From an uncultured Bacteroidota bacterium (lineage in GTDB: Bacteria; Bacteroidota; Bacteroidia; Chitinophagales; Chitinophagaceae): a stretch of DNA of 64,000 nucleotides. The translations under genes and the position numbers were made by a program. The stretch is taken from positions 1 to 64,000 of the forward strand of contig CAIVKC010000036.1 of NCBI GenBank assembly GCA_903906365.1. The letters run 5' to 3'. The notes beneath the pieces are model-generated. The model saw only the letters and a program-made list of their open reading frames with translations. It did not search any database and was not told where the DNA came from. Positions 1-64,000 of this stretch are shown one piece after another. The first letter of the stretch is position 1. Each line of letters opens with the position of its first letter.

Positions 1-1
1 A

Positions 2-241
2 TACCTGGTGCGCCTGCAATTTGTGGCCGACTCCTCCAGGGCCGCCCTCCGCGCCCGGGAAAGGCATGATTCCACCAATTACCGTAAATACATCAACCCG
101 GCCAGCCGGGCAATGATGCTCGATACCCTCGGCCGCTACAACAATGCCCCCGTTCCCGTTGGAGCCGGCCCCAGTCCGATGATCAAACCCAAAAATATCA
201 ACAGGATTAAGAAAACCGATTCGCTCAAGCAAACCGTATGA
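2..241 (+). CDS. mrdA: C-terminal end of penicillin-binding protein 2 (partial)
   Basis: An open frame enters from the left edge and ends four bases into rodA. About 79 residues are visible and they contain no catalytic motif: a short domain end followed by a basic, Pro/Asn-rich tail. The assignment to the PBP2 transpeptidase rests on position, because mrdA directly precedes rodA in many Bacteroidetes and the stop overlaps the rodA start as ATGA, which implies translational coupling. PBP2 would crosslink peptidoglycan during elongation with RodA as its glycosyltransferase partner. The 5' part lies outside the window, so the identity is an inference from context. Confidence 0.6.
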   Translation, partial: YLVRLQFVADSSRAALRARERHDSTNYRKYINPASRAMMLDTLGRYNNAPVPVGAGPSPMIKPKNINRIKKTDSLKQTV

Positions 242-1581
242 ACCAAAGAAACCCGGCCATATCAAAAGGAGTAGACTGGTCCATTGTATGGATCTGGCTG
301 GTACTGTGCCTGATCGGGGTTACCAGCATCTTTGCTGCCACCTACCGGGACGGGGAAAATGTCCTTCAGGGATTTATTTCCCTGAAAAATGATTACAGCC
401 ACCAGTTGTTTTTTTTGGTACTGGGTGGCATCATCGGCACTTTTATACTGCTGACGGACAGCAAATTTTTTACTGCCACGGCCAACCTGTTCTATGCGTT
501 TGGAATCCTGCTGATGCTGGCGGTATTCCCCTTCCATACCCGGGTCATGGGTACGGAATCCATCATCCGTTTTGGAAATGCCTTCCAGCTGCAGCCGGCG
601 GACCTGTGTAAACTCTTTGTCAACCTGGCCCTGGCCAAATACATATCCCGGGTGGATACGGATTTTTCGAAGACAAGATCCCAGCTCATTGCCACCCTCA
701 TAGCCCTGGGTCCCGCTGTCCTTTCGGTCATGCAGCATGAACTGGGCCTGGCCCTGGTCTACTTTTCCTTTTTCATAGTCATGTTCCGCGAAGGCCTGCC
801 CGCCAATGTACTGATCATCGGCTTTTCCTTTGCCGTACTGGTGGTGGCGACCCTGTTGCTGGATAAAAATATCCTGGCCCTGATCCTCACGGGGGTGGCC
901 CTGCTTGCCGTATACATCATGCGGCGGCAGGTCAAAAGAAACAAGGGCATCCTGTTTTTTATCATTGGCATCTGGTTTACCTGCGTGGGCGTGCAGCGCT
1001 TTGTGGTCCCCTTCATGTTTGATCATGTATTCCAGGCCTACCAGGTCAAAAGGATTTATGATGCCATTGGAAAGGACTATGTACCCAAAGATGAAAAGGC
1101 AGCCCTGGAAATTGAACAAAAAAGCAAGGGTGCCAAAAAGGACGGCAATTACAACGTCAAGCAGTCTAAAATAGCCATCGGCAGCGGGGGGCTGATCGGA
1201 AAGGGCCTGCTCAAAGGAACCCAGACCCGTTACTCCTTTGTACCCGAACAGGCCACCGATTTTATCTTCTGTACCATCGGGGAAGGATTTGGATTTATCG
1301 GCAGCATGGTGCTGCTGGGCATCTATTTTTTGCTGCTCATGCGCATCATCACCCTGGCCGAACGACAGCGAAGCGTCTTCAGCCGTTGTTATGCCTACGG
1401 GGTGGCCAGCGTGTTTTTCTTCCACCTGGCCGTGAACCTGTGCATGACCATCGGACTTGCCCCGGTGGTGGGTATCTCCCTGCCCTTTATCAGCTACGGG
1501 GGCACTTCCCTGCTGACCTTCACCATTATGCTCTTTATCCTGGTCCGCCTGGATGCTGACAGGCAGATGGTGCTTCGTTAG
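238..1581 (+). CDS. rodA: RodA, SEDS-family peptidoglycan glycosyltransferase
   Basis: Inner-membrane SEDS protein (447 aa) that polymerises lipid II during lateral wall synthesis together with PBP2. About ten hydrophobic segments are visible. The family signature lies near residues 330-350, where an Asp in the run FVPEQATDFIF corresponds to the putative catalytic Asp of RodA/FtsW. The C-terminal PFISYGGTS motif is also typical. A hydrophilic, Lys-rich stretch at about residues 278-312 precedes the catalytic loop and makes the protein longer than the roughly 370 aa E. coli RodA, as is usual in Bacteroidetes. The start overlaps the preceding stop by 4 bp. Confidence 0.95.
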   Translation: MNQRNPAISKGVDWSIVWIWLVLCLIGVTSIFAATYRDGENVLQGFISLKNDYSHQLFFLVLGGIIGTFILLTDSKFFTATANLFYAFGILLMLAVFPFHTRVMGTESIIRFGNAFQLQPADLCKLFVNLALAKYISRVDTDFSKTRSQLIATLIALGPAVLSVMQHELGLALVYFSFFIVMFREGLPANVLIIGFSFAVLVVATLLLDKNILALILTGVALLAVYIMRRQVKRNKGILFFIIGIWFTCVGVQRFVVPFMFDHVFQAYQVKRIYDAIGKDYVPKDEKAALEIEQKSKGAKKDGNYNVKQSKIAIGSGGLIGKGLLKGTQTRYSFVPEQATDFIFCTIGEGFGFIGSMVLLGIYFLLLMRIITLAERQRSVFSRCYAYGVASVFFFHLAVNLCMTIGLAPVVGISLPFISYGGTSLLTFTIMLFILVRLDADRQMVLR

Positions 1582-1697
1582 GAAGCGCAGTGCCTGATTG
1601 ATTCCATTCCATTTAAGCCGGAACCAACCGCTCAAGCAGTCCGGTCTCTGAATTCCCCGAAAGGGCTAGAAAAAAAATTCATAGCGTTTACATTATT

Positions 1698-1714
1698 TAT
1701 TGTAATATTGCGAT
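1698..1714. promoter_or_regulatory. Putative ArsR operator upstream of arsR
   Basis: The sequence TATTGTAATATTGCGAT ends two bases before the arsR ATG and is an imperfect palindrome centred on AATATT. Its reverse complement matches a second site at 2065-2081, in front of arsC, at 15 of 17 positions. A repeated palindrome before both genes of an ArsR operon is best read as the repressor's own operator. Its position next to the start codon would block initiation of transcription or translation. Confidence 0.6.
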
Positions 1715-1716
1715 TA

Positions 1717-2046
1717 ATGGGGCTGACCAAAACAGAAATATTTTCCGAACGGCAAAATAAACTGGCCGTTATGATGAAGGCGCTCGCCCACCCGGCACGC
1801 ATAGCCATCATTGAGCGGCTCGTTAAACTCAACGCCTGCGTTTGCGGGGAACTCGTCGATGAGCTCGGACTGGCGCAGCCCACTATATCCCAGCACCTCA
1901 AAGAGCTTAAGAATGCCGGGTTGATCAAAGGCACCATTGAGGGGACGAGCGTTTGCTATTGCATCGACCGGAAGGTCTGGAAGCGCTACGGCAAAGAGAT
2001 GGACCTTTTTTTCACCCCCCTGGAGGAGGAGGGTGGATGCTGTTGA
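1717..2046 (+). CDS. arsR: ArsR-family arsenic-responsive repressor
   Basis: Small winged-helix repressor (109 aa from the ATG at 1717; an in-frame TTG lies three codons upstream but inside the operator). The helix-turn-helix reads LAQPTISQHLKELKNAGLI near residues 50-68, with the ACVCGEL motif just before it; Cys pairs in this ELCVCDL-like position bind As(III) in classic ArsR proteins. The C-terminal GGCC adds two more Cys that could bind metalloid. It is expected to dimerise, bind the paired palindromes at 1698 and 2065, and release on arsenite. It is the first gene of arsR-arsC-arsM. Confidence 0.9.
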   Translation: MGLTKTEIFSERQNKLAVMMKALAHPARIAIIERLVKLNACVCGELVDELGLAQPTISQHLKELKNAGLIKGTIEGTSVCYCIDRKVWKRYGKEMDLFFTPLEEEGGCC

Positions 2047-2064
2047 TTTTTTTTGCCCCTATAT

Positions 2065-2081
2065 ATCGCATTATTGCAATA
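2065..2081. promoter_or_regulatory. Second putative ArsR operator, before arsC
   Basis: ATCGCATTATTGCAATA lies in the 49-bp gap between the arsR stop and the arsC ATG. It is the inverted counterpart of the site at 1698-1714 (15 of 17 bases after reverse complementing). It suggests either an internal ArsR-controlled promoter for arsC-arsM or a two-site arrangement across the repressor gene. Confidence 0.55.
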
Positions 2082-2095
2082 AAACAATTATAGAC

Positions 2096-2554
2096 ATGGC
2101 TGCAACTTCTCCTAAACGGCGTATCCTGTTTGTTTGTATCCATAATTCAGCCCGCAGTCAGATGGCAGAGGCCTTCCTCCGTGCATACGGCGGAGCATGG
2201 TTTGAAGCCGAAAGTGCGGGCCTGGAACCGGGCACCCTGAACCCGACGGTCGTGGAAGCGATGGCCCGGGCGGGCATTGACATCTCCGCAAACCGCACCC
2301 AAAGCGTCCTGGATGTTTACCATAGCGGCAAATCCTTCGATGCGGTCATAACCGTCTGCGACAAGGCCAGCGCAGAACGCTGTCCGGTATTTCCGGGACG
2401 CACCAAAAAAATCGCCTGGTCCTTCAGGGATCCTTCCTCATTTCAGGGAAGCCAATTGGATAAGCTCAATCAAACTACGGTGGTGCGCGAAGAAATCAGG
2501 GAAAAGGTACTCGACTTCATCGGTGAAGCAAAGCAGGATGCCTACTGGAAGTAA
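2096..2554 (+). CDS. arsC: Arsenate reductase, LMW-phosphatase (thioredoxin) type
   Basis: Reduces As(V) to As(III) in the cytoplasm, probably with thioredoxin. The P-loop VCIHNSARSQMAEAF near residues 12-26 gives the CX5R catalytic motif. A second Cys pair, C-DKASAER-C at about residues 83-91, fits the relay cysteines of the thioredoxin-linked ArsC family, and the FRDPSSF motif carries the general-acid Asp. The length (152 aa) is normal for the family. The frame is open upstream, but ATG 2096 is chosen because homology begins there and an operator lies just before it. It sits 35 bp before arsM. Confidence 0.88.
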   Translation: MAATSPKRRILFVCIHNSARSQMAEAFLRAYGGAWFEAESAGLEPGTLNPTVVEAMARAGIDISANRTQSVLDVYHSGKSFDAVITVCDKASAERCPVFPGRTKKIAWSFRDPSSFQGSQLDKLNQTTVVREEIREKVLDFIGEAKQDAYWK

Positions 2555-2589
2555 TCATAGGTTACCTAAACAATAAAAAATAATATACC

Positions 2590-3435
2590 ATGGAAAAGAC
2601 AGCAGAGGATCTAAAGGATATGGTCCGCGAAAAATACAGTGAAATCGCCCTGCAGGACAGGCAAACCAACCAGTCTTCCTGTTGCGGGGCCGGGGGTTGC
2701 TCGCAGGAAGTGTATAATATCATGAGCGATGATTACAGCAGCCTGGATGGCTATAACCCACAGGCAGATCTTGGTCTGGGTTGCGGACTGCCCACCGAGT
2801 TTGCCCGGATCAAAAAGGGCGATGTGGTCATTGACCTGGGCTCGGGGGCAGGCAATGACTGCTTTGTAGCCAGGTCCCAAACCGGGGAAACCGGAAAAGT
2901 GATTGGCATTGATTTTACCCCGGCGATGATCCAGAAGGCCAGGGCAAATGCGGAGAAACTGGGATTTCACAACGTGGAATTCAGGCTGGGCGACCTGGAA
3001 AAGATGCCGGTTACCGAAGGCATAGCCGATGTAATCGTGAGCAATTGCGTACTGAATCTGGTACCCGATAAAAACGCGGTATTCCAGGAAATCTACCGGG
3101 TATTAAAGCCGGGCGGTCATTTCAGTATTTCAGACATTGTGCTGGCTGGTGCTCTGCCCGGTAAAATCCGTGAAGCGGCGGAAATGTACGCAGGCTGCGT
3201 GGCGGGAGCCATCCAAAAACAGGACTATTTGGAACTCATGGAAGCAAACGGATTTAAAAATTATATCCTCCAGAAGGAAAAACAAATCATCATTCCGGAC
3301 GATATATTGGTCAGGTATCTTTCAGCAGCTGAGATCGATGCCTTTAAACAAACCGAGACGGGAATTTTCAGTATAACCGTATGGGCAGAAAAACCGGCAG
3401 CCTCCTGCTGCGCTCCGGGATGCTGTTCCAATTAA
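2590..3435 (+). CDS. arsM: Arsenite S-adenosylmethionine methyltransferase
   Basis: Methylates As(III) using SAM, producing volatile or less retained methylarsenicals. The Rossmann SAM motif is IDLGSGAGND near residue 80. The three conserved arsenic-binding Cys of ArsM enzymes are visible: LGLGCGLP just before the SAM motif, VSNCVLNL in the middle and AGCVAGAI further on. Extra Cys clusters sit at both ends (SSCCGAGGC and SCCAPGCC), as is common in bacterial ArsM. It is the last gene of the ars operon. With no arsB or acr3 nearby, methylation may be the main route of disposal encoded here. Confidence 0.93.
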   Translation: MEKTAEDLKDMVREKYSEIALQDRQTNQSSCCGAGGCSQEVYNIMSDDYSSLDGYNPQADLGLGCGLPTEFARIKKGDVVIDLGSGAGNDCFVARSQTGETGKVIGIDFTPAMIQKARANAEKLGFHNVEFRLGDLEKMPVTEGIADVIVSNCVLNLVPDKNAVFQEIYRVLKPGGHFSISDIVLAGALPGKIREAAEMYAGCVAGAIQKQDYLELMEANGFKNYILQKEKQIIIPDDILVRYLSAAEIDAFKQTETGIFSITVWAEKPAASCCAPGCCSN

Positions 3436-3648
3436 TACCTGCCAGGATCCTGCGGGAATTTGCAGTCATGAATTATGCGGCAGCCTGCCATCCATTGGCC
3501 AGGGGTGCCGGGGAGGCAGGGCCCCTGTCAATACGCTTATATAATAAACAGGGTTATGGCCCTCAATACCTGTCATGCAATAAGGGGATTTTTTTTATGG
3601 GTTTGGTGACTGCTTCATTGAGCCGTGCGGCGTCTTTCAATCAGGCGT

Positions 3649-4848
3649 CTAAGCACCCAGGATGGCTGACAATTCATGGCAGAAAACATCCAACTCATCT
3701 TCGGTATTGTAGTAATGAAGGGAAGCGCGTACTATGCTGTTCAGGTCATGTTTGTACATATAAATGGGTGTTCCCCGGGGAACCCCTAAGGATACATTGA
3801 TCTTTTTTTCCGCCAGCCTGGACTTCAGGCTCGCGCTGGGCAGGGCTGCAGCCGAAAAAGTGACGATGCCACAAAGATCATCCCCCCTGTCATGGACCAG
3901 TATGCCGGGGATGGCTTCCAGTTTGGTTCTCAGCAGACCGGCCAGCCCTTTGATCCGCTCCCAGATCCTGTCCATGCCAATGGCCTGGGCATAGTCTATG
4001 GCTTTGCCAAGGCCCAGGATCAGCGCCCTGTTTTTTTCATAGAGTTCAAACCTCCTGGCATCCTCCCTAACGCGGAAATCATTGTCACTCACCCAGGCGG
4101 TCGAGTGCCCGTCCATGAGCAGCGGACGGATCCGGTCCTGTATCTGTTTGCGCACATAGAGAAAACCGGTTCCGCGGGGAGCCCGCAGGAACTTCCTTCC
4201 GGTGGCCGCCAGCAGGTCACATTGAACCGCCTGAACGTCCAGGGGCATCTGCCCGGTGGTCTGGGTGGCATCCAGCAGGTAAAGGATATCGTGTCTGCGG
4301 GCGATTTCCCCGATGGCACTGATGGGCAGCATACCGCCTGCCGTGGAAGGGATATGGGTTACGGCAATCAGCCTGGTGCGGGGGGTAATGGCGGCCTCGA
4401 GTTTGTCCAGCGGGAAATTTCCCTGTTCATCCTGGGGAATAATCTTAATGGTCACCCCCCTGGTCTTTTTCGCCTGCATCAGTCCGATAAAATTGGAGGC
4501 ATATTCATACTCAGAGGTGATTACTTCATCCCCGGCCTGCAGGTCGATGCCCTGAAAGGCGATGCCCCAGGCCGCACTGGCATTTTCAACCAGGGCCACT
4601 TCATCGCAACCGGCATGGATCAGGTCCCCAACCTGACTATAAATATGTTCCAGCTCCCCGGCATAGCGGCTTTCCGTCTCATACCCACCACAGAGCGCCT
4701 CCTCCCTTAAGTAGCTGATGACCGTTTCCACCACGATATCAGGAGGCAGGGAGGAGCCCGCATTATTGAAATGAATGAGGTCTTTGCTTCCGCTGGTTTC
4801 CGCCCGCAATCGGGTAATTTCCGCTTCACTAAAAGGGCCTGTATGCAT
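3649..4848 (-). CDS. Class-V aminotransferase-fold PLP enzyme (cysteine desulfurase/isopenicillin N epimerase-like)
   Basis: Fold-type I PLP enzyme of 399 aa from the ATG at 4848; the frame is open further upstream but homology starts with the FNNAGSS block about 27 residues into this start. The PLP-phosphate and ring contacts are seen in LLDATQTTGQ (Asp about 193), and the Schiff-base Lys in ATGRKFLRAPRGTGFLY (Lys about 219). The RKFLRAPRGTG form differs from SufS/IscS and is closer to the CsdA-like or epimerase-like branch. No Suf or Isc partner genes are adjacent, so a role in Fe-S assembly is not supported. It is divergent from the metallo-hydrolase at 5106. Confidence 0.8.
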   Translation of the reverse strand: MHTGPFSEAEITRLRAETSGSKDLIHFNNAGSSLPPDIVVETVISYLREEALCGGYETESRYAGELEHIYSQVGDLIHAGCDEVALVENASAAWGIAFQGIDLQAGDEVITSEYEYASNFIGLMQAKKTRGVTIKIIPQDEQGNFPLDKLEAAITPRTRLIAVTHIPSTAGGMLPISAIGEIARRHDILYLLDATQTTGQMPLDVQAVQCDLLAATGRKFLRAPRGTGFLYVRKQIQDRIRPLLMDGHSTAWVSDNDFRVREDARRFELYEKNRALILGLGKAIDYAQAIGMDRIWERIKGLAGLLRTKLEAIPGILVHDRGDDLCGIVTFSAAALPSASLKSRLAEKKINVSLGVPRGTPIYMYKHDLNSIVRASLHYYNTEDELDVFCHELSAILGA

Positions 4849-5105
4849 AAGGGGATGATTGATCGTTATTCTCTGAGGCAAAGAAAAGCCAAAACAAAAT
4901 ATCAATTTCCCTTCCCGCCCATTAATTCTTGGGACCATCCCCTTAACCGGGCTCCCCACGGCCAGGGGCTTACTGCCTAATGAGAGCACCCGTTTTGATA
5001 TTCATATGGTCTAAAGGCAAATCCGCCCAGTGGCAGGGTGATGACAAGGTCCTGAAAGGAGGACAGTTGTTTTATTGGTGTTCCTGGCGGATATTTGCCG
5101 CAGTT

Positions 5106-5846
5106 ATGACCATCATCCCCCTGTCTGAAGGAGCCTTTACCATCGATAAATCAAAGGTTTTTGTGGCTTTTGACAAGCAGGCCGATGACCTGCAACAGCG
5201 TGCCACCGGCAGCCTGCTGGTGGAAGTGCAGCCCTTTGTGGTAATTACCTCCGAAGACGTCATCTTGCTGGATACAGGCCTTGGATTTCAGCAGGATGGC
5301 GACCTGCAATTACACGCCAACCTGAAGCGGGCAGGGGTGGATCCCGGCTCAGTCACCAAGGTACTGATGAGCCATCTCCATAAGGACCATGCCGGCGGCA
5401 TAAGCCGGAGGGACCCGGCCACCGGCAGGCGGACCCTTTCCCTGCCCAACGCCAGCTATTACATACAGCGCAGTGAATTTGAATTTGCCATGCAAAAGGG
5501 ATTTCCCTCCTATATCCCTGAGGAACTGGAATGTATTGGGCTTTCGCCCAGGGTCCGCTGGCTGGAGGGAGACGGCGTAATTGACGGGTACATCAAATAT
5601 GAGGTCACCGGCGCGCACTGTCCTTTTCACCAGGTCTTTTGGATTGTGGACGGGGGGGAGACGGCTTTTTTTGGCGCCGATGTGGCCCCGCAGCTCCAGC
5701 AGATGAAAAGCCGCTTTGTGGCCAAGTATGATGTTGACGGCAGGCTGGCCATGGAGCTGCGCGGAAAATGGTGGCAGCAGGGTCACGATCTCAAATGGAC
5801 CTTCCTGTTTTACCATGATATCAATACCCCGGTGTTCAATCCATAG
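5106..5846 (+). CDS. Metallo-beta-lactamase-fold hydrolase
   Basis: Soluble di-metal hydrolase of 246 aa. The zinc motif HLHKDH lies at about residues 90-95, followed by a distal His (TGAHCPFHQ) and an Asp (FFGADVAPQ) that complete a binuclear site. The start at 5106 is chosen because the conserved N-terminus begins at MTIIPLSEGAF; the frame extends to 4980 but that part lacks family-like sequence. No signal peptide is seen. The substrate cannot be told from sequence: lactonases, glyoxalase-II-like enzymes and RNA-processing members share the motif. It converges with the aldehyde dehydrogenase, with a 16-bp gap. Confidence 0.8.
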   Translation: MTIIPLSEGAFTIDKSKVFVAFDKQADDLQQRATGSLLVEVQPFVVITSEDVILLDTGLGFQQDGDLQLHANLKRAGVDPGSVTKVLMSHLHKDHAGGISRRDPATGRRTLSLPNASYYIQRSEFEFAMQKGFPSYIPEELECIGLSPRVRWLEGDGVIDGYIKYEVTGAHCPFHQVFWIVDGGETAFFGADVAPQLQQMKSRFVAKYDVDGRLAMELRGKWWQQGHDLKWTFLFYHDINTPVFNP

Positions 5847-5862
5847 CCGCTACCCGGGGCCT

Positions 5863-7257
5863 TTACACATATTTGATGACAAATTTCAGCAGCCGCTGCT
5901 TCCATTTGCTATAGGGGGGACTAAATAATTCGGCAGCCCCCAGCGGCAGATCCTGGGTCAGTACCGATTTGGCGTGGGAGAAGGCCTGGAAGCCGAAAAA
6001 ACCGTGGCCTTTGCCCATGCCGCTGGCATGGATCCCGCCAAAAGGCAGGTTGGGATTGATGAAATGCAGCAGTCCCATATTGACCACCACCCCGCCCGAA
6101 CTGGTCTGCTCCATCACCTGACGGATGTTTTTGCGGTTACCCGAATACAGGTACAGGGACAGCGGCTTGGGCCTTGCCTGGACAAAAGCGATGGCTTCCT
6201 GAAGCGATTCAAAACTAAGGAGCGGCAGCAGGGGACCGAAGATCTCGTCCTGCATAATGGCGGCTTCCGGGGGCGGATCCACAATCAGCTGGGGCATCAC
6301 CTGTCCGGAAACCGAATGGCTGGTCAGCGGCAGTCGCTGCACCTGCGGCGGCAGGCCTTCCAGGAATCCCTCCATCTTTTTATGATGGGCCTCGTCGATT
6401 AACCGGCAGACGGCAGGATCCTCCTGCCGGTAAAAAGCGTCCACTTCGGTTTTCAACCTTTCCATGAGTTCATCTTTTACCCGGGTATGCACCAGCAGGT
6501 AGTCCGGGGCTATGCATGTCTGGCCGTAGTTGATCATTTTAGACCAGGCGATGCGCCGGGCCGCCAGTTTCAGGTCGGCTGTGTCATCAATTATGGTAGG
6601 GGATTTACCACCGAGCTCCAGGGTGGCGGGGCTTAAATGCCGGGCGGCTTTTTCAAGGATCTTTTTACCCGTGGCAGCCGAGCCGGTGAAATATATATGG
6701 TCAAAGGGCAGGTCCAGCAGGGCTGAGCCGACCGATCCATCACCGGGAAATACGGCTGCCAAACCGGGGTCAAAGGTATCTGCAATCAGCTCGGAGATAA
6801 CGGCCGTGCAGGCAGGGCTTCGTTCCGAAGGCTTGATCATGGCCGTATTGCCTGCCGCCAGGGCTGCCACCAGCGGGCCCAGTGTCAGGTTAAAAGGATA
6901 GTTCCAGGGGCTGATGATCAGACATACCCCCTTGGGTTCATACCGGTAATAGGAAGCCGAACCCGTCAATGCGGCCGGCGTAGGTACCCGGAAAGGGGAC
7001 ATCCAGTCCCGGAGGTGCTTTTTGACAAAATGAATTTCCTTAAATACGGGAAGCAGTTCGGTCAGGTCTGATTCCGTCTCTGATTTATGAAGGTCCGTCA
7101 TCAGGGCGGCATAGATGGAACCCCGGTATTTTTCCAGGGCTTTTTCCAGCCTGTTGAGCAGGGCTACCCGCTCAGCATAGCTTGTGCTGCGCTGGGCAAG
7201 GGCCTGTTGTTGCTGACGCAAAAAAAAGGGGGTAAAATCTTGTTGGGCTGGTGTCAT
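5863..7257 (-). CDS. Aldehyde dehydrogenase, NAD(P)-dependent
   Basis: Oxidises an aldehyde to the acid with NAD(P)+. The protein is 464 aa from the ATG at 7257, the usual length for the class-3 (ALDH3, fatty/aryl aldehyde) branch. The catalytic Glu lies in LELGGKSP (about residue 214) and the catalytic Cys in NYGQTCIAPDY (about residue 248). The cofactor-binding SPWNYPFNL block and the GSAATGKKI turn are also present. An upstream extension of the frame to 7374 is unlikely to be translated. The substrate is not specified by context. Confidence 0.9.
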   Translation of the reverse strand: MTPAQQDFTPFFLRQQQQALAQRSTSYAERVALLNRLEKALEKYRGSIYAALMTDLHKSETESDLTELLPVFKEIHFVKKHLRDWMSPFRVPTPAALTGSASYYRYEPKGVCLIISPWNYPFNLTLGPLVAALAAGNTAMIKPSERSPACTAVISELIADTFDPGLAAVFPGDGSVGSALLDLPFDHIYFTGSAATGKKILEKAARHLSPATLELGGKSPTIIDDTADLKLAARRIAWSKMINYGQTCIAPDYLLVHTRVKDELMERLKTEVDAFYRQEDPAVCRLIDEAHHKKMEGFLEGLPPQVQRLPLTSHSVSGQVMPQLIVDPPPEAAIMQDEIFGPLLPLLSFESLQEAIAFVQARPKPLSLYLYSGNRKNIRQVMEQTSSGGVVVNMGLLHFINPNLPFGGIHASGMGKGHGFFGFQAFSHAKSVLTQDLPLGAAELFSPPYSKWKQRLLKFVIKYV

Positions 7258-7372
7258 GGGATCAGAAATGGTTTCTGATATAAATCTAAGACAATTTAAG
7301 AAGCTATCCCATAGCTGTCCGCCGGGCCAAACCTGGTGTCCTTTGCAGGCGGCAGGAGCCGAAATCCCCATC

Positions 7373-7404
7373 AAAAAAAAGGCCTGCCCTGAAAAGGGCT
7401 GGCC
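7373..7404 (-). terminator. Intrinsic terminator after the sigma-factor operon
   Basis: Read leftward, GGCCAGCCC and GGGCAGGCC pair with one mismatch across a six-base loop and are followed by eight T residues. It lies 95 bp past the stop of the gene at 7499 and closes the leftward transcript that begins with the ECF sigma gene. Confidence 0.75.
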
Positions 7405-7498
7405 GTTGCTAACCTATGAAAAACACCAATTTCAAATATCGTATAATGGCTGCTGGCAGCTAAAAATAATCGGTAAACCGGGGAAATATCGGGGTCTA

Positions 7499-7930
7499 TT
7501 ATCTTAACAGCGGTCTACGGGGAGCCATGCGCTGCTGTTGCCGGCGCTCCCTGAGTTCTTTTTGAACAAAGGCGCCAAACTCTTTTTCAGAGCGGAAAAA
7601 CAGGTTCACTTTGGACGGGGAGAGTGCCTTGTTGAAATCGCCGCTGTATTTTTTGCGCACGGCCAGTACATTTTCTTCCAGTTTGATTTCATCCTTGTCC
7701 ACCTGGTAGGACTGGCGGGCGGAGCGGATCTCCTTCATGTAACTGTTATAGATAGGCCAGAACCGCTGGGCTTCCTCGGAGGTGAGGTCCAGTTTCTTGG
7801 TGATGTAGGCAATCTTCAGGGCTTCCAGCCTGGAACCATCGCCCGGCTGGGATTCGCCTGCAGGATCCTGCGCCCAGGCCCTAAGGGTCAGGGTGGAGAA
7901 AATACTGCATATGATAAATAAAGTTTTCAT
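7499..7930 (-). CDS. Small exported protein, sigma-operon associated
   Basis: 143 aa with a Sec signal peptide ending at about residue 20 (LTLRAWAQ). The mature part is highly charged and mostly helical, with a LDLTSEEAQRFWPIYN motif at about residues 48-63 and a basic tail (KELRERRQQQR). The LTxEEAxxFWPxYN pattern recurs in Bacteroidetes periplasmic proteins distantly like Spy/CpxP, but I cannot claim chaperone activity. It is the third gene after the ECF sigma factor and repeat-bearing membrane protein, 31 bp after the latter, so it is probably part of that stress regulon. Confidence 0.6.
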   Translation of the reverse strand: MKTLFIICSIFSTLTLRAWAQDPAGESQPGDGSRLEALKIAYITKKLDLTSEEAQRFWPIYNSYMKEIRSARQSYQVDKDEIKLEENVLAVRKKYSGDFNKALSPSKVNLFFRSEKEFGAFVQKELRERRQQQRMAPRRPLLR

Positions 7931-7961
7931 TGCTACTGCTTAAAATCGTGATCAAATCGGA

Positions 7962-8840
7962 TCAATTCACCAGCTCCTGCTCCGCATATTGCTGCAGGTC
8001 TTCATCAGGGACATCATTGAACAATTCCTTGGATTCGGTTTCACTGATATCGGCGGAAGCGACACTTAGGTTACCCTCTGCAGATATCGCCGGCGTACTC
8101 TGGTTCTCCAGGTAGTTGATGATTTCCTGATCACTCACCTTGGACAGGTTTTCTATGGGATCGTTTGATGAAGTTGCGTATTTTTTATGTAAAAACAGCA
8201 GACTGCTCAGGCCAATCAGGCCAATGACAGAGGCCGCCGCCGCATAGCGGAACCAGTTCCTGCTTTTTTGCATGGTCACCACCCGCCCGGCAGGGGACTG
8301 GATTTGTATCCGGGAAACTACGCTGGAGGCAAAACCTTCAAAATAACCCGGCGGCACCTGGTAGGAAGGCAGGTCCCGCAGGCCGGGTGCCAGCACCACG
8401 GCTTCCAGGTCTTCTTCGGCCGGGATGCCGGCGGCAAGCTGCTCGGGAAGCGTATCAAAATAACCGGCAGGCACCTGGTAAGGCATGTTTTTCCCGATAC
8501 TGCTGAGTACCGGATAAACCGGATCCTCCTGCGCGCTCACCTGGGAAACGGATTGTTCGGCCCGGATCCGGGACAGGAGCGTATCAGCCAATCCCTCAAA
8601 ATAGCCGGCCGGTACTTCAAAAGGGCCGGGCTGCACAGGGGGGTAATCCATCAGGGGATCCTCTGTTCCGGGCTGCGGGAAACCTTGTGCAAGTAATTCA
8701 TTGTGAATGCGTTTGAGAACTGATCCTGGAAAATCTTCAAAGTAGCCCGGCGGCACCCGGTATGCGGGCCCGGGGCAGTCAGCCGCCAGGGAGGGGCTGA
8801 TTTCCCGAAGTTCCATTAATATGTCTGCACGCTTTTCCAC
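7962..8840 (-). CDS. Membrane protein with four VPxGYF repeats, putative anti-sigma partner
   Basis: 292 aa. Four copies of a short motif, VP(P/A)GYF followed by a helix such as EGLADTLLSRI, start at about residues 29, 76, 123 and 162. One transmembrane helix follows at about 199-217, then an acidic domain of about 75 residues ending EDLQQYAEQELVN. It lies 31 bp downstream of an ECF sigma gene, which suggests that it acts as the anti-sigma factor or membrane sensor. No ZAS (HxxxCxxC) motif of classical anti-sigma factors is present, so the role is inferred from position. Confidence 0.55.
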   Translation of the reverse strand: MEKRADILMELREISPSLAADCPGPAYRVPPGYFEDFPGSVLKRIHNELLAQGFPQPGTEDPLMDYPPVQPGPFEVPAGYFEGLADTLLSRIRAEQSVSQVSAQEDPVYPVLSSIGKNMPYQVPAGYFDTLPEQLAAGIPAEEDLEAVVLAPGLRDLPSYQVPPGYFEGFASSVVSRIQIQSPAGRVVTMQKSRNWFRYAAAASVIGLIGLSSLLFLHKKYATSSNDPIENLSKVSDQEIINYLENQSTPAISAEGNLSVASADISETESKELFNDVPDEDLQQYAEQELVN

Positions 8841-8871
8841 ACTTTGTAAGACCGGTTTGGTTAATGAAAGT

Positions 8872-9423
8872 TTAATGATTGATGATATAGTCCTCTATTT
8901 TCTTGGCAGCATGGTGGTAGGAAGCCTTCAGCGCGCCTTCAGAAGTATCAAGCACCCGGCTCATTTCTTCGTAGGGCATTTCATCATAATACCGAAGGGT
9001 AAATACAATTCGTTGTTTTTCAGGTAATTGCTGGATTGCCAATTGGAGTTTCCACTCCAGCTTGTTGGCATCGAAATTGGTGTCGGCCTTGATTTTATTG
9101 CTCAGGCCGCTTTCCACATCGCTCAGGGAAACCGATGATTTCTTTTTCTGCTGTTCCAGGAAGGTAAGGCATTCGTTGGTGGCCACCCGGTAAAGCCAGG
9201 TATAGAGCTGGGAATCTTCCCGAAAATTTTCCAGGGCATTCCAGACCCTGATGAATACATTCTGCAGCACATCGTTGGCATCATCATGATCGACGACCAT
9301 CCGGCGTACATGCCAATAGAGCTTTTCCTGGTATTTACGGATGATGGCGGTAAAGGCCTTTTCCCGGGTGGCGGGCGCACGGAATTCAATGAGCAGTTCT
9401 GTATCAGTGATGGTAACTGCCAT
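8872..9423 (-). CDS. ECF sigma-70 factor
   Basis: Extracytoplasmic-function sigma factor of 183 aa. Region 2 includes the DANDVLQNVFIRVW block (residues about 48-61) and TWLYRVATNECL; region 4 includes LPEKQRIVFTLRYYDEMPYEEMSRVLDTSEGALKASY in pieces typical of sigma-70 region 4 at about residues 134-170. It is the first gene of a three-gene leftward operon closed by the terminator at 7373. It probably directs a cell-envelope response and its own operon. Which of the many Bacteroidetes ECF groups it belongs to is not clear from sequence alone. Confidence 0.9.
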   Translation of the reverse strand: MAVTITDTELLIEFRAPATREKAFTAIIRKYQEKLYWHVRRMVVDHDDANDVLQNVFIRVWNALENFREDSQLYTWLYRVATNECLTFLEQQKKKSSVSLSDVESGLSNKIKADTNFDANKLEWKLQLAIQQLPEKQRIVFTLRYYDEMPYEEMSRVLDTSEGALKASYHHAAKKIEDYIINH

Positions 9424-9522
9424 AGGTTAGCATTTTTTGGAATTCTATATCTGATTGAAATTCAGGGTAAAGGTTTAAAACCTGCATGCAAAGCCGGCCC
9501 TTTTCCACCTTCGGGGTAGCCG

Positions 9523-10479
9523 CTATTTCTTTCTGGCTATGGCCCGCAGGGCAGCTTCCACGATATGGGGGGCTGTCAGCCCGTATTTTTCAAGCAGCTG
9601 GTTGGGCGTACCGCTTTCCCCAAAAGTGTCGTTGGTTCCTACATATTCTATGGGAATGGGATGGTACCTGCCGGCTGCCTGGGCGATGCTGTCACCGAGT
9701 CCGCCAATGATATTATGTTCTTCAGCCGTCACCGCGCAGCCTGTTTTGCCGATGGAGGCCAGTACGGCTTCGGTATCCAGGGGCTTGATGGTATGTATAT
9801 TGATAACTTCAACGGAAATGCCTTTTTCCTCCAGGATCCTTCCAGCTTCAATGGCCTTCCAGACCAGGTGGCCGCAGGCAAAAATGGACACATCGCTTCC
9901 CTCTGAGAAATACTGCGCTTTTCCAATGGTGAAAGGCAGGGTATCGGTGAAGATGGGCCATACCGGGCGGCCGAAACGCAGGTATACCGGCCCGCTGTAA
10001 TCTGCGATGGCCTTGGTGGCTGCTTTGGTCTGGGCGTAATCGCAGGGTACGATGACGGTCATGCCGGGCAGCATTTTCATCATGCCTATGTCTTCCAGTA
10101 TCTGGTGGGTAGCCCCGTCCTCGCCCAGGGTCAGGCCTGCATGGGAGGCGCAGATCTTCACGTTCTTACCCGAATAGGCCACCGACTGTCGGATCTGGTC
10201 ATAGACCCGTCCGGTGGAAAAATTGGCGAAAGTGGTGGTATAGGGTATTTTCCCGCCCACCGTCATACCGGCGGCCAGGCTGATCATATTGGCCTCGGCG
10301 ATGCCGCACTGCACGTAGCGCTCGGGGAATTCCTTGATAAAAGGATGCAGCTTCAGGGAGCCTGCCAGGTCTGCTGTCAGGGCAATGATATCCTTGTTGG
10401 TCCTGGCTGCTTCCAGGATACCATCCCCAAATCCGCTCCTTGTATCTTTTTGACCGCTGACCTGAATATCTTTTAGCAT
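9523..10479 (-). CDS. Transketolase, C-terminal subunit (split form)
   Basis: 318 aa covering the pyrimidine-binding and C-terminal domains of transketolase. The conserved Glu that activates thiamine diphosphate is in QCGIAEANMIS (residues about 77-87). The HAGLTLGEDGATHQ motif (about 113-126) and the VYLRFGRP block follow. In two-gene transketolases the N-terminal, TPP-diphosphate-binding half is normally adjacent, but the upstream neighbour here is galE. The protein could pair with a distant subunit or serve another two-part TPP enzyme. It transfers two-carbon ketol groups in the pentose phosphate pathway if it is true transketolase. Confidence 0.82.
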   Translation of the reverse strand: MLKDIQVSGQKDTRSGFGDGILEAARTNKDIIALTADLAGSLKLHPFIKEFPERYVQCGIAEANMISLAAGMTVGGKIPYTTTFANFSTGRVYDQIRQSVAYSGKNVKICASHAGLTLGEDGATHQILEDIGMMKMLPGMTVIVPCDYAQTKAATKAIADYSGPVYLRFGRPVWPIFTDTLPFTIGKAQYFSEGSDVSIFACGHLVWKAIEAGRILEEKGISVEVINIHTIKPLDTEAVLASIGKTGCAVTAEEHNIIGGLGDSIAQAAGRYHPIPIEYVGTNDTFGESGTPNQLLEKYGLTAPHIVEAALRAIARKK

Positions 10480-10611
10480 ATTGCCGGGTTAAATGTATGG
10501 ATAATGAATACGGCCCGCTGCCGAACCGAAGGCGGCGGAGCTGCAAAGTAAAGAAGAAGTTTCGATTTTTGGAGTCCGGATTTTCCCGGCCATCCCAACG
10601 GAGTTCAGGGC

Positions 10612-11667
10612 TTAATTGAGCTCAGAAAATTTTTCATTGTAGAACTTCTGGTCGATTTTCAGCTTCTGTTCCCATTTCCAGGCCGTTGACAGCATGTCCT
10701 CCAGGGAAAAGGCCGGCAGCCAGCCCAGTTGTTTTTTGGCCAGGTCATTGTTGGCGTAAATGGCCACCACATCCCCCGGCCGGCGCGGCCCTATGACGTA
10801 GTTGAGTTTGACCCCGCTGACTTTTTCAAAGGTCTGGATGGCTTCCAGCACGGTTACCCCGTTGCCGGTACCCAGGTTGAAAACCTCGCATTGCAGGTTG
10901 TTCTTTTTGGCCCGCAGGTATTCCAGGGCCAGGGTATGGGCATGGGCAATGTCACAGACATGGATGAAATCACGCAGGCAGGAGCCGTCCCGGGTTGGGT
11001 AGTCATTGCCGAAAACCTGCATCTGGGGCAGTTTGCCGATGGCCGTCTGGGTGATGGCCGGTATGAGGTTGGCGGGCCTTCCGATGGGAAGTTCCCCGAT
11101 CAGTATGCTCGGATGGGCGCCGACCGGGTTAAAATACCGCAGCAGAATGCACTGGGCCGATGAGGCTTTGGCAAATTCGTTGATGATTTGTTCCCCCATT
11201 TGTTTGGTATAGCCATAGGGGGATTCGGCCGGCTTGGGCGGAGTCTTCTCCGTCACCGGAATTTCATTGGGGTTGCCATAGACGGTGCAGGAGGAGGAGA
11301 ATACGAAATGGGGGACGGAGAATTCCTGCACGCACTTCAGCAGGTTGATCAGGGATACCAGGTTGTTTTCAAAATAGAGCAGCGGCTGCTCCACGGATTC
11401 CCCCACCGCCTTAAAGGCCGCAAAATGGATGATGCCCTCTATGTCCTCGTTTTCCTGGAATATGGCAAACGTATCATCGAAATTGCAGATATCAACTTTA
11501 TAATTCTTGATCTTTTTGCCTGTAATCTTTTCCACACCCTCCAGTATCCGGGGATTGGAGCGGGAATTGTTATCCACGCAGATGACCTCATAGCCGTTTT
11601 CAATCAGGTCTACAATGGTATGGGAACCGATAAAACCGCATCCGCCGGTGACAAGGATTTTTTTCAT
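10612..11667 (-). CDS. galE: UDP-glucose 4-epimerase
   Basis: Extended short-chain dehydrogenase of 351 aa that interconverts UDP-glucose and UDP-galactose with bound NAD. The Rossmann motif is GGCGFIGSH at residues 7-15. The catalytic Tyr-Lys pair is SPYGYTKQMGE, with the preceding FSSSCTVYG Ser/Thr motif. The length is slightly above the E. coli enzyme (338 aa). It starts 15 bp after the rfbA stop, so the two nucleotide-sugar genes form an operon. They probably supply precursors for surface polysaccharide. Confidence 0.95.
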   Translation of the reverse strand: MKKILVTGGCGFIGSHTIVDLIENGYEVICVDNNSRSNPRILEGVEKITGKKIKNYKVDICNFDDTFAIFQENEDIEGIIHFAAFKAVGESVEQPLLYFENNLVSLINLLKCVQEFSVPHFVFSSSCTVYGNPNEIPVTEKTPPKPAESPYGYTKQMGEQIINEFAKASSAQCILLRYFNPVGAHPSILIGELPIGRPANLIPAITQTAIGKLPQMQVFGNDYPTRDGSCLRDFIHVCDIAHAHTLALEYLRAKKNNLQCEVFNLGTGNGVTVLEAIQTFEKVSGVKLNYVIGPRRPGDVVAIYANNDLAKKQLGWLPAFSLEDMLSTAWKWEQKLKIDQKFYNEKFSELN

Positions 11668-11682
11668 AATGATGGTGAGAAA

Positions 11683-12546
11683 TTATTGATTGATAATAGA
11701 AAGTAAATATTCTCCATAACCGCTTTTGAGCAGGGGTTTGGCCATAACTTCCACCTGCTCCCTGCTGATGAATCCCTTGCGGTAGGCGATTTCCTCAATA
11801 CAGGCAATTTTGATGCCCTGGCGCTGTTCAATGACCTGCACAAACAGGGAAGCCTGCATCAGGGAATCGAAGGTGCCGGTATCCAGCCAGGCTGTGCCGC
11901 GGTCCATGATGGATACTTTTAAAGTACCCCTGCGCAGGTATTCCTTGTTGACATCGGTGATTTCATATTCACCGCGGGGGGAGGGCTGGAGGTTTTTGGC
12001 AATCTCCACCACCTGGTTATCATAAAAATAAAGTCCGGGCACCGCATAATTGCTCTTGGGATGGAGCGGCTTTTCCTCAATGGAGACCGCTTTCATATCC
12101 TTATTAAACTCCACCACCCCGTAGCGCTCGGGATCGCTGACGTGATATGCATATACGATGCCGCCCTGAGGATTGGCATTTTTGGAAAGCTGGTCACCCA
12201 GACCGGATCCGTAAAAGATATTGTCTCCCAAAACCAGCGCCACACTGTCGCTGCCAATAAAATCCCGCCCAATCACAAAGGCCTGTGCCAGGCCGTTGGG
12301 CGTAGGCTGCTCGGCATAGGTGAAGGACAGCCCAAGCTGGGAACCATCCCCGAACAGTTTCCTAAACAGGGGCAGGTCATGAGGCGTGCTGATGACGAGG
12401 ATCTCCTGGATTCCGGCCAGCATGAGGGTCGACAGCGGATAATAGATCATGGGCTTATCATACACCGGCATGATCTGTTTGGAAATGGCATAGGTAATCG
12501 GATGTAACCTGGTACCGGATCCGCCGGCTAATATAATTCCCTTCAT
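11683..12546 (-). CDS. rfbA: Glucose-1-phosphate thymidylyltransferase
   Basis: Makes dTDP-glucose from dTTP and glucose-1-phosphate, the first step of dTDP-rhamnose and related sugars. The nucleotide-binding motif GGSGTRLHP (residues 8-16) and [16 protein letters not shown] are canonical, and the length (287 aa) is exactly typical. LGDNIFYG and the [12 protein letters not shown] block complete the family signature. No rfbB, rfbC or rfbD genes are in the window, so the rest of the pathway must lie elsewhere. It is co-transcribed with galE. Confidence 0.96.
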
Positions 12547-12644
12547 GAGTTGGTCTTTTTAATCGGTTGCCAAAGTAGTAAAGATTATGCAATAATAAAA
12601 CTGCCTCTTCCCGAAATGATGCTTTCTTGTTTTGGGAACGGGCA

Positions 12645-13661
12645 TTATTTGACCAAATGAACGATAAAGTAGACGATGGCTGCAAAAACAGCGCTGACCG
12701 GGATGGTCAGTATCCAGGCCCACAGGAGGTTGATGGTGACCCCCCAGCGGACGGCCGACAGCCTTTTGGTGGCACCCACCCCGATGATGGCTCCCGCAAT
12801 GGTATGGGTGGTACTCACCGGGATGCCCAGTCTTTCGGTGAGAAACAAAGTGATGGCTCCGGCCGTTTCGGCGCTCACGCCTTCCAGCGGGCTCACCTTG
12901 GTAATGCGGGTTCCCATGGTCTTGACAATTTTCCAGCCCCCGCTTAAGGTACCCAGTCCGATGGCCGTAAAGCAGGCAATGGGCACCCAGTTGGGCACAT
13001 GTTTGATATTGTCCAGGTTGCCATTGGCAACCATCGCCGCGGCGATGATGCCCAGCACCTTTTGGGCGTCGTTTCCGCCGTGGCCCAGGCTGAACAGGGC
13101 AGAACTGATCAGCTGCAACCTGCGAAACCAGTTATCGGCCCGGTAGGGATTGGCCCGGCGGCAAATATTGATAATAATGACGGTAATAATATAGCCAAAG
13201 ATCATTCCTATAAATGGGGCCAGGAAAATGAACAGGAAAGTGGGAACCACCTTGGCGTAATTGATGACGCTCAGCCCGTCCCGGGTTAAAGCACCGGCAT
13301 GGGCCAGGGCCGCACCCATGAACCCGCCCAGCAGGGTATGGGAAGAGCTGGATGGAATCCCGAACCACCAGGTCAGCAGGTTCCAGGCGATGGAGGCGAT
13401 CAGGCCGCAGAAGATCACCTCCAGGGTAATGAAGTGTTCGTTCACCGATTTGGCGATGGTATTGCCAATTTTGAATTCCCCGATGAGGTATTTGGAAATG
13501 AAAAATGCCGCGAAATTGAAAATGGCGGCCCACAGGACCGCCTGGAAGGGGGTAAGCACCTTGGTGGAAACAATGGTCGCTATGGAATTGGCTGCATCGT
13601 GAAACCCATTGATATAATCAAACACCAGGGCCAGTATGATAATAATAACCAGGAAAGTCAT
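12645..13661 (-). CDS. PiT-family inorganic phosphate transporter
   Basis: Low-affinity, proton- or cation-coupled phosphate permease in the inner membrane, 338 aa. The twin PiT signatures are visible: FDYINGFHDAANSIAT near the N-terminus and GVSAETAGAITLF...GIPVSTTHTIAGAIIG in the second half, with about ten hydrophobic segments. The central GGNDAQKVLGII motif is also conserved. It lies 80 bp after the DUF47 gene on the same strand, the usual pit pairing. It opens the phosphorus island from the left and would supply phosphate when it is plentiful. Confidence 0.93.
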   Translation of the reverse strand: MTFLVIIIILALVFDYINGFHDAANSIATIVSTKVLTPFQAVLWAAIFNFAAFFISKYLIGEFKIGNTIAKSVNEHFITLEVIFCGLIASIAWNLLTWWFGIPSSSSHTLLGGFMGAALAHAGALTRDGLSVINYAKVVPTFLFIFLAPFIGMIFGYIITVIIINICRRANPYRADNWFRRLQLISSALFSLGHGGNDAQKVLGIIAAAMVANGNLDNIKHVPNWVPIACFTAIGLGTLSGGWKIVKTMGTRITKVSPLEGVSAETAGAITLFLTERLGIPVSTTHTIAGAIIGVGATKRLSAVRWGVTINLLWAWILTIPVSAVFAAIVYFIVHLVK

Positions 13662-13741
13662 AAGTCGTTGGTTTGGTAATGGCTGTTGCTGGCAGCGGAA
13701 GGGGCAATCTTTCCCCTCCCGCCGGCAGTCGCACCGGCAGT

Positions 13742-14389
13742 TCAGGCGTATTTAATGATGATCGATTCAATCACATTGGCTGCATCCTCACATTTATCGG
13801 TGACAATTTCCATGACCTGGTAAATCTCCCTTTTTTTGATCACTTCCTTGGCGTCCGGTTCGGATTCAAAGAGCCGTTCAATGCTCATGTCAAAGATATC
13901 ATCCGCCTGATTTTCAATACTGTTCACCTTTACCAGCGCATCGGTGATCTTGCGCATGTCCCGCATATTCCTCAGTTCCTTCACCGCATTTTTGATCTGT
14001 TCGGACCCCTGTTCGATCAGGTCGGCCATTTTCTGTATCCCCGTGTCATTGGGATTGACTTTATAAAAATTGATTTTTTTGGCCGAGGAGTAGATATAAT
14101 CACAGATATCATCGAGGGCCGTAGCCAGGTAATGGATGTCTTCCCGATCAAAGGGGGTTATGAAATTTCGGCCCAGTTCCGTAAAGATCTTATGGGTCAG
14201 GTCATCATTGACATGCTCCTGGTCCTCCAGTTTGGAGATGATGGAGGCCCGCTGGTCATAATCGGTCTCCGCCACCACTTCCTTCATCAGCCGGCCCATG
14301 ATGGCCACCCCCTCGGCTACCTCCTCAAACAGGGAATAAAAAACCCGGTCCTTGGGCATAAATATTTTCATAATGGAATTCAGCGCCAT
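13742..14389 (-). CDS. DUF47 PhoU-like partner of the PiT transporter
   Basis: 215 aa, all-helical protein of the DUF47 (COG1392) family, distantly related to PhoU. Helical E/D-rich motifs such as ALDDICDYIYSSAKK and SIENQADDIFD match the metal-binding helices of that family. Proteins of this type are usually encoded next to PiT transporters and affect their activity. No signal peptide is present, so it is probably cytoplasmic and membrane-peripheral. It is transcribed divergently from the porin-pst operon, with a 399-bp AT-rich gap between. Confidence 0.88.
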   Translation of the reverse strand: MALNSIMKIFMPKDRVFYSLFEEVAEGVAIMGRLMKEVVAETDYDQRASIISKLEDQEHVNDDLTHKIFTELGRNFITPFDREDIHYLATALDDICDYIYSSAKKINFYKVNPNDTGIQKMADLIEQGSEQIKNAVKELRNMRDMRKITDALVKVNSIENQADDIFDMSIERLFESEPDAKEVIKKREIYQVMEIVTDKCEDAANVIESIIIKYA

Positions 14390-14788
14390 GTCGTATAATT
14401 TGGGTAAAAATAGAATTATTTGGCCTTTATAATCAAAAAGCCAAATGATAAAGAAATAGTAAACCCAAAAATTTCGGAAATCAGCGCAATATTCTTATAG
14501 GTATTCCTCATTTTACCAATAGATGAATTCTTTATCTGATTTAATTCATTGTAAGTCAATTATTCAGAATAATTATCTCCACCGGATCCCCTGAGAAAGC
14601 ATATGAGAAATATGATTTATTTCAATAATGGGTTAAAGGGGTCAGTAAATAAAGTTTTATTATATTAGGTATTCAATTAATTGATAATCAATTTAATATC
14701 AAAGTTGTTAACATTAAATTAATATTCCCTTAACATTGGAATCACACCACAGTTAAACTTTTGCATCTCATTAAATGCACGATTACTT
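14390..14788. other. AT-rich divergent intergenic region
   Basis: The 399 bp between the DUF47 gene and the porin gene are clearly richer in A+T than the flanking genes. The right end carries the Pho box array (14708-14748) and a -7-like octamer. I see no ORF, repeat or hairpin in the remaining left part, which should contain the pit promoter. Confidence 0.5.
14708..14763 (+). promoter_or_regulatory. Putative Pho box promoter of the porin-pst operon
   Basis: Four 8-base words start exactly 11 bp apart: TTAACATT at 14708, TTAATATT at 14719, TTAACATT at 14730 and ATCACACC at 14741. A 7-bp gap then leads to AACTTTTG (14756-14763), one mismatch from the Bacteroidetes -7 octamer TAnnTTTG. PhoB-type regulators bind 11-bp direct repeats, and TTAACA is the half-site word of B. 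subtilis PhoP. The same layout with the same 7-bp gap occurs before the SusC gene. Confidence 0.7.
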
Positions 14789-16093
14789 ATGAAGAGTAGT
14801 AAATTAAATTCAATGTTAAAGATTGTTGCTTTATTCTGCTTATTATCCATTAACATTAAGTCACAGGCCCAATATTTGCTGAATTCAGATTCCGCTTACA
14901 AGGCCGGTGCCCCTAACTCGGGAAGAATTTGGGGATATGTTTTTGGCGATTATTATGTTAAAGCTCACAGTGATTCGCTGAACCGTGGCGGAAATAATCA
15001 GTATACCGGTATCCCAAAAGACAGGAACGCCTTTGCCTTCCGCCGGATTTACCTGGGTTACGATTATAATATTTCCAAGAAGTTTTCCGCTGAATTGCTC
15101 CTTGCGGCAGAAGATAATTTTCCCGCTTTTAATCCCCCATCCTCCAGTTCCGCCAGTGGTGATCAGCTCGGAAACTCCAAGGAAACCTTTTTTATTAAAT
15201 TGGCAAACGTACGCTGGAAAAATGTGTGGAAAGGAACCGACCTGGTTGTCGGCGAGCAGGCTACTCCCGCTTTCCCTTTGCTTTCTGAAAAAATATGGAA
15301 TTACAGGTCGATCGAAAGGACCATTGCCGATATCCGGCGTACCCCTTCCTATGATATGGGTGTAGGGTTACAGGGTAAGTTTGATGCCAAGGGAAATTTC
15401 GGCTACGACCTGTTGGCTGCCAATGGCACCGGCGATAAGCCGGCCAGCACCAGTTTCAAGTGGTTTTATGGCGATATCTACGCATATTTTCTCGACAAAA
15501 AATTTGTTGCAGATTTATATGTTGATTATCAGAGACTTAACTGGCAGCCAGGATGGCATCATGACCGTTCCATGGTAAAAGGCTATGTTGCCTATAATAC
15601 CCCCGCTTTGACCATCGGGGTAGAAGGATTTATTAACAACTTGAGAGCTGACACCAAAGCGACCCTCATAACAGGAGGGGCTGATACCATCAATACCAAG
15701 GCAGCAGGAATTTCCCTGTATGTCCATGGTGATATCATCAAGAACAAGCTTCGCTTCTTTGCCCGTTACGATGGTTATAACCCCAATAAAAAAATTGACA
15801 ATACCCTCTATTCTAATTATGCAGGCGTATCCTCTCCGGGCGGGTATAATTCACCAGGATACCATATGACCTACAGTTCGAGCACCGGATCTCCTACATC
15901 TGCCACCAGCAACGGAGATGTAACAGCCAAGGAAAGTTTTGTAACAGCAGGCCTGGACTTTACCCCGTATAAGGGCGTTCATTTCATGCCAAATATCTGG
16001 TACAATCATTATTCCTCACAGCTCTCCGGCGTTTCAAACGGGGATTATGATCTGGTCTACCGAATGACTTTCTATTTCGTTTTTGGTAAATAA
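14789..16093 (+). CDS. Phosphate-selective porin (OprO/OprP family)
   Basis: Outer-membrane beta-barrel of 434 aa with a signal peptide ending near residue 28 (IKSQAQ). The chain is rich in alternating aromatic/polar strands, and the last residues (RMTFYFVFGK) resemble a terminal strand. The FRRIYLGYDYNISKKFSAELLL stretch is typical of the OprO/P family. It should let phosphate cross the outer membrane, feeding PstS. A Pho box array lies 41 bp upstream, and pstS follows after 58 bp without a terminator, so porin and pst genes likely share a transcript. Confidence 0.85.
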   Translation: MKSSKLNSMLKIVALFCLLSINIKSQAQYLLNSDSAYKAGAPNSGRIWGYVFGDYYVKAHSDSLNRGGNNQYTGIPKDRNAFAFRRIYLGYDYNISKKFSAELLLAAEDNFPAFNPPSSSSASGDQLGNSKETFFIKLANVRWKNVWKGTDLVVGEQATPAFPLLSEKIWNYRSIERTIADIRRTPSYDMGVGLQGKFDAKGNFGYDLLAANGTGDKPASTSFKWFYGDIYAYFLDKKFVADLYVDYQRLNWQPGWHHDRSMVKGYVAYNTPALTIGVEGFINNLRADTKATLITGGADTINTKAAGISLYVHGDIIKNKLRFFARYDGYNPNKKIDNTLYSNYAGVSSPGGYNSPGYHMTYSSSTGSPTSATSNGDVTAKESFVTAGLDFTPYKGVHFMPNIWYNHYSSQLSGVSNGDYDLVYRMTFYFVFGK

Positions 16094-16151
16094 GAAACCA
16101 ACTGATACTCCTAACGACCATAATTTATAACTTTTTAATTTTTAAATTTTT

Positions 16152-17261
16152 ATGAAAAAGAAATCGCTAAACTTCCGGGCTTTGTTGTCTGCCGGAGCGC
16201 TTTTCCTGGCCATCGGTTTTTCCGCCTGCAACGGCGGGGGAACTTCCGGTGAATCCAAGTCAGACAGCACCAAGTCGGCCAGCGATGACAACGCACTGAT
16301 CGGAGCCGGCAGCTCCTTTGACAACCCGTTGTTCTCAAAAATGTTTTCCGAGTACAACAAACTCAATGGACTCAAAGTGAATTACCAGTCGGTTGGTTCA
16401 GGCGCAGGGATTTCCCAGCTCACCAACAAGACCGTTGATTTCGGAGCTTCCGATGCCCCCATGAACGGAAAGCAGGATTCGGCCGTATCCGCCCCCGTGC
16501 TGCACATTCCCGTTACCGCCGGAGCCGTGGTACTCAGCTATAACCTCGCTGAGGTAAAGGATACCCTGAAACTCACCCCTTCGGTGCTGGCTGACATTTT
16601 TTTGGGAAAGATCACCAAATGGAATGATGCCAAAATCGCAGCCATCAACAAAGGCGTTAAGCTGCCCGATGTGGCCATCCTCATTGCCCACCGCTCCGAC
16701 GGCAGTGGCACCTCCAACATTTTCACGACCTATTTAAGCAAGGTCAGCGAAGAATGGAGCTCCAAAGTAGGTAAAGGCTCCAGCGTAAACTGGCCAGTAG
16801 GCCTGGGCGGGAAGGGCAACGAAGGAGTTGCCGGACTGATCAAACAAACCCCCGGAGCCATCGGCTACATTGAACTGGCTTATGCCATTCAGAATAACAT
16901 GGCTTATGCCCAGATTCAAAACAAGGCGGGCCGTTTCATTACCCCCAGCATTGCTTCGGTAACAGCTGCAGCCAATATCACCATTCCGGCTGATTCCAAA
17001 GTATCACTGACCAATACGGATGCCGCTGACGGTTATCCCATCTCCGGATTCTCCTGGGTACTGATCTATAAGGAGCAGAAATATGGCGACCGCAACCAGG
17101 ACCGTGCTACCAAGCTGCTCAAATTGCTTTCCTGGGTTATTCATGACGGCCAGCAGTTCAGTGGTGCCCTCAATTATGCACCCCTGTCCCCGGCTGCCGT
17201 AACGACGGGAGACGCTATCCTGAAATCAGCCACCTTTGATGGCAAACCGATATTGCAATAA
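16152..17261 (+). CDS. pstS: Phosphate ABC transporter substrate-binding lipoprotein
   Basis: Periplasmic phosphate receptor, 369 aa. A lipobox (GFSAC, Cys at about residue 26) marks it as a lipoprotein, followed by a Ser/Thr/Asp linker. Phosphate-contact motifs are visible: GAGSSFDNPLF near the mature N-terminus, VGSGAGISQL, DFGASDAPM and RSDGSGTSNIFTTYL. It delivers phosphate to PstCA. It is second in the porin-pstSCAB-phoU operon and 17 bp before pstC. Confidence 0.95.
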   Translation: MKKKSLNFRALLSAGALFLAIGFSACNGGGTSGESKSDSTKSASDDNALIGAGSSFDNPLFSKMFSEYNKLNGLKVNYQSVGSGAGISQLTNKTVDFGASDAPMNGKQDSAVSAPVLHIPVTAGAVVLSYNLAEVKDTLKLTPSVLADIFLGKITKWNDAKIAAINKGVKLPDVAILIAHRSDGSGTSNIFTTYLSKVSEEWSSKVGKGSSVNWPVGLGGKGNEGVAGLIKQTPGAIGYIELAYAIQNNMAYAQIQNKAGRFITPSIASVTAAANITIPADSKVSLTNTDAADGYPISGFSWVLIYKEQKYGDRNQDRATKLLKLLSWVIHDGQQFSGALNYAPLSPAAVTTGDAILKSATFDGKPILQ

Positions 17262-17278
17262 ACAGCAATCAACATACC

Positions 17279-18271
17279 ATGGATACTTCCTCAATGGATA
17301 AAGACCTCATTACCCTCAGCAATGCTTCGCTGGGGGTAATTAGTCCTGTCAAGACGGCGGACTCTTTAAAAATCCGCCAACGCCTCAGGCGCTCCTACCG
17401 GCAGATTAAGACTGAAAATGTATTCCGCCGGGTGCTGGTGCTGATGGGCTGGGTCATGGTAGTACTGGTACTGGGTATCCTTTTTACCCTGGTTCTGGAG
17501 TCGGTCCCTTCCATACGCGCCCTGGGGGCCGGTTATCTGTGGGGCAAGACCTGGGACCCGGTGCAGGATGTATACGGGGCCTATCCCTTCCTGCTGGGAA
17601 CCCTGCTGACTTCTTTTTTAGCCCTTATTATTTCCATACCCTTCTCTATAGCGGTGGCCATTTTCCTGGGAGAATACTATCCGGAAGGCTGGCTGCCCAA
17701 CCTGCTGAAAAACACCGTGGAACTGATTGCCGCCGTACCATCTGTCATCTATGGTTTTTGGGGACTGGCCGTACTGGTGCCCATTGTCCGTGGATGGGAA
17801 ACCAAACTCGGGGTACAACCCGTGGGTGTGGGCATTCTGAGTTCTTCGCTGATTCTGGCAGTCATGATCATTCCCTATGCCGCTTCACTGGGGCGCTCCA
17901 TGATCCAGATGGTGCCTTCCCCACTTAAGGAAGCGGCTTATTCGCTGGGCGCTACCCGCTGGGAGGTCATACGCAGCGTAATCATTCCCTACACCAAATC
18001 GGGTTTGTTTGCCGGTATCCTGCTTTCCCTGGGCCGCGCCCTGGGGGAGACCATGGCCGTAACGATGGTGATTGGAAATACCAGCATCATTCCGAAAAAT
18101 ATTTTTTCACCGGGCAATACCATGGCTTCCGTGATAGCCAATGAATTCACCGAGGCTGATAAACCCGTGTATCTTTCCGCCCTCATCGAACTGGGACTGG
18201 TCCTTTTCCTGGTCACTGTTGTCATCAATATGATCGGAAAAAGGGTGATCAGCCGGTTCACAAATGAATAA
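17279..18271 (+). CDS. pstC: Phosphate ABC transporter permease PstC
   Basis: Inner-membrane permease of 330 aa with a cytoplasmic N-terminal tail of about 50 residues and six hydrophobic helices. The EAA coupling loop reads EAAYSLGATRWEVIRSVIIP (residues about 218-237), the contact point for PstB. The GRALGETMAVTMVIGN motif is the PstC signature. It forms the channel with PstA; the two genes are 3 bp apart. Confidence 0.95.
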   Translation: MDTSSMDKDLITLSNASLGVISPVKTADSLKIRQRLRRSYRQIKTENVFRRVLVLMGWVMVVLVLGILFTLVLESVPSIRALGAGYLWGKTWDPVQDVYGAYPFLLGTLLTSFLALIISIPFSIAVAIFLGEYYPEGWLPNLLKNTVELIAAVPSVIYGFWGLAVLVPIVRGWETKLGVQPVGVGILSSSLILAVMIIPYAASLGRSMIQMVPSPLKEAAYSLGATRWEVIRSVIIPYTKSGLFAGILLSLGRALGETMAVTMVIGNTSIIPKNIFSPGNTMASVIANEFTEADKPVYLSALIELGLVLFLVTVVINMIGKRVISRFTNE

Positions 18272-18274
18272 ACC

Positions 18275-19123
18275 ATGACCCCTAGCAACATTAAATACCG
18301 AATTGGCAAGAGCCGGGGTTTTCAGGTCCTTACCATCACCCTCGCCTTTGCCTGCGTGATTCCCCTGCTGGCCATCCTTGGTTTCATCATAGAGGCCGGC
18401 ATTACCAAAATCAACTGGCATTTCCTGGTCAATGTGCCCAAACCGGTGGGTGAAACCGGCGGTGGGATAGCCAATGCCCTGCTGGGTACGCTGATCATCA
18501 TCTTAGTGGCTGCCCTTATAGCCATACCCATCGGGATACTTTGCGGGGTTTACTTAAGCGAAAATAAAAAAAGCAGGCTGGCCTACTGGAGCCGGCTTTG
18601 TGTGGATATCCTGCAGGGGGTACCCTCCATTGTGGTGGGTATAGTAGCCTACTTCTGGCTGGTCAAACCCCTGGGCGGATTCTCTGCGCTCTCCGGCAGT
18701 GTCGCCCTGGCCATTATGATGCTGCCCATCGTTATCCGCTCCACGGAGGAGACCCTCAAACTCTTACCCGATACCCTGAAGGAAGCTGCTTTTGCCCTGG
18801 GTATGCCCTTTCACCGGGTGATTCTCAAAGTGATCATTCCATGCGGGATCAGCGGTATTCTCTCCGGAGTCATGCTTTCCATCGCCCGGGTGGCCGGTGA
18901 AACAGCTCCGCTGCTTTTTACCGCCTTTGGCAATCCCTATCTGTCGGCCAACCTGACCAAACCGATGCAAAGTCTGCCGCTGTTGATTTTCAATTATGCA
19001 ACCAGCCCCTACAACGACTGGCATGACCTGGCCTGGGGCGCTTCCCTGATTCTGCTGGTTTTCGTTTTGATGCTCAATATCTTCACCAAGCTGATAACAA
19101 GAAAATGGAAAGTACAATTATAA
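18275..19123 (+). CDS. pstA: Phosphate ABC transporter permease PstA
   Basis: Second permease subunit, 282 aa, six predicted transmembrane helices. The coupling loop is EAAFALGMPFHRVILKVIIP (residues about 169-188) and the ARVAGETAPLLFTAFGN motif is diagnostic of PstA. Its last 19 bases overlap the start of pstB, which suggests coupled translation of permease and ATPase. Confidence 0.95.
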   Translation: MTPSNIKYRIGKSRGFQVLTITLAFACVIPLLAILGFIIEAGITKINWHFLVNVPKPVGETGGGIANALLGTLIIILVAALIAIPIGILCGVYLSENKKSRLAYWSRLCVDILQGVPSIVVGIVAYFWLVKPLGGFSALSGSVALAIMMLPIVIRSTEETLKLLPDTLKEAAFALGMPFHRVILKVIIPCGISGILSGVMLSIARVAGETAPLLFTAFGNPYLSANLTKPMQSLPLLIFNYATSPYNDWHDLAWGASLILLVFVLMLNIFTKLITRKWKVQL

Positions 19124-19863
19124 AATCGATAGACTATAATGCCTATTTCGGCGACAACCATGTTGTCAAGAACGTGAACATTGAGATACCCAAAAACCAT
19201 GTCATCGCGGTGATGGGTCCTTCCGGATGCGGTAAGACCACCTTTCTCAGGGGCATTAACCGCATGCATGAACTCATTCCCAATGCCACTGCCAAGGGCA
19301 AGATCCTGCTCAACAACGAAGACGTCATGGAAATGCATCCCATCTTCGTACGGCTGAAAATAGGCATGGTTTTCCAGCGCCCCAACCCCTTTCCCAACCT
19401 GAGCATTTATGATAACGTCATCGCGGGGTATAAACTCAACGGAATCAAACTGCCCAAAGCGGAAAAAGACCAGATCGTGGAGGAATCCCTGACCAAGGTC
19501 GCCCTCTGGAAAGAAGTAAAGGACTCCCTCACTAAAAAAGGCTCCTTCCTTTCCGGCGGCCAGCAGCAGCGCCTGTGCATCGCCAGGGCCGTGGCCATGC
19601 AGCCGGAGGTCCTGCTCTTTGACGAACCCACTTCGGCACTCGACCCCATTTCCACCTCAACGGTAGAGGAACTCTTTCATGAACTCAAAAAGAATTATAC
19701 CCTGATCATCGTGACCCATAACATGCAGCAGGCTGCCAGGGTCAGCGACAGGACCGCTTTTTTTTATGTAGGGGAGCTGGTCGAATATGATGACACCAAA
19801 AGGATGTTCACCAATCCGCGCGACATCCGCACACAGAACTATATTACAGGCAGGTTTAGTTAA
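19105..19863 (+). CDS. pstB: Phosphate ABC transporter ATPase PstB
   Basis: Cytoplasmic ATPase of 252 aa that powers PstSCA. Walker A is GPSGCGKTT (residues about 35-43), the signature is LSGGQQQRLCIARA, Walker B is VLLFDEPTSALDP, and the switch His is in IVTHNMQQA. The ATG at 19105 lies inside the end of pstA; homology starts right there, which supports this overlapping start. Confidence 0.96.
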   Translation: MESTIIKSIDYNAYFGDNHVVKNVNIEIPKNHVIAVMGPSGCGKTTFLRGINRMHELIPNATAKGKILLNNEDVMEMHPIFVRLKIGMVFQRPNPFPNLSIYDNVIAGYKLNGIKLPKAEKDQIVEESLTKVALWKEVKDSLTKKGSFLSGGQQQRLCIARAVAMQPEVLLFDEPTSALDPISTSTVEELFHELKKNYTLIIVTHNMQQAARVSDRTAFFYVGELVEYDDTKRMFTNPRDIRTQNYITGRFS

Positions 19864-19894
19864 TACTCACATTGAATCATTTTAATTTTACGGT

Positions 19895-20557
19895 ATGACA
19901 CAGTTAGAAACAGAATTATTGCTCCTCAAAAAGGAAGTCATCAATATGTGGAACCTGGTTCGCAGCCAGTTGGAAAAGGCAAGGGCTTCCATGGTGGACT
20001 TTGACAAGGACCTGGCCAGGGAAGTGCTGCTCAAGGAAAGAAGGGTCAACGGGGCCGAACTGAAAATCGACCGGGATTGTGAGAATATATTTGCCCTGCT
20101 TACGCCGGTTGCCGTGGATCTGCGTTTCGTGCTGGCGGTGCTGAAGATCAACTCCAACCTGGAAAGAATCGGGGATATCGCCGAAGGCATCGCCAAATAT
20201 ATGCTCAGCGCGGAAAAAGCATTCAAAAAAGAGCTGCTGGAAGAAACCCATGTCATGAAGATGTTTGATGAATCCATCATCATACTGGAGGATACACTGG
20301 CTGCTTTTGAGAACGAGGATACCCTGCTGGCCCGGCAGGTATTTAAAAAGGACGAAACCCTGGATGACATCAACCAGCGTGCCAATGAACTCATTGAAGC
20401 ATACCTTTCAGGACATCCCGAAGACCTGGACCAGGCCCTCTATATATTGTCCATCATCCGCAAACTGGAGCGGGTAGGGGACCAGTCCAAAAATATTTCC
20501 GAGGAGATCATATTTTACCTGGAAGCCAAAGTGCTCAAGCACAAGCACTCACATTAG
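19895..20557 (+). CDS. phoU: Phosphate signalling protein PhoU
   Basis: 220 aa, two PhoU three-helix bundles with the E/DxxxD metal-cluster motifs, for example NLERIGDIAEGIAKYM (residues about 88-103) and KLERVGDQSKNISEEI (about 189-204). PhoU links PstSCAB transport state to the PhoR kinase and dampens the Pho response when phosphate is abundant. It ends the porin-pst operon, just before two terminator-like hairpins. A PhoR/PhoB-like pair lies 14 kb downstream. Confidence 0.95.
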   Translation: MTQLETELLLLKKEVINMWNLVRSQLEKARASMVDFDKDLAREVLLKERRVNGAELKIDRDCENIFALLTPVAVDLRFVLAVLKINSNLERIGDIAEGIAKYMLSAEKAFKKELLEETHVMKMFDESIIILEDTLAAFENEDTLLARQVFKKDETLDDINQRANELIEAYLSGHPEDLDQALYILSIIRKLERVGDQSKNISEEIIFYLEAKVLKHKHSH

Positions 20558-20598
20558 ATTCGCCGCAATCATAATATTCTGGTAACCTTTCGGTAAAC

Positions 20599-20624
20599 GC
20601 CCCGTAATAACGGGGCTTTATTTT
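20599..20624 (+). terminator. Intrinsic terminator after phoU
   Basis: GCCCCG and CGGGGC form a perfect 6-bp stem around the loop TAATAA and are followed by TTTATTTT. It lies 41 bp past the phoU stop and closes the porin-pst-phoU transcript. Confidence 0.85.
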
Positions 20625-20688
20625 GCACCCGATATAGCAGTTGTTACAATGGTTTTATAAAGCAAACGTTAGAATTTTCTCATGCAGT

Positions 20689-20720
20689 AAGCCCCTTCAT
20701 TTCCATGCGGGGGCTTTTTT
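20689..20720 (+). terminator. Second, tandem intrinsic terminator
   Basis: AAGCCCC and GGGGCTT form a 7-bp stem with a 14-base loop, followed by TTTTTT on the plus strand only. It lies 65 bp past the first terminator. It may catch read-through, or it may end a short transcript that starts between the two hairpins. Confidence 0.65.
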
Positions 20721-20779
20721 ATGTTTGACCGGGTAAAGGAACCTGCGGCTGAGAACCATACAGGTGTACCGGCACCGGT

Positions 20780-21817
20780 TTAATTGAAGGTCAGATCCGG
20801 GTAGAGCAGATCGAGCTCGTATTTTTTTCTTCCCGTACAGTGGTGCATCATAAAAGAGATGATCGATTCGGTGGAGTGATCCAGTGAAAGAGGTGTCTTT
20901 TTTTTCTGGGCCATCCAGCCATGGAAGATGGCTTCAAAATTCCGGTCCAGGGCATTTGCCACGGGCACGCCCATTTGTGAGAGGGCGGCCGCGTTGCAGA
21001 GCTGCTCATACTGCCCGTGGATGGGCATGACCAGCAGTTTTTTACCCAGGTAAAGGGCTTCGGCCGGGGTTTCAAATCCCGCATTGGCAATGATGCCGGC
21101 GCATCCAATCAGGCTCCTGTTGAACCGATCTTTGCCGACGGGTATAAAAGTAATATTGCCCTGCCGCGTGGTTTGCCTGACTTCCCTGGAAAATACCTGG
21201 AAGCAATAGTCGGTCAGGCAGGAGAGATACTGGCGGATGACCGCGTCACTGTAGGAGGGCAGGTAGACGGTAATATGACCCCTGTCGTGGGGCTCCGCCT
21301 GCAGGATATCCCTTTTGATGATCGGAGGCAGGATGAAATTATCGTAACAGTTGAAATGGAGTCCCACATACTGGGAAGCCCGGGCATAATTGTGGAGGAT
21401 CCATTCCCCGAAAGGGTTTTTCCGCTCCGGCCGGGGCACTTTGTCGGAGACGAAACTGGCCTGGTGGCCGAAATTGACGGAAGGAACCTTTTTATGCGCA
21501 CAGGCCAGGGCCGTGATGCTTTCAAAGTCATTTATGACCAGGTCATACTTATCGACCGGCAGATCCCGAACCTCTTTGAGAATCCGCCAGGGGGCAAATT
21601 TCCGGAAGGTCTTTGCATAATCGAGCCCGCCCTTACTGGAATAAAAAAAACAAAGTCCCTCGCTGCGGTATTTTACCGGAGCCTGCATGGGCAGGGTGCT
21701 GTTGGCCCCGCTTAGGAATAGATCTACCTGGCCATACCTTTCCAGGTAGGGCAGGATCTCCATGGCCCGGCTGATATGGCCGTTGCCTGTTGCCTGTACT
21801 GCATAAAATATTTTCAT
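20780..21817 (-). CDS. Glycosyltransferase (GT-B fold, Glyco_trans_1_3-like), candidate glycolipid synthase
   Basis: 345 aa with the N-terminal loop QATGNGHISRAMEI (residues about 8-21), typical of MurG-like GT-B enzymes, and a donor-site region containing ANAGFETPAEALYLGKKLLVMP (about 245-266). No signal peptide or transmembrane helix is seen, so it is probably membrane-associated from the cytoplasm. It is 12 bp downstream of a PlcP-like metallophosphoesterase, and the pair lies under a putative Pho box. A plausible job is glycosylating the diacylglycerol released from phospholipid, as in known phosphate-saving lipid remodelling. The acceptor is inferred from context only. Confidence 0.7.
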   Translation of the reverse strand: MKIFYAVQATGNGHISRAMEILPYLERYGQVDLFLSGANSTLPMQAPVKYRSEGLCFFYSSKGGLDYAKTFRKFAPWRILKEVRDLPVDKYDLVINDFESITALACAHKKVPSVNFGHQASFVSDKVPRPERKNPFGEWILHNYARASQYVGLHFNCYDNFILPPIIKRDILQAEPHDRGHITVYLPSYSDAVIRQYLSCLTDYCFQVFSREVRQTTRQGNITFIPVGKDRFNRSLIGCAGIIANAGFETPAEALYLGKKLLVMPIHGQYEQLCNAAALSQMGVPVANALDRNFEAIFHGWMAQKKKTPLSLDHSTESIISFMMHHCTGRKKYELDLLYPDLTFN

Positions 21818-21829
21818 AACATCTGAGCT

Positions 21830-22666
21830 TTAAATGGCCAGTGAATTAATGTAAAAGCTGATCTGGTCGGTGATCACGCTGATCTTCGGCTGCGCTTCCT
21901 GGGTGGCATTGGCGGGAAAGTCCTTTTCATTGTACTCGAAAATATTCCACTCGTTGTGCTGGTATTCCAGGGCCGTGAGATGCTCCACCCAGTCCCCCGA
22001 ATTGAGGTATGTCACTTTGCCGTTCCTGTTTTCGATCACTTTTTTCTGGGGCTGGTGGATATGACCGCAGATCACATAGTCGTATTTTTTTTCAATGGCC
22101 AGTTCGGCCGCGATCAGTTCAAAGTCATTGATTTTACTGACCGCCCGGTTCACGCCGGCCATGACTCTTTTGGAAATGGAGACACGCTCCCGCCCCAGGG
22201 ACTGCAGGATGAAATTGACAAAACGGTTGAAACGAATCAGCAGGCTGTACCCGCTGCTGCCCAACTTGGCCAGGATCTTGGCGCTTCCCTTGGTGGTGTT
22301 GTCAAAAACATCCCCGTGGAAAATCCAGGTCATTTTATTGTCTATTTCCAGTACGAGTTTGTCGGTGAGGGTAAAATTTCCCACCTGGATATCGCTGTAA
22401 CGCCTCATCATTTCGTCGTGGTTACCCGTAATATAGAATACACGGGTGCCGCCGGTGATCAGCTGCATGATTTCCTTGATGACCTGGATATGGGAGACGG
22501 GAAAATAACGCTTGGAGAATTGCCAGCCGTCGATAATATCTCCGTTGAGGATCAGGATATTGGGGGCGATGCTTTTGAGGTAATTGACCAGTTCTTTAGC
22601 CCTGCATCCGTAGGTTCCCAGGTGAACATCGGAGAGTACTACTACATCTAGGGGACGTTTTTCCAT
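21830..22666 (-). CDS. PlcP/LpxH-like metallophosphoesterase
   Basis: 278 aa calcineurin-like phosphoesterase. Metal ligands are visible in SDVHLG (Asp13, His15), NGDIIDGW (Asp43), GNHDE (Asn82, His83), HGDVFD (His117) and GHIH (His202, His204). The DIIDGW, NSGDWVEHLTALEY and long helical insert match the PlcP type of phospholipase C better than true LpxH (about 240 aa). PlcP removes phosphate head groups from phospholipids in phosphate-starved bacteria. Its pairing with a glycosyltransferase and a Pho box supports that role; UDP-diacylglucosamine hydrolysis is the alternative. Confidence 0.75.
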   Translation of the reverse strand: MEKRPLDVVVLSDVHLGTYGCRAKELVNYLKSIAPNILILNGDIIDGWQFSKRYFPVSHIQVIKEIMQLITGGTRVFYITGNHDEMMRRYSDIQVGNFTLTDKLVLEIDNKMTWIFHGDVFDNTTKGSAKILAKLGSSGYSLLIRFNRFVNFILQSLGRERVSISKRVMAGVNRAVSKINDFELIAAELAIEKKYDYVICGHIHQPQKKVIENRNGKVTYLNSGDWVEHLTALEYQHNEWNIFEYNEKDFPANATQEAQPKISVITDQISFYINSLAI

Positions 22667-22704
22667 TTAACGGGTTTTTCAAAGTTCCGGTTTCATTATT
22701 ACTG

Positions 22705-22757
22705 CATGTTTACCCCCCTGTTAACAAATTGTAAGGTGATTGTGAAGAAATTGTGAT
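22705..22757 (-). promoter_or_regulatory. Putative Pho box promoter of the PlcP-glycosyltransferase pair
   Basis: Read leftward, four words start 11 bp apart: ATCACAAT, TTCACAAT, CTTACAAT and TTAACAGG, occupying 22757 down to 22717. A poorer -7-like octamer TAAACATG follows at 22712-22705. The gene start is at 22666. The words resemble those of the SusC promoter (TTCACACT, TTAACGGC), 49 bp away on the opposite strand. Confidence 0.62.
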
Positions 22758-22805
22758 GCGTATGCTTGTAAACGTTAGACAGTATTTGGATCTAAAGGCT
22801 TTTCC

Positions 22806-22861
22806 GTAACAATTCCTTCACACTGCGTTAAACTTCTGTTAACGGCCCTCGGATAATTTCG
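22806..22861 (+). promoter_or_regulatory. Putative Pho box promoter of the SusC/SusD operon
   Basis: Four words start exactly 11 bp apart: GTAACAAT at 22806, TTCACACT at 22817, TTAAACTT at 22828 and TTAACGGC at 22839. A 7-bp gap leads to TAATTTCG (22854-22861), one mismatch from TAnnTTTG. Number of words, phase and gap are identical to the porin-pst promoter at 14708. Confidence 0.7.
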
Positions 22862-22906
22862 CATCAGATTTTTACTGCTTCAAATCAATTAAAAACTTAC
22901 TGTTTT

Positions 22907-25900
22907 ATGAGTACAAGAATTACCCTTCACAAAGGGGTAATGGCAATACTTGTTGTGTTGTTGTTACCGTTTTTCGCCCTGGCCCAAAAAGTAATCACCG
23001 GTCAGGTGCTTTCCAAAACAGACCAGTCCCCGGTAGCCGGCGCTTCTGTTGCCGTTAAAGGAACCAAACTGGGAGTAGCTACTTCCATCGACGGATTCTT
23101 TACCATCAAAGCCAAACAGGGCGATATCCTCATTATATCCGGTGTAGGTATCGTTAAGCAGGAAGTTCCGGTCGGCGAAGAGTCGAACCTGCATATCTCG
23201 GTTGCCGCGGACGCCAAGAATCTCAATGAGATCGTGGTAACCGCAACAGGTATTAAAAAGGAAGCCAAGCGCCTGGGTTATGCCGTGCAGACCATTGATG
23301 CATCCACGCTGACCCTGGCCAGGGAAGCAGATCCGGTCAATTCCCTGAAAGGCAATGCAGCCGGACTGGCCGTAAACGTCAATTCCGAAATCGGCCACGC
23401 ACCCGATGTGATCATCCGCGGCGAGAACGATCCCAACGACCGCCCCATGTTTGTGGTGGATGGGGTTTCCATCAGTTCCGATACCTATAATATCAATCCC
23501 GATGACATTGAGACCATTACTGTTTTGAAAGGTCCCAATGCCGCCGCTTTATATGGCTTTCAGGGAAAAAACGGGGCCATCATCATTTCCACCAAGAAGG
23601 GCACCAAGGATAAAAGAGGACTTCTCATCACCCTCAATTCAAGTACACAGTTTAATAAAGGGTTTATTGCACTTCCCAAATACCAGGACACCTACGGACC
23701 TGGTGATAACGGTCAGTATGCCTTTGGCGGCGGTGGATCCAGCCCCCAAAGCTATTTCGGCAGCGGCGCAGTCGGTGTTGGTAACAACGACTATGACTAT
23801 GATGTGTGGGGACCTCAGTTCAGGGGACAGCTTCTGCCCCAGTACGATGGTGCCTTTGACCCTACCAAGACCTATATTACCACCTATGCTGACGGCAGCA
23901 AGTACTCCGGTCACGTGGCTCCGACGCCCTGGGTGGCAAGAGGTAAGGACAACCTGAGGAAATTCATTCAGACCGGTTTGCTTTCTTCCAACAGTCTCTC
24001 GGTGAGCTCTTCTTCTGAAAAGACGGATATCCGCTTTTCCATGGGAAATATCTATCAGAAAGGCATTGTTCCCAACACCCAGTTGAACAATGGCAACTTT
24101 ACAGGAAGCATCGTGCAGCGTTTCAACAGCAAACTTACGCTGACCAGTTATTTTAATTACAGCCGTCAGTCGACACCCAATGTACCGGATGTGAATTACG
24201 GTCCCAACAGCATCATCTACAATATCATCATTTGGGGTGGTGCTGACTGGGCCATGAAGGATATGCGTAATTACTGGCAGCCAGGAAAAGTGGGTCTCCA
24301 GCAAAAGTATGAGGAGTTCTACCGCTATAACAACCCCTATTTCATGTCCTACGAATGGCTGAGGGGTCACTACCAGAACAATGAATATGGTTATCTGTCA
24401 TTGAATTACAAAATAAATTCCGACCTGGATGTACAGTTCAGGCCAAGCCTGACTGCCTATGACATGTTCAATTCGGAGAAAATGCCTTATTCTGCGGGTG
24501 TATACGGCAGACCCCTTCGCCAGGGAGATTACCGCGAAGACAGGCGCTCCCTGTTTGAATCAAATGAAGATCTGCAGGTTCGCTACCATAAAAACCAGCT
24601 CTTCGGATTCCTTGATCTGCAGGCCCTCGGCGGCGGATCAGCCAGGAATTTCAATTTCAGTTCCAATTTTGAGTCCACCAACTACCTGAATACCCCCGGA
24701 ATCTATTCTTTTTCCAATTCACTCAATCCCCTGACGGGAAGCAGCTACCATTCCAGCATGCTGGTATTGAGCGCTTATTATTCAGTGGACCTGGGGTATA
24801 AGTCTTATTTGAACGCCAACATCACCGGCCGTGTGGATAAATCCTCCGCATTGCCTGCCAATGGCAACAGCTATTTTTATCCCTCTTTCAACCTGTCTAC
24901 CGTAGTTTCTGACTACGTCAACCTGCCTAAAGTGATTTCCTTCCTTAAATTCAGGGGATCCTATGCAGAAAGCAAGAGTGGTGGTACCAATGCCTTCTTT
25001 TCACCGAATGTCAGCGCAACACCGGCCGGCGGTTACGGATATACCTGGAACTCCCCCTATGGAGGTCCGAGCTATCAGTTCTCTCAGCCATATAATTTAG
25101 TGTCCACCTATACCAACCAGATTGGTAGCAGCGCGGTCTACACAGACCAGACCGTAGCCACCAGAATCCAGACAGCTGACAGACAGTCTACTGAATTCGG
25201 TGCCGATATCCGTTTATTTGCCAACAAACTGGGCCTGGACGTAACCCATTATCATTATAAGAATACCGGTATCGTAAACAAGGGTACTTCGCCCGCCTCC
25301 GGTTACTCTTCCTACCTGACCAACGGTAATACCTATACCAATGACGGATGGGAAGTGGTGCTGAATGCCCGCCCGATCAATCATCCCGGCGGATTCAACT
25401 GGAATGTAATTGCCAATTTTTCCACCTATGTCAGGAAATGGGTCAATGATGCCAATCCCAACAATTACGAAAATAACGGCAAAAGAGTCGACCTCGTCTA
25501 TGGCAATGCTTTTGTAAGAACACCGGACGGCAAAATGGTCATTGACCAGACTTCCGGTTTATATTCCCGCTTTTCCGACCTTGGTTCTTCTGCCCAAAAA
25601 GTCTTTGGGCACGCAGATCCCGACTGGCAGTGGGGTGTTGTCAACAATTTCAGCTATAAGAATTTTGTGCTGCGCTTCCAGTTTGACGGATTGGTCGGAG
25701 GCGTAATGGAAGACTATGTAAGAAAGAAGACCCTGCAGGGCGGACGTCACATCGAAAGTGCCGAAGGTGCCTTTGGTATCGCCAGGCCTTCAGATGAGGC
25801 CAATGTGGCAGCCTATACCGGAAACGGGGTTAACCTGACCGGCGGCTCCATCAACCTGGACCCGCTCACCGGAGTGATTACCAATTTCAAAAGCCTGTCG

Positions 25901-26218
25901 GAGTCGCAAAACTCCACCAAGAGCCAGGTGCAGCCATTTGTTACCCGCATGGCCTCCATTCCTGACCTGGACATCATCAAGAAAACTTACGTAAAACTGA
26001 GGGAAGTCGCCATTACCTATAATATTCCCGAGAATGTATTTGGCAAAAAATCCTTTTTTCAAAAGGCCAGCGTTTCCCTTGTCGGCAGGAACCTGCTCTA
26101 TTTTTTCCCCAACCGCTACAAGGATGTGGATGTGGACCAGTATACCCAGGACGGCGGTTCTGGCTTGCAGACCCCCACGACCCGCAGTTATGGCTTTAAC
26201 GTAAATATTTCTTTCTAA
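22907..26218 (+). CDS. SusC/RagA-family TonB-dependent outer-membrane transporter
   Basis: 1103 aa. Signal peptide to about residue 26 (FFALAQ), then a CarboxypepD_reg-like domain (about 30-105, ITGQVLSKTDQSPVAGASV), a plug domain (about 110-230, with NEIVVTATG and DVIIRGENDPNDRPMFVVDGV) and a 22-strand barrel ending in Phe (YGFNVNISF). It forms the channel beneath the SusD lid and uses TonB energy. A Pho box promoter and the neighbouring phosphonate operon suggest a phosphorus-containing ligand rather than a glycan, although most SusC proteins move glycans. The SusD partner follows after 20 bp. Confidence 0.92.
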   Translation: MSTRITLHKGVMAILVVLLLPFFALAQKVITGQVLSKTDQSPVAGASVAVKGTKLGVATSIDGFFTIKAKQGDILIISGVGIVKQEVPVGEESNLHISVAADAKNLNEIVVTATGIKKEAKRLGYAVQTIDASTLTLAREADPVNSLKGNAAGLAVNVNSEIGHAPDVIIRGENDPNDRPMFVVDGVSISSDTYNINPDDIETITVLKGPNAAALYGFQGKNGAIIISTKKGTKDKRGLLITLNSSTQFNKGFIALPKYQDTYGPGDNGQYAFGGGGSSPQSYFGSGAVGVGNNDYDYDVWGPQFRGQLLPQYDGAFDPTKTYITTYADGSKYSGHVAPTPWVARGKDNLRKFIQTGLLSSNSLSVSSSSEKTDIRFSMGNIYQKGIVPNTQLNNGNFTGSIVQRFNSKLTLTSYFNYSRQSTPNVPDVNYGPNSIIYNIIIWGGADWAMKDMRNYWQPGKVGLQQKYEEFYRYNNPYFMSYEWLRGHYQNNEYGYLSLNYKINSDLDVQFRPSLTAYDMFNSEKMPYSAGVYGRPLRQGDYREDRRSLFESNEDLQVRYHKNQLFGFLDLQALGGGSARNFNFSSNFESTNYLNTPGIYSFSNSLNPLTGSSYHSSMLVLSAYYSVDLGYKSYLNANITGRVDKSSALPANGNSYFYPSFNLSTVVSDYVNLPKVISFLKFRGSYAESKSGGTNAFFSPNVSATPAGGYGYTWNSPYGGPSYQFSQPYNLVSTYTNQIGSSAVYTDQTVATRIQTADRQSTEFGADIRLFANKLGLDVTHYHYKNTGIVNKGTSPASGYSSYLTNGNTYTNDGWEVVLNARPINHPGGFNWNVIANFSTYVRKWVNDANPNNYENNGKRVDLVYGNAFVRTPDGKMVIDQTSGLYSRFSDLGSSAQKVFGHADPDWQWGVVNNFSYKNFVLRFQFDGLVGGVMEDYVRKKTLQGGRHIESAEGAFGIARPSDEANVAAYTGNGVNLTGGSINLDPLTGVITNFKSLSESQNSTKSQVQPFVTRMASIPDLDIIKKTYVKLREVAITYNIPENVFGKKSFFQKASVSLVGRNLLYFFPNRYKDVDVDQYTQDGGSGLQTPTTRSYGFNVNISF

Positions 26219-26238
26219 TCCTTAAAGCAAAATTTGAT

Positions 26239-27873
26239 ATGAAACAGATTAAATATATATTCTTACTGGTTGCGGCAGGGTTCCTGATGACCTCCTGCAA
26301 CAAACAGATTCAGCAGAAACAAACCGACCCCAATAACCCAACCAGTGTACCCCCTTCGCTGATATTGGGAAACCTCCTGGCTGATATGGCAGGACAGGGC
26401 ACGGGCGGTGATTTGGGCGGCGTGAATTCTTGGAGCAATGTCCACCGCTGGAACCAGTATCATTGCAGTAATTATGATTATTACGATAATAATATTTACT
26501 CCTGGACCAACGGTTCATTTGATCCCTATCTGGTAGTTAAAAATGTCATGCAAATGGAAAAGGAAGCCGCTCTCAGAGGCGCTTCCAGTGTGAATCCCTA
26601 TGAAGCCGTCGGCCGCTTCATCCAGGCTTATTATTACTATAACCTGACTTCCCTTTTTGGGGATGTGCCCCTGGCCCAGGCCGAGCAAGCGACCTTGAAT
26701 CCCAAACCGGCCTATACCCCACAGGAGCAGGTATTCGCCTATGTGCTTAACCAGCTGGATACCGCCAACACCCACCTGGCAGCCCTGATTGCCAACAATG
26801 ACAATTCATTGTCAGCCTCCCAGGACCTCTATTACCAGGGCGACCTGGTCAGGTGGCAGAAACTGGTCAACTCCTTTAAACTCAGGGTGCTGGTCAGCCT
26901 GAGCAGTAAGGCATCCGATGCCCTACTGAATGTTCCCGCCCAGTTCGCCGCCATTGTGGGCAATCCTTCCAAATATCCCGTTTTCACCAACGCCCCTGAT
27001 TCGAAATTCCCTGGGGCCCAGTTTGATGATTTCAAATACAATTACGACGGCACCTACGTGCAATACTATTTTAATCCAAGTAATTTCGGATCCATTGCTG
27101 CCCGTTTCAATATGGCTTCCACCTATGTAAGCGCACTGACCAGCCTAAACGACGCGCGGGTTTTCGTCACCTGTGAGCCAGCATGGGCGCTGGTGGGAGC
27201 TGACCCTGTACCTGCCCAGTATAAATATTTTGCAGGTGCCAGCACCGGTGAACCTCTTTCCACCATGTATGGAAATGCAAATGCCGGACTGTATTCCTTT
27301 ATTAACCGTCGCAGGTACTACAACAATTTTACCGGTGAACCGGATGTACTGGTGGGCTATAAGGAAATGTGTTTTAACATCGCAGAAGGGATAACCCGCG
27401 GCTGGGCTTCCGGAAATGCAGAATCCTACTATAAGGCAGGAATCGCAGCATCCATGGCTTTTTACGGTATTGACACTTCAAAAACCAGCTTTACCGCTTA
27501 TTTCCTGCCTCCCGGAGCAAACTCCGTAGCACAGGTTGCGCCTTATCCGTTTAGTTTCAGCTTTTCCAGTTATTACGCGCAGCCAACCGTTGCCCTGTCA
27601 TCGGCACAGCCTGATGCCATCAACCAGATTGTGCTTCAGAAATACCTGGCCTGTTTTGAGAATTCCGGGTATGAAGGATATTACAATTACCGCAGGACCG
27701 GCATTCCTGCCTTTCAGGGAGGCAGTGGGGTAGGCAACAACGGACTGGTTCCCAAAAGATGGGCTTACCCTGTGTCTGAACAGGTTCAGAATACCACCAA
27801 TTGGAAGGCCGCCATTTCCGCACAACAGTTTTCTGCCGATGATCTTAACCAGAGCATGTGGATTTTAAAGTAA
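26239..27873 (+). CDS. SusD-like (SusD-like_2) outer-membrane lipoprotein
   Basis: 544 aa surface lipoprotein, lipobox LMTSC with Cys at about residue 20. The early TDPNNPTSVPPSLILGNLLADM-type segment in the first 55 residues and the TPR-like helices are typical of the SusD-like_2 branch, which is shorter in conserved motifs than classic SusD. It should cap the SusC barrel and bind the ligand. It is followed by a strong terminator, so the SusCD transcript ends here. Confidence 0.9.
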   Translation: MKQIKYIFLLVAAGFLMTSCNKQIQQKQTDPNNPTSVPPSLILGNLLADMAGQGTGGDLGGVNSWSNVHRWNQYHCSNYDYYDNNIYSWTNGSFDPYLVVKNVMQMEKEAALRGASSVNPYEAVGRFIQAYYYYNLTSLFGDVPLAQAEQATLNPKPAYTPQEQVFAYVLNQLDTANTHLAALIANNDNSLSASQDLYYQGDLVRWQKLVNSFKLRVLVSLSSKASDALLNVPAQFAAIVGNPSKYPVFTNAPDSKFPGAQFDDFKYNYDGTYVQYYFNPSNFGSIAARFNMASTYVSALTSLNDARVFVTCEPAWALVGADPVPAQYKYFAGASTGEPLSTMYGNANAGLYSFINRRRYYNNFTGEPDVLVGYKEMCFNIAEGITRGWASGNAESYYKAGIAASMAFYGIDTSKTSFTAYFLPPGANSVAQVAPYPFSFSFSSYYAQPTVALSSAQPDAINQIVLQKYLACFENSGYEGYYNYRRTGIPAFQGGSGVGNNGLVPKRWAYPVSEQVQNTTNWKAAISAQQFSADDLNQSMWILK

Positions 27874-27922
27874 TCAATATTGAAACGCTTATAGCATAAA
27901 AAGCAATTTAGTAAGGATGTTA

Positions 27923-27965
27923 AATACAGGGCGAATCTTTTCGGGATTTCGCCCTGTATTTTTTT
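27923..27965 (+). terminator. Strong intrinsic terminator after SusD
   Basis: A perfect 13-bp stem, AATACAGGGCGAA paired with TTCGCCCTGTATT, encloses a 12-base loop and runs into a T-rich tract. It separates SusC/SusD from the alkaline-phosphatase/PhnZ-like operon, which must therefore have its own promoter or depend on read-through. Confidence 0.85.
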
Positions 27966-28013
27966 CCCTTCAGTTTTTATAATGGTTTTCAGTATCCTTT
28001 CAATTGGAAGTAT

Positions 28014-29129
28014 ATGCCCAAGTTAGGTTGGTTTTCTGTCAGGGTCTTCAGAAGCGGGATCATCCTTTGCGGGGTGCTGGCTGGCTGCTTGCCCCCTGTC
28101 AGGGCACAACGTCACAAAACCGAGAACCTGATTATAGTAACCCTGGACGGCATGCGCTGGCAGGAGGTGTTTGGCGGGGCTGATTCTGCCCTGTTACATA
28201 ACCCGAAGTATACCCGGAATATAGGCGAGGTTCAAAAAAAATTCTGGCGGGAAGATGTAGGCCAGAGAAGGGCCCTGCTGTTTCCCTTCATTTGGCAGGT
28301 CATGGAAACCAGCGGACAGCTATACGGCAACCGAAACGTCGGCAGCCTGGTGGATAATGCCAATCCTTATAAAATTTCCTATCCGGGCTATAACGAACTG
28401 TTTACCGGATATCCGGATTCCTTGGTGCGATCCAACAGTAAGATCCCAAATAAAAACACCAATGTACTGGAGTACATTGACCACCAGGAAGGTTACCAGG
28501 GAAGGGTGGCCGCCTTTAGTTCCTGGGACGCATCCCCCTATTTTCTCAATAAATGGCGCAGCGGGCTCTATGTAAACGCAGACCAGGACTCCATTGATTT
28601 TGGCACGGCTACCTCCGTACTGATCCATGATATTCAGCGGCTTTCCATGAAACCTAATGGTGAAAGGCTCGATGTTCTTACTTATATTGCAGCCAGGGAA
28701 TACCTGAAGGCCCGCAGGCCCAAAGTACTGTATATCTCCTTTGATGAAACCGATGAATTTGCCCATCAGGGAAACTATGATGCCTACCTGGCGGCGGCCC
28801 ATGCCCTGGACGGTATGCTGGCCGATATCTGGAATACAGTGCAGTCCCTGCGGGAATACAGGGGAAAGACCACCCTGCTGGTCACCTGTGATCATGGAAG
28901 GGGTGACCGGATAAAGGACCAGTGGAGGGACCATGGGCAGCGCATTGAGGACGCGGGGCAATTGTGGGTGGCCGTTATGGGACCTGATTCACCGCCCCTG
29001 GGTGAAGTCAGTGTAAAAACTGTCCTCTATCAAAAACAGATTGCCCCGACACTGGCTGCCCTGCTCGGGTTGCATTTTGTGCCGGACCGGGGAGAAGCCT
29101 TACCCATTTCAACCATCATTCACCCATAA
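28014..29129 (+). CDS. Alkaline-phosphatase-superfamily hydrolase (phosphodiesterase or phosphonate hydrolase-like), exported
   Basis: 371 aa. An N-terminal hydrophobic segment with LAGC (Cys about 25) looks like a lipoprotein or Sec signal. Metal and nucleophile motifs follow the NPP/PhnA pattern: VTLDGMRWQ (Asp45), YKISYPGYNELFTGYP with a probable Ser122 nucleophile, SFDETDEFAHQGNY (Asp244, His251), CDHGRGD (Asp293, His294) and DHGQ (His307). It would hydrolyse a phosphate or phosphonate ester outside the inner membrane. It is the first gene of a four-gene operon with the PhnZ-like oxygenase 12 bp on. It might release an aminophosphonate from a lipid or glycan; the substrate is inferred. 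Confidence 0.8.
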   Translation: MPKLGWFSVRVFRSGIILCGVLAGCLPPVRAQRHKTENLIIVTLDGMRWQEVFGGADSALLHNPKYTRNIGEVQKKFWREDVGQRRALLFPFIWQVMETSGQLYGNRNVGSLVDNANPYKISYPGYNELFTGYPDSLVRSNSKIPNKNTNVLEYIDHQEGYQGRVAAFSSWDASPYFLNKWRSGLYVNADQDSIDFGTATSVLIHDIQRLSMKPNGERLDVLTYIAAREYLKARRPKVLYISFDETDEFAHQGNYDAYLAAAHALDGMLADIWNTVQSLREYRGKTTLLVTCDHGRGDRIKDQWRDHGQRIEDAGQLWVAVMGPDSPPLGEVSVKTVLYQKQIAPTLAALLGLHFVPDRGEALPISTIIHP

Positions 29130-29141
29130 ATTTAATTATAC

Positions 29142-29714
29142 ATGACAACCCAACAGGCCGCCGGTATCACAGAAGAAATCATGCATTTTTACGAACAGCA
29201 CGGCGGCGAGGAATACGCCGGAGAGAAGGTAACCCAGCTCGAACATATGGTGCAGGCAGCGGAACTTGCCCAGGAACAGGGCTTTGACCAGGAAGTCATC
29301 CTGGCCGCCTTCCTCCATGACATTGGGCATATCTGTGAGGAGGGTAGGGGTGTCAATGAAATGGATGGATACGGCATCCGCGATCATGAGCAAATCGGGG
29401 CGGATTTTTTAAAAAGCCGCGGATTTTCCAAAAAAGTGATCCGGCTGGTGGAATCCCATGTGGAAGCCAAAAGATACCTGACCCTGAAGGATCCGGCTTA
29501 TTATGACCAGCTCTCCGATGCCAGTAAGAAAACACTGGAGTACCAGGGCGGCCGTATGGCAGCCGAAGAAGCCGCAGCCTTTGAGCAATACCCGCTGTTC
29601 AGCCTGATTATCCAGATGCGCAAATGGGATGAGCAGGCCAAGATCGAGCACAAGGCCCTGCCTGACCTGCAGGCCTACCGCAATATGATCTACCAGCACC
29701 TGATATCCCAGTAG
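29142..29714 (+). CDS. PhnZ-like HD-domain mixed-valence diiron oxygenase
   Basis: 190 aa. HD-domain protein whose ligand set fits PhnZ/TmpB rather than a hydrolase: His35 (TQLEHMVQ), His59-Asp60 and His64 (FLHDIGH), His82 (RDHEQIG), His106 (SHVEAKRYL) with Lys110, and Asp163 (RKWDEQ). The YAGE segment (Tyr25, Glu28) corresponds to the substrate-lid Tyr/Glu of PhnZ. PhnZ cleaves the C-P bond of 2-amino-1-hydroxyethylphosphonate with O2, giving glycine and phosphate; TmpB does the same with the trimethylated analogue. The flanking phosphonate-type genes support a C-P cleaving role. Residue equivalences are from memory. Confidence 0.82.
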   Translation: MTTQQAAGITEEIMHFYEQHGGEEYAGEKVTQLEHMVQAAELAQEQGFDQEVILAAFLHDIGHICEEGRGVNEMDGYGIRDHEQIGADFLKSRGFSKKVIRLVESHVEAKRYLTLKDPAYYDQLSDASKKTLEYQGGRMAAEEAAAFEQYPLFSLIIQMRKWDEQAKIEHKALPDLQAYRNMIYQHLISQ

Positions 29715-29767
29715 GTTTTTCCATTCACCCAAACCATCAGACGGGAGATCCCCGCCAGTCACCAGGC

Positions 29768-31051
29768 ATGAACAAACAAGCAGTTATCCCCTACAAACAG
29801 AACCAGATGCTGGTGGCCCTGTATGCGGCCGTCATTACCTTTCTGACCTATGCCACCGTATACGGATTCCGCAAGGGGTTTACGGTCTGCACCTTCAGCG
29901 GAATGAGCTTTGCCGGCATCGGTTACAAGACCTGGCTGGTGATAAGCCAGGTGCTTGGATATACCTGCAGCAAGATTTACGGCATCCGCTTCATCGCCGA
30001 ACTAAAAAGACTGGGCCGCGGTAAACTGATCCTGCTGCTTACCGGCGTTTCCTGGTTTGCGCTCCTGCTGTTTGCCATCATACCCGCCCCGTACAATATT
30101 GTCTTCATGTTCATCAACGGTTTTCCGCTGGGCATGATCTGGGGCGTCGTTTTTTCCTATGTGGAAGGACGCAAGGCCACCGATTTTATCGGGGCTGCCT
30201 TATCGGTCAGTTTTATCTTTTCTTCCGGATTTGTCAAAACGGTGGCCGAGCGGCTGCGCATCAGTTTTGAGCTGAGTGAATTCTGGGTTCCCTTCGTGGC
30301 AGGCCTTGCCTTCGCCATCCCGCTGGTGCTATTTGTATACCTGCTCGAAAAGATCCCGGCCCCTTCTGCCGAAGATGAGTCCCTGCGGAGCACCCGTGTG
30401 CCGATGATGAAGGAAAAACGGCGGGAATTTGTACGCCTTTTTCTTCCGGGCCTGGTGGCAGCCATTTCCATCTATGTTTTCTCCACCCTTTTCCGCGATA
30501 TCAGGGATAATTTCCTGGCCGACATGTGGAAGGAAATGGGATATGTAAACCAGCCTTCCCTGTTTACCAAGACTGAAACCCCGACGACCATCATCATCCT
30601 GGTGCTGATCAGCAGCATGATCCTGATACGGAACAATTTCAAGGCCCTCATGGTAGCCCATTATTTCATATTGCTGGGCTTTATCATTACCGGCATCAGT
30701 TCCTACCTTTTTGTACAGCACCGGCTCTCCCCGGTATGGTGGATTACCCTGGTTGGCCTGGGGCTTTACATGACTTATATCCCCTTTAACTGCGTGTTTT
30801 TCGACCGGCTCATCTCGGCTTTCAAATATGCGGGCAATGTGGGTTTTCTGATCTATGTGGCTGATTCCTTTGGCTACTTCGGCTCCGTCGGGGTGCTGGT
30901 CACCAAGGAAATCCTGCACGTTAAGCTGCAGTGGACGGCGTTTTATTCCCAGGGTGTCATTGTTTTATCAGTGGTCGGTATCCTGGGTACCATCCTCTCC
31001 CTGACCTATTTTTCCAGAAAGTACCATAAAATGATCGAATTTCATGAATAA
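29768..31051 (+). CDS. DUF5690 (MFS-like) inner-membrane transporter
   Basis: 427 aa with about twelve hydrophobic segments and no signal peptide. The sequence resembles the DUF5690 family, a Bacteroidetes branch of the major facilitator superfamily; YGFRKGF at about residues 33-39 and NGFPLGMIWG at about 118-127 are notable charged or glycine motifs. It overlaps the following FAD oxidoreductase by 8 bp and follows the PhnZ-like gene by 53 bp, so it most likely imports the substrate of that pathway. The specific ligand cannot be read from sequence. Confidence 0.75.
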   Translation: MNKQAVIPYKQNQMLVALYAAVITFLTYATVYGFRKGFTVCTFSGMSFAGIGYKTWLVISQVLGYTCSKIYGIRFIAELKRLGRGKLILLLTGVSWFALLLFAIIPAPYNIVFMFINGFPLGMIWGVVFSYVEGRKATDFIGAALSVSFIFSSGFVKTVAERLRISFELSEFWVPFVAGLAFAIPLVLFVYLLEKIPAPSAEDESLRSTRVPMMKEKRREFVRLFLPGLVAAISIYVFSTLFRDIRDNFLADMWKEMGYVNQPSLFTKTETPTTIIILVLISSMILIRNNFKALMVAHYFILLGFIITGISSYLFVQHRLSPVWWITLVGLGLYMTYIPFNCVFFDRLISAFKYAGNVGFLIYVADSFGYFGSVGVLVTKEILHVKLQWTAFYSQGVIVLSVVGILGTILSLTYFSRKYHKMIEFHE

Positions 31052-32174
31052 GCAAACCGCTATTGTAATCGGCGCCGGTATTGTCGGACTGGCCACGGCC
31101 AGGGCCCTGGCAAAAAGGGGGTATGCAGTGACTGTCATCGAGCGTACCCAGAAGGCAGTGGGTGCCTCCGTCAGGAATTTCGGTATGGTCTGGCCCATTG
31201 GCCAGCCCGCCGGTACACTTTACAACAGGGCCATGCGCAGCCGGGAGATATGGCTGGAAGTTGCCCGGGCCGGGGATATTTGGGCAGACCCGGTAGGAAG
31301 CCTGCACCTGGCCTATAATACCGATGAGTGGAAGGTGCTGGAGGAGCTTCATCAGATCTTCTGTAAGGAAGGCCGGAGTGTGGCCTTACTGCAACCCGGG
31401 GAAGTGCTGGAAAGGTCTCCGGCCGCATTAAAACAAGGACTGTTGGGCGGGCTTTTCAGTGCCGATGAGGTGATTGTGGATCCCCGCCAGGCGATTGCCG
31501 CCCTGCCGGGCTACCTGACCCGGGAATTTGGCGTGACCTTTCACTGGGGTAAATGCGTCTCCTATATTGCAGACCAGACCGCCTATATTGGAAATGAGGA
31601 GGAGCATGAAGCGGACCTGATCGTGGTGTGCAGCGGGGCTGATTTTGAAACCCTGTACCCCGAATATTTTGCCAGCCTGCCCATTACCAAATGCAAGCTG
31701 CAGATGATGCGCATGGTTGCCCAGCCGGATGAATGGCGCATGGGTCCTGCACTCTGCGGCGGACTTTCACTGATTCACTACAACAGTTTCAAGGCGGCCC
31801 CCTCCCTGGCGGAACTTAAAAAAAGGTATGAGCTGCAAATGCCCGACTACCTGGAATGGGGCATTCACGTGATGGTCTCACAGAACGGCATGGGAGAGCT
31901 TACCATCGGGGACTCCCATGAATACGGCCTGACCCATGAACCTTTTGACCGTGCGGTCATCAATAATATGATTCTTTTCTACCTGGAAAAAATGGCCGCT
32001 TTTCAGGATCCCCGGCTGATCGAAACCTGGAATGGCATCTATCCCAAGCTGACTGACGGCCAGACCGAGGTCTTTTTCTCCCCCGAGCAGGGCGTCCATA
32101 TTCTCAACGGACTCGGAGGGGCCGGCATGACCCTTTCCTTTGGCCTGGCTGAAGAACTGGTGGCTACCCTTTGA
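31044..32174 (+). CDS. FAD-dependent oxidoreductase, phosphonate-associated (TIGR03364-like)
   Basis: 376 aa DAO-superfamily flavoenzyme. The FAD-binding motif is VIGAGIVGLATA (residues about 8-19). The next conserved block, GASVRNFGMVWPIGQPAG (about 42-59), is what I recall from the TIGR03364 clade, which co-occurs with phosphonate genes and is thought to oxidise an aminophosphonate or its N-methyl form. The C-terminal LNGLGGAGMTLSFGLAEEL is the usual second FAD contact. It is the last gene of the four-gene operon and its start overlaps the transporter stop. Possible job: N-demethylation or deamination of the imported aminophosphonate. Confidence 0.78.
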   Translation: MNKQTAIVIGAGIVGLATARALAKRGYAVTVIERTQKAVGASVRNFGMVWPIGQPAGTLYNRAMRSREIWLEVARAGDIWADPVGSLHLAYNTDEWKVLEELHQIFCKEGRSVALLQPGEVLERSPAALKQGLLGGLFSADEVIVDPRQAIAALPGYLTREFGVTFHWGKCVSYIADQTAYIGNEEEHEADLIVVCSGADFETLYPEYFASLPITKCKLQMMRMVAQPDEWRMGPALCGGLSLIHYNSFKAAPSLAELKKRYELQMPDYLEWGIHVMVSQNGMGELTIGDSHEYGLTHEPFDRAVINNMILFYLEKMAAFQDPRLIETWNGIYPKLTDGQTEVFFSPEQGVHILNGLGGAGMTLSFGLAEELVATL

Positions 32175-32194
32175 GGACCCTGGCCATCGGAGCC

Positions 32195-32227
32195 TTTGGG
32201 ATATTGTTGCAATAAACAATAGTTTTG
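32195..32227 (+). promoter_or_regulatory. Bacteroidetes-type promoter before the PAP2 gene
   Basis: TTTG at 32195-32198 and TAGTTTTG at 32220-32227 match the -33 and -7 consensus (TTTG and TAnnTTTG) with a 21-bp spacer. It begins 21 bp after the FAD oxidoreductase stop and gives the PAP2-GT39 pair its own start. Confidence 0.65.
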
Positions 32228-32254
32228 CCATTTTAACCCAATGACTTTTGCCGG

Positions 32255-32905
32255 ATGGAAAAACTCTCTGTAACCTTAAGCCGGAACCGTCCTTATTTTA
32301 CCGGTTACCTGATACTGCTCCTCTCCGGGCTGGTCCTGTTGTTATGCACCTCCAAAGAGCAGAGCTTTTTGATGCTCAATCCCTACCATGGCCTGCTGCT
32401 GGACTGGTTTTTCATCATTTATACCAATGTGGGTGACGGCCTGTTTTCGGTGGCCATCTTCCTGGTATTGTTATACCTGCGCAAACCCCTTGCGGCCTGG
32501 GAAATCATTTTTACCTTCCTGCTTTCCGGGCTGGTCGCCCAGGTGCTTAAGAATTTTTTTCCGATGCCAAGACCCAAAACCCTGCTGGAACACAGCGGTT
32601 ATCCCTATTTTCTGGAAGGAATTACCCATGTGGGGCATGCCTCTTTCCCTTCCGGCCATTCCGCCTCCGCCTTTGGCCTGGCCACGATCCTGACCCTGTA
32701 TAGCAGGGATAAAAGACGCGGCCTGCTTTACCTGGCTGCTGCCGCGGCCGTGGCTTATTCCCGGGTTTACCTCGGACAGCATTTCCTCCAGGATGTGCTG
32801 GCGGGATCCTGCATCGGGACCATATGTGCCTTGAGCGTATACTTCCTGATCCAGGGGCAGTCCTCCTGGTTTGCCAAAATGAAAGCAGCCGACCAGTCCT
32901 TATAA
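32255..32905 (+). CDS. PAP2-family membrane phosphatase
   Basis: 216 aa with six hydrophobic segments. The three catalytic motifs of PAP2 enzymes are present in order: KNFFPMPRP (Lys, Arg), FPSGHSAS and SRVYLGQHFLQDV (Arg, His, Asp). Such enzymes remove phosphate from lipids such as phosphatidic acid, undecaprenyl diphosphate or lipid A. It is 21 bp before a GT39 glycosyltransferase, and the pair suggests lipid-linked sugar or lipid A modification, though it might also serve phosphorus recovery in this island. Confidence 0.88.
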   Translation: MEKLSVTLSRNRPYFTGYLILLLSGLVLLLCTSKEQSFLMLNPYHGLLLDWFFIIYTNVGDGLFSVAIFLVLLYLRKPLAAWEIIFTFLLSGLVAQVLKNFFPMPRPKTLLEHSGYPYFLEGITHVGHASFPSGHSASAFGLATILTLYSRDKRRGLLYLAAAAAVAYSRVYLGQHFLQDVLAGSCIGTICALSVYFLIQGQSSWFAKMKAADQSL

Positions 32906-32926
32906 TCATCGCCCAAACCGTTAACC

Positions 32927-34483
32927 ATGCCCAAAAAACTACTTTACCTCCTGCTGATCTCCACCGCGGTGCGCTGCCTGCTGGCCTATTGGCTGGAATT
33001 TGGAAACGACGAAGTCTATTACTGGACCTATGCCCGCCACCTGCAGTGGAATTATTTCGACCATCCACCCATGGTGGCCCTGCTGGTAAGGCTGGGGACT
33101 CTGGGCATGCACCTGCGGGGGGAACTTTTTGTCCGAGCCGGTGCCATCGCCTGCGCCGGACTCAATACATGGCTGGTCTTTTTGATCGGGAAAAGATTAC
33201 GCGACGAGCGGGCGGGCTGGTTTGCTGCCCTTTTGTATAACTCCTCGTTTTACTGCATCATCATCGCCGGCACCTTCATACTGCCGGATTCAGCGCAGGT
33301 CCTCTGGTGGGTGCTGGCCATCTACCTGATGACCCTTGTCACCGATGAAAAACAGGTAGCTCCCCGTAAGGGTCTGCTGCTGCTGCTCACCGGCACCGCC
33401 ATCGGTCTTTGCATCATGAGTAAGGTACACGGAGTATTCCTTTGGCTGGGTTTTGGGCTCTATATCCTTTTGTATGACAGAAAACTGCTCAAAGAGCCAG
33501 CCCTCTATGCGGCGGCGGCGATCACAGCCCTGATCGTTTCCCCCATTTTGTTCTGGAATATGCAGAATCATTTTATTACCTATTCCTTTCACAACAGCCG
33601 GGTGGGCTTTTTGGATAAAAAGCTGGACTGGGATGCTTTTCTGCAGCAGTTCTTGGGATCCATCCTCTACAACAACCCGGTGAATGTCATCTTGTACGCC
33701 CTGGGGATCTGGGGCATCCTGCGTACACCGGATTTGGTTCAGCCCTCCTTCCGGCGGCTTTATTTATTGCTGGGCCTTCCCCTGATCCTGGTATTGCTGG
33801 TGATGTCCCTGTTCAACGACACCCTGCCCCACTGGTCAGGCCCCGCCTATATCAGCCTGATGCTGCTGGCAGCCGTATATTACTCCTGGCGCCTGGATAG
33901 CCGCCGGCTCCTGCCCGGTCCCATCCTGGCACCCCTGCTGCTGCTGGGGTTTGCTGCCACCTTGGGCGTTGCGGTGATCAGGTGGCTGCCCCTGCAGCTG
34001 GGAAAAACCGACCAGCGGGTTCTGGGCGACGGGGACGTGACCCTGGACATGAGCGGCTGGCATGCCCTTCAGCCCGCTTTTGATTCGGTCTACCGCAGGG
34101 ACCTGCGGGATGGCCGCATCAGTCAGGATCCCCGGATCCTTTCGGACAAATGGTTTCCCGCGGCCAACCTGGATTATTATGTGGCCACCCCGACGGGGCT
34201 TTCCCTGTTTGCCGCAGGCCGGCTGGTGGATATCCACCATTATGCCTGGCTGAACCGGGAACTCCCGCCGATGCAGGCGGGCAGCGATGCTTATTTCATT
34301 TATCCGTCCAATTATTTTGGACCACCCAAAAAGCCATTGCTTGATTATTTTGAAAGAATGGATACGGCGGCCCTGGTTCCCCAATACCGCGCCGGAGTGC
34401 ATGTCCGCAATTTTGTCATCCTGCGGCTGATTCATTATAAAGGAGGGATACCCGCTGACGGGATCCTGGAGCCGATGCCCTAA
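32927..34483 (+). CDS. Glycosyltransferase family 39 (ArnT/PMT-like) membrane protein
   Basis: 518 aa with about ten transmembrane helices in the first 350 residues and a soluble C-terminal domain. The first periplasmic loop carries the NDEVYYWTYA...YFDHPPM motif (residues about 25-48), including the acidic catalytic pair of GT39 enzymes that use polyprenyl-phosphate sugars. Acceptors in this family include lipid A and proteins. It converges with the phoR-like gene, with a 29-bp gap. Confidence 0.87.
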   Translation: MPKKLLYLLLISTAVRCLLAYWLEFGNDEVYYWTYARHLQWNYFDHPPMVALLVRLGTLGMHLRGELFVRAGAIACAGLNTWLVFLIGKRLRDERAGWFAALLYNSSFYCIIIAGTFILPDSAQVLWWVLAIYLMTLVTDEKQVAPRKGLLLLLTGTAIGLCIMSKVHGVFLWLGFGLYILLYDRKLLKEPALYAAAAITALIVSPILFWNMQNHFITYSFHNSRVGFLDKKLDWDAFLQQFLGSILYNNPVNVILYALGIWGILRTPDLVQPSFRRLYLLLGLPLILVLLVMSLFNDTLPHWSGPAYISLMLLAAVYYSWRLDSRRLLPGPILAPLLLLGFAATLGVAVIRWLPLQLGKTDQRVLGDGDVTLDMSGWHALQPAFDSVYRRDLRDGRISQDPRILSDKWFPAANLDYYVATPTGLSLFAAGRLVDIHHYAWLNRELPPMQAGSDAYFIYPSNYFGPPKKPLLDYFERMDTAALVPQYRAGVHVRNFVILRLIHYKGGIPADGILEPMP

Positions 34484-34512
34484 AGATAGGGAGCCGCAGG
34501 CGGGGGCCGGCT

Positions 34513-35562
34513 TTAATCTCTTTTGGCCTCCAGGGTAAAACCAATGGTGGTTCCCACATCCGGGGTGCTTCTGACATGAATGCGCTGTTCGTGCGCCTCG
34601 ATGATATGCTTACAAATGGCCAGGCCCAGGCCGGTGCCGCCACGGTCACGGCTGCGCGCTGCATCGGTGCGGTAGAACCGCTCGAAAATGCGTGAGAGGT
34701 GTTCTTCCTCGATGCCGATGCCATCGTCACTGACTTCCACCAGGACATGACTATCGTCAGTTTTATAGACGCTTGCCATGATGGAACCGTTATTCCTGCC
34801 GTATTTGCAGGCGTTTTCCACCAGGTTGGTCAGCACCATGCGGATCTTTTCCTTGTCGGCAAAAACGGTGATCGGCGATTCACATCCCTTTTTGATAAAG
34901 GGCTTGATGTCTTTTTCTGCAGCCTTGATGGAAAGGGATTCGAAGACCTCCCGGATCAGATCCTGGATCACGAAATTTTGTTTGTAGAGCAGCTGTTCGC
35001 CGCGCTCCAGCCGGGAGATCTCGTCTAGGTCATTCATCAGGTTGACCAGCCGGTCCACATTCTTGGACGTATTTTCCAGGAATTTCTTACTGACCACCGG
35101 GTCCTCCATGGCACCCCCCAGCAGGGTATCGATATAGCCCTGTATGGAAAAGATGGGTGTTTTGAATTCGTGGGCCAGGTTTTGCAGGAACTCCTTGCGA
35201 TAGGCCTCGTTCCTTTTGAGGACTTCAATTTCCTCATTTCTTTTCTCCCCCCATTTTTCCACATCCTCCCTCACCTCATCGATACTTTTCTGGGGGAGTA
35301 TGTATTTGAAATATACTTCTTCTTTTTTGGTGGCCTTGGTCTGGTGAATGAGTTTATAGATCAGTTTGATCTTCCGGTAGATGAACCTTTCCAGGGTAAA
35401 CAGGATCAGGGCGTAGCTGATGGCAAAGGTGACCAGCCAGGAACAAAGGCTGACCAGCCAGCTGCCCGTCAAAATAAAGGCCCCCAGGAAGACCGGGACC
35501 GACAGCACGGCCGCCGTGGAGGCTGACAATTGTTTGGGTGATAGGCTTTTGGTCGAAAACAT
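34513..35562 (-). CDS. phoR: PhoR-like sensor histidine kinase
   Basis: 349 aa. Two closely spaced transmembrane helices (about residues 17-57) leave almost no periplasmic domain. A helical linker leads to the H-box LAHEFKTPIFSIQGY (His131), the N-box NLVENACKYG and ATP-lid motifs VSDDGIGIEE and GGTGLGLAICK. A kinase without an extracellular sensor is expected if it reads phosphate through PstSCAB-PhoU, as PhoR does. It is 101 bp downstream of the PhoB-like gene. The name is by family likeness and island context. Confidence 0.8.
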   Translation of the reverse strand: MFSTKSLSPKQLSASTAAVLSVPVFLGAFILTGSWLVSLCSWLVTFAISYALILFTLERFIYRKIKLIYKLIHQTKATKKEEVYFKYILPQKSIDEVREDVEKWGEKRNEEIEVLKRNEAYRKEFLQNLAHEFKTPIFSIQGYIDTLLGGAMEDPVVSKKFLENTSKNVDRLVNLMNDLDEISRLERGEQLLYKQNFVIQDLIREVFESLSIKAAEKDIKPFIKKGCESPITVFADKEKIRMVLTNLVENACKYGRNNGSIMASVYKTDDSHVLVEVSDDGIGIEEEHLSRIFERFYRTDAARSRDRGGTGLGLAICKHIIEAHEQRIHVRSTPDVGTTIGFTLEAKRD

Positions 35563-35663
35563 GGTTTATATCGGAGCTGCGCTGCAGGTTTGGAATAATA
35601 TGTAAGGCAAGTTCCGTCTTTTTGGAAGAAACTCAAAGGGCAAAAAGGGGCAGCCCCCGGGGC

Positions 35664-36344
35664 TTACAAATCAAACTTATAACCCACCCCCTTGATGGTG
35701 GTGATACAATCCAGGTCGAGTTTCTGACGGACCTTGCGTATATGCACATCGATGGTGCGGTCTCCGACAATTACATCGTTGCCCCAGACCTGGTTGAGGA
35801 TTTCGTTTCTTAAAAAGACCCGGCCGGGGCGGGAGGCCAGCAGGTACAGGAGCTCAAATTCCTTTTTGGCCAGGGTTATATCCTTGTCATTGACGGTGAC
35901 CTCAAATTTATCGGGGTCAATGGTGAGGTTCTCGATTCTGAGGGCCTTGCCTTCCGGCTCCTTACTGGTCCGGCGGAACAGGGCGTTGACCCGGCTGATC
36001 AGGACCTTGGGGCTGATGGGCTTGGTGACATAATCGTCGGCACCCATTTCAAGTCCCTTGATGTGGTTGGTTTCATCATTGAGGGCGGTCAGAAATATGA
36101 TGAGTGTATCCTTAAATGCCTGCTGCGACCGAAGGACTTCACAGACCTCAATACCGCTTTTTTTAGGCATCATGATATCCAGGATGATCAGGTCCGGCCG
36201 CATGGATTTTGCCTTCACCAGGGCCTCATCCCCGTCCTTTGCCGTGGCCACTTCATATCCTTCTTTGACCAGGTTGTACTGGATGATCTCAAGAATATCC
36301 GGTTCATCGTCTGCGATCAATATTTTTTTGCCCTTGGACTCCAT
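35664..36344 (-). CDS. phoB: PhoB-like response regulator
   Basis: 226 aa, OmpR/PhoB type. Receiver domain at about 1-120 with acidic pocket Asp14-Asp15, phospho-acceptor in LIILDIMMPKKSG (Asp about 56) and the signal-relay Lys in YVTKPISP. The winged-helix DNA-binding domain occupies about 135-226, with LLASRPGRVFLRNEILNQVWG and a recognition helix ending RTIDVHIRKVRQKL. It is the obvious candidate to bind the three 11-bp-phased Pho box arrays in the window. First gene of the phoB-phoR pair. Confidence 0.82.
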   Translation of the reverse strand: MESKGKKILIADDEPDILEIIQYNLVKEGYEVATAKDGDEALVKAKSMRPDLIILDIMMPKKSGIEVCEVLRSQQAFKDTLIIFLTALNDETNHIKGLEMGADDYVTKPISPKVLISRVNALFRRTSKEPEGKALRIENLTIDPDKFEVTVNDKDITLAKKEFELLYLLASRPGRVFLRNEILNQVWGNDVIVGDRTIDVHIRKVRQKLDLDCITTIKGVGYKFDL

Positions 36345-36583
36345 ATGTCAAAAAAATTTATGCAAACCTACTGGAAATTAAGCGTTGCGCTGGTTTGAGG
36401 CAGCCGAGTTCACAATTTCTTAATATAAAAATAACCTCATATAATCAATAAGGGTCGGTTTATTTTTCAGCAAATAGCCCCCTAAAACGGGGAGTTAACA
36501 GGGGAGTTTTAAATTCTTGCTCCAGTTGGCTGATAAACAACACATATAGCCGTTTTTTACGTTAATACAACCTGAAATGGTAG

Positions 36584-36591
36584 TATTTTTG
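36584..36591 (+). promoter_or_regulatory. -7 octamer before the gene at 36624
   Basis: TATTTTTG is an exact match to TAnnTTTG and lies 32 bp before the ATG. I find no convincing -33 TTTG at the right distance. Confidence 0.4.
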
Positions 36592-36623
36592 TTTTTCATG
36601 GCCCCTATGGCACCATCAATCTT

Positions 36624-38840
36624 ATGAAACAATTCGCTTGGATCCTTTTTATCACCGGTTCACTGGCAGTTCCCGCCCAGAAATCGGCTGCCCAAAGCGC
36701 ACCCTATTCCTATAAGGTGTCCCAGGACAGGCTGCTCTTCCACGACGATGTGGACCGGGAGCAGAAACGCCTGCTGGCCATAGGTGGCAGGCCCGGCGAT
36801 ATCATCCAGGTTTCCAGGGACCCGGATATCAACCTGGCGGTGACCGATGCCCTCATCAGGCGGGTGGACGCCTTGCAGCAGAACATCGAAGTGGATTCCT
36901 CCCTGAACACCAATCTCAAGAAACGATACCTTCGGGGGCTGGATTTTTTACTCAGCGGTTACCTCCATCATTACGGCACCAAGGATTTTCCCGCTACCAT
37001 GGCCCCGGAACTGGTACAGGCCTTTGAAAATGCCATGAAACTCGATGAGAAGAGCCAAAGCATAGAACCGGTGATTGAATCAAGCAGCTACGGCACGGGC
37101 AAAATACTCATGGATTGTTTTTTGCTGCCCTATGAAAATGCAGGTATCGGGCCTTCCCGGCTGATCCTGCTGCGTAAATACGGCCTGCTGCATCCTTCCG
37201 AAATACTCGACCTGCTCAAAAAAAACCCGGATGTCCCCTTTGCCGACAGCCTCATTGTTGTGGCGGGGCACCATAATATCCGGCAGCTCTATGATTATGC
37301 CGCCGCCAGCAACAGCCTGGGCATGCGCATTCGCGGCAGCCGCGACACCCTGGTCCACACGGTGGCCAGGATGGCCGCCTCCAGGAGCGGGCAGCTCTAT
37401 TTCCCCTTTTTGGACAATCTGCTGAAAGGAAAGATCACCATGGAGGAAATCGACCGGGTCAAAGAAGATGACCTGAACTATTTCCGGCTGCTGGTCAGGA
37501 CCCGGATCGATTATGCTGCCAGGATGCTCCCACCGTTGCGGGATACGGCCCTGGAAATGGATGCCCTCAAACAAATGCTCTCCAAGAAGGGAAAGGATAT
37601 CTTCGTCAACCAGATCAATGCACTCCATACCCAGGAAAACCCGGCCATCCGCTTCCGGGTCCTGGACCCGCTGACCCCGGAGGAATTATACTACCTGGTG
37701 GTGTTGAGCGAGGACGAAATATATACTTCCAGCTACCTGGGGGTCTATGAACGGATCTTTCAGCGCATGGCCAACCCCCGGGGGGACAGCCTGATCATGC
37801 GGGTACACGGGGATTATTTCCGCAAATTCATCAAAATGGCTGCGGCCTACAACAAACTGGACCATTTCCTGGCCTCCATGGATAAGGACCATGCCAACGC
37901 GGTCATGTGGTACTTTGTCTATGGCCTGGAAAAAGCGGGCGAAGAGGAGGCCGTGGATGTGGCCGATTCCTACAGCAGCATTTTTGAAAAAAATCCAGGT
38001 CTGGCAGCCTATGTGCTCCGCGTGGTCAAATGGAACCAGGAAAAGAACCTGGCTGCCGATAATAAACGGGGAACCATCATTTACAGCCTGCTGCGTACCC
38101 TGTTCGAGTCGGCCGATACCTCCCAGAAAGTGGACCTGTCCTCCAGCCTGGGCATTCCTCCGATCTATTCGGTGGGCCACAAATCCCTGCAGGATAAAGA
38201 CGGCAAAGTCATCGAACAGGTGTTTTTTTACGGAGACCAGGATAAGGACGGACAAAACTCATTTGCCGATTATATGGCCCTTTTCCGGGGCAAAGCCGAA
38301 TGGAAGATCACGGAAAACCCCGAATGGGTCACCATTACCTCCACCCGGGGCAAACCCGTATGGATCTTTGCCAACAAACCCCTCTACGGGGAGGATGATC
38401 CGGATGCCAGGGCCCAGAGCCATTTGAGCGATTACCTCTTCGATCACCACCTCAAGCCAACGATCATCATCCACCGCGGCCATAGTTACCATGTTCGCTA
38501 TACCATCGGACAGATGCCCGCCAGCGCGCACATCGTGGTACTGGGTTCCTGCGGTGGCTACAATAACCTCAGCGAAGTGCTTAAAATCAGTGAGGACGCC
38601 CATATCATATCTTCCAAGCAGGTAGGCACCAAAACCGTGAATGAGCCCATCCTGCAGGCCATCAATAATGCGCTGCTGTCGGGTAAGGACATCGACTGGC
38701 TCAGCATGTGGAAGGAGCTTGGCGCCCGGTTTAAAAATGATGCCGCTGCCAAAGAAAAGTTCGACGATTATATTCCGCCCTTCAAGAACCTGGGAGCCAT
38801 ATTCATCAAAGCCTACCGCCGGGCGATGGGTGGCGATTAG
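36624..38840 (+). CDS. Large exported protein of unknown function with possible caspase-like His/Cys dyad
   Basis: 738 aa with a Sec signal peptide of about 24 residues. The first 550 residues look helical and have no family I recognise. The last 170 contain a predicted beta-alpha sheet: PTIIIHRGHSY (His617, His620) and then HIVVLGSCGG (Cys643). Two hydrophobic strands ending in H(x)GH and SCG resemble the catalytic arrangement of clan CD peptidases (caspases, gingipains, legumain), although the His-Cys spacing is short at 23-26 residues. Function unknown; an envelope protease or inactive relative is possible. A -7 promoter octamer lies 32 bp upstream, so it is probably transcribed on its own. 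Confidence 0.5.
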   Translation: MKQFAWILFITGSLAVPAQKSAAQSAPYSYKVSQDRLLFHDDVDREQKRLLAIGGRPGDIIQVSRDPDINLAVTDALIRRVDALQQNIEVDSSLNTNLKKRYLRGLDFLLSGYLHHYGTKDFPATMAPELVQAFENAMKLDEKSQSIEPVIESSSYGTGKILMDCFLLPYENAGIGPSRLILLRKYGLLHPSEILDLLKKNPDVPFADSLIVVAGHHNIRQLYDYAAASNSLGMRIRGSRDTLVHTVARMAASRSGQLYFPFLDNLLKGKITMEEIDRVKEDDLNYFRLLVRTRIDYAARMLPPLRDTALEMDALKQMLSKKGKDIFVNQINALHTQENPAIRFRVLDPLTPEELYYLVVLSEDEIYTSSYLGVYERIFQRMANPRGDSLIMRVHGDYFRKFIKMAAAYNKLDHFLASMDKDHANAVMWYFVYGLEKAGEEEAVDVADSYSSIFEKNPGLAAYVLRVVKWNQEKNLAADNKRGTIIYSLLRTLFESADTSQKVDLSSSLGIPPIYSVGHKSLQDKDGKVIEQVFFYGDQDKDGQNSFADYMALFRGKAEWKITENPEWVTITSTRGKPVWIFANKPLYGEDDPDARAQSHLSDYLFDHHLKPTIIIHRGHSYHVRYTIGQMPASAHIVVLGSCGGYNNLSEVLKISEDAHIISSKQVGTKTVNEPILQAINNALLSGKDIDWLSMWKELGARFKNDAAAKEKFDDYIPPFKNLGAIFIKAYRRAMGGD

Positions 38841-38901
38841 GAGGCTATGGCGCCCCGCTGCGGCTTTGTGTAGGCGGACATCTAAGAAGGGCATCTTCCC
38901 C

Positions 38902-38909
38902 TATCTTTG
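38902..38909 (+). promoter_or_regulatory. -7 octamer before the ABC exporter
   Basis: TATCTTTG matches TAnnTTTG exactly, 8 bp before the ATG at 38918. The implied leader is very short; no -33 element is evident. Confidence 0.4.
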
Positions 38910-38917
38910 CAGCTCTT

Positions 38918-40747
38918 ATGGCAGAAAAGGGTAAAGGAAAAAAAATTTTCGATTTCAGTTTGCTCAGGCGGGTGTTTCATTACGCGTCTCCCTACCGGAA
39001 GCGCCTGTACTGGTCCATTGCCCTTTCCATCCTGCTGGCGGTGGTTTCCCCCCTGAGACCCTTTCTCATCCAGTTTGCCGTAAACAATTACATCAAAAAG
39101 GGGCTGGGGGCCGACCAGTGGGTGAAGCAGGCCATGGCATCCCTGCTGGTCTGGATCACCGTGTTGCAGATCGGCCTGTTGCTGGTGGAAACCGTCGGGC
39201 GCTTTTATTTTTCCTTTATCACCGCCTGGCTGGGCCAGACCGTCGTAAAGGACCTGCGGGTGGCTGTCTACCAGAAAATACTGGGACTGAACCTTTCGCA
39301 GTACGACAAGACCCCGATCGGGACACTGACCACCCGCACCATCAATGATATTGAATCCATCAATGATATCTTTTCCGACGGCCTGATCCCCATCATCGCT
39401 GATTTGCTTTCCATTATTTCGGTGCTTTTTTGCATGTTCTACGTGGACTGGCGCCTTACCCTGATTTGCCTGGCTCCTTTCCCGCTGCTGATCGTGGCAA
39501 CCTATATATTTAAGGAAAGTGTCAACAAATCCTTTATACGGGTACGCAATGCGGTCTCCGCCCTCAACGCCTTTGTACAGGAACATATCACGGGAATGCA
39601 GATGGTCCAGGCTTTTGCCGCCGAACAGCGGGAGTTTACCAAGTTCAAAAAGATCAATAAGGAGCACCGGAACGCAAACATCAACGCTATTTTCGCCTAT
39701 TCCATTTTTTTCCCCTTCGTGGAAATCATCATGGCGGTGTCCACCGGCCTGCTGGTCTGGTGGGGCGCCCGCCAGGTGCTGCAGATCCCCGAAGCGGAAG
39801 CCAGGGAACTGACCGGCAAGATCATCGCCTTTTTCCTGTACCTCAATTTGCTGTTCCGTCCCTTGCGGGTGATTGCCGATAAATTCAATGTGCTCCAAAT
39901 GGGCATGGTGGCTTCCGAGCGTGTTTTCCGGGTCATGGACAACCAGGATTTTATTCACAGCCAGGGAAATTATGCGCCCGAAAAAATAAAAGGGAAATTG
40001 GAATTTGACCATGTCTCCTTCGCCTATATCGAAGACCGCTATGTGCTCAGAGATATTTCTTTTACCGTGCAGCCCGGCCAGACCATCGCCATAGTGGGAC
40101 ATACCGGCAGCGGCAAGACCTCGATCATCAGCCTGCTCAACCGGCTCTACCATATCCAGCAGGGGGCCATCCGGGTCGATGATGTCAATGTCAATGATTA
40201 TCGACTCGACAGCCTCCGAAAAGACATTGGCGTGGTGTTGCAGGATGTATTCCTTTTTTCCGGTTCGGTGATGGATAATATTACCCTGCGAAATGCAGAT
40301 ATACCCCGCGACAAAGTCATTGAGGCTGCCAAACTCATCGGCATGCATGAATTCATCATGCGATTGCCCGGGGGCTATGATTACAACGTCATGGAAAGGG
40401 GATCTACCCTGTCGCTGGGACAGCGCCAGCTGTTGAGTTTTATCCGTGCATTGTTATACGACCCTTCCATACTCATCCTGGATGAAGCAACCTCCTCGGT
40501 GGATACCGAATCTGAACAGCTCATTCAGGAGGCCATCGACAAACTCATTGCAGGAAGGACTTCCATTGTGATCGCCCACCGCCTCTCCACCATCCGAAAA
40601 GCGAGCCAGATCATCGTTCTGGACAAAGGTGAAATCAAAGAAAAGGGCACCCATGAGGAATTGCTTGCCCGGGGCAGCTATTATGCCAGACTCTATGAAA
40701 TGCAATTCAATAAACTCCCGGCGCCCGAAGCAGCCAGGGTTTCCTGA
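38918..40747 (+). CDS. ABC exporter, MsbA-like half-transporter
   Basis: 609 aa half-transporter: six-helix ABC_membrane domain (about residues 20-320) fused to an ATPase. Walker A is GHTGSGKTS (about 393-401), signature LSLGQRQLL, Walker B ILILDEATSSVD and switch VIAHRLST. Works as a homodimer or with a partner to export lipids, peptides or drugs; MsbA-type lipid A flipping is one possibility, but the substrate is not evident. It is monocistronic here, with an exact -7 octamer just upstream. Confidence 0.92.
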   Translation: MAEKGKGKKIFDFSLLRRVFHYASPYRKRLYWSIALSILLAVVSPLRPFLIQFAVNNYIKKGLGADQWVKQAMASLLVWITVLQIGLLLVETVGRFYFSFITAWLGQTVVKDLRVAVYQKILGLNLSQYDKTPIGTLTTRTINDIESINDIFSDGLIPIIADLLSIISVLFCMFYVDWRLTLICLAPFPLLIVATYIFKESVNKSFIRVRNAVSALNAFVQEHITGMQMVQAFAAEQREFTKFKKINKEHRNANINAIFAYSIFFPFVEIIMAVSTGLLVWWGARQVLQIPEAEARELTGKIIAFFLYLNLLFRPLRVIADKFNVLQMGMVASERVFRVMDNQDFIHSQGNYAPEKIKGKLEFDHVSFAYIEDRYVLRDISFTVQPGQTIAIVGHTGSGKTSIISLLNRLYHIQQGAIRVDDVNVNDYRLDSLRKDIGVVLQDVFLFSGSVMDNITLRNADIPRDKVIEAAKLIGMHEFIMRLPGGYDYNVMERGSTLSLGQRQLLSFIRALLYDPSILILDEATSSVDTESEQLIQEAIDKLIAGRTSIVIAHRLSTIRKASQIIVLDKGEIKEKGTHEELLARGSYYARLYEMQFNKLPAPEAARVS

Positions 40748-41114
40748 TCCTTTCCCAGGCCCGCTTCCCGGCTCCATGGGCATTTACCATTTGTAAGGAA
40801 GATCCATCACCGTTTTCATTTTTTTATCCAACACTTTCTGGCAGCAGGCGGCCTGGCAGTACCGGCCCCTTTACCCTGGTTTTACCGGGGGGGTATTGCG
40901 CAGATTTTTAGGATCGGGTTCACCCGCGATGGCTGAAGGAAGGCCAATCATGCCGGCAGGTCCATGAAAGAAAAGACCTGAACTCATCCGGGGGATCAGC
41001 CTGGCTTTGTTTTGCCGGGCATTGGTTGGGGGCAGCCTTACCCCGATAAAAAAAGCGTCCCGCTAAAAAATCGGGACGCCAATAATTAAAATATGCTTAA
41101 GTGAACTGCCGGGT
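40748..41114. other. Intergenic stretch without a gene
   Basis: 367 bp between the ABC exporter and the convergent lipoprotein gene. Apart from the terminator at 41048-41079 I see no ORF with family likeness, no tRNA shape and no repeat. Confidence 0.5.
41048..41079 (-). terminator. Intrinsic terminator after the lipoprotein gene
   Basis: Read leftward, GCGTCCCG and CGGGACGC form a perfect 8-bp stem with a 9-base loop and run into seven T residues. It lies 36 bp past the stop of the gene at 41115. Confidence 0.85.
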
Positions 41115-42023
41115 TTAGGGCAGGGTGACTGATTTGGTGTAGGTGCCGATCTTAATGGCGGCGAGGCTGTCGCAGGCGCCGCTGCCATAGTCAAAAGTGC
41201 CGTTCAGGGTGGTAGTGCCCTTGGTGTATACAAAGGAAACTACCCCGGAGACGATGTGTTTACAGGATTCCTGTTTGACCAGGGGGGTGGTGATATTGGC
41301 CGTCAGGCTCTGACCCCAGGAATTGGCCAGCATATAATTGCCCGTAACGCTGAATACATAGGTGCTGAAGTCCAGCGAACCGATGCCGGCCGTCTGGGTG
41401 ACTGTCTTGGTCCCTGAAAAAGTATAGGAGGAGTCATTGGGATTGGTGACAGAGCCCCCGGTAACGGCCGTGGTATATTGTATCCCGTTGGTCAGGGAGG
41501 AATTATTGGTGATGGTATAAGTGCCCCCCAGTTTATAGCCATTGACCACATAGTTGGTAAAGGTGGCAGAAATGGTCGCTCCCGGGTTACGGAAACGCTT
41601 GCTCAGGTTATAGGTAATGGAACCCGAACGGGTGATGCCGTCCAGGGACGTACATCCCGAGCCAAAATCCACTACGATCTGCTTGGGATAATTCACGGTA
41701 TCCAGCGGGGTGACACTGACACTGGCGCAGTAAAAGGCGCCCAGCCCGGTCGACCCCCCCATGCCATTGGTCTGTGTGCCTCCGGCATGCAGGATTATAT
41801 TGTTCAGGGAATGGTCCTGGTTGGTCTGGACAGCCACGTTGAAGGCATCGTCAAAGGCGTTGTCGGAGGCCGCGCTGCTCTCAGAGAGGCTGGCCGCATC
41901 CGAGTTGGAACTGCTGGCACCCGTAGCCGATGAGCTGCTGCTTTTCTTACACGAACTGACCAGTAAGGCCGATGGCAATAGGATCAGGAAGGCGGTTTTT
42001 GCAAGGCTGTAACCCGTTTTCAT
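41115..42023 (-). CDS. Putative lipoprotein of unknown function
   Basis: 302 aa from the ATG at 42023; an open frame continues to 42092 but the signal peptide begins at this Met. Lipobox LVSSC (Cys about 25) followed by a Ser/Ala-rich linker of about 40 residues. The rest is Gly/Thr/Ser-rich with alternating hydrophobics (TRSGSITYNLSKRFRNPG, TYTITNNSSLTNG), suggesting an all-beta fold with three or four similar strand-turn units. No catalytic motif is visible. It probably sits in the outer membrane. It has its own terminator. Confidence 0.6.
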   Translation of the reverse strand: MKTGYSLAKTAFLILLPSALLVSSCKKSSSSSATGASSSNSDAASLSESSAASDNAFDDAFNVAVQTNQDHSLNNIILHAGGTQTNGMGGSTGLGAFYCASVSVTPLDTVNYPKQIVVDFGSGCTSLDGITRSGSITYNLSKRFRNPGATISATFTNYVVNGYKLGGTYTITNNSSLTNGIQYTTAVTGGSVTNPNDSSYTFSGTKTVTQTAGIGSLDFSTYVFSVTGNYMLANSWGQSLTANITTPLVKQESCKHIVSGVVSFVYTKGTTTLNGTFDYGSGACDSLAAIKIGTYTKSVTLP

Positions 42024-42326
42024 ATAATGTTTGGTTGGTTTTTTACTCTTTTTACCGTTTCCGGCAGCCCTGATAACGGATAAACAGGACAAATATTCTC
42101 TCGTTGGGACTAAAAAAAGCCTAAAAACGGCCGCCCCGCAGGTGGTTCAGCCTGAATTGGAGGGGTTCCCTGCCCCTGGAGCCGGAAGATCCCCCCAATG
42201 GGGCCGGTTCCTCCGGGCAGTCAGCCGGTCCCTGCAAACCCGGCTTGCATTCCTCTAAAAATGACGTATTACGATTTTATATTTTGCCCCCACCCCCGTA
42301 TCTTTGCGCCAAATTTCAGGGTAGAT
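42024..42326. other. Divergent gap between the lipoprotein gene and atpB
   Basis: 303 bp. The right end carries the exact -7 octamer TATCTTTG at 42299-42306, 20 bp before the atpB ATG, so it should hold the atp promoter. The left end should contain the lipoprotein promoter. No other structure is seen. Confidence 0.45.
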
Positions 42327-43505
42327 ATGTTTACTAATTGCTCAAAATCTTTGTTGGTAGCGGTTTTCAGCCTTTTTTCGCTCTGCATTTTCAACAGCAG
42401 TTTTGCACAGCCGGGTGGGGAAAACAAGGGCGAAAAAAAAGGGTTCAACGCCAAAGAGATCATATTTGGGCACGTCCTGAACAACCATGATTTTCATTTG
42501 CTCGATATCATCGGGGAGGATGGCGAAAAAAAGCCTGTTTCCCTGCCCCTTCCCGTCATTCTGTATTCCAGCCAGCGCGGTCTGGAAGTTTTTTCTTCTG
42601 CCCATTTTCACCACGGGGAGCAGAATTACCGGGATTATATGATGCTGACCGATGAAAAGATCGCAGAATTACACCTGAATCCCACCCAGTATAATGCCCA
42701 GGACATCGTGGCCCTCGGGGCTGACGGGAAAATCGACCCTTCCATACGCATCTATGATATCTCCCTGACGCGCAACGTGGTGCAAATGCTGCTGGTCCTC
42801 ATTGTCTTTACCTGGGTCATGCTCAGCATCGCCAAAAAGTACCGCTCCGGCCAGGGGGTCAGTTCTGCTCCGAAGGGAGCGCAGAGCCTGCTGGAACCCG
42901 TGATCGTATTTGTGCGGGATGAAGTAGCCAAACCCAACCTGGGGGAGAGCCAGGGAAAATACCTGCCTTTTTTGCTCACCGTATTCTTCTTTATCCTGAT
43001 CAATAACATCTTTGGCCTGATACCGGGTTCGGCCAATGTAACGGGCAATATAGCCTTTACGGCCGTATTGGGCATTATCTCCTTTGTGGTCATCCTGTTT
43101 AGTTCCAACAAGCATTACTGGCAGCATATTTTCAATCCCCGCGGCGTACCCTTTGGTGTGAAACTGATCCTGGTGCCAGTGGAGTTCATCAGCGTTTTTA
43201 TCAAGCCCTTCGCCCTGATCATCCGTCTTTTCGCCAATATGGTGGCAGGCCATATCATCATTATCTGCCTGATCTCCCTGATATTCATTTTCGGAAACAT
43301 GAGCAGCGCGGCAGGCTGGGGAACAGCCCCTTTTTCGCTGGCTTTCACCATATTTATTTACCTCATTGAGGTATTGGTTGCATTTTTACAGGCTTTTATC
43401 TTTACCATGCTGACGGCCGTCTTCATCGGACAGGCCATCGAAGGTGCCCATGACAGCCATGGGGATGGACATCATGATTTGCCTGATGATGCGGTGATGA
43501 TTTAA
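42327..43505 (+). CDS. atpB: ATP synthase F0 subunit a
   Basis: Proton-channel subunit, 392 aa from ATG 42327. A cleavable-looking signal peptide (to about residue 25, FNSSFAQ) and a hydrophilic N-terminal region of about 110 residues precede the membrane part; this long exported N-terminus is usual in Bacteroidetes. The essential Arg lies in ALIIRLFANMVAGH (about residues 301-314), the family signature. Further helices and a His-rich tail (HDSHGDGHHD) complete it. The start follows a -7 octamer closely; the frame is open upstream but unlikely to be translated. Confidence 0.93.
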   Translation: MFTNCSKSLLVAVFSLFSLCIFNSSFAQPGGENKGEKKGFNAKEIIFGHVLNNHDFHLLDIIGEDGEKKPVSLPLPVILYSSQRGLEVFSSAHFHHGEQNYRDYMMLTDEKIAELHLNPTQYNAQDIVALGADGKIDPSIRIYDISLTRNVVQMLLVLIVFTWVMLSIAKKYRSGQGVSSAPKGAQSLLEPVIVFVRDEVAKPNLGESQGKYLPFLLTVFFFILINNIFGLIPGSANVTGNIAFTAVLGIISFVVILFSSNKHYWQHIFNPRGVPFGVKLILVPVEFISVFIKPFALIIRLFANMVAGHIIIICLISLIFIFGNMSSAAGWGTAPFSLAFTIFIYLIEVLVAFLQAFIFTMLTAVFIGQAIEGAHDSHGDGHHDLPDDAVMI

Positions 43506-43540
43506 AAAACGTTTTTTTTCACTTTAAATACAAAGTCACA

Positions 43541-43789
43541 ATGATGGATTTAATGACTGTTCTCCTTAGCACACCTTTAGGCAATGCCGGTGGAGCTGTA
43601 GGCGCCGGGCTTGCAGCAGTAGGTGCAGGTATTGGTATTGGCCAGATTGGTAAGGGTGCGGTAGAAGCTATTGCCCGTCAGCCGGAAGTAGCCAACGACA
43701 TCAGGGCCAACATGATTCTGACTGCAGCACTCGTAGAAGGGGCCGCACTCTTTGCAATCATCGTAGGTTTCCTGGCAATGGTATTGTAA
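43541..43789 (+). CDS. atpE: ATP synthase F0 subunit c
   Basis: 82 aa, two-helix hairpin proteolipid. Helix 1 has the Gly-rich AVGAGLAAVGAGIGIGQIG packing motif, the loop is ARQPE, and helix 2 carries the ion-binding Glu66 in ALVEGAALFA. The residue after Glu66 is Gly, not the Ser seen in sodium-binding c-subunits, so proton use is likely. Follows atpB by 35 bp. Confidence 0.96.
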   Translation: MMDLMTVLLSTPLGNAGGAVGAGLAAVGAGIGIGQIGKGAVEAIARQPEVANDIRANMILTAALVEGAALFAIIVGFLAMVL

Positions 43790-43905
43790 GATACCGTTTG
43801 CAAAATCACCACTGCATCCAAAGCAAAGGGCGGAGGATGCAGTTTATTTAAGGAATCAGGGTCTTTTAGGCCGACCAAAGGACTTCTAACATATCAATTT
43901 AGTTT

Positions 43906-44400
43906 ATGAAATTACTTCTTCCTGAATTTGGGTTACTCATATGGACATTGCTGGCATTCCTGGTGGTGTTTTATATTCTGAAAAAATTTGCATGGCCTGC
44001 CATTGTCAAAGGGCTTTCCGAAAGGGAACAGTCCATCACCGATTCACTGGCCACCGCAGAAAAAGTAAGGGCTGAAATGACCCAGCTCAAAAATGAAAAC
44101 GAGGCCCTGCTGGCCAAGGCCCGTGAAGAAAGGGCCCAGATGCTCCGGGAGGCCAGGGATATCAAGGAAAAGATCATCAGCGAAGCCAAAGAACAGGCCA
44201 AGCTGGAGTCCTCCAAGATCATAGCCGATGCCCAGGCCGTCATAGAACAGCAGAAGATGGCCGCGCTGACCGAAGTGAAAAATCAGGTCGGTACCCTGGT
44301 TATTGAGGTGTCCGAAAAAATCCTCCGCCGCGAACTGTCCGGCAAAGCCGAGCAGGAAAACTATATCAGACAGCTGGCAGCGGAAGTAAAACTGAATTAA
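43906..44400 (+). CDS. atpF: ATP synthase F0 subunit b
   Basis: 164 aa. One N-terminal membrane helix (about residues 8-24) followed by a long charged coiled coil (KVRAEMTQLKNENEALL and onward), the peripheral stalk of the enzyme. Length and order in the operon are typical. It follows atpE by 116 bp. Confidence 0.94.
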   Translation: MKLLLPEFGLLIWTLLAFLVVFYILKKFAWPAIVKGLSEREQSITDSLATAEKVRAEMTQLKNENEALLAKAREERAQMLREARDIKEKIISEAKEQAKLESSKIIADAQAVIEQQKMAALTEVKNQVGTLVIEVSEKILRRELSGKAEQENYIRQLAAEVKLN

Positions 44401-44487
44401 TTCCCGGGATAAACCCTCGGGCTGGGGCCGCCACCGGGCTGCCCCCCCCACCCGAAGGTATATCCCCTATTCTCAAATAAAGAAAGC

Positions 44488-45051
44488 ATGCTCAATCCCC
44501 GATTAGCCGGAAGATATGCCAAGAGTCTCATTGACCTGGCCATCGAACGCCAAGAACTGGAGACCGTCTACCAGGATTATCTGTACCTGCAGGCCGCCTG
44601 CCAGGGCAGCAGGGAGCTGGTATCCATCCTGAAAAGTCCGGTGATTGCCTCTTCCATGAAGGAAAAGATCCTGGATGCCGTCACGGCAGGCAAGGTCAGT
44701 GTACTCACTGCCACCTTCAACAAATTGCTGATCAGCAAACACCGGGAGGCATTTTTGCCTGAAATCATCAGCGCTTTCATTGCCCAGTATAAACAGCACA
44801 AAGGCATTCATATAGTGACGCTGACCACGGCCACACCCGCCAGCGAGGAACTCAGGGCCGTGATCGTCGACAAGCTGAAATCCACCACCTCCATGCAGCA
44901 GATTGAACTGGTGACAAAGGTCAAAGAGGACATCATCGGCGGATTTATCCTGGAAGTAGGCGACCAGCTGGTGGATGCCAGTATTGCCTTTGACCTGAAC
45001 AATATCCGGCAGCAGTTCCAGAACAACGACTTTATCTATAAACTGAGATAA
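44488..45051 (+). CDS. atpH: ATP synthase F1 subunit delta
   Basis: 187 aa. The N-terminal RLAGRYAKSLIDLAIE motif and C-terminal IIGGFILEVGDQLVDASI motif are the two signatures of the delta (OSCP) subunit, which joins the peripheral stalk to the alpha-beta head. It lies between atpF and atpA, as in most F-type operons. Confidence 0.95.
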   Translation: MLNPRLAGRYAKSLIDLAIERQELETVYQDYLYLQAACQGSRELVSILKSPVIASSMKEKILDAVTAGKVSVLTATFNKLLISKHREAFLPEIISAFIAQYKQHKGIHIVTLTTATPASEELRAVIVDKLKSTTSMQQIELVTKVKEDIIGGFILEVGDQLVDASIAFDLNNIRQQFQNNDFIYKLR

Positions 45052-45100
45052 GCCAATAGGCGCAGGTTCAAATTATTAAAGACAACAAACAAGCATAATT

Positions 45101-46678
45101 ATGGCAGATATCAAACCAGATGAGATTTCAGCAATACTGCGCCAGCAGTTAAGCAATTTTAATGTTTCCGCCGATCTGGAAGAAGTGGGAACCGTCCTGC
45201 AGGTCGGGGACGGGATTGCCCGCGTCTATGGGCTCAACAATGTACGCAGCGGTGAGCTGGTGGAGTTCGAAAACGGGATCAAGGCCATTGCCCTTAACCT
45301 GGAAGAGGACAATGTGGGTGTGGTACTGATGGGAGAGAGCGGGGATATCAAGGAAGGCGCCAAAGTACGCCGTACCGGTAAGATTGCTTCCATCAACGTA
45401 GGAGAAGGCATGGTTGGCCGTGTGGTCAATACCCTGGGCGATCCCATTGACGGCAAAGGCCCCATCACCGGGGAGCGCTACGAAATGCCGCTGGAGCGCA
45501 AGGCACCCGGGGTTATTTTCAGGGAACCTGTAAAGGAACCACTGCAGACAGGGATCAAGGCCATCGATGCCATGATTCCAATCGGACGCGGTCAGCGTGA
45601 GCTGATCATCGGTGACCGCCAGACCGGCAAAACTGCCATTGCCGTGGATACCATCATCAACCAGAAGGAATTCTTTAAGGCCGGCAAACCGGTATATTGT
45701 ATCTATGTGGCCATCGGCCAGAAAGCTTCCACCATTGCCGGAGTGATGAAAACCCTGGCAGACAATGGTGCGCTGGAATACAGCGTCATTGTGGCGGCAT
45801 CGGCTTCTGACCCTGCTCCCCTGCAGTTCTATGCGCCCTTCGCCGGGGCTGCGATCGGCGAATATTTCCGCGATACCGGAAGGCCTGCCCTGATCATCTA
45901 TGATGATCTCTCCAAACAGGCCGTTGCCTACCGTGAAGTATCGCTGCTGCTGCGCCGCCCGCCGGGCCGTGAAGCCTATCCCGGGGACGTATTCTACCTG
46001 CACAGCCGCCTGCTCGAAAGGGCAGCCAAAGTGATCAGTGATGATAATGTGGCCAAGAACATGAATGACCTGCCGGAGTCCATCAGGCACCTGGTAAAGG
46101 GGGGAGGATCGCTGACGGCCCTGCCCATCATCGAAACCCAGGCCGGTGACGTATCCGCTTATATCCCCACCAACGTAATTTCCATCACCGACGGCCAGAT
46201 ATTCCTGGAAGGCAACCTGTTTAACTCCGGGATCCGCCCGGCCATCAACGTGGGTATCTCCGTAAGCCGCGTGGGTGGTAATGCGCAGATCAAATCCATG
46301 AAAAAAGTGTCAGGTACCCTTAAGCTGGACCAGGCCCTTTACCGTGAGATGGAAGCGTTCTCCAAATTCGGCGGTGACCTGGACGCTGCCACCAAGGTGG
46401 TCATCGATAAAGGCGCCCGCAACGTGGAGATCCTCAAGCAACCCCAGTATTCCCCTGTGGCCGTGGAAAAGCAGGTAGCCATTATCTACCTGGGTACCCA
46501 GGGTCTGCTGCGCGGTGTGGCTGTCAAGAAGGTAAAGGAGTTTGAAGAGCATTTCCTCATGGAGATGGAAAACAAACTGCCTGAAGTACTGGCAGAGTTC
46601 AAGAAGGGTAATTTGCCCGACAATGGCGTCAAGCAGATGGTGGAACTGGCCAATGGCCTGATCCCCCAGTACAAATAA
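45101..46678 (+). CDS. atpA: ATP synthase F1 subunit alpha
   Basis: 525 aa, non-catalytic nucleotide-binding subunit. Walker [12 protein letters not shown] (about residues 170-180), [16 protein letters not shown] and the [12 protein letters not shown] loop are canonical, and the Arg finger is in the [10 protein letters not shown] segment. It is the last atp gene here: a terminator follows within 30 bp and no gamma-subunit gene is next. Confidence 0.97.
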
Positions 46679-47107
46679 ACTATCAACAGTTAACAGATAT
46701 CCCGGCCCCTCCTGATCAGGAGGGGCTTTTTATTTTATTGGTATTGAATGAATTGCGTTATAATACATACCATATCCCATTTTTTTTTGGCCAATTGCTT
46801 GCATTATTGAAAAATCGATAGCATCTTTGTGTCATCAAATCCACCTCAGTACCCAATCTTCCAGATCAACCAATTCTTTCCAATCCTCCTGGTTTTACTA
46901 TTGTTAGATAAGAAGCTTATTGTCACCGCTTTGGTAGCTTTTCCCCAATCCTAGAAACGACCGGTTTTCCAATTATTCCTTTCCAGCGATCCTTGGTTTA
47001 TTCATCATAGATTTCCTGCTCCAACCTATCCCCCGAAAAACGAATCCCATTCCCCTTTGCAATGAACCGGCTCTAACACACGGATTTCGTACCTAAAAGA
47101 TAGTTGC
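46679..47107. other. Long leader region with pyrimidine-rich stretch
   Basis: After the atpA terminator, a possible promoter is seen (TTG at 46799-46801, a 20-bp spacer, CATCTTTG at 46822-46829, one mismatch from TAnnTTTG). The remaining roughly 270 bp to the ATG at 47108 is pyrimidine-rich, with repeated CCAAT and TTCC words and no ORF. If that promoter is used, the next gene has a long 5' untranslated leader. Confidence 0.35.
46705..46736 (+). terminator. Intrinsic terminator after atpA
   Basis: GCCCCTCC and GGAGGGGC form a perfect 8-bp stem around the loop TGATCA, followed by TTTTTATTTTATT. It closes the atp operon directly after the alpha gene. Confidence 0.9.
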
Positions 47108-47665
47108 ATGAAACATTTATACTCACCCCTGCTGGCTAAGGCAGCCTTCACCCGGATCAAACAATGGGCACTGACCATGCTGGTGCTTTCAGCCGGTTTA
47201 AAAGGAGTTTCGCAGGCTCCGGCCTCCCGGTTTGCCGCATCGGTCAAACCGGCCGCATCGGGCAGCACGGCGTTACCCCGGACCATGCCTTCCAGCCTGG
47301 TTTCCTTTACCGCCGTGGTGCACAGCCCCTCCAGGGTCAGGCTGGACTGGACCGTTTCCTCCGACAGAGAGGCATCCCATTTCATTGTGCAGCGCAGTGT
47401 GGACGGAAAGGAGTTTGTAGACCAGGTGGTCATTTTTACCGACGAGTCAGATAACAATCCCAACAAACATTTTTATTATGCCGATAATGCCGCCTCTGTT
47501 AAATCCGGGACGGTTTACTACCGCCTGAAAATGGTGGGACTCGATGGAAAAAGCAGTTATTCACAGGTTCAGCTCGTCAGGCTGGGAAAACCCGCAGACC
47601 AGTCCAATTTACTAACCGGCCGCAGCCACTCCCTGCCGGTGACCAACTCCGAATTGGGCAGCTAA
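47108..47665 (+). CDS. Small exported protein with a fibronectin-III-like domain
   Basis: 185 aa. N-terminal hydrophobic segment ending GVSQAPASRFAA suggests a signal peptide of about 36 residues. The central part, with RLDWTVSSDREASHFIVQRSVDG and VYYRLKMVGLDGKSSYSQVQ, resembles the beta-sandwich that precedes T9SS sorting domains in many Bacteroidetes proteins and the same region of the next gene (ASYTIERSADALHW). No sorting domain follows; the protein stops about 25 residues after the sandwich. Function unknown. Confidence 0.6.
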   Translation: MKHLYSPLLAKAAFTRIKQWALTMLVLSAGLKGVSQAPASRFAASVKPAASGSTALPRTMPSSLVSFTAVVHSPSRVRLDWTVSSDREASHFIVQRSVDGKEFVDQVVIFTDESDNNPNKHFYYADNAASVKSGTVYYRLKMVGLDGKSSYSQVQLVRLGKPADQSNLLTGRSHSLPVTNSELGS

Positions 47666-47993
47666 TATTCCGAAAATCAAATACATGAAATTATAAATCA
47701 ACGCTTTAGTTTTAAACGGTACGATCAACAACCGCCGGGCTTTTCCAAGCCTGGCTTTTTTTTACCCTATATTAACAAACATCCCTACAATGAGCGATGC
47801 AATATTTCGTTATTAAACACTTATAAGAAGTAAGTGTATATATGTATATTTATTAACATGCCCCTTCCTTTTTTCAACGGTTGCCTCCCCCTCTGTGAAG
47901 GGTATTTTCAGGCAAGCCGGAATGGGGGGAGAGTCAGTCAGTTATCAATCCAACATCCAAGCCTTGTAAAAAAACCGATAACCATATCCTGTC
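47666..47993. other. Intergenic stretch with terminator
   Basis: 328 bp. It contains the terminator at 47734-47764, a short inverted repeat (ACACTT and AAGTGT around nine bases near 47817) and AT-rich sequence that may hold the promoter of the T9SS protein. No gene is seen. Confidence 0.4.
47734..47764 (+). terminator. Intrinsic terminator after the gene at 47108
   Basis: GCCGGGCTT and AAGCCTGGC pair (one G-T) around TTCC, followed by nine T residues. Confidence 0.8.
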
Positions 47994-50027
47994 ATGAAGA
48001 CCCTGCTACATCACCTGCTGCTCACTGGGCTGGCCTCCCTGATATACCTGGGAGCCTCCTGCCAATACCCGGGAGGGGTCAGCGCAAACCTGAATTTCTG
48101 GAGCAAGGCCAATGCTTCTTCGGGTAAGATTACCCTTTCTGCGGGCAAAGTGACCACCTGGACGGACGAAAAATCCGGTTTTGCCCTTACCCAGGCCACT
48201 GCCTCCAAGCAGCCCGTCTGGAACGAAGCCTCTGCTTCCTCCCTCCTTTTTAATTATAACCCCTATCTGTCCTTTAGCACGGCCAGCCAGACCTTCTTAT
48301 ATAATAGCGCCACCACGCCGGACCTGGCATCCACCACCCCCACCATTTTTGTGGTTTCAACCTCGGATGCCAATGAATTTGACGCACTCACCTATTATGC
48401 TTCCGGCAGTTATAAATACCAGATCAAACCCGGTTTCCGGGTGCAGTCCAGTTCCGGGGCGGGAACCGGTTATACGGCAGACCCGCCCACCGACCTGGTA
48501 GGTAAGACCCCCTATATTACGGTGCTGAAAAACAACGGCACCAGCCTGGTGGCCAGGAGAAATGCCATTCAGTACAGCCTTAGCAATAACAACAGTATTT
48601 ACAACCCGGCGATTTCAGCCGGACTTTGCGTGGGATCCAACAACAACTCCGAATGGATAAACGCTCCCATAACGGAAGTCATCTTCTACGGTTCGGTATT
48701 GTCTAACCAGTCCCAATACCAGGTGGAAAGCTACCTGGGCCTCAAATATGGCATAACACTGGACCGGGTGGGGGCAAACTACAATTACTACAACTCCCTG
48801 GGCGCTTCGGTTTTTTCCGATGGGGCCGATGCGGGCGCCTACTGGAACCAGGTGATCGGCATCGTCCGTGACAGCCTCTCTACCGGAGGGGCCCTCTACC
48901 AAAAGCAGTCCCACCAGCAGGATGATTCGGCCCGTCTCTACCTGGGCGCGCTCAAAGCGAGCAATGATGCCAATACCTCCACTTTTGCCAGTAACCTGTC
49001 CTATGTGGTCATGGGCAATAACAAGGGTCATTTATGCAGTGACCAGGGGGCCTATATACACCAGGCCCCCGCTTCCTCGCCTTACCGCCTGGACCGGGCC
49101 TGGAAAATACAGGTCAGCGGTTCCACCGCCACCACCAATGTGACGGACAATTTCAGCATGGATATTGTATTATCCTCCTGTGCCTGGGGATCCAGTTCGG
49201 CCTACTCAGCAGTGGCCAATGTGGCCGGCCTGGGTCTGCTGGTAAATAATACCGGTAACCTCACCACCGGGACTTTTGTCCCCAATTATACCAGTTACGG
49301 GGGGGCTACCATGACCATCAGCCTGAACAGTACCACCGGAACGCTGACCGTTACCAACCTAAACGCCGGACTCCGTTCCTTCCTGGGCAGCGGCAGTTCC
49401 GGACTGAATGCATCCAATACACCCCTTTATTTTACCATTGCCTCTGCCGATGCGAGCGTGCTTCCCATCCTGATTGCTTCCTTTGCGGCCACGGCGACGC
49501 CCGACCAGACCCGGGTGGATATCAGCTGGGCCTCCTCGATAGAGACCAACCTGGCATCCTATACCATTGAACGCAGCGCAGATGCCCTGCACTGGACCGA
49601 ACTGCAAACCGTTATGCCCCTGGGGGCCACCCTGAACACAGAACAGTCCTACCGTCAGGTGGATCTTAATCCGCTTGCGGGGCGTTCCTTTTACAGGATC
49701 AAAATCACAGATGATATGGGACGGGTTTCCTATTCGCCAATCCGGGAACTGCAGTTGAGCGGATTACCCCTATCCCTGGACCGGGTAACGCCCAATCCCT
49801 TCAGCTCCTTTTTGAACCTGACACTGACCCTGCCATCCAGGGGCCCCCTCACCCTTCGGCTCTTTGATACCTATGGTAAAATGCTCCGGACCCTGTCCCT
49901 GGAGGCAAATCAGGGAGAAAATACGATACCTCTCAGGGACCTGCAGGACCTGGCCCCGGGGATTTATATTATTGAGTCCACCTTCCAAAATCAGCGGTTC
50001 TCCCGAAAAATCGTCAAGCTGAATTAA
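47994..50027 (+). CDS. T9SS-secreted surface protein with type A sorting domain
   Basis: 677 aa. Signal peptide to about residue 23 (GASCQ). The N-terminal half begins YPGGVSANLNFW and KVTTWTDEKSGF and looks like a concanavalin/laminin-G-like beta-sandwich found in Bacteroidetes adhesin-like proteins. A FnIII-like segment follows at about 490-580 (ASYTIERSADALHW, SFYRIKITDDMGRVSYS). The last 80 residues, starting VTPNPFSSFLNL and including LRLFDTYGKMLRTL, GIYIIE and the final KIVKLN, are a type A C-terminal sorting domain for the type IX system. Likely a cell-surface or secreted adhesin; ligand unknown. Confidence 0.85.
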   Translation: MKTLLHHLLLTGLASLIYLGASCQYPGGVSANLNFWSKANASSGKITLSAGKVTTWTDEKSGFALTQATASKQPVWNEASASSLLFNYNPYLSFSTASQTFLYNSATTPDLASTTPTIFVVSTSDANEFDALTYYASGSYKYQIKPGFRVQSSSGAGTGYTADPPTDLVGKTPYITVLKNNGTSLVARRNAIQYSLSNNNSIYNPAISAGLCVGSNNNSEWINAPITEVIFYGSVLSNQSQYQVESYLGLKYGITLDRVGANYNYYNSLGASVFSDGADAGAYWNQVIGIVRDSLSTGGALYQKQSHQQDDSARLYLGALKASNDANTSTFASNLSYVVMGNNKGHLCSDQGAYIHQAPASSPYRLDRAWKIQVSGSTATTNVTDNFSMDIVLSSCAWGSSSAYSAVANVAGLGLLVNNTGNLTTGTFVPNYTSYGGATMTISLNSTTGTLTVTNLNAGLRSFLGSGSSGLNASNTPLYFTIASADASVLPILIASFAATATPDQTRVDISWASSIETNLASYTIERSADALHWTELQTVMPLGATLNTEQSYRQVDLNPLAGRSFYRIKITDDMGRVSYSPIRELQLSGLPLSLDRVTPNPFSSFLNLTLTLPSRGPLTLRLFDTYGKMLRTLSLEANQGENTIPLRDLQDLAPGIYIIESTFQNQRFSRKIVKLN

Positions 50028-50212
50028 TTCAGTCTGCAGGCATTTCCCCACTCCCCGGTCAGCATGCCTGCTCGGTCGTGTGCCCAATGGACCGATAATC
50101 CTTTTAGCTGCCCGATAACAATGATTTTTGCTACTTTAGCAGGGTACTGCCGGCGGATGGCTGTTATTGCCATCAGTTGAAAAGGACTATTAAAATATAA
50201 AGCACATCGAAC

Positions 50213-50947
50213 ATGATCAAGACCATCATCATTGACGACGAGCGTCTGGCCAGAAATGAACTCAAAAAGCTGCTGCTGGATTTCCCGGAAATTGAAATCG
50301 TGGCTGAAGCCACCAATGCGGCCGAAGGAATCGAAAAAGTAGAAAGCATGAGCCCTGACCTCATATTCCTGGACATCCAGATGCCGGGCAAGACCGGATT
50401 TGACATGCTCTCCGAATTGGATAAGTCGCCGCATGTTATATTTACAACCGCCTACGATGAATACGCCCTGAAAGCTTTTGAAGTCAACGCGCTGGATTAC
50501 CTGCTCAAGCCGGTGGAACCCAAGCGGCTGGCCGATGCACTCCAGAAACTGCAGCTTGAAGAGGATAAGGAACCCTTTCAGGAAGGGGAGATTCCCGTCA
50601 ACCGCAGCATCCTCAATGAACACGACCAGGTCTTTGTCAAGGACGGCGAAAGGTGCTGGTTTGTCAAGCTCTCCGATATCCGGCTGTTTGAAAGTGTGGG
50701 CAATTATGCAAAAGTGTATTTTGGACCCAACAAGCCCCTGATTCTAAAATCACTCAATGCCCTGGAAGAACGCCTGGATGAAAAAGTATTTTTCAGAGCC
50801 AACCGCAAGCACATCGTCAACCTCCGGCTGATTGAAAAGATTGAACCCTATTTTAACGGAGGACTCCTGCTGGAACTGAAAGGCTCCGAAAAAATCGAGG
50901 TCAGCCGCAGACAGACCGTAAAGTTTAAGGAAATGATGAGTTTATAA
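50213..50947 (+). CDS. LytTR-family response regulator
   Basis: 244 aa. Receiver domain (1-120) with Asp8-Asp9, phospho-acceptor Asp in LIFLDIQMPGKTG (about 54) and the conserved Lys in LDYLLKPVEP. The C-terminal LytTR domain (about 140-244) contains LFESVGNYAKVYF and FFRANRKHIVNL, typical of AlgR/LytR DNA binding. No LytS-type kinase gene adjoins it, so its partner is elsewhere. It lies 20 bp before an M28 peptidase, possibly co-transcribed. Confidence 0.92.
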   Translation: MIKTIIIDDERLARNELKKLLLDFPEIEIVAEATNAAEGIEKVESMSPDLIFLDIQMPGKTGFDMLSELDKSPHVIFTTAYDEYALKAFEVNALDYLLKPVEPKRLADALQKLQLEEDKEPFQEGEIPVNRSILNEHDQVFVKDGERCWFVKLSDIRLFESVGNYAKVYFGPNKPLILKSLNALEERLDEKVFFRANRKHIVNLRLIEKIEPYFNGGLLLELKGSEKIEVSRRQTVKFKEMMSL

Positions 50948-50967
50948 TCCATACCAAATCATTCTAC

Positions 50968-52281
50968 ATGCATGTACTCAAAGCTAAGATCCTGACCTGC
51001 CTGATCGGGGCTGTCGCCCTCTCAGCCTCCGGCCAGGTCAATATCGACAACGTCATCAACGTGTCCCAGACGGAACGTATCGAAAAGACGCTTTCCTCCG
51101 ATGAAATGAAAGGAAGGGCCGTATTTACGCCCTCCATAGACAAAGCGGCTGATTTCATTGCCAGGGAATTCAAATCCATTGGCCTGGAGACTCCTGACAA
51201 CAGCGGTTCCTACCTGCAGGAATTCACCCTGCTGCGGTCCACCTTCCTATCGGCCACCGCCCTATTGGACGGCCGCCCCCAGGAAACCAAAAACATCGTG
51301 GCCTTCACCACCAACCCCCACCTGGTGATCAGCCAGGACAGCGGATACCAGAAGGCCTATATCAGGGCAGGTGATAATTTCTTTTCCAGCGCTTTCAAAT
51401 ACGTGAGGGATGATAAGGATTACCTGGTGCTGGTGGACAGCTCCTTTTCCAAAGAAATGCACCGCATGCCCTCTTTCAAAAGACCCGGCTTCAAACAACC
51501 CCATTCTGTGGTCTTCATTTTGACCAATACCGATCCGGTCTCCTATCAAATTGAGGTGAAGCATGATATATCCAAACTCAGGCTGGCCAACGTGGTGGGT
51601 ATCCTTCCCGGAAAGAGCAAGGCCAATGAGTATGTGATTTTCTCCGGCCATTACGACCACCTGGGCATCGGAAAGCCGGATGCCCGGATGGATTCCATTT
51701 ACAACGGCGCCAATGACGACGCTTCGGGCACGACCGCTGTCATAGAGCTGGCTAGTTATTTCAAGCAGCTTGACCGCAACGAGCGTACCCTCGTCTTTGT
51801 GGCCTTTACCGCGGAGGAAACAGGCGGCTACGGGTCGCAGTATTTTTCCCGGCAATACAATCCTTCCAAAGTCATGGCGATGTTCAATATCGAAATGATC
51901 GGCACGCAAAGCCGGTGGGGCACCAATTCAGCTTATATCACCGGTTATGAAAAGACCGATATGGGAGCCATACTTGAAAAAAACCTGCAGGGAAGCAAGT
52001 TCCGTTTCTACCCGGATCCCTATACGCCGCAAAGCCTTTTTTACCGCTCTGACAATGCCACCCTGGCCCGCCTGGGCGTACCGGCCCATACCATTTCCAC
52101 TTCCAAGATGGAGGAGCCTCCCCATGATGAACCCAACTACCATAAACCCAGTGATGAGATCGGCACGCTGGATTTGACCAATATGACGGAGATCATCAAA
52201 GCCATCGCCGTTAGCGCGGGCTCCATCGTGGAGGGCAGGGATACGCCCACCCGGGTGAAGACAGAGGAACTCCGTAAATAG
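50968..52281 (+). CDS. M28-family zinc aminopeptidase, exported
   Basis: 437 aa with a signal peptide (about 1-24, ALSASGQ). The two-zinc site of M28 peptidases is visible: SGHYDHLG (His, Asp), NGANDDASG (Asp), FTAEETGGYGS (catalytic Glu-Glu) and a later Asp/His pair (MIGTQ and PPHDEPNYHK). It should remove N-terminal residues from peptides in the periplasm or outside. It is 20 bp downstream of the LytTR regulator on the same strand. Confidence 0.9.
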   Translation: MHVLKAKILTCLIGAVALSASGQVNIDNVINVSQTERIEKTLSSDEMKGRAVFTPSIDKAADFIAREFKSIGLETPDNSGSYLQEFTLLRSTFLSATALLDGRPQETKNIVAFTTNPHLVISQDSGYQKAYIRAGDNFFSSAFKYVRDDKDYLVLVDSSFSKEMHRMPSFKRPGFKQPHSVVFILTNTDPVSYQIEVKHDISKLRLANVVGILPGKSKANEYVIFSGHYDHLGIGKPDARMDSIYNGANDDASGTTAVIELASYFKQLDRNERTLVFVAFTAEETGGYGSQYFSRQYNPSKVMAMFNIEMIGTQSRWGTNSAYITGYEKTDMGAILEKNLQGSKFRFYPDPYTPQSLFYRSDNATLARLGVPAHTISTSKMEEPPHDEPNYHKPSDEIGTLDLTNMTEIIKAIAVSAGSIVEGRDTPTRVKTEELRK

Positions 52282-52301
52282 CCTGCGGTGGCAATGACGG
52301 C

Positions 52302-54761
52302 TTAGTCCACGACGAGGCCCTTTTGGGAAAGGTATTCGTAGATGGCTGTCTTCACTTCGCTGGAAGTGACCGGGGCCAGGTTGAAATCCTTGTTCCAGAA
52401 CAGTATTTTCAGTTCCACGCTCTTGGAGCTGACCGTATTGACCAGTATCTCCGGGTCACGCTGCTCCATCACATTGGGGTTCTTTTTCACGATGTCCATG
52501 ATTTCGTTCACCCTGATATCCTCCAGGCTGGCCGGTTTGTCAATGGTAAAGGACAGGGCAGCGCGGACAAAATTATTGGAGAGGGTCCAGTTTACGATAT
52601 TGTGGGAGAGAATATCCCCGTTGGGTATGATCACTTCGGCACCCTCTTCGGTGAGCAGCGTGGAGGTGCGGATGCTGATTTCCTTCACCCGCCCCCTTTT
52701 ATCCCCTATGTCCACGGTATCACCTATGCGCAGCGGCCGGTCAAAAATAAGGATCACGCCGGAGACAAAATTATTGACAATGCTCTGCAGGCCCAGCCCG
52801 ATACCCACACCGAGGGCCCCCAGTATGACGGTGATGCGGTCAACGGCCAGCCCGGAGGCCGCCACCGCCAGCAGGAAGCCGGCTATCAGCAGGATCAGCC
52901 GGGTGACCATCAGGCGGGACCGCTGCCCCTTATCGTCAAAGGCTGCGTCATCGCCGGTATCACCGAAGAAGTAGGCGATGTATTTTTGCAGGAAATTGGC
53001 CAGCCAGATAATGCCCAGGAAAAGAAAAATGCCCCCCAGGGTAAAGGAAAAATTGCCGACCTGGCGGTTGGAGGAAAAGAAATCCACCAGCAGGTCATTG
53101 AGCGCGTCAAAGAGGTTGAGATTGGTGGTAAAGACGATGACCCACAGCACCAGCGCCAGCATCAGCGCAATCCGGAATATGGATTTGGAAATGGCCGTTG
53201 CATCAAAGCCTTCGGGGTATTTTTTCCGTATGCGGCTGGTCTGCACCTGCAGCATGAAGGACTCCACGATCACCTGCACAAATACGGCCAGGCTCGCGCT
53301 TTCGGCAAAAGAATAAATGGCAGTTGCGCCCAATATCTGGAACAGGGTGACCCTGCCGTAGAGGTTACAAAGCAGCGCCGCCAGGTTTAACAGGCAGTAT
53401 AGCAGGATGGAGGCTACGATCCAGCGGCTGCAGTTTTTGGCCTGCCGGATCAAAAAATAAATACCATAACCCAGCGACAGGGCATCGATCAGAAAACCGG
53501 CCCAGCGTTCCTGTACCGGGGGAAGATTCATCAGGCGCAGGATGCCGGAGCAGACAAAAAGCAACATAAAAATACACCAACCATAAAACAGGCCTGACTG
53601 AACGCGCCGCCAGAGCAAAAGGGTCATAACCACCATTTGCAGCACCTGGATGGTCTCTATATAAACGGAAGGCGCTTTCAGGTCGAAAAGCGGGGCCAGG
53701 CAGAAGATGAACACCAGGGTCGCCGCCGCCGGATAGGCATTGATGAAAGTGATGTGAAAACCATCAATGGCTGAAAGCCGGTTCCTTTTTTTCAGGGCCC
53801 TGTAATTGGACCATATCCAGCCAAAAAAAAGCAGACCTGCCAGCAGCAGCAGGTTCCGGTTGGCGGGGGTGATCGAAAAATAAAAACCTGCCAGCTGCCA
53901 CTGGCTTTCCAGGGAATCCCCTTCATCCCCCAGGGCTTCGTCCGAACCCTTCCCGGAGGCTTCCCAGAGGTAATCGGACTCCTTGCCCAGTGCCCGGGTG
54001 CCAACGGCTTTGAGTTCGTTGTCTACACGGAAAAGCAGTTCTACGATGGTGATGGAATGGGCGGAGGCCTGGGATTTTAAGGTATTGATCCGTTTGCCGT
54101 TTTCGGTAACCAGGCTGTCGACCTGCCTCCATTTGTTTTTCAGTTGCAGCAGCTGGGGCTGGAATTCATTTTTGAGCGCAGTATCCCGGAAGATCTGCAA
54201 CATGAGGGTATCTCCCCTTAAATCGGCAATTTCTTTTCTAACCTCGTCCAGGGCGGTGTCATACTGGGTGAGGTAAGCGGAATAATTATCGGTATTGCGG
54301 TCCAGTGCATCCAGCAGCGTGTTGAACATCTGGAGGTTGCGGACGTGGAAATGGGTCTGTGGCTGGTAGAGTTTTTCCTTCAGTATGCCGAGGGCAGAAT
54401 CCTCGTTGTCCAGGTTCCTGTCAATCTCCTGAAGTTTGACGAAGGAACCGGTAACCCCGGGCACATCGTTGAGCACTTCATAGACCTTGCCCAGGTCTTC
54501 AGCGTAGTCCCCGGTGGTGGGCACATTGATATTGGTAAAAAGCGTGGAATCGAATTTCCTGCGCTCCCGGCGGATGGTATCGCGGAAAAATTCCACCCTT
54601 CGGCGCTCCGTCCTGGCCAGCCCGCCACGACGGGAAGGGTGCCCGGACCGGGCCGTATCATTTCGGGCAAGGGGGGCCCTGCCTCCCGGATGGACGCTGT
54701 CCTGCGCCTTGGACTGCAGCGCGCAGCCAATCAAAAGGGAAAAAAACAGTAAATATCGCAT
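52302..54761 (-). CDS. Large MscS-family mechanosensitive channel
   Basis: 819 aa. Signal peptide (about 1-20), then a helical periplasmic domain of about 270 residues, about seven membrane helices (280-560) and a C-terminal MscS module. The pore-lining helix and beta domain are seen in LGALGVGIGLGLQSIVNNFVSG (about 653-674) and FDRPLRIGDTVDIGDKRGRVKEI. This multi-helix build is like MscK or YbdG-size channels rather than the 286 aa MscS. It releases solutes on hypo-osmotic shock. It converges with the M28 gene, with a 20-bp gap. Confidence 0.88.
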   Translation of the reverse strand: MRYLLFFSLLIGCALQSKAQDSVHPGGRAPLARNDTARSGHPSRRGGLARTERRRVEFFRDTIRRERRKFDSTLFTNINVPTTGDYAEDLGKVYEVLNDVPGVTGSFVKLQEIDRNLDNEDSALGILKEKLYQPQTHFHVRNLQMFNTLLDALDRNTDNYSAYLTQYDTALDEVRKEIADLRGDTLMLQIFRDTALKNEFQPQLLQLKNKWRQVDSLVTENGKRINTLKSQASAHSITIVELLFRVDNELKAVGTRALGKESDYLWEASGKGSDEALGDEGDSLESQWQLAGFYFSITPANRNLLLLAGLLFFGWIWSNYRALKKRNRLSAIDGFHITFINAYPAAATLVFIFCLAPLFDLKAPSVYIETIQVLQMVVMTLLLWRRVQSGLFYGWCIFMLLFVCSGILRLMNLPPVQERWAGFLIDALSLGYGIYFLIRQAKNCSRWIVASILLYCLLNLAALLCNLYGRVTLFQILGATAIYSFAESASLAVFVQVIVESFMLQVQTSRIRKKYPEGFDATAISKSIFRIALMLALVLWVIVFTTNLNLFDALNDLLVDFFSSNRQVGNFSFTLGGIFLFLGIIWLANFLQKYIAYFFGDTGDDAAFDDKGQRSRLMVTRLILLIAGFLLAVAASGLAVDRITVILGALGVGIGLGLQSIVNNFVSGVILIFDRPLRIGDTVDIGDKRGRVKEISIRTSTLLTEEGAEVIIPNGDILSHNIVNWTLSNNFVRAALSFTIDKPASLEDIRVNEIMDIVKKNPNVMEQRDPEILVNTVSSKSVELKILFWNKDFNLAPVTSSEVKTAIYEYLSQKGLVVD

Positions 54762-54875
54762 AGGCCTGCTCTAGTAAAGGTAATTGACCGCCAAAATTAC
54801 CAAAACAATGCCAGAATCCTCCCGGGCTGCCCCCCTTTCGCCCAGAGGGGCGGCGCGGATCAGGCAGAAGAAGCA

Positions 54876-55379
54876 TTATTTTTTTATATATCCGTAAAAG
54901 GAAATCATCTGCCGGTTGGTGGGTGTCACCCGCAGGGTGGTGTAGCCGCTTTCTGAAATATACATATTGAGCACAGGAATGCCCTGGACATCCTTTGGCC
55001 TGATTTCTATATCCCAACCCCCATTTTTAGCCTCCTTCATGGTATACCCAAAGCGCGTGCTGGTGAATTTGATGCCATCGTCCCCTGAACCGATCGGGAC
55101 TGTATAGGCCCTTCCAAAATAGGGCAGGTAGGAGTCCACGGTATCTGTGCGTATGGTCAGGGTGTATTCGCTGGTCAGCTGCCGGCTGGCCCCGCTAAGG
55201 GGCGTGGCGGACTGCGCTAAAAAAGTATAATGGCGGGATGCTACCAGCTCCCGGACGGCCTGCAGTTTGGCCGCCTTTTTTTCCGCTTTGGTAGGCTGTG
55301 CCTGCGCCCAGTCAGACCCTGCCACAGATAACAGCAGCAGCAGACAGACCCTCCATCCGGTAAGAGCATGTTTTTTCAT
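54876..55379 (-). CDS. DUF4251 exported protein
   Basis: 167 aa from the ATG at 55379, chosen because the signal peptide (ending about residue 28, WAQAQ) begins there; the frame runs 21 codons further. The mature part has the DUF4251 features TSEYTLTIRTDTVDSYLPYFGRAY in adjoining pieces at about 70-92 and DDGIKFTSTRF. The family is common in Bacteroidetes, periplasmic or surface-exposed, and of unknown function. Confidence 0.8.
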   Translation of the reverse strand: MKKHALTGWRVCLLLLLSVAGSDWAQAQPTKAEKKAAKLQAVRELVASRHYTFLAQSATPLSGASRQLTSEYTLTIRTDTVDSYLPYFGRAYTVPIGSGDDGIKFTSTRFGYTMKEAKNGGWDIEIRPKDVQGIPVLNMYISESGYTTLRVTPTNRQMISFYGYIKK

Positions 55380-55457
55380 GTGACGGTATTTTTTAATAAA
55401 GGGGAATCTATCCAAATATACTTCGAAAACCGGCAGGGCCACCCCAAGACAAGGTTA

Positions 55458-55493
55458 AAAAATACAGCCGGGACGGGCCCCCGGCGGGGGCTG
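55458..55493 (-). terminator. Possible terminator of the arginine operon
   Basis: Read leftward, CAGCC and GGCTG enclose a GC-rich inner hairpin (GCCCCC with GGGGGC) and are followed by TATTTTTT. It lies 17-52 bp past the argH stop. Confidence 0.55.
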
Positions 55494-55509
55494 GCGGCGG
55501 CGGGGCAGT

Positions 55510-56811
55510 TTAGCTGAATTTGGCCAGTACCCTTTGCATCTGTTCTGAGATCCGGTCGTTACAGAGATTTCCCATGCTGCCTTCATGGGTATGGTGCAGG
55601 GGCTTGCGGTAATCAAATTCAAAGGCTCCCTTTTCAATCTGGTTTCCTATTTGTTTGTAGGCCTCGCGGAAGGGGATGCCCTGGTTGACCAGTTCGTTGA
55701 CCGCTTCCACGCTGAAGAGGTATTTGTATTTTTCATCCTCCAGGATGCCCTGTTTCACTTCGACGCGGGACAGCATCAGGACCGTCATTTCCAGGCAGTC
55801 CTGAAGGGTTGACAGGGCCGGGAAAAGGATTTCCTTGGTCAGCTGCAGGTCCCGGTGGTAACCGGAGGGGAGATTGGCGGTCAGCAGGGTCAGTTCGGCC
55901 GGGATCGACTGAATCCGGTTGGATTTTGCCCGAATCAGTTCAAAGACATCCGGGTTCTTTTTATGGGGCATGATGCTGCTGCCCGTGGTCAGTTCGCTTG
56001 GAAAGGAGATGAAACCAAACTGCTGGTTTAGGTATAGGCAGCAGTCCATGGCCAGTTTGCCGATGGTGGCTGCGACGCAACCCAGGGCAGAGGCTACGAT
56101 TTTTTCGGTCTTGCCCCGGCTCATCTGAGCATAGACCGCATTATAGTGGAGGGTTTCAAAACCCAGCTCCCGGGTGGTCCGGGACCTGTCCAGGGGAAAG
56201 GAGGATCCATAGCCGGCACCACTTCCCAGGGGGTTTTTATTGGTGATATGGTAGGCGGCGGCCAGTACCTCCAGGTCATCGGTCAGGCTTTCTGCATAAG
56301 CGCCGAACCAAAGTCCAAAAGAGGAGGGCATGGCCATTTGCAGATGGGTATAGCCGGGCAGCATCCGGTCTTTGTATTGTTCGCTCAGGGAAATCAGCAG
56401 GTCAAACAGGCTTTTGGCCCGGTCCCGCACCTGCAGGATTTCGGCGCGTAAAAAAAGTTTGATGTCAACAGCCACCTGGTCGTTGCGGCTCCGTCCGCTG
56501 TGTATCTTCTTACCGGCCTCCCCGATTCGCCGCGTCAGCAGCAGCTCCACCTGGGAGTGCACGTCTTCGACATCCTTTTCAATCACAAATTTTCCTTCCC
56601 TGATTTCCTCCAGGATATGGGCCAGCTCTTTTTCAATGAGGTCCAGGTCCTCCCTCGACAGCAGGCCCACCTGCTCCAGCATCCGGGTATGGGCCATGGA
56701 TCCCTGTACGTCATAGGCCGCCAGCAGGATATCAAATTCCCGGTCCCTGCCCACCGTGAATTCCTCAATACGCTGAGAGGTCAGGGTGCTTTCCTTATTC
56801 CAGAGTTTCAT
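55510..56811 (-). CDS. argH: Argininosuccinate lyase
   Basis: 433 aa, fumarase-superfamily enzyme that splits argininosuccinate into arginine and fumarate, the last step of arginine synthesis. The signature loop GSSIMPHKKNPDVFE (about residues 275-289) carries the catalytic Ser. HSGRSRNDQVA and TPGYTHLQ-like (LPGYTHLQMA) motifs are also present. It is the promoter-distal gene of the arginine operon, 52 bp after argE'. Confidence 0.96.
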   Translation of the reverse strand: MKLWNKESTLTSQRIEEFTVGRDREFDILLAAYDVQGSMAHTRMLEQVGLLSREDLDLIEKELAHILEEIREGKFVIEKDVEDVHSQVELLLTRRIGEAGKKIHSGRSRNDQVAVDIKLFLRAEILQVRDRAKSLFDLLISLSEQYKDRMLPGYTHLQMAMPSSFGLWFGAYAESLTDDLEVLAAAYHITNKNPLGSGAGYGSSFPLDRSRTTRELGFETLHYNAVYAQMSRGKTEKIVASALGCVAATIGKLAMDCCLYLNQQFGFISFPSELTTGSSIMPHKKNPDVFELIRAKSNRIQSIPAELTLLTANLPSGYHRDLQLTKEILFPALSTLQDCLEMTVLMLSRVEVKQGILEDEKYKYLFSVEAVNELVNQGIPFREAYKQIGNQIEKGAFEFDYRKPLHHTHEGSMGNLCNDRISEQMQRVLAKFS

Positions 56812-56863
56812 GATCAGTGGTCTTTATGCCGGAGAGGACCGTTAACGGTTCCTTTCCCAGCGG

Positions 56864-57937
56864 TTAAATGAACTCATCCAACAGCTGGATGTACATGTCA
56901 ATGCCCTCTTTGATCTCGTCGATGAAAATGAATTCATCGGCCGTATGGGATCTGGCGGAATCCCCCGGGCCCATCTTCAGGGTGTGGAAGGGCATTAGCG
57001 CCTTGTCGGAAGTCGTGGGCGAGCCGTAATAACCCCTTCCCAGTGCCAGGCCGGCTCTTACCAGCGGGTGGTCCAGGGAGATGGAGGTTGATTTCATGCG
57101 CGTGGTCCTTGGCTTGAACTGACTTTTCAAATTCTGCCGCAGGGCTTCCAGTATTTCATCAAAGGTATAGAGTTCGTTGACACGGACATCTATTACAAAG
57201 CGGCAGCTGGATGGGACCACGTTGTGCTGGCGGTTTTCCGTTTCTATCACGGTAACGCTCATGCGCGACTCGCCCAGCAGGGGGCTCACTTTGGGAAACT
57301 GGTAGCTGCGTATCCAGCTGATGTCATCGAGGGCTTTATAGAGGGCGTTTTCCCCTTCGTTGCGCGCGGCGTGTCCGGCCCTTCCCTGGGCCGTGCAGTC
57401 GATGACCATCAGGCCGCGCTCTGCCACGGCCATTTCCAGCCGGGTGGGTTCGCCCACAATGCCAAAATCTATCTGGCCCAGGAAGGGCAGCACCAGTTCG
57501 ATGCCGTTCACTCCGCTGATCTCTTCTTCGGCGCTGGCAGCAAAGACCACATTGTGATTGAGGTTCTCCTGGTCGTAAAAATGCAGGAAAGTGGCAATCA
57601 GGCTGACCAGGCAACCGCCGGCGTCATTGCTGCCGAGCCCGTAGAGCTTCCCATCCTTCACGGTGGGCGTAAAAGGATCCAGGGTATACCCTTTATTGGG
57701 ACGGACCGTATCATGGTGCGAATTCAGCAGAATGCTTTGCTTTTCGGGGTCGTAGTGCCGGTTTTTGGCGTAGACATTATTGCCTACCCGCCTGCAGGGA
57801 ATATGGTGCTTCTCGAAGAACTGGACAATGAGTTCAGCCGTATCGTTTTCTTCCTTGGAATAGGAAGGGGTGCTGATCAGTTGCTTTAACAGGCCGATGG
57901 CCTGTTCCTGCAGGGTGTTTATGTTTTCAATGTGCAT
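56864..57937 (-). CDS. M20 deacylase, acetyl-/succinyl-citrulline or -ornithine deacylase
   Basis: 357 aa. Zinc ligands of M20 enzymes are visible: LLNSHHDTVRP (His, Asp), GLGSNDAGG (Asp), AASAEEEISG (Glu-Glu) and VGEPT (Glu/Asp region), with the distal His in the GPGDSARSHTADEF block. The start at 57937 is chosen over one ten codons upstream because homology begins there. In the Bacteroidetes pathway it should remove the acyl group from N-acyl-citrulline after ArgF', before argG acts. Whether the acyl group is acetyl or succinyl is open. Confidence 0.88.
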   Translation of the reverse strand: MHIENINTLQEQAIGLLKQLISTPSYSKEENDTAELIVQFFEKHHIPCRRVGNNVYAKNRHYDPEKQSILLNSHHDTVRPNKGYTLDPFTPTVKDGKLYGLGSNDAGGCLVSLIATFLHFYDQENLNHNVVFAASAEEEISGVNGIELVLPFLGQIDFGIVGEPTRLEMAVAERGLMVIDCTAQGRAGHAARNEGENALYKALDDISWIRSYQFPKVSPLLGESRMSVTVIETENRQHNVVPSSCRFVIDVRVNELYTFDEILEALRQNLKSQFKPRTTRMKSTSISLDHPLVRAGLALGRGYYGSPTTSDKALMPFHTLKMGPGDSARSHTADEFIFIDEIKEGIDMYIQLLDEFI

Positions 57938-58010
57938 GTTCAATTTGGTTGGTTTGACGGTGATCAATGTGTCATCACTGTGCCTGGCTGTTTTATAAAA
58001 GGCATCCTGC

Positions 58011-58799
58011 TTATTCTTCCAGCGTAATAAGGGTCCCTGAGGTGCCGCCTACCAGGTTCTCCAGGTCTTCGGCCCTGCCGATCCTGACCTGTTTTACGCC
58101 ACTTTTTAGTGCTTCAAAGGCATTATCGAGTTTGGGGATCATGCCGGCAAAGATCTTTTGGTGGCCCTTCAGGCTTTCATAGCGCAGCGGGCTGATCCTG
58201 CTGATACAGGTGGATTCATCAGCGGCATCCTCGAGTACTCCCGCTTTTTCAAAACAGTAGATCAGCCTGGTTGCGTAGGCGGGGCTCATGGCCCTGGCAA
58301 TTTCCTGGGCAATCGTATCGGCGTTGGTATTGAGCAGCTGACCCCGGCCGTCATGGGTTATGGGCGCCACCACCAGGGTGTCCGATTGCGCGAGCAGGTG
58401 CTCAAACACCGGCCGGCTGACCAGGTCCACGTCCCCCACCATTCCATAGTCTGTAGTGGCATGGACCCGGCGGTGCGCAAGGATCGCGTTTCCATCCGCC
58501 CCGCAAAGCCCCATTGCATTGCATCCGGCGGCCTGCAGCTTTGCCACGATGACCTTGTTGATAAGGCCGGCATAGACCATGGTCACCACTTTGAGGGTCT
58601 CGCCATCCGTTATCCTGCGTCCCTCTTCCATCTGCTGGGCAATACCCAGCTTTCCTGCGAGGGTGGTCGCCAGTTTCCCGCCACCGTGCACCAGGATTTT
58701 ATGTCCCCGGATGCGTCCGAAGGCCTCCAGAAAAGTGCCCAGCTTGGGCTCGTCATCTATGACATTTCCTCCGATCTTGACAACAAAGAGGGGTTCCAT
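58011..58799 (-). CDS. argB: Acetylglutamate kinase (or N-acylglutamate kinase)
   Basis: 262 aa amino-acid kinase. VKIGGNVID (about residues 6-14), LVHGGGKLAT (about 36-45) and NTNADTIAQEIA (about 158-169) are the ATP and substrate contacts. It phosphorylates N-acylglutamate, the second step of arginine synthesis. No N-terminal helix of the arginine-inhibited hexameric type is present, so feedback inhibition may be weak or absent. It lies 4 bp after argF'. Confidence 0.94.
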   Translation of the reverse strand: MEPLFVVKIGGNVIDDEPKLGTFLEAFGRIRGHKILVHGGGKLATTLAGKLGIAQQMEEGRRITDGETLKVVTMVYAGLINKVIVAKLQAAGCNAMGLCGADGNAILAHRRVHATTDYGMVGDVDLVSRPVFEHLLAQSDTLVVAPITHDGRGQLLNTNADTIAQEIARAMSPAYATRLIYCFEKAGVLEDAADESTCISRISPLRYESLKGHQKIFAGMIPKLDNAFEALKSGVKQVRIGRAEDLENLVGGTSGTLITLEE

Positions 58800-58803
58800 G
58801 GTT

Positions 58804-59778
58804 TCAGGGGTTTGTATGGAGTATTTCTGAGAGAACAGCCTGGGCTGCCCACACCCTGTTTGCTGCCTGTTGGGTCACGATGCTATGGGGGCTGTCCAGC
58901 ACCTCGTCGCTCAACTCCACGTTTCGTCTTACCGGCAGGCAATGCATGATGCGTCCCTGGCGCGTGGCCTTCAGTTTTTCGCCGGTCAGCATCCATTCTG
59001 CGTCATAACAATAGATCTTTCCGTAATCCTGGTAGGTGCTCCAGTTTTTTACGTAAACAAAGTCGGCATCTTTAAGCGCTGCGTCCTGGTCATGGGTTAT
59101 ATGGGCACCACGGGTAAACCGCTCATCGAGTTCATAGTCCTCCGGGTGGGTGATCACAAATTCGGCCTTTCCCCAGGCATTGACCCACTGGGAAAAACTG
59201 TTGGCGACACATTGGGGAAGGGGCTTTACATGCGGGGCCCAGGTCAGAACAATCTTCGGCGCTCTGCCCTGAAATGCGGAGGCCTCCGCGCTCATGCATT
59301 CGGTGATGGTGACAAGGTCTGTGAGTGACTGCAGCGGATGCAGGGTCGCGCTTTCCAGGCTCACCACCGGGATGCCGGCATATTTGATAAACTGGTTGAT
59401 ATATAGTTCGCTGTAATCGTCCTGCTTGTTCTTAAGGGAAGGAAAGGTCCGCAGGCAGAGTATGTCAAAATACCTGCCCAGGATGGGGGCGGCGTCCTTG
59501 ACATGTTCCACGGTGGAGCCGCTCATGATGGCCTCCTCTTCGAATTCCAGCTGCCAGCCATCCTTGTCTACGTTGAAGACGATGGCTTCCAGGCCCAGGT
59601 TCTGCGCAGCCACCTGGGTGGAAAGACGGGTACGCATGCTTGGATTGAGGAAAAGCATACCCACCCGGCGGTGCTGGGCAAGCGAAAGGTCTTTGAAGGG
59701 ATGTGCCTTGTAATCCAGCGCAATGTTGACCAGCCGGTCAATGTCTCCCGCATCCTGTACTGAAATAAAATTTCTCAT
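58804..59778 (-). CDS. argF': N-acetyl/N-succinyl-ornithine carbamoyltransferase
   Basis: 324 aa. Transfers carbamoyl to N-acyl-ornithine to give N-acyl-citrulline. The carbamoyl-phosphate loop is FLNPSMRTRLS (about 43-53), and the ornithine-side motif is HCLPVRRN (about 288-295), matching the Bacteroides/Xanthomonas branch rather than ordinary OTCase. Residue 90, in GSTVEHV, is Val. From memory this position is Glu92 in the Xanthomonas acetyl-ornithine enzyme and Pro90 in the B. fragilis succinyl-ornithine enzyme, and Glu92Val was reported to shift toward succinyl-ornithine. The substrate is therefore uncertain. Between argD and argB. Confidence 0.9.
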   Translation of the reverse strand: MRNFISVQDAGDIDRLVNIALDYKAHPFKDLSLAQHRRVGMLFLNPSMRTRLSTQVAAQNLGLEAIVFNVDKDGWQLEFEEEAIMSGSTVEHVKDAAPILGRYFDILCLRTFPSLKNKQDDYSELYINQFIKYAGIPVVSLESATLHPLQSLTDLVTITECMSAEASAFQGRAPKIVLTWAPHVKPLPQCVANSFSQWVNAWGKAEFVITHPEDYELDERFTRGAHITHDQDAALKDADFVYVKNWSTYQDYGKIYCYDAEWMLTGEKLKATRQGRIMHCLPVRRNVELSDEVLDSPHSIVTQQAANRVWAAQAVLSEILHTNP

Positions 59779-59781
59779 GTT

Positions 59782-60942
59782 TTAATGGACGTTGTTTAAT
59801 GAAGGCGCCAGCAGCTGGATTTGTTCCCGGACCGATTCCAAAAATTCGTCGGCCTCTTTTTTGCGCAGCGCCAGTGAAGGTAGCAAACGGATGACATTTG
59901 GCTTGGCTTCTCCGGTGAACACCCTGCTGCCGGACAATAAATTTTTGCGAAGATCCTTGAGTTCGGGGGAGACTTCAAAGCCGATCATCAGCCCCCGGCC
60001 CCTGACTTGCTGGATCTGTGGCATGTCCCGGAGTGATTCCCGTATATAGGTGCCCACCTGGGCTGCATTCTCAAGCAGATTTTCCGCTTCGATGACCTCC
60101 AGCACCGCCAGCGCCGCGGCGCAGGCCAGGTGGTTACCCCCAAAAGTGGTCCCCAGCATGCCGTGTTTGGGACGGATATGGGGAGCTATCAGGATGGCGG
60201 CCACGGGAAACCCGTTGCCCATGCCCTTGGCCATGGTATAGATATCGGCCTGTACACCGGCATGATCGTGGCTGAAAAACTGCCCGGTTCGGCCATAACC
60301 GCATTGTACGCTGTCTGCAATGAAAAGGGCATTATGGCTTGTACAGAGACTCCTGATTTTTTGCAGGAAAGTATCCGAGGCTTCATGGATACCCCCCACG
60401 CCCTGGATGCCTTCTATGATGACAGAAGATATCTCCCCGCCCATGCTGTCAAAGCAGGCTTCCAGCGCTTGTTCATCGTTGAAGGGCAGGAAGATGACCT
60501 GGTCATTGCGGTTGACCGGCGCCACGATGGCCGGGTTATCGGTAACGGCCACCGCCAGGGAGGTTCTCCCGTGGAAAGACCTGGAAAAGGATATGATCTT
60601 GCTGCGGCCATTGAAAAAAGAAGCCAGTTTCAGGGCATTCTCATTGGCTTCCGCGCCGGAATTGCATAAAAACAGCTGGTAATCGGGTTTTCCCGATATC
60701 CGGCCCAGCTTTTCTGCCAGCTCCTCCTGCAGGGGAATGCGAATGGAATTGGAATAAAAACCCACTTTGTTCAGCTGGTCGGTGATTCGTTTCACATAAT
60801 GTGGATGGGTATGGCCGATGGAAATAACGGCATGGCCGCCGTACATGTCCAGGTACTGCTGCCCGTTTTCATCCCACACATAGGAGCCTTTGGCTTTTAC
60901 AATCGCGATTGGCTGGATCGGGTATACATCGAATAATTTCAT
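59782..60942 (-). CDS. argD: N-acyl-ornithine aminotransferase
   Basis: 386 aa from ATG 60942 (an alternative in-frame ATG lies at 60951). Class-III PLP aminotransferase. The YGGHAVISIGHTHP segment (about residues 35-48), the FHGRTSLA motif and the Schiff-base Lys in IYTMAKGMGNGFP are canonical. It makes N-acyl-ornithine from the semialdehyde with glutamate. Follows argC in the operon. Confidence 0.94.
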   Translation of the reverse strand: MKLFDVYPIQPIAIVKAKGSYVWDENGQQYLDMYGGHAVISIGHTHPHYVKRITDQLNKVGFYSNSIRIPLQEELAEKLGRISGKPDYQLFLCNSGAEANENALKLASFFNGRSKIISFSRSFHGRTSLAVAVTDNPAIVAPVNRNDQVIFLPFNDEQALEACFDSMGGEISSVIIEGIQGVGGIHEASDTFLQKIRSLCTSHNALFIADSVQCGYGRTGQFFSHDHAGVQADIYTMAKGMGNGFPVAAILIAPHIRPKHGMLGTTFGGNHLACAAALAVLEVIEAENLLENAAQVGTYIRESLRDMPQIQQVRGRGLMIGFEVSPELKDLRKNLLSGSRVFTGEAKPNVIRLLPSLALRKKEADEFLESVREQIQLLAPSLNNVH

Positions 60943-61085
60943 GGTATCCATTTTTTTGGGGGCCGCTGCCGCCCGTTCTCCACCGGGGAGCAGGGATCTT
61001 CAGCGGACCGGTTTGCAATGACAGGATCGGTTTATTTGGCCTGGTTCAATGATTATATAAAAGTGTGCGGGCAGTGCCCGCCACA

Positions 61086-62060
61086 CTAAAAATAGCTGGC
61101 TTTGAGCTGAAGTCCGCTTGTTTCCCCCAGGCCGAACATCAGGTTCATATTTTGTACAGCCTGTCCGGAGGCCCCTTTCAGCAGGTTATCAATGGCTGAA
61201 TGGACCACCAGCTTATGGCCGTGTTTTTCAAGCTGGATCATGCATTTGTTGGTGTTGACCACCTGTTTCATGAATATGGGATCACCCGACAGCAAACAGA
61301 AAGGGTGGTCATGGTAGAAGTCTTCAAAGAGGGCATGCAGTCCTTCTGCTGACAGGGAACAGTCAAGTTGTGAACTGATGAATATCCCACGCGGGAAATC
61401 TCCCCGCCAGGGCACAAAATGTACCTGGGGGGCCCTCAATGGCTGCAGCTGGGAAAGCGTCTGGCCTATTTCCAGCAGGTGCTGGTGGGTCAGGGTTTTG
61501 TAAGCCTGTATATTGCCCGAGCGCCAGGAAAAATGAGAGGTATGGGACAGTCCCTGCCCGGCACCGGTGGATCCGGTAATGCCGGTTGTATGCACCTCGC
61601 TGAGCAGGCCCGCCTTGGCAAGGGGCAGCAGCCCCAGCTGAATGGCAGTGGCAAAACACCCCGGGTTGGCAATGGACCTTGCCGCACCTATGGCCTCCCG
61701 GTTCAGTTCCGGCAGCCCGTAGACAAAATCCTCCCCGCCGGCGGAACCCCGGATGCGGAAGTCCTGGGAAAGATCGATGATCCTTACCCCGCTTTTTGGA
61801 GGGTTTTCCCGCAGAAACTTCACCGCTTCCCCATGCCCCAGACATAAAAACAGGACATCCGGGTCCGGGTGAAAGGTATCGCTGAACACCAGGTCGGTTT
61901 CCCCGCGCAGATCCTCATGGACCCTGTATACAGGATGGCCCGCATGACTTTTGGAATGGGCAAAGGCGATTTCAACGTCCGGATGATGCAGCAGGATGCG
62001 TATGAGTTCTCCCCCCGTATAACCGGCCGCTCCTGCGATGGCTGCTTTGATTTTAGGCAT
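61086..62060 (-). CDS. argC: N-acetyl-gamma-glutamyl-phosphate reductase
   Basis: 324 aa. Rossmann motif AGAAGYTGGELIRIL (about 10-24) and the catalytic Cys in SIANPGCFATAIQLG (about residues 141-155). Reduces N-acylglutamyl phosphate to the semialdehyde with NADPH. It follows the cupin gene by 12 bp. Confidence 0.95.
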   Translation of the reverse strand: MPKIKAAIAGAAGYTGGELIRILLHHPDVEIAFAHSKSHAGHPVYRVHEDLRGETDLVFSDTFHPDPDVLFLCLGHGEAVKFLRENPPKSGVRIIDLSQDFRIRGSAGGEDFVYGLPELNREAIGAARSIANPGCFATAIQLGLLPLAKAGLLSEVHTTGITGSTGAGQGLSHTSHFSWRSGNIQAYKTLTHQHLLEIGQTLSQLQPLRAPQVHFVPWRGDFPRGIFISSQLDCSLSAEGLHALFEDFYHDHPFCLLSGDPIFMKQVVNTNKCMIQLEKHGHKLVVHSAIDNLLKGASGQAVQNMNLMFGLGETSGLQLKASYF

Positions 62061-62072
62061 GTTTGCTGTTTT

Positions 62073-62420
62073 TTAGGCGCAATTGACCCTGTCTTGGCTG
62101 GTCGTTGGCTGGGATGAAAGTATGAACTCCAAATCGGTATTGCCTTCGTTTAGGATGCGGTGCACTTCACCCGGCGGGATATGGATCCCTTCTCCTGCAA
62201 GCAGCCGGACGCGCCCTTTTCCGGTTTCCATGACCGCTTCCCCCTGGAGGATAAAAAAGAACTGACGGGCCCGCTCATGCCAATGGCTCATCTCACTACT
62301 GTGGGGCGGCATGCGCTCCAGTTTCACGCTAAGTCCTTCTTCACTGACCAGGTTCCATCCCTGGCAACCGGTTCCCCAGTGGTAGTGGAGCAAGGGGTTA
62401 TTTTTGGAAACGGGGGTCAT
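62073..62420 (-). CDS. Small cupin-domain protein embedded in the arginine operon
   Basis: 115 aa single-domain cupin. The two metal motifs are recognisable: SEMSHWHERARQFFFILQGEA (motif 1 His/His/Glu, about 44-64) and GEGIHIPPGEVHRILN (motif 2, about 77-92). Its start overlaps the argG stop by 4 bp, and argC follows 12 bp on, so it is translated with the arginine enzymes. No step of arginine synthesis needs a cupin; it may bind a small effector or act in a side reaction. Confidence 0.8.
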   Translation of the reverse strand: MTPVSKNNPLLHYHWGTGCQGWNLVSEEGLSVKLERMPPHSSEMSHWHERARQFFFILQGEAVMETGKGRVRLLAGEGIHIPPGEVHRILNEGNTDLEFILSSQPTTSQDRVNCA

Positions 62421-63613
62421 TTTCCGGTTTCATTGATCTTATGGAAAATAGAGGTCTGGTTGCCGAATATCCTGGCGAAGCCTTTTACATCGGCCCCGCT
62501 CCATCCTTTGTTCATCTCCCCGTAGCTGCCGAATTTGCTGCTCATCAGGTCATGGGGGCTTTCGATGCCCTTCAGGGTGAAGCGGTGAGGCTCCAGTCTG
62601 ACAAAGACTTTACCGGACACGGTTTGCTGGGTGTCTTCCAGGAATTTTTCGATATTGCGCATGGTAGGGTCCAGCATCTGCCCTTCATGGAGCCAGTTGC
62701 CGTACCAGCTACCGAGCTGGTCCTTCCAGTAGAGCTGCCATTTGGTTAGGGTATGCTTTTCCAGCAGGTGATGCGCCTTGATGATGATCAGCGGGGCGGC
62801 GGCCTCAAAGCCAACCCGGCCCTTGATGCCGATGATGGTATCCCCCACATGGATATCCCTTCCGATTCCAAAGGGCTGGGCCACCGACTGCAGGTGCTGT
62901 ATGGCGGCCGAAGGATGTTCAAACCGGTGTTGGTCAATCCCCACGAGTTCTCCCATTTCAAATTCCAGCTCCAGGTCCCGGGCCTGGGTCTGCGTGATGG
63001 GCGTTGGCCAGGCCTCTTCGGGGAGGTATTCCCGGGAACCGAGGGTTTCCCTTCCGCCCACCGAAGTTCCCCAAAGTCCTTTGTTGATGGAGTACCGGGC
63101 TTTTTCAAAATTCATGTCCACGCCATGTTCCTTTAGGAATTCGATTTCCTGTTCGCGGCTCAGCTGCAGGTCACGGATCGGTGTAAGAATCTCCACGTCC
63201 TGGAGCATGCTCTCAAAGACCATGTCAAAACGGACCTGGTCATTGCCCGCCCCCGTGCTGCCGTGGGCCACGTAGGCGGCACCGGTCTGGCGCACATGCC
63301 TGGCCACTTCAATGGCCTGGACCATTCTTTCCGCACTGACACTCAGCGGATAGGTCCCGTTCTTCAGCACATTGCCATAGATAAGGTATTTCAGGCAGCT
63401 GTCATAATATTGGCGGGTAACATTTACACAGGTAAAGGAAGCCACCCCCAGCTGCAGGGCACGCTGCTCAATCTGTTCTATTTCCCGGGTGGTGAAGCCA
63501 CCTGTATTCACCGTCAGTGCGTGAATTTCCAGATGCTTGATTTTGCGCAGGTAAATGGCACAGTAGGTAGTATCCAACCCGCCGCTGTATGCCAGTACAA
63601 CTTTATTATTCAT
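62417..63613 (-). CDS. argG: Argininosuccinate synthase
   Basis: 398 aa. The N-terminal PP-loop LAYSGGLDTTYC (residues about 7-18) binds ATP; later motifs AHGSTGAGNDQVRF and SINKGLWGTSVGG belong to the family. Joins citrulline and aspartate to argininosuccinate. Overlaps the cupin gene by 4 bp (ATGA), and follows the GNAT gene after 48 bp. Confidence 0.96.
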   Translation of the reverse strand: MNNKVVLAYSGGLDTTYCAIYLRKIKHLEIHALTVNTGGFTTREIEQIEQRALQLGVASFTCVNVTRQYYDSCLKYLIYGNVLKNGTYPLSVSAERMVQAIEVARHVRQTGAAYVAHGSTGAGNDQVRFDMVFESMLQDVEILTPIRDLQLSREQEIEFLKEHGVDMNFEKARYSINKGLWGTSVGGRETLGSREYLPEEAWPTPITQTQARDLELEFEMGELVGIDQHRFEHPSAAIQHLQSVAQPFGIGRDIHVGDTIIGIKGRVGFEAAAPLIIIKAHHLLEKHTLTKWQLYWKDQLGSWYGNWLHEGQMLDPTMRNIEKFLEDTQQTVSGKVFVRLEPHRFTLKGIESPHDLMSSKFGSYGEMNKGWSGADVKGFARIFGNQTSIFHKINETGK

Positions 63614-63661
63614 GGCCGTATTTTATTTTATAATTAAAACCGCTGTCTTGGCAGCTGTCAG

Positions 63662-64000
63662 TCAGAGTGAAAAAAAGTAATGGAGCAGGGATTTGGGTCT
63701 GGCCGCGCCATGGGTATCCTTTTCCTTTTTCATAAAGGGCTTGAGCAGTTTCCATTGCTTGATTTTCATGAAACGCTCATAGAGCTTGCTGTGCTGGCGG
63801 AAATCCCGGGCCGTTTCCTCCGGCTCAAAATGATCTTTGGGATCATAGAGCATCGCCGTGCACATGCAGTTCTTGCGTTCCTTGGCCATCAGGATGTCGT
63901 AATTGACGCAACTCTTGCAACCGGCCCAGAATGCCTCGTCCTGGGTAAGTTCTGAATAGGTGACGGGCTCATAGCCCAGTTCCGAATTGATTTTCATGAC
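63662..64000 (-). CDS. C-terminal part of a GNAT-type acetyltransferase (partial), candidate N-acylglutamate synthase
   Basis: Leftward gene cut by the right edge; about 112 residues are visible. The end contains NSELGYEPVTYSEL, FWAGCKSCVNYDIL and KNCMCTAMLYDP, which I recall as the C-terminus of a Bacteroidetes GNAT protein found at the head of arginine operons. Four conserved Cys (CKSC and CMC) are notable and might bind metal. It likely makes the N-acylglutamate that starts the pathway, since no argA or argJ is otherwise present. The acetyl-CoA site is outside the window. Confidence 0.65.
   Translation of the reverse strand, partial: VMKINSELGYEPVTYSELTQDEAFWAGCKSCVNYDILMAKERKNCMCTAMLYDPKDHFEPEETARDFRQHSKLYERFMKIKQWKLLKPFMKKEKDTHGAARPKSLLHYFFSL

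Follow-up and report, generated by a model that had tools for sequence, protein, structure and literature searches.

A probable phosphonate utilisation locus in a Chitinophagaceae genome, with a predicted PbfD-type flavoenzyme and a probably accessory PhnZ-type HD protein

The stretch of DNA analysed here (the window, 64,000 nucleotides) carries four closely spaced genes preceded by a SusC/SusD pair and flanked by pst-phoU and a PhoR/PhoB-like pair. The features are as follows.

16152..20557, + strand: pstS-pstC-pstA-pstB-phoU phosphate uptake operon (context); each gene scores above its NCBIfam cut-off
22907..26218, + strand: SusC/RagA-type TonB-dependent outer-membrane transporter, upstream partner; TIGR04056 440 bits, cut-off 368.25
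26239..27873, + strand: SusD-like outer-membrane lipoprotein; PF12771 E 8.5e-58
27924..27966, + strand: hairpin followed by a T run in the interval between the SusD and AP genes; possible terminator or attenuator
28014..29129, + strand: predicted exported hydrolase of the AP superfamily (NPP-like), acting on phosphodiesters or phosphonate esters; weak PF01663/PF01676 matches
29142..29714, + strand: predicted PhnZ-type HD-domain diiron oxygenase (PhnHD), probably an optional accessory; TIGR03276
29768..31051, + strand: DUF5690 membrane protein with an MFS fold, likely importing phosphonate across the inner membrane; PF18943 E 2.9e-161
31044..32174, + strand: predicted TIGR03364/PbfD-type FAD-dependent aminophosphonate oxidase; 435.8 bits, cut-off 285.1
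32255..32905, + strand: PAP2-family membrane phosphatase, membership doubtful; PF01569 E 2.5e-28
34513..36344, - strand: PhoR-like kinase (34513-35562) and PhoB-like regulator (35664-36344) (context); matches below cut-off

The four open reading frames from 28014 to 32174 are separated by gaps of 12 bp and 53 bp and then an 8-bp overlap, a layout described in a sequence-only reading of this DNA and confirmed by the coordinates. The gene names given there were mostly correct (AP superfamily, with weak family scores, PhnZ-type HD, DUF5690 and TIGR03364) and the four-gene core is real; what that reading left out was the SusC/SusD pair, pst-phoU, the PhoR/PhoB-like pair and a PhnX-like gene on contig C51. 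It had also remarked on the lack of a PhnY-type oxygenase, phnW, phnX and C-P lyase in the window, and profile searches bear this out, with no PhyH, PhnJ or PhnX-like match and no PhnW or PhnA match above cut-off. A weak match to the PhnW model (44.7 bits) lies at 4111-4410 of the window; with a best score in the genome of 44.7 bits against a cut-off of 360.8, we rejected PhnW. PhnJ is absent from the whole genome by profile search, and the C-P lyase route was rejected on that basis.

We surveyed 147 genomes of the same family, this one included. TIGR03276-positive genomes numbered 39/147, reduced to 37 by omitting two weak cases (G062, E 8.4e-4; G128, E 3.3e-4), and the HD loci counted comprise 37 family loci (window included) and 18 named loci (L007-L024), which may overlap with the family genomes. 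Neighbourhood counts refer to genes no more than 9.5 kb from HD, a limit that alone accounts for a PstS count of zero. Clusters lacking HD were represented by 17 FAD-anchored loci from 17 genomes, one of which (L144) comes from a genome, G055, whose HD gene sits elsewhere. Presence of the PhnX-like HAD hydrolase in a genome was scored as a TIGR03351 match at E <= 1e-25, and PhnA was searched in 8 genomes. Because the sampled genomes are related, Fisher p values overstate independence. The activities, directions of transport and regulation that we infer for the locus build on gene identities, residues, conservation and co-occurrence, which were observed directly.

SusC and SusD belong to the families of the known SusCD/PusCD systems (TIGR04056, 440 bits; PF12771), and lie near HD in 30 and 33 of the 37 family loci, respectively (window included). 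The hairpin that follows SusD may separate its transcript from that of the AP gene; the RNA fold of 27915-27970 has an energy of -26.3 kcal/mol, and a consensus terminator scan allowing loops of 3-8 did not list it. Promoter and terminator scans returned 18 and 19 sites where shuffled sequence gave means of 11.2 and 13.1, numbers too near chance for these predictions to be usable. The regulator downstream has PhoB as its best model (242.4 bits, below the cut-off of 296.2), and the kinase is below cut-off for both PnpS (242.6 against 400) and PhoR (219.2 against 334.2); a PhoR relative is found near HD in 8/37 family loci, window included. Phosphate starvation probably switches the locus on. 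The PAP2 gene is a neighbor in the closest relatives only (3/37 family HD loci, window included, and 7/18 named loci). Sequence clustering also registered an XRE gene that recurs at the loci.

The first of the four genes plausibly encodes an exported NPP-like hydrolase that may act on a phosphonate ester. Asp45, Ser122, Asp247, His251, Asp293, His294 and His307 are invariant in 45/45 aligned entries (44 distinct, the window sequence having been entered twice). By the NPP motif we take these residues to be the ligands of two metals and the Ser/Thr nucleophile, and all 45 entries thus carry an NPP-type constellation. The closest solved profile matches are NPPs (7mw8/2gsn), with weak similarity at E 0.001-0.002, and fold matches carry little weight because the structural model is poor (pLDDT 60). 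The gene was also considered as PhnA, which we rejected; it has no TIGR02335 match at E 0.01, nor does any other gene on contig C36. DUF5690, encoded near HD in 36 of the 37 family loci (window included), is plausibly an MFS importer of phosphonate. Its AlphaFold2 model (pLDDT 83.6) has an MFS fold, with Foldseek and VIA-align matches to MFS proteins, G6PT among them; OPA (organophosphate:phosphate antiporter) and non-OPA matches are tied, a profile search of the PDB gave no sequence match at E 10, and we found no paper on the family. The roles of exported hydrolase and importer proposed earlier for these two proteins are plausible.

Sequence places the HD protein among the PhnZ-type diiron oxygenases. 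In the model searches suggested by the sequence-only reading it scores 215.5 bits with TIGR03276, barely over the cut-off of 214.6, which is exceeded in just 5/147 family genomes; the flavoenzyme passes TIGR03364 with ease. The closest solved relative of the HD protein is PhnZ (4mlm, E 1.1e-44), followed by TmpB (6npa), and no other solved relative was found. In an alignment of 54 of the 55 loci (L146, a fragment, was left out), six residues that we take to be iron ligands and the presumed Tyr/Glu lid are invariant in 54/54 sequences, window included, as are the Lys, Ser and Arg positions assumed to line the PhnZ substrate site. The complete ligand set and lid first seen in the window's protein are thus a property of all aligned sequences. 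Its membership in the HD superfamily and a metal motif common to some bimetallic hydrolases (PMC11203657) might suggest an ordinary phosphohydrolase that takes no part in C-P cleavage, but this is extremely improbable. We rejected it on the strength of the solved relatives and the conserved PhnZ active site, in which the lid is invariant, as are Lys, Ser and Arg; moreover, a flavoenzyme, PhnX-like HAD or PhnA gene lies near HD in 36/37 family loci, the exception being L072.

PhnZ is described as specific for (R)-alpha-hydroxyphosphonates (PMC10574752), and a hydroxylase encoded elsewhere could in principle provide them. Five PhyH (PF05721) proteins are encoded in the genome, on contigs C7, C21, C40, C41 and C60, with none on C36, and one of them might make the substrate for HD. 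The C41 protein shares 27% identity over 235 aa with the PhnY candidate encoded beside a PhnZ-like gene in L022, and its orthologue is enriched with HD among the 147 genomes (14/37 vs 14/110, p 0.0014, a significance inflated by kinship). However, the C41 and C40 proteins reach only 54 and 48 bits with the PhnY model, against 209 for the L022 candidate (itself below the model cut-off of 500), and the other three have no match at the thresholds used. Within flavoenzyme genomes the C41 type, the only one whose distribution was compared, is unlinked to HD (13/34 vs 5/16, p 0.44), and by eye no PhyH gene lies near a phosphonate gene. A PhnY acting in trans is thus very unlikely, and the genome-wide search for phnY that had been proposed ends with none recognisable in the genome.

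In relatives, an extra gene between HD and DUF5690, expected to be PhnY, turned out to encode a PhnX-like HAD; it occupies this position in 27/37 family HD loci and lies near HD in 28/37. The nine loci without it nearby belong to genomes that encode a HAD elsewhere (G000, G013, G019, G055, G060 and G096) or PhnA instead (G008, G064 and G070). In the present genome the HAD gene is located outside the cluster, on contig C51 (78382-79044), among genes with no evident phosphonate role by eye. Its product scores 225.7 to 226.3 bits with TIGR03351 (cut-off 218.9, passed in 10/147 family genomes; most family HADs fall below, two of them weakly matching at 132.5 bits in G059 and 121.8 bits in G128), and its best solved match is Bacillus cereus PhnX. 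The catalytic PhnX residues Asp12 and Lys53, along with Arg160, Asp186 and Asp190, are conserved in 60/60 HAD entries (57 distinct), the C51 protein included, which lacks equivalents of His56 and Cys22 and falls short of the TIGR01422 phosphonoacetaldehyde hydrolase equivalog (113.5 bits, cut-off 220). In a genome of the same genus (G127), a PhnW gene scoring 487.9 bits is followed at 5 bp by one for a HAD that shares 59% identity with the C51 protein.

Characterized TIGR03364/PbfD enzymes form phosphonoacetaldehyde (PAA) by oxidising N-methyl-AEP and AEP (PMC10590968), a product at odds with the sequence-only view of the flavoenzyme as a mere trimmer of N-methyl or amino groups. The flavoenzyme gene lies near HD in 33/37 family loci, window included, and is present in 50/147 family genomes. 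TIGR03351 HAD occurs in 47/50 of these vs 1/97 genomes without the flavoenzyme, and that single genome (G048) carries a partial flavoenzyme where one of its contigs ends; the three HAD-less flavoenzyme genomes (G008, G123 and G142) all encode PhnA at about 500 bits. The association of PbfD with a PAA-consuming C-P hydrolase therefore holds at the genome level. HD is found in 34/50 flavoenzyme genomes vs 3/97 without. Since HAD or PhnA is present in 50/50 flavoenzyme genomes and HD in 34/50, the core route most likely runs from the flavoenzyme through PAA to the PhnX-like HAD.

These distributions weaken the earlier proposal in which HD would cleave the C-P bond of an aminophosphonate that is pre-hydroxylated in nature (HAEP), once the flavoenzyme had trimmed it. 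The intact PhnZ active site, the lack of a HAD in the window's own cluster and the 12 bp between the AP and HD genes all speak for it; nevertheless, PAA is not an alpha-hydroxyphosphonate, the flavoenzyme tracks HAD or PhnA more tightly than HD, and the same-genus G127 keeps SusCD-DUF5690-FAD with HD absent. We consider this proposal unlikely. SusCD-AP-HAD-DUF5690-FAD clusters also occur in HD-less genomes (L129 in G021 and L135 in G072), and no PbfA standing in for HD was recognised when the ORF lists of 14 clusters were read by eye (L083, where HD is adjacent, and 13 clusters where it is not; L129, L135 and L144 by a short stretch only). The HD protein is probably an optional extra, although its continued tracking of the flavoenzyme suggests that it may be more. 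A pre-hydroxylated substrate, as had been postulated, is not needed for the module, which the C51 HAD explains without one; only for the HD protein itself does it stand as the best guess.

The co-occurrence of HD with the flavoenzyme, far above chance, would also be expected if the flavoenzyme fed HD by converting an alpha-hydroxy aminophosphonate to 1-hydroxy-phosphonoacetaldehyde, which HD would split to glyoxylate and phosphate parallel to the HAD branch; HpnW has been raised as a possible source of the PhnHD substrate in Achromobacter (PMC11203657). Against this, HD is missing from 16/50 flavoenzyme genomes, and in G064 and G070 it occurs without TIGR03364, beside PhnA, PAADH and PhnW. On the other hand, the two HD clusters of the family that lack the flavoenzyme (L057 and L060), which contain PhnA, PAADH and PhnW and no HAD, carry another FAD oxidoreductase, so that a flavin partner may still be present. 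We know of no enzyme that makes 1-hydroxy-phosphonoacetaldehyde from an alpha-hydroxy aminophosphonate, which we count against this arrangement, and regard it as quite unlikely.

The overall reading of the locus as a module for taking up phosphonates and cleaving their C-P bond is supported, and we consider it probable that PAA formation by the flavoenzyme and hydrolysis by a PhnX-like HAD form its core, with HD as an accessory for alpha-hydroxylated phosphonates. A molecule carrying phosphonate would pass the outer membrane by way of SusC/SusD, the exported AP-superfamily enzyme would hydrolyse an ester bond to free the aminophosphonate headgroup, and DUF5690 would import it. The PbfD-type flavoenzyme would then convert N-methyl-AEP and/or AEP to PAA, in place of the absent PhnW, and the C-P bond would be cut by the PhnX-like HAD, encoded in the cluster in most relatives and in trans here. 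The HD protein would, optionally, permit use of external alpha-hydroxylated aminophosphonates such as (R)-HAEP, whose arrival from outside would make PhnY unneeded.

An Achromobacter phosphonatase operon, hpnW-phnSXUT with phnHD close by, has already been published (PMC11203657). Like the present genome, it combines a TIGR03364 flavoenzyme in place of PhnW, a PhnX-type C-P hydrolase and a TIGR03276 PhnHD, and the sections consulted name no PhnY* there and state its lack for pseudomonads with PhnHD. In contrast, Achromobacter relies on LysR control and phnSUT transport, where the window has SusCD, an exported AP-superfamily enzyme and DUF5690, and its PhnX is within the operon, where ours is a PhnX-like TIGR03351 protein encoded outside the cluster (PMC11203657). 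PbfD-PhnX clusters (for example that of Mariniblastus fucicola PbfD2) similarly make PAA without PhnW and hydrolyse it with a HAD, whereas the sections consulted mention neither a PhnZ-type protein nor SusCD, an AP-superfamily enzyme or DUF5690 for them (PMC10590968). The PhnY*/PhnZ and TmpA/TmpB pathways also use an HD oxygenase from this family, with identical active-site residues, but the window's cluster has no 2-oxoglutarate hydroxylase and none is recognisable in the genome (PMC10574752). The PusCD systems of Flavobacterium, which serve phosphate utilisation, are also phosphorus-related clusters with a SusCD-like transporter and a phosphoesterase, to which the window locus adds predicted aminophosphonate catabolic enzymes (PMC8812569). 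No prior description of the SusCD/exohydrolase/DUF5690 arrangement was found among the titles and opening lines of abstracts that the literature searches listed.

More tentatively, and with somewhat more doubt than confidence, we suggest a Bacteroidota-type locus in which SusCD would capture phosphonate glycans or lipids, an NPP-like exoenzyme would strip their headgroups, DUF5690 would found a phosphonate permease family, PbfD and the PhnX-like HAD would break down (N-methyl-)AEP by C-P cleavage, and a PhnZ homologue working without PhnY would scavenge environmental (R)-HAEP as an oxygen-dependent counterpart of PbfA. DUF5690 thereby gains a testable role. The survey bears on the conundrum named by the Achromobacter authors, what HpnW and PhnHD do (PMC11203657): sampled family genomes with HpnW/PbfD have a PhnX-like or PhnA hydrolase in 50/50 cases and PhnHD is separable, and counting phnZ homologues as PhnYZ oxidative pathways can mislead. 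The gene set looks like a soil bacterium's kit for taking phosphorus from natural phosphonates.

The four adjoining frames that the sequence-only reading placed in the window, with gaps of 12 and 53 bp and an overlap of 8 bp, were confirmed there:

28014-29129, + strand, AP, exported AP-superfamily hydrolase
29142-29714, + strand, HD, PhnZ-type protein (PhnHD)
29768-31051, + strand, DUF5690 protein
31044-32174, + strand, FAD, TIGR03364 flavoenzyme (PbfD/HpnW)

In a family scan, the third frame matches PF18943 (DUF5690), the flavoenzyme scores 435.8 bits on TIGR03364 (cut-off 285.1), the HD protein scores 215.5 bits on TIGR03276 (cut-off 214.6), and the first frame gives weak AP-superfamily scores. 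The solved relatives of the HD protein are PhnZ and TmpB. The six iron ligands and the Tyr/Glu lid previously read from its sequence are invariant in all 54 aligned proteins, that of the window included, as are the substrate-site Lys, Ser, and Arg; the roles named for these residues are putative. The window protein is 45% identical to PhnZ and 42% to TmpB, values that leave the substrate within this group undecided.

Gene order was compared across 18 named loci, which extend beyond the family and lie in some cases on short contigs, and in the 37 HD-positive genomes (two weak HD genomes having been dropped) among 147 of the same family, the window's own included. The named loci include L015 of Puia dinghuensis, a cultured relative. 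Parts of the order SusC-SusD-AP-HD-HAD-DUF5690-FAD, in which HAD is a PhnX-like hydrolase, repeat across both sets. Within 9.5 kb of HD, the 37 family loci and 18 named loci contain DUF5690 (36 and 8, respectively), FAD (33 and 10), SusD (33 and 9), AP (31 and 4), SusC (30 and 10), and HAD (28 and 8), and the HAD gene lies between HD and DUF5690 in 27 of the 37. The same SusCD-AP-HAD-DUF5690-FAD set occurs without an adjacent HD gene at L129 and L135, from genomes that lack HD, and at L144, whose genome (G055) encodes HD elsewhere. Two family loci (L057 and L060) and the named locus L016 have PhnA, a phosphonoacetaldehyde (PAA) dehydrogenase, and PhnW near HD, together with a different FAD oxidoreductase that is perhaps PbfB/C-like.

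By sequence, the HAD of the relatives is PhnX-like. Its best solved match is Bacillus cereus PhnX, and Asp12, Lys53, Arg160, Asp186, and Asp190 of PhnX are retained in all 60 entries, of which 57 are distinct, with the His56 equivalent retained in none; in a separate alignment, 2ioh has Arg in place of Lys53. The two relatives' proteins tested score 175.8 and 218 bits on TIGR03351, both below the cut-off of 218.9. In the window's genome (G000, 99.94% complete), the enzyme missing from the cluster is encoded in trans, by a TIGR03351 HAD (225.7 bits) at positions 78382-79044 of contig C51. A HAD of this subtype lies 5 bp after PhnW (487.9 bits, cut-off 400.8) in the same-genus genome G127 and adjoins PhnW in G019; in G096 it adjoins an MFS gene that scores highest on the PgtP model (179 bits, cut-off 408). 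Its neighbor in G060 resembles that gene by eye. A genome search found no PhnW in G000, as expected if the flavoenzyme takes its place; one report describes some TIGR03364-type flavoenzymes as replacing PhnW (PMC10590968). Across the window's genus (G000, G035, and G127), HD and an in-cluster HAD are variably present, and a HAD is encoded somewhere in each of the three.

Among the 147 genomes, 50 were called positive for the flavoenzyme (E ≤ 1e-60), 48 for HAD (E ≤ 1e-25, in most cases with a score under the curated cut-off), and 37 for HD. HAD occurs in 47 of the 50 genomes with the flavoenzyme vs 1 of the 97 without it (Fisher p = 1.3e-33), and HD in 34 of 50 vs 3 of 97 (p = 9e-18), p values that ignore relatedness. 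In G048, the sole HAD genome outside the flavoenzyme set, part of a flavoenzyme is encoded at the end of a contig. All three flavoenzyme genomes without HAD carry PhnA (499.7 to 505.3 bits), as do both HD genomes without HAD and flavoenzyme; thus, a PhnX-like HAD or PhnA is present in every flavoenzyme genome (50 of 50) and every HD genome (37 of 37). PhnA was also sought in three more genomes (G000, G035, and G127), none of which has a match above cut-off. A PhnA-like AP-superfamily protein of G000 (C38:82325-83347) scores 169 bits, far under the cut-off of 407.55.

The absence of a PhnY-type oxygenase from the window was borne out, as none of the five PhyH proteins of G000 is on its contig. 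On the PhnY model, two of the five score 54 and 48 bits, a third has no match at E 1e-5, and the remaining two have none at E 1e-10. As a positive control, a proteobacterial contig (L022:1537-2875) has overlapping phnZ-like and phnY-like genes, the latter at 209 bits, under the model cut-off of 500. At E below 1e-50, 28 of 147 family genomes carry a protein of the same type as the PhyH protein on contig C41 (180984-181865). Over the full 147, its orthologue is enriched in genomes with HD (p = 0.0014), whereas no such enrichment is seen within the flavoenzyme set (13 of 34 with HD vs 5 of 16 without, p = 0.44). Given the low model scores and the lack of an HD link within that set, a PhnY acting in trans in G000 is unlikely. 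By eye, the C41 gene adjoins agmatine deiminase-like and amidohydrolase-like genes.

Between the SusD and AP genes, a strong hairpin with a T run (27924-27966; 27915-27970 folds at -26.3 kcal/mol) may uncouple SusCD from the enzyme genes. An XRE-type protein of ∼190 residues, a candidate specific regulator, lies beside the cluster in 21 of 54 loci, mostly directly upstream of susC among the 14 loci listed. Other exported proteins recur nearby, several in the slot preceding HD, and were classed by eye or weak model as phosphorus-ester enzymes: large beta-propeller proteins at 10 loci (L014, L019, L021, L058, L059, L061, L080, L081, L088, and L094), glycerophosphodiester-phosphodiesterase-like proteins at four (L013, L059, L062, and L090), and an alkaline-phosphatase-like protein at L012.

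Literature searches found no published description of the SusCD-AP-DUF5690 version of the cluster. PusCD clusters are known in Flavobacterium (PMC8812569). For Achromobacter, PMC11203657 describes HpnW-PhnX operons that have PhnHD close by; its authors do not settle what HpnW and PhnHD do, and they also mention pseudomonads that have PhnHD but lack PhnY*. The evidence gathered here consists of protein identity, conserved residues, and co-occurrence, and its simplest reading is a route in which SusCD would capture a phosphonate-bearing substrate, the AP enzyme would hydrolyze the ester, and DUF5690 would carry out import, after which the flavoenzyme would oxidize the compound to PAA for hydrolysis by the HAD, with the HD protein serving as an optional oxygenase for compounds like (R)-1-hydroxy-2-aminoethylphosphonate ((R)-HAEP).
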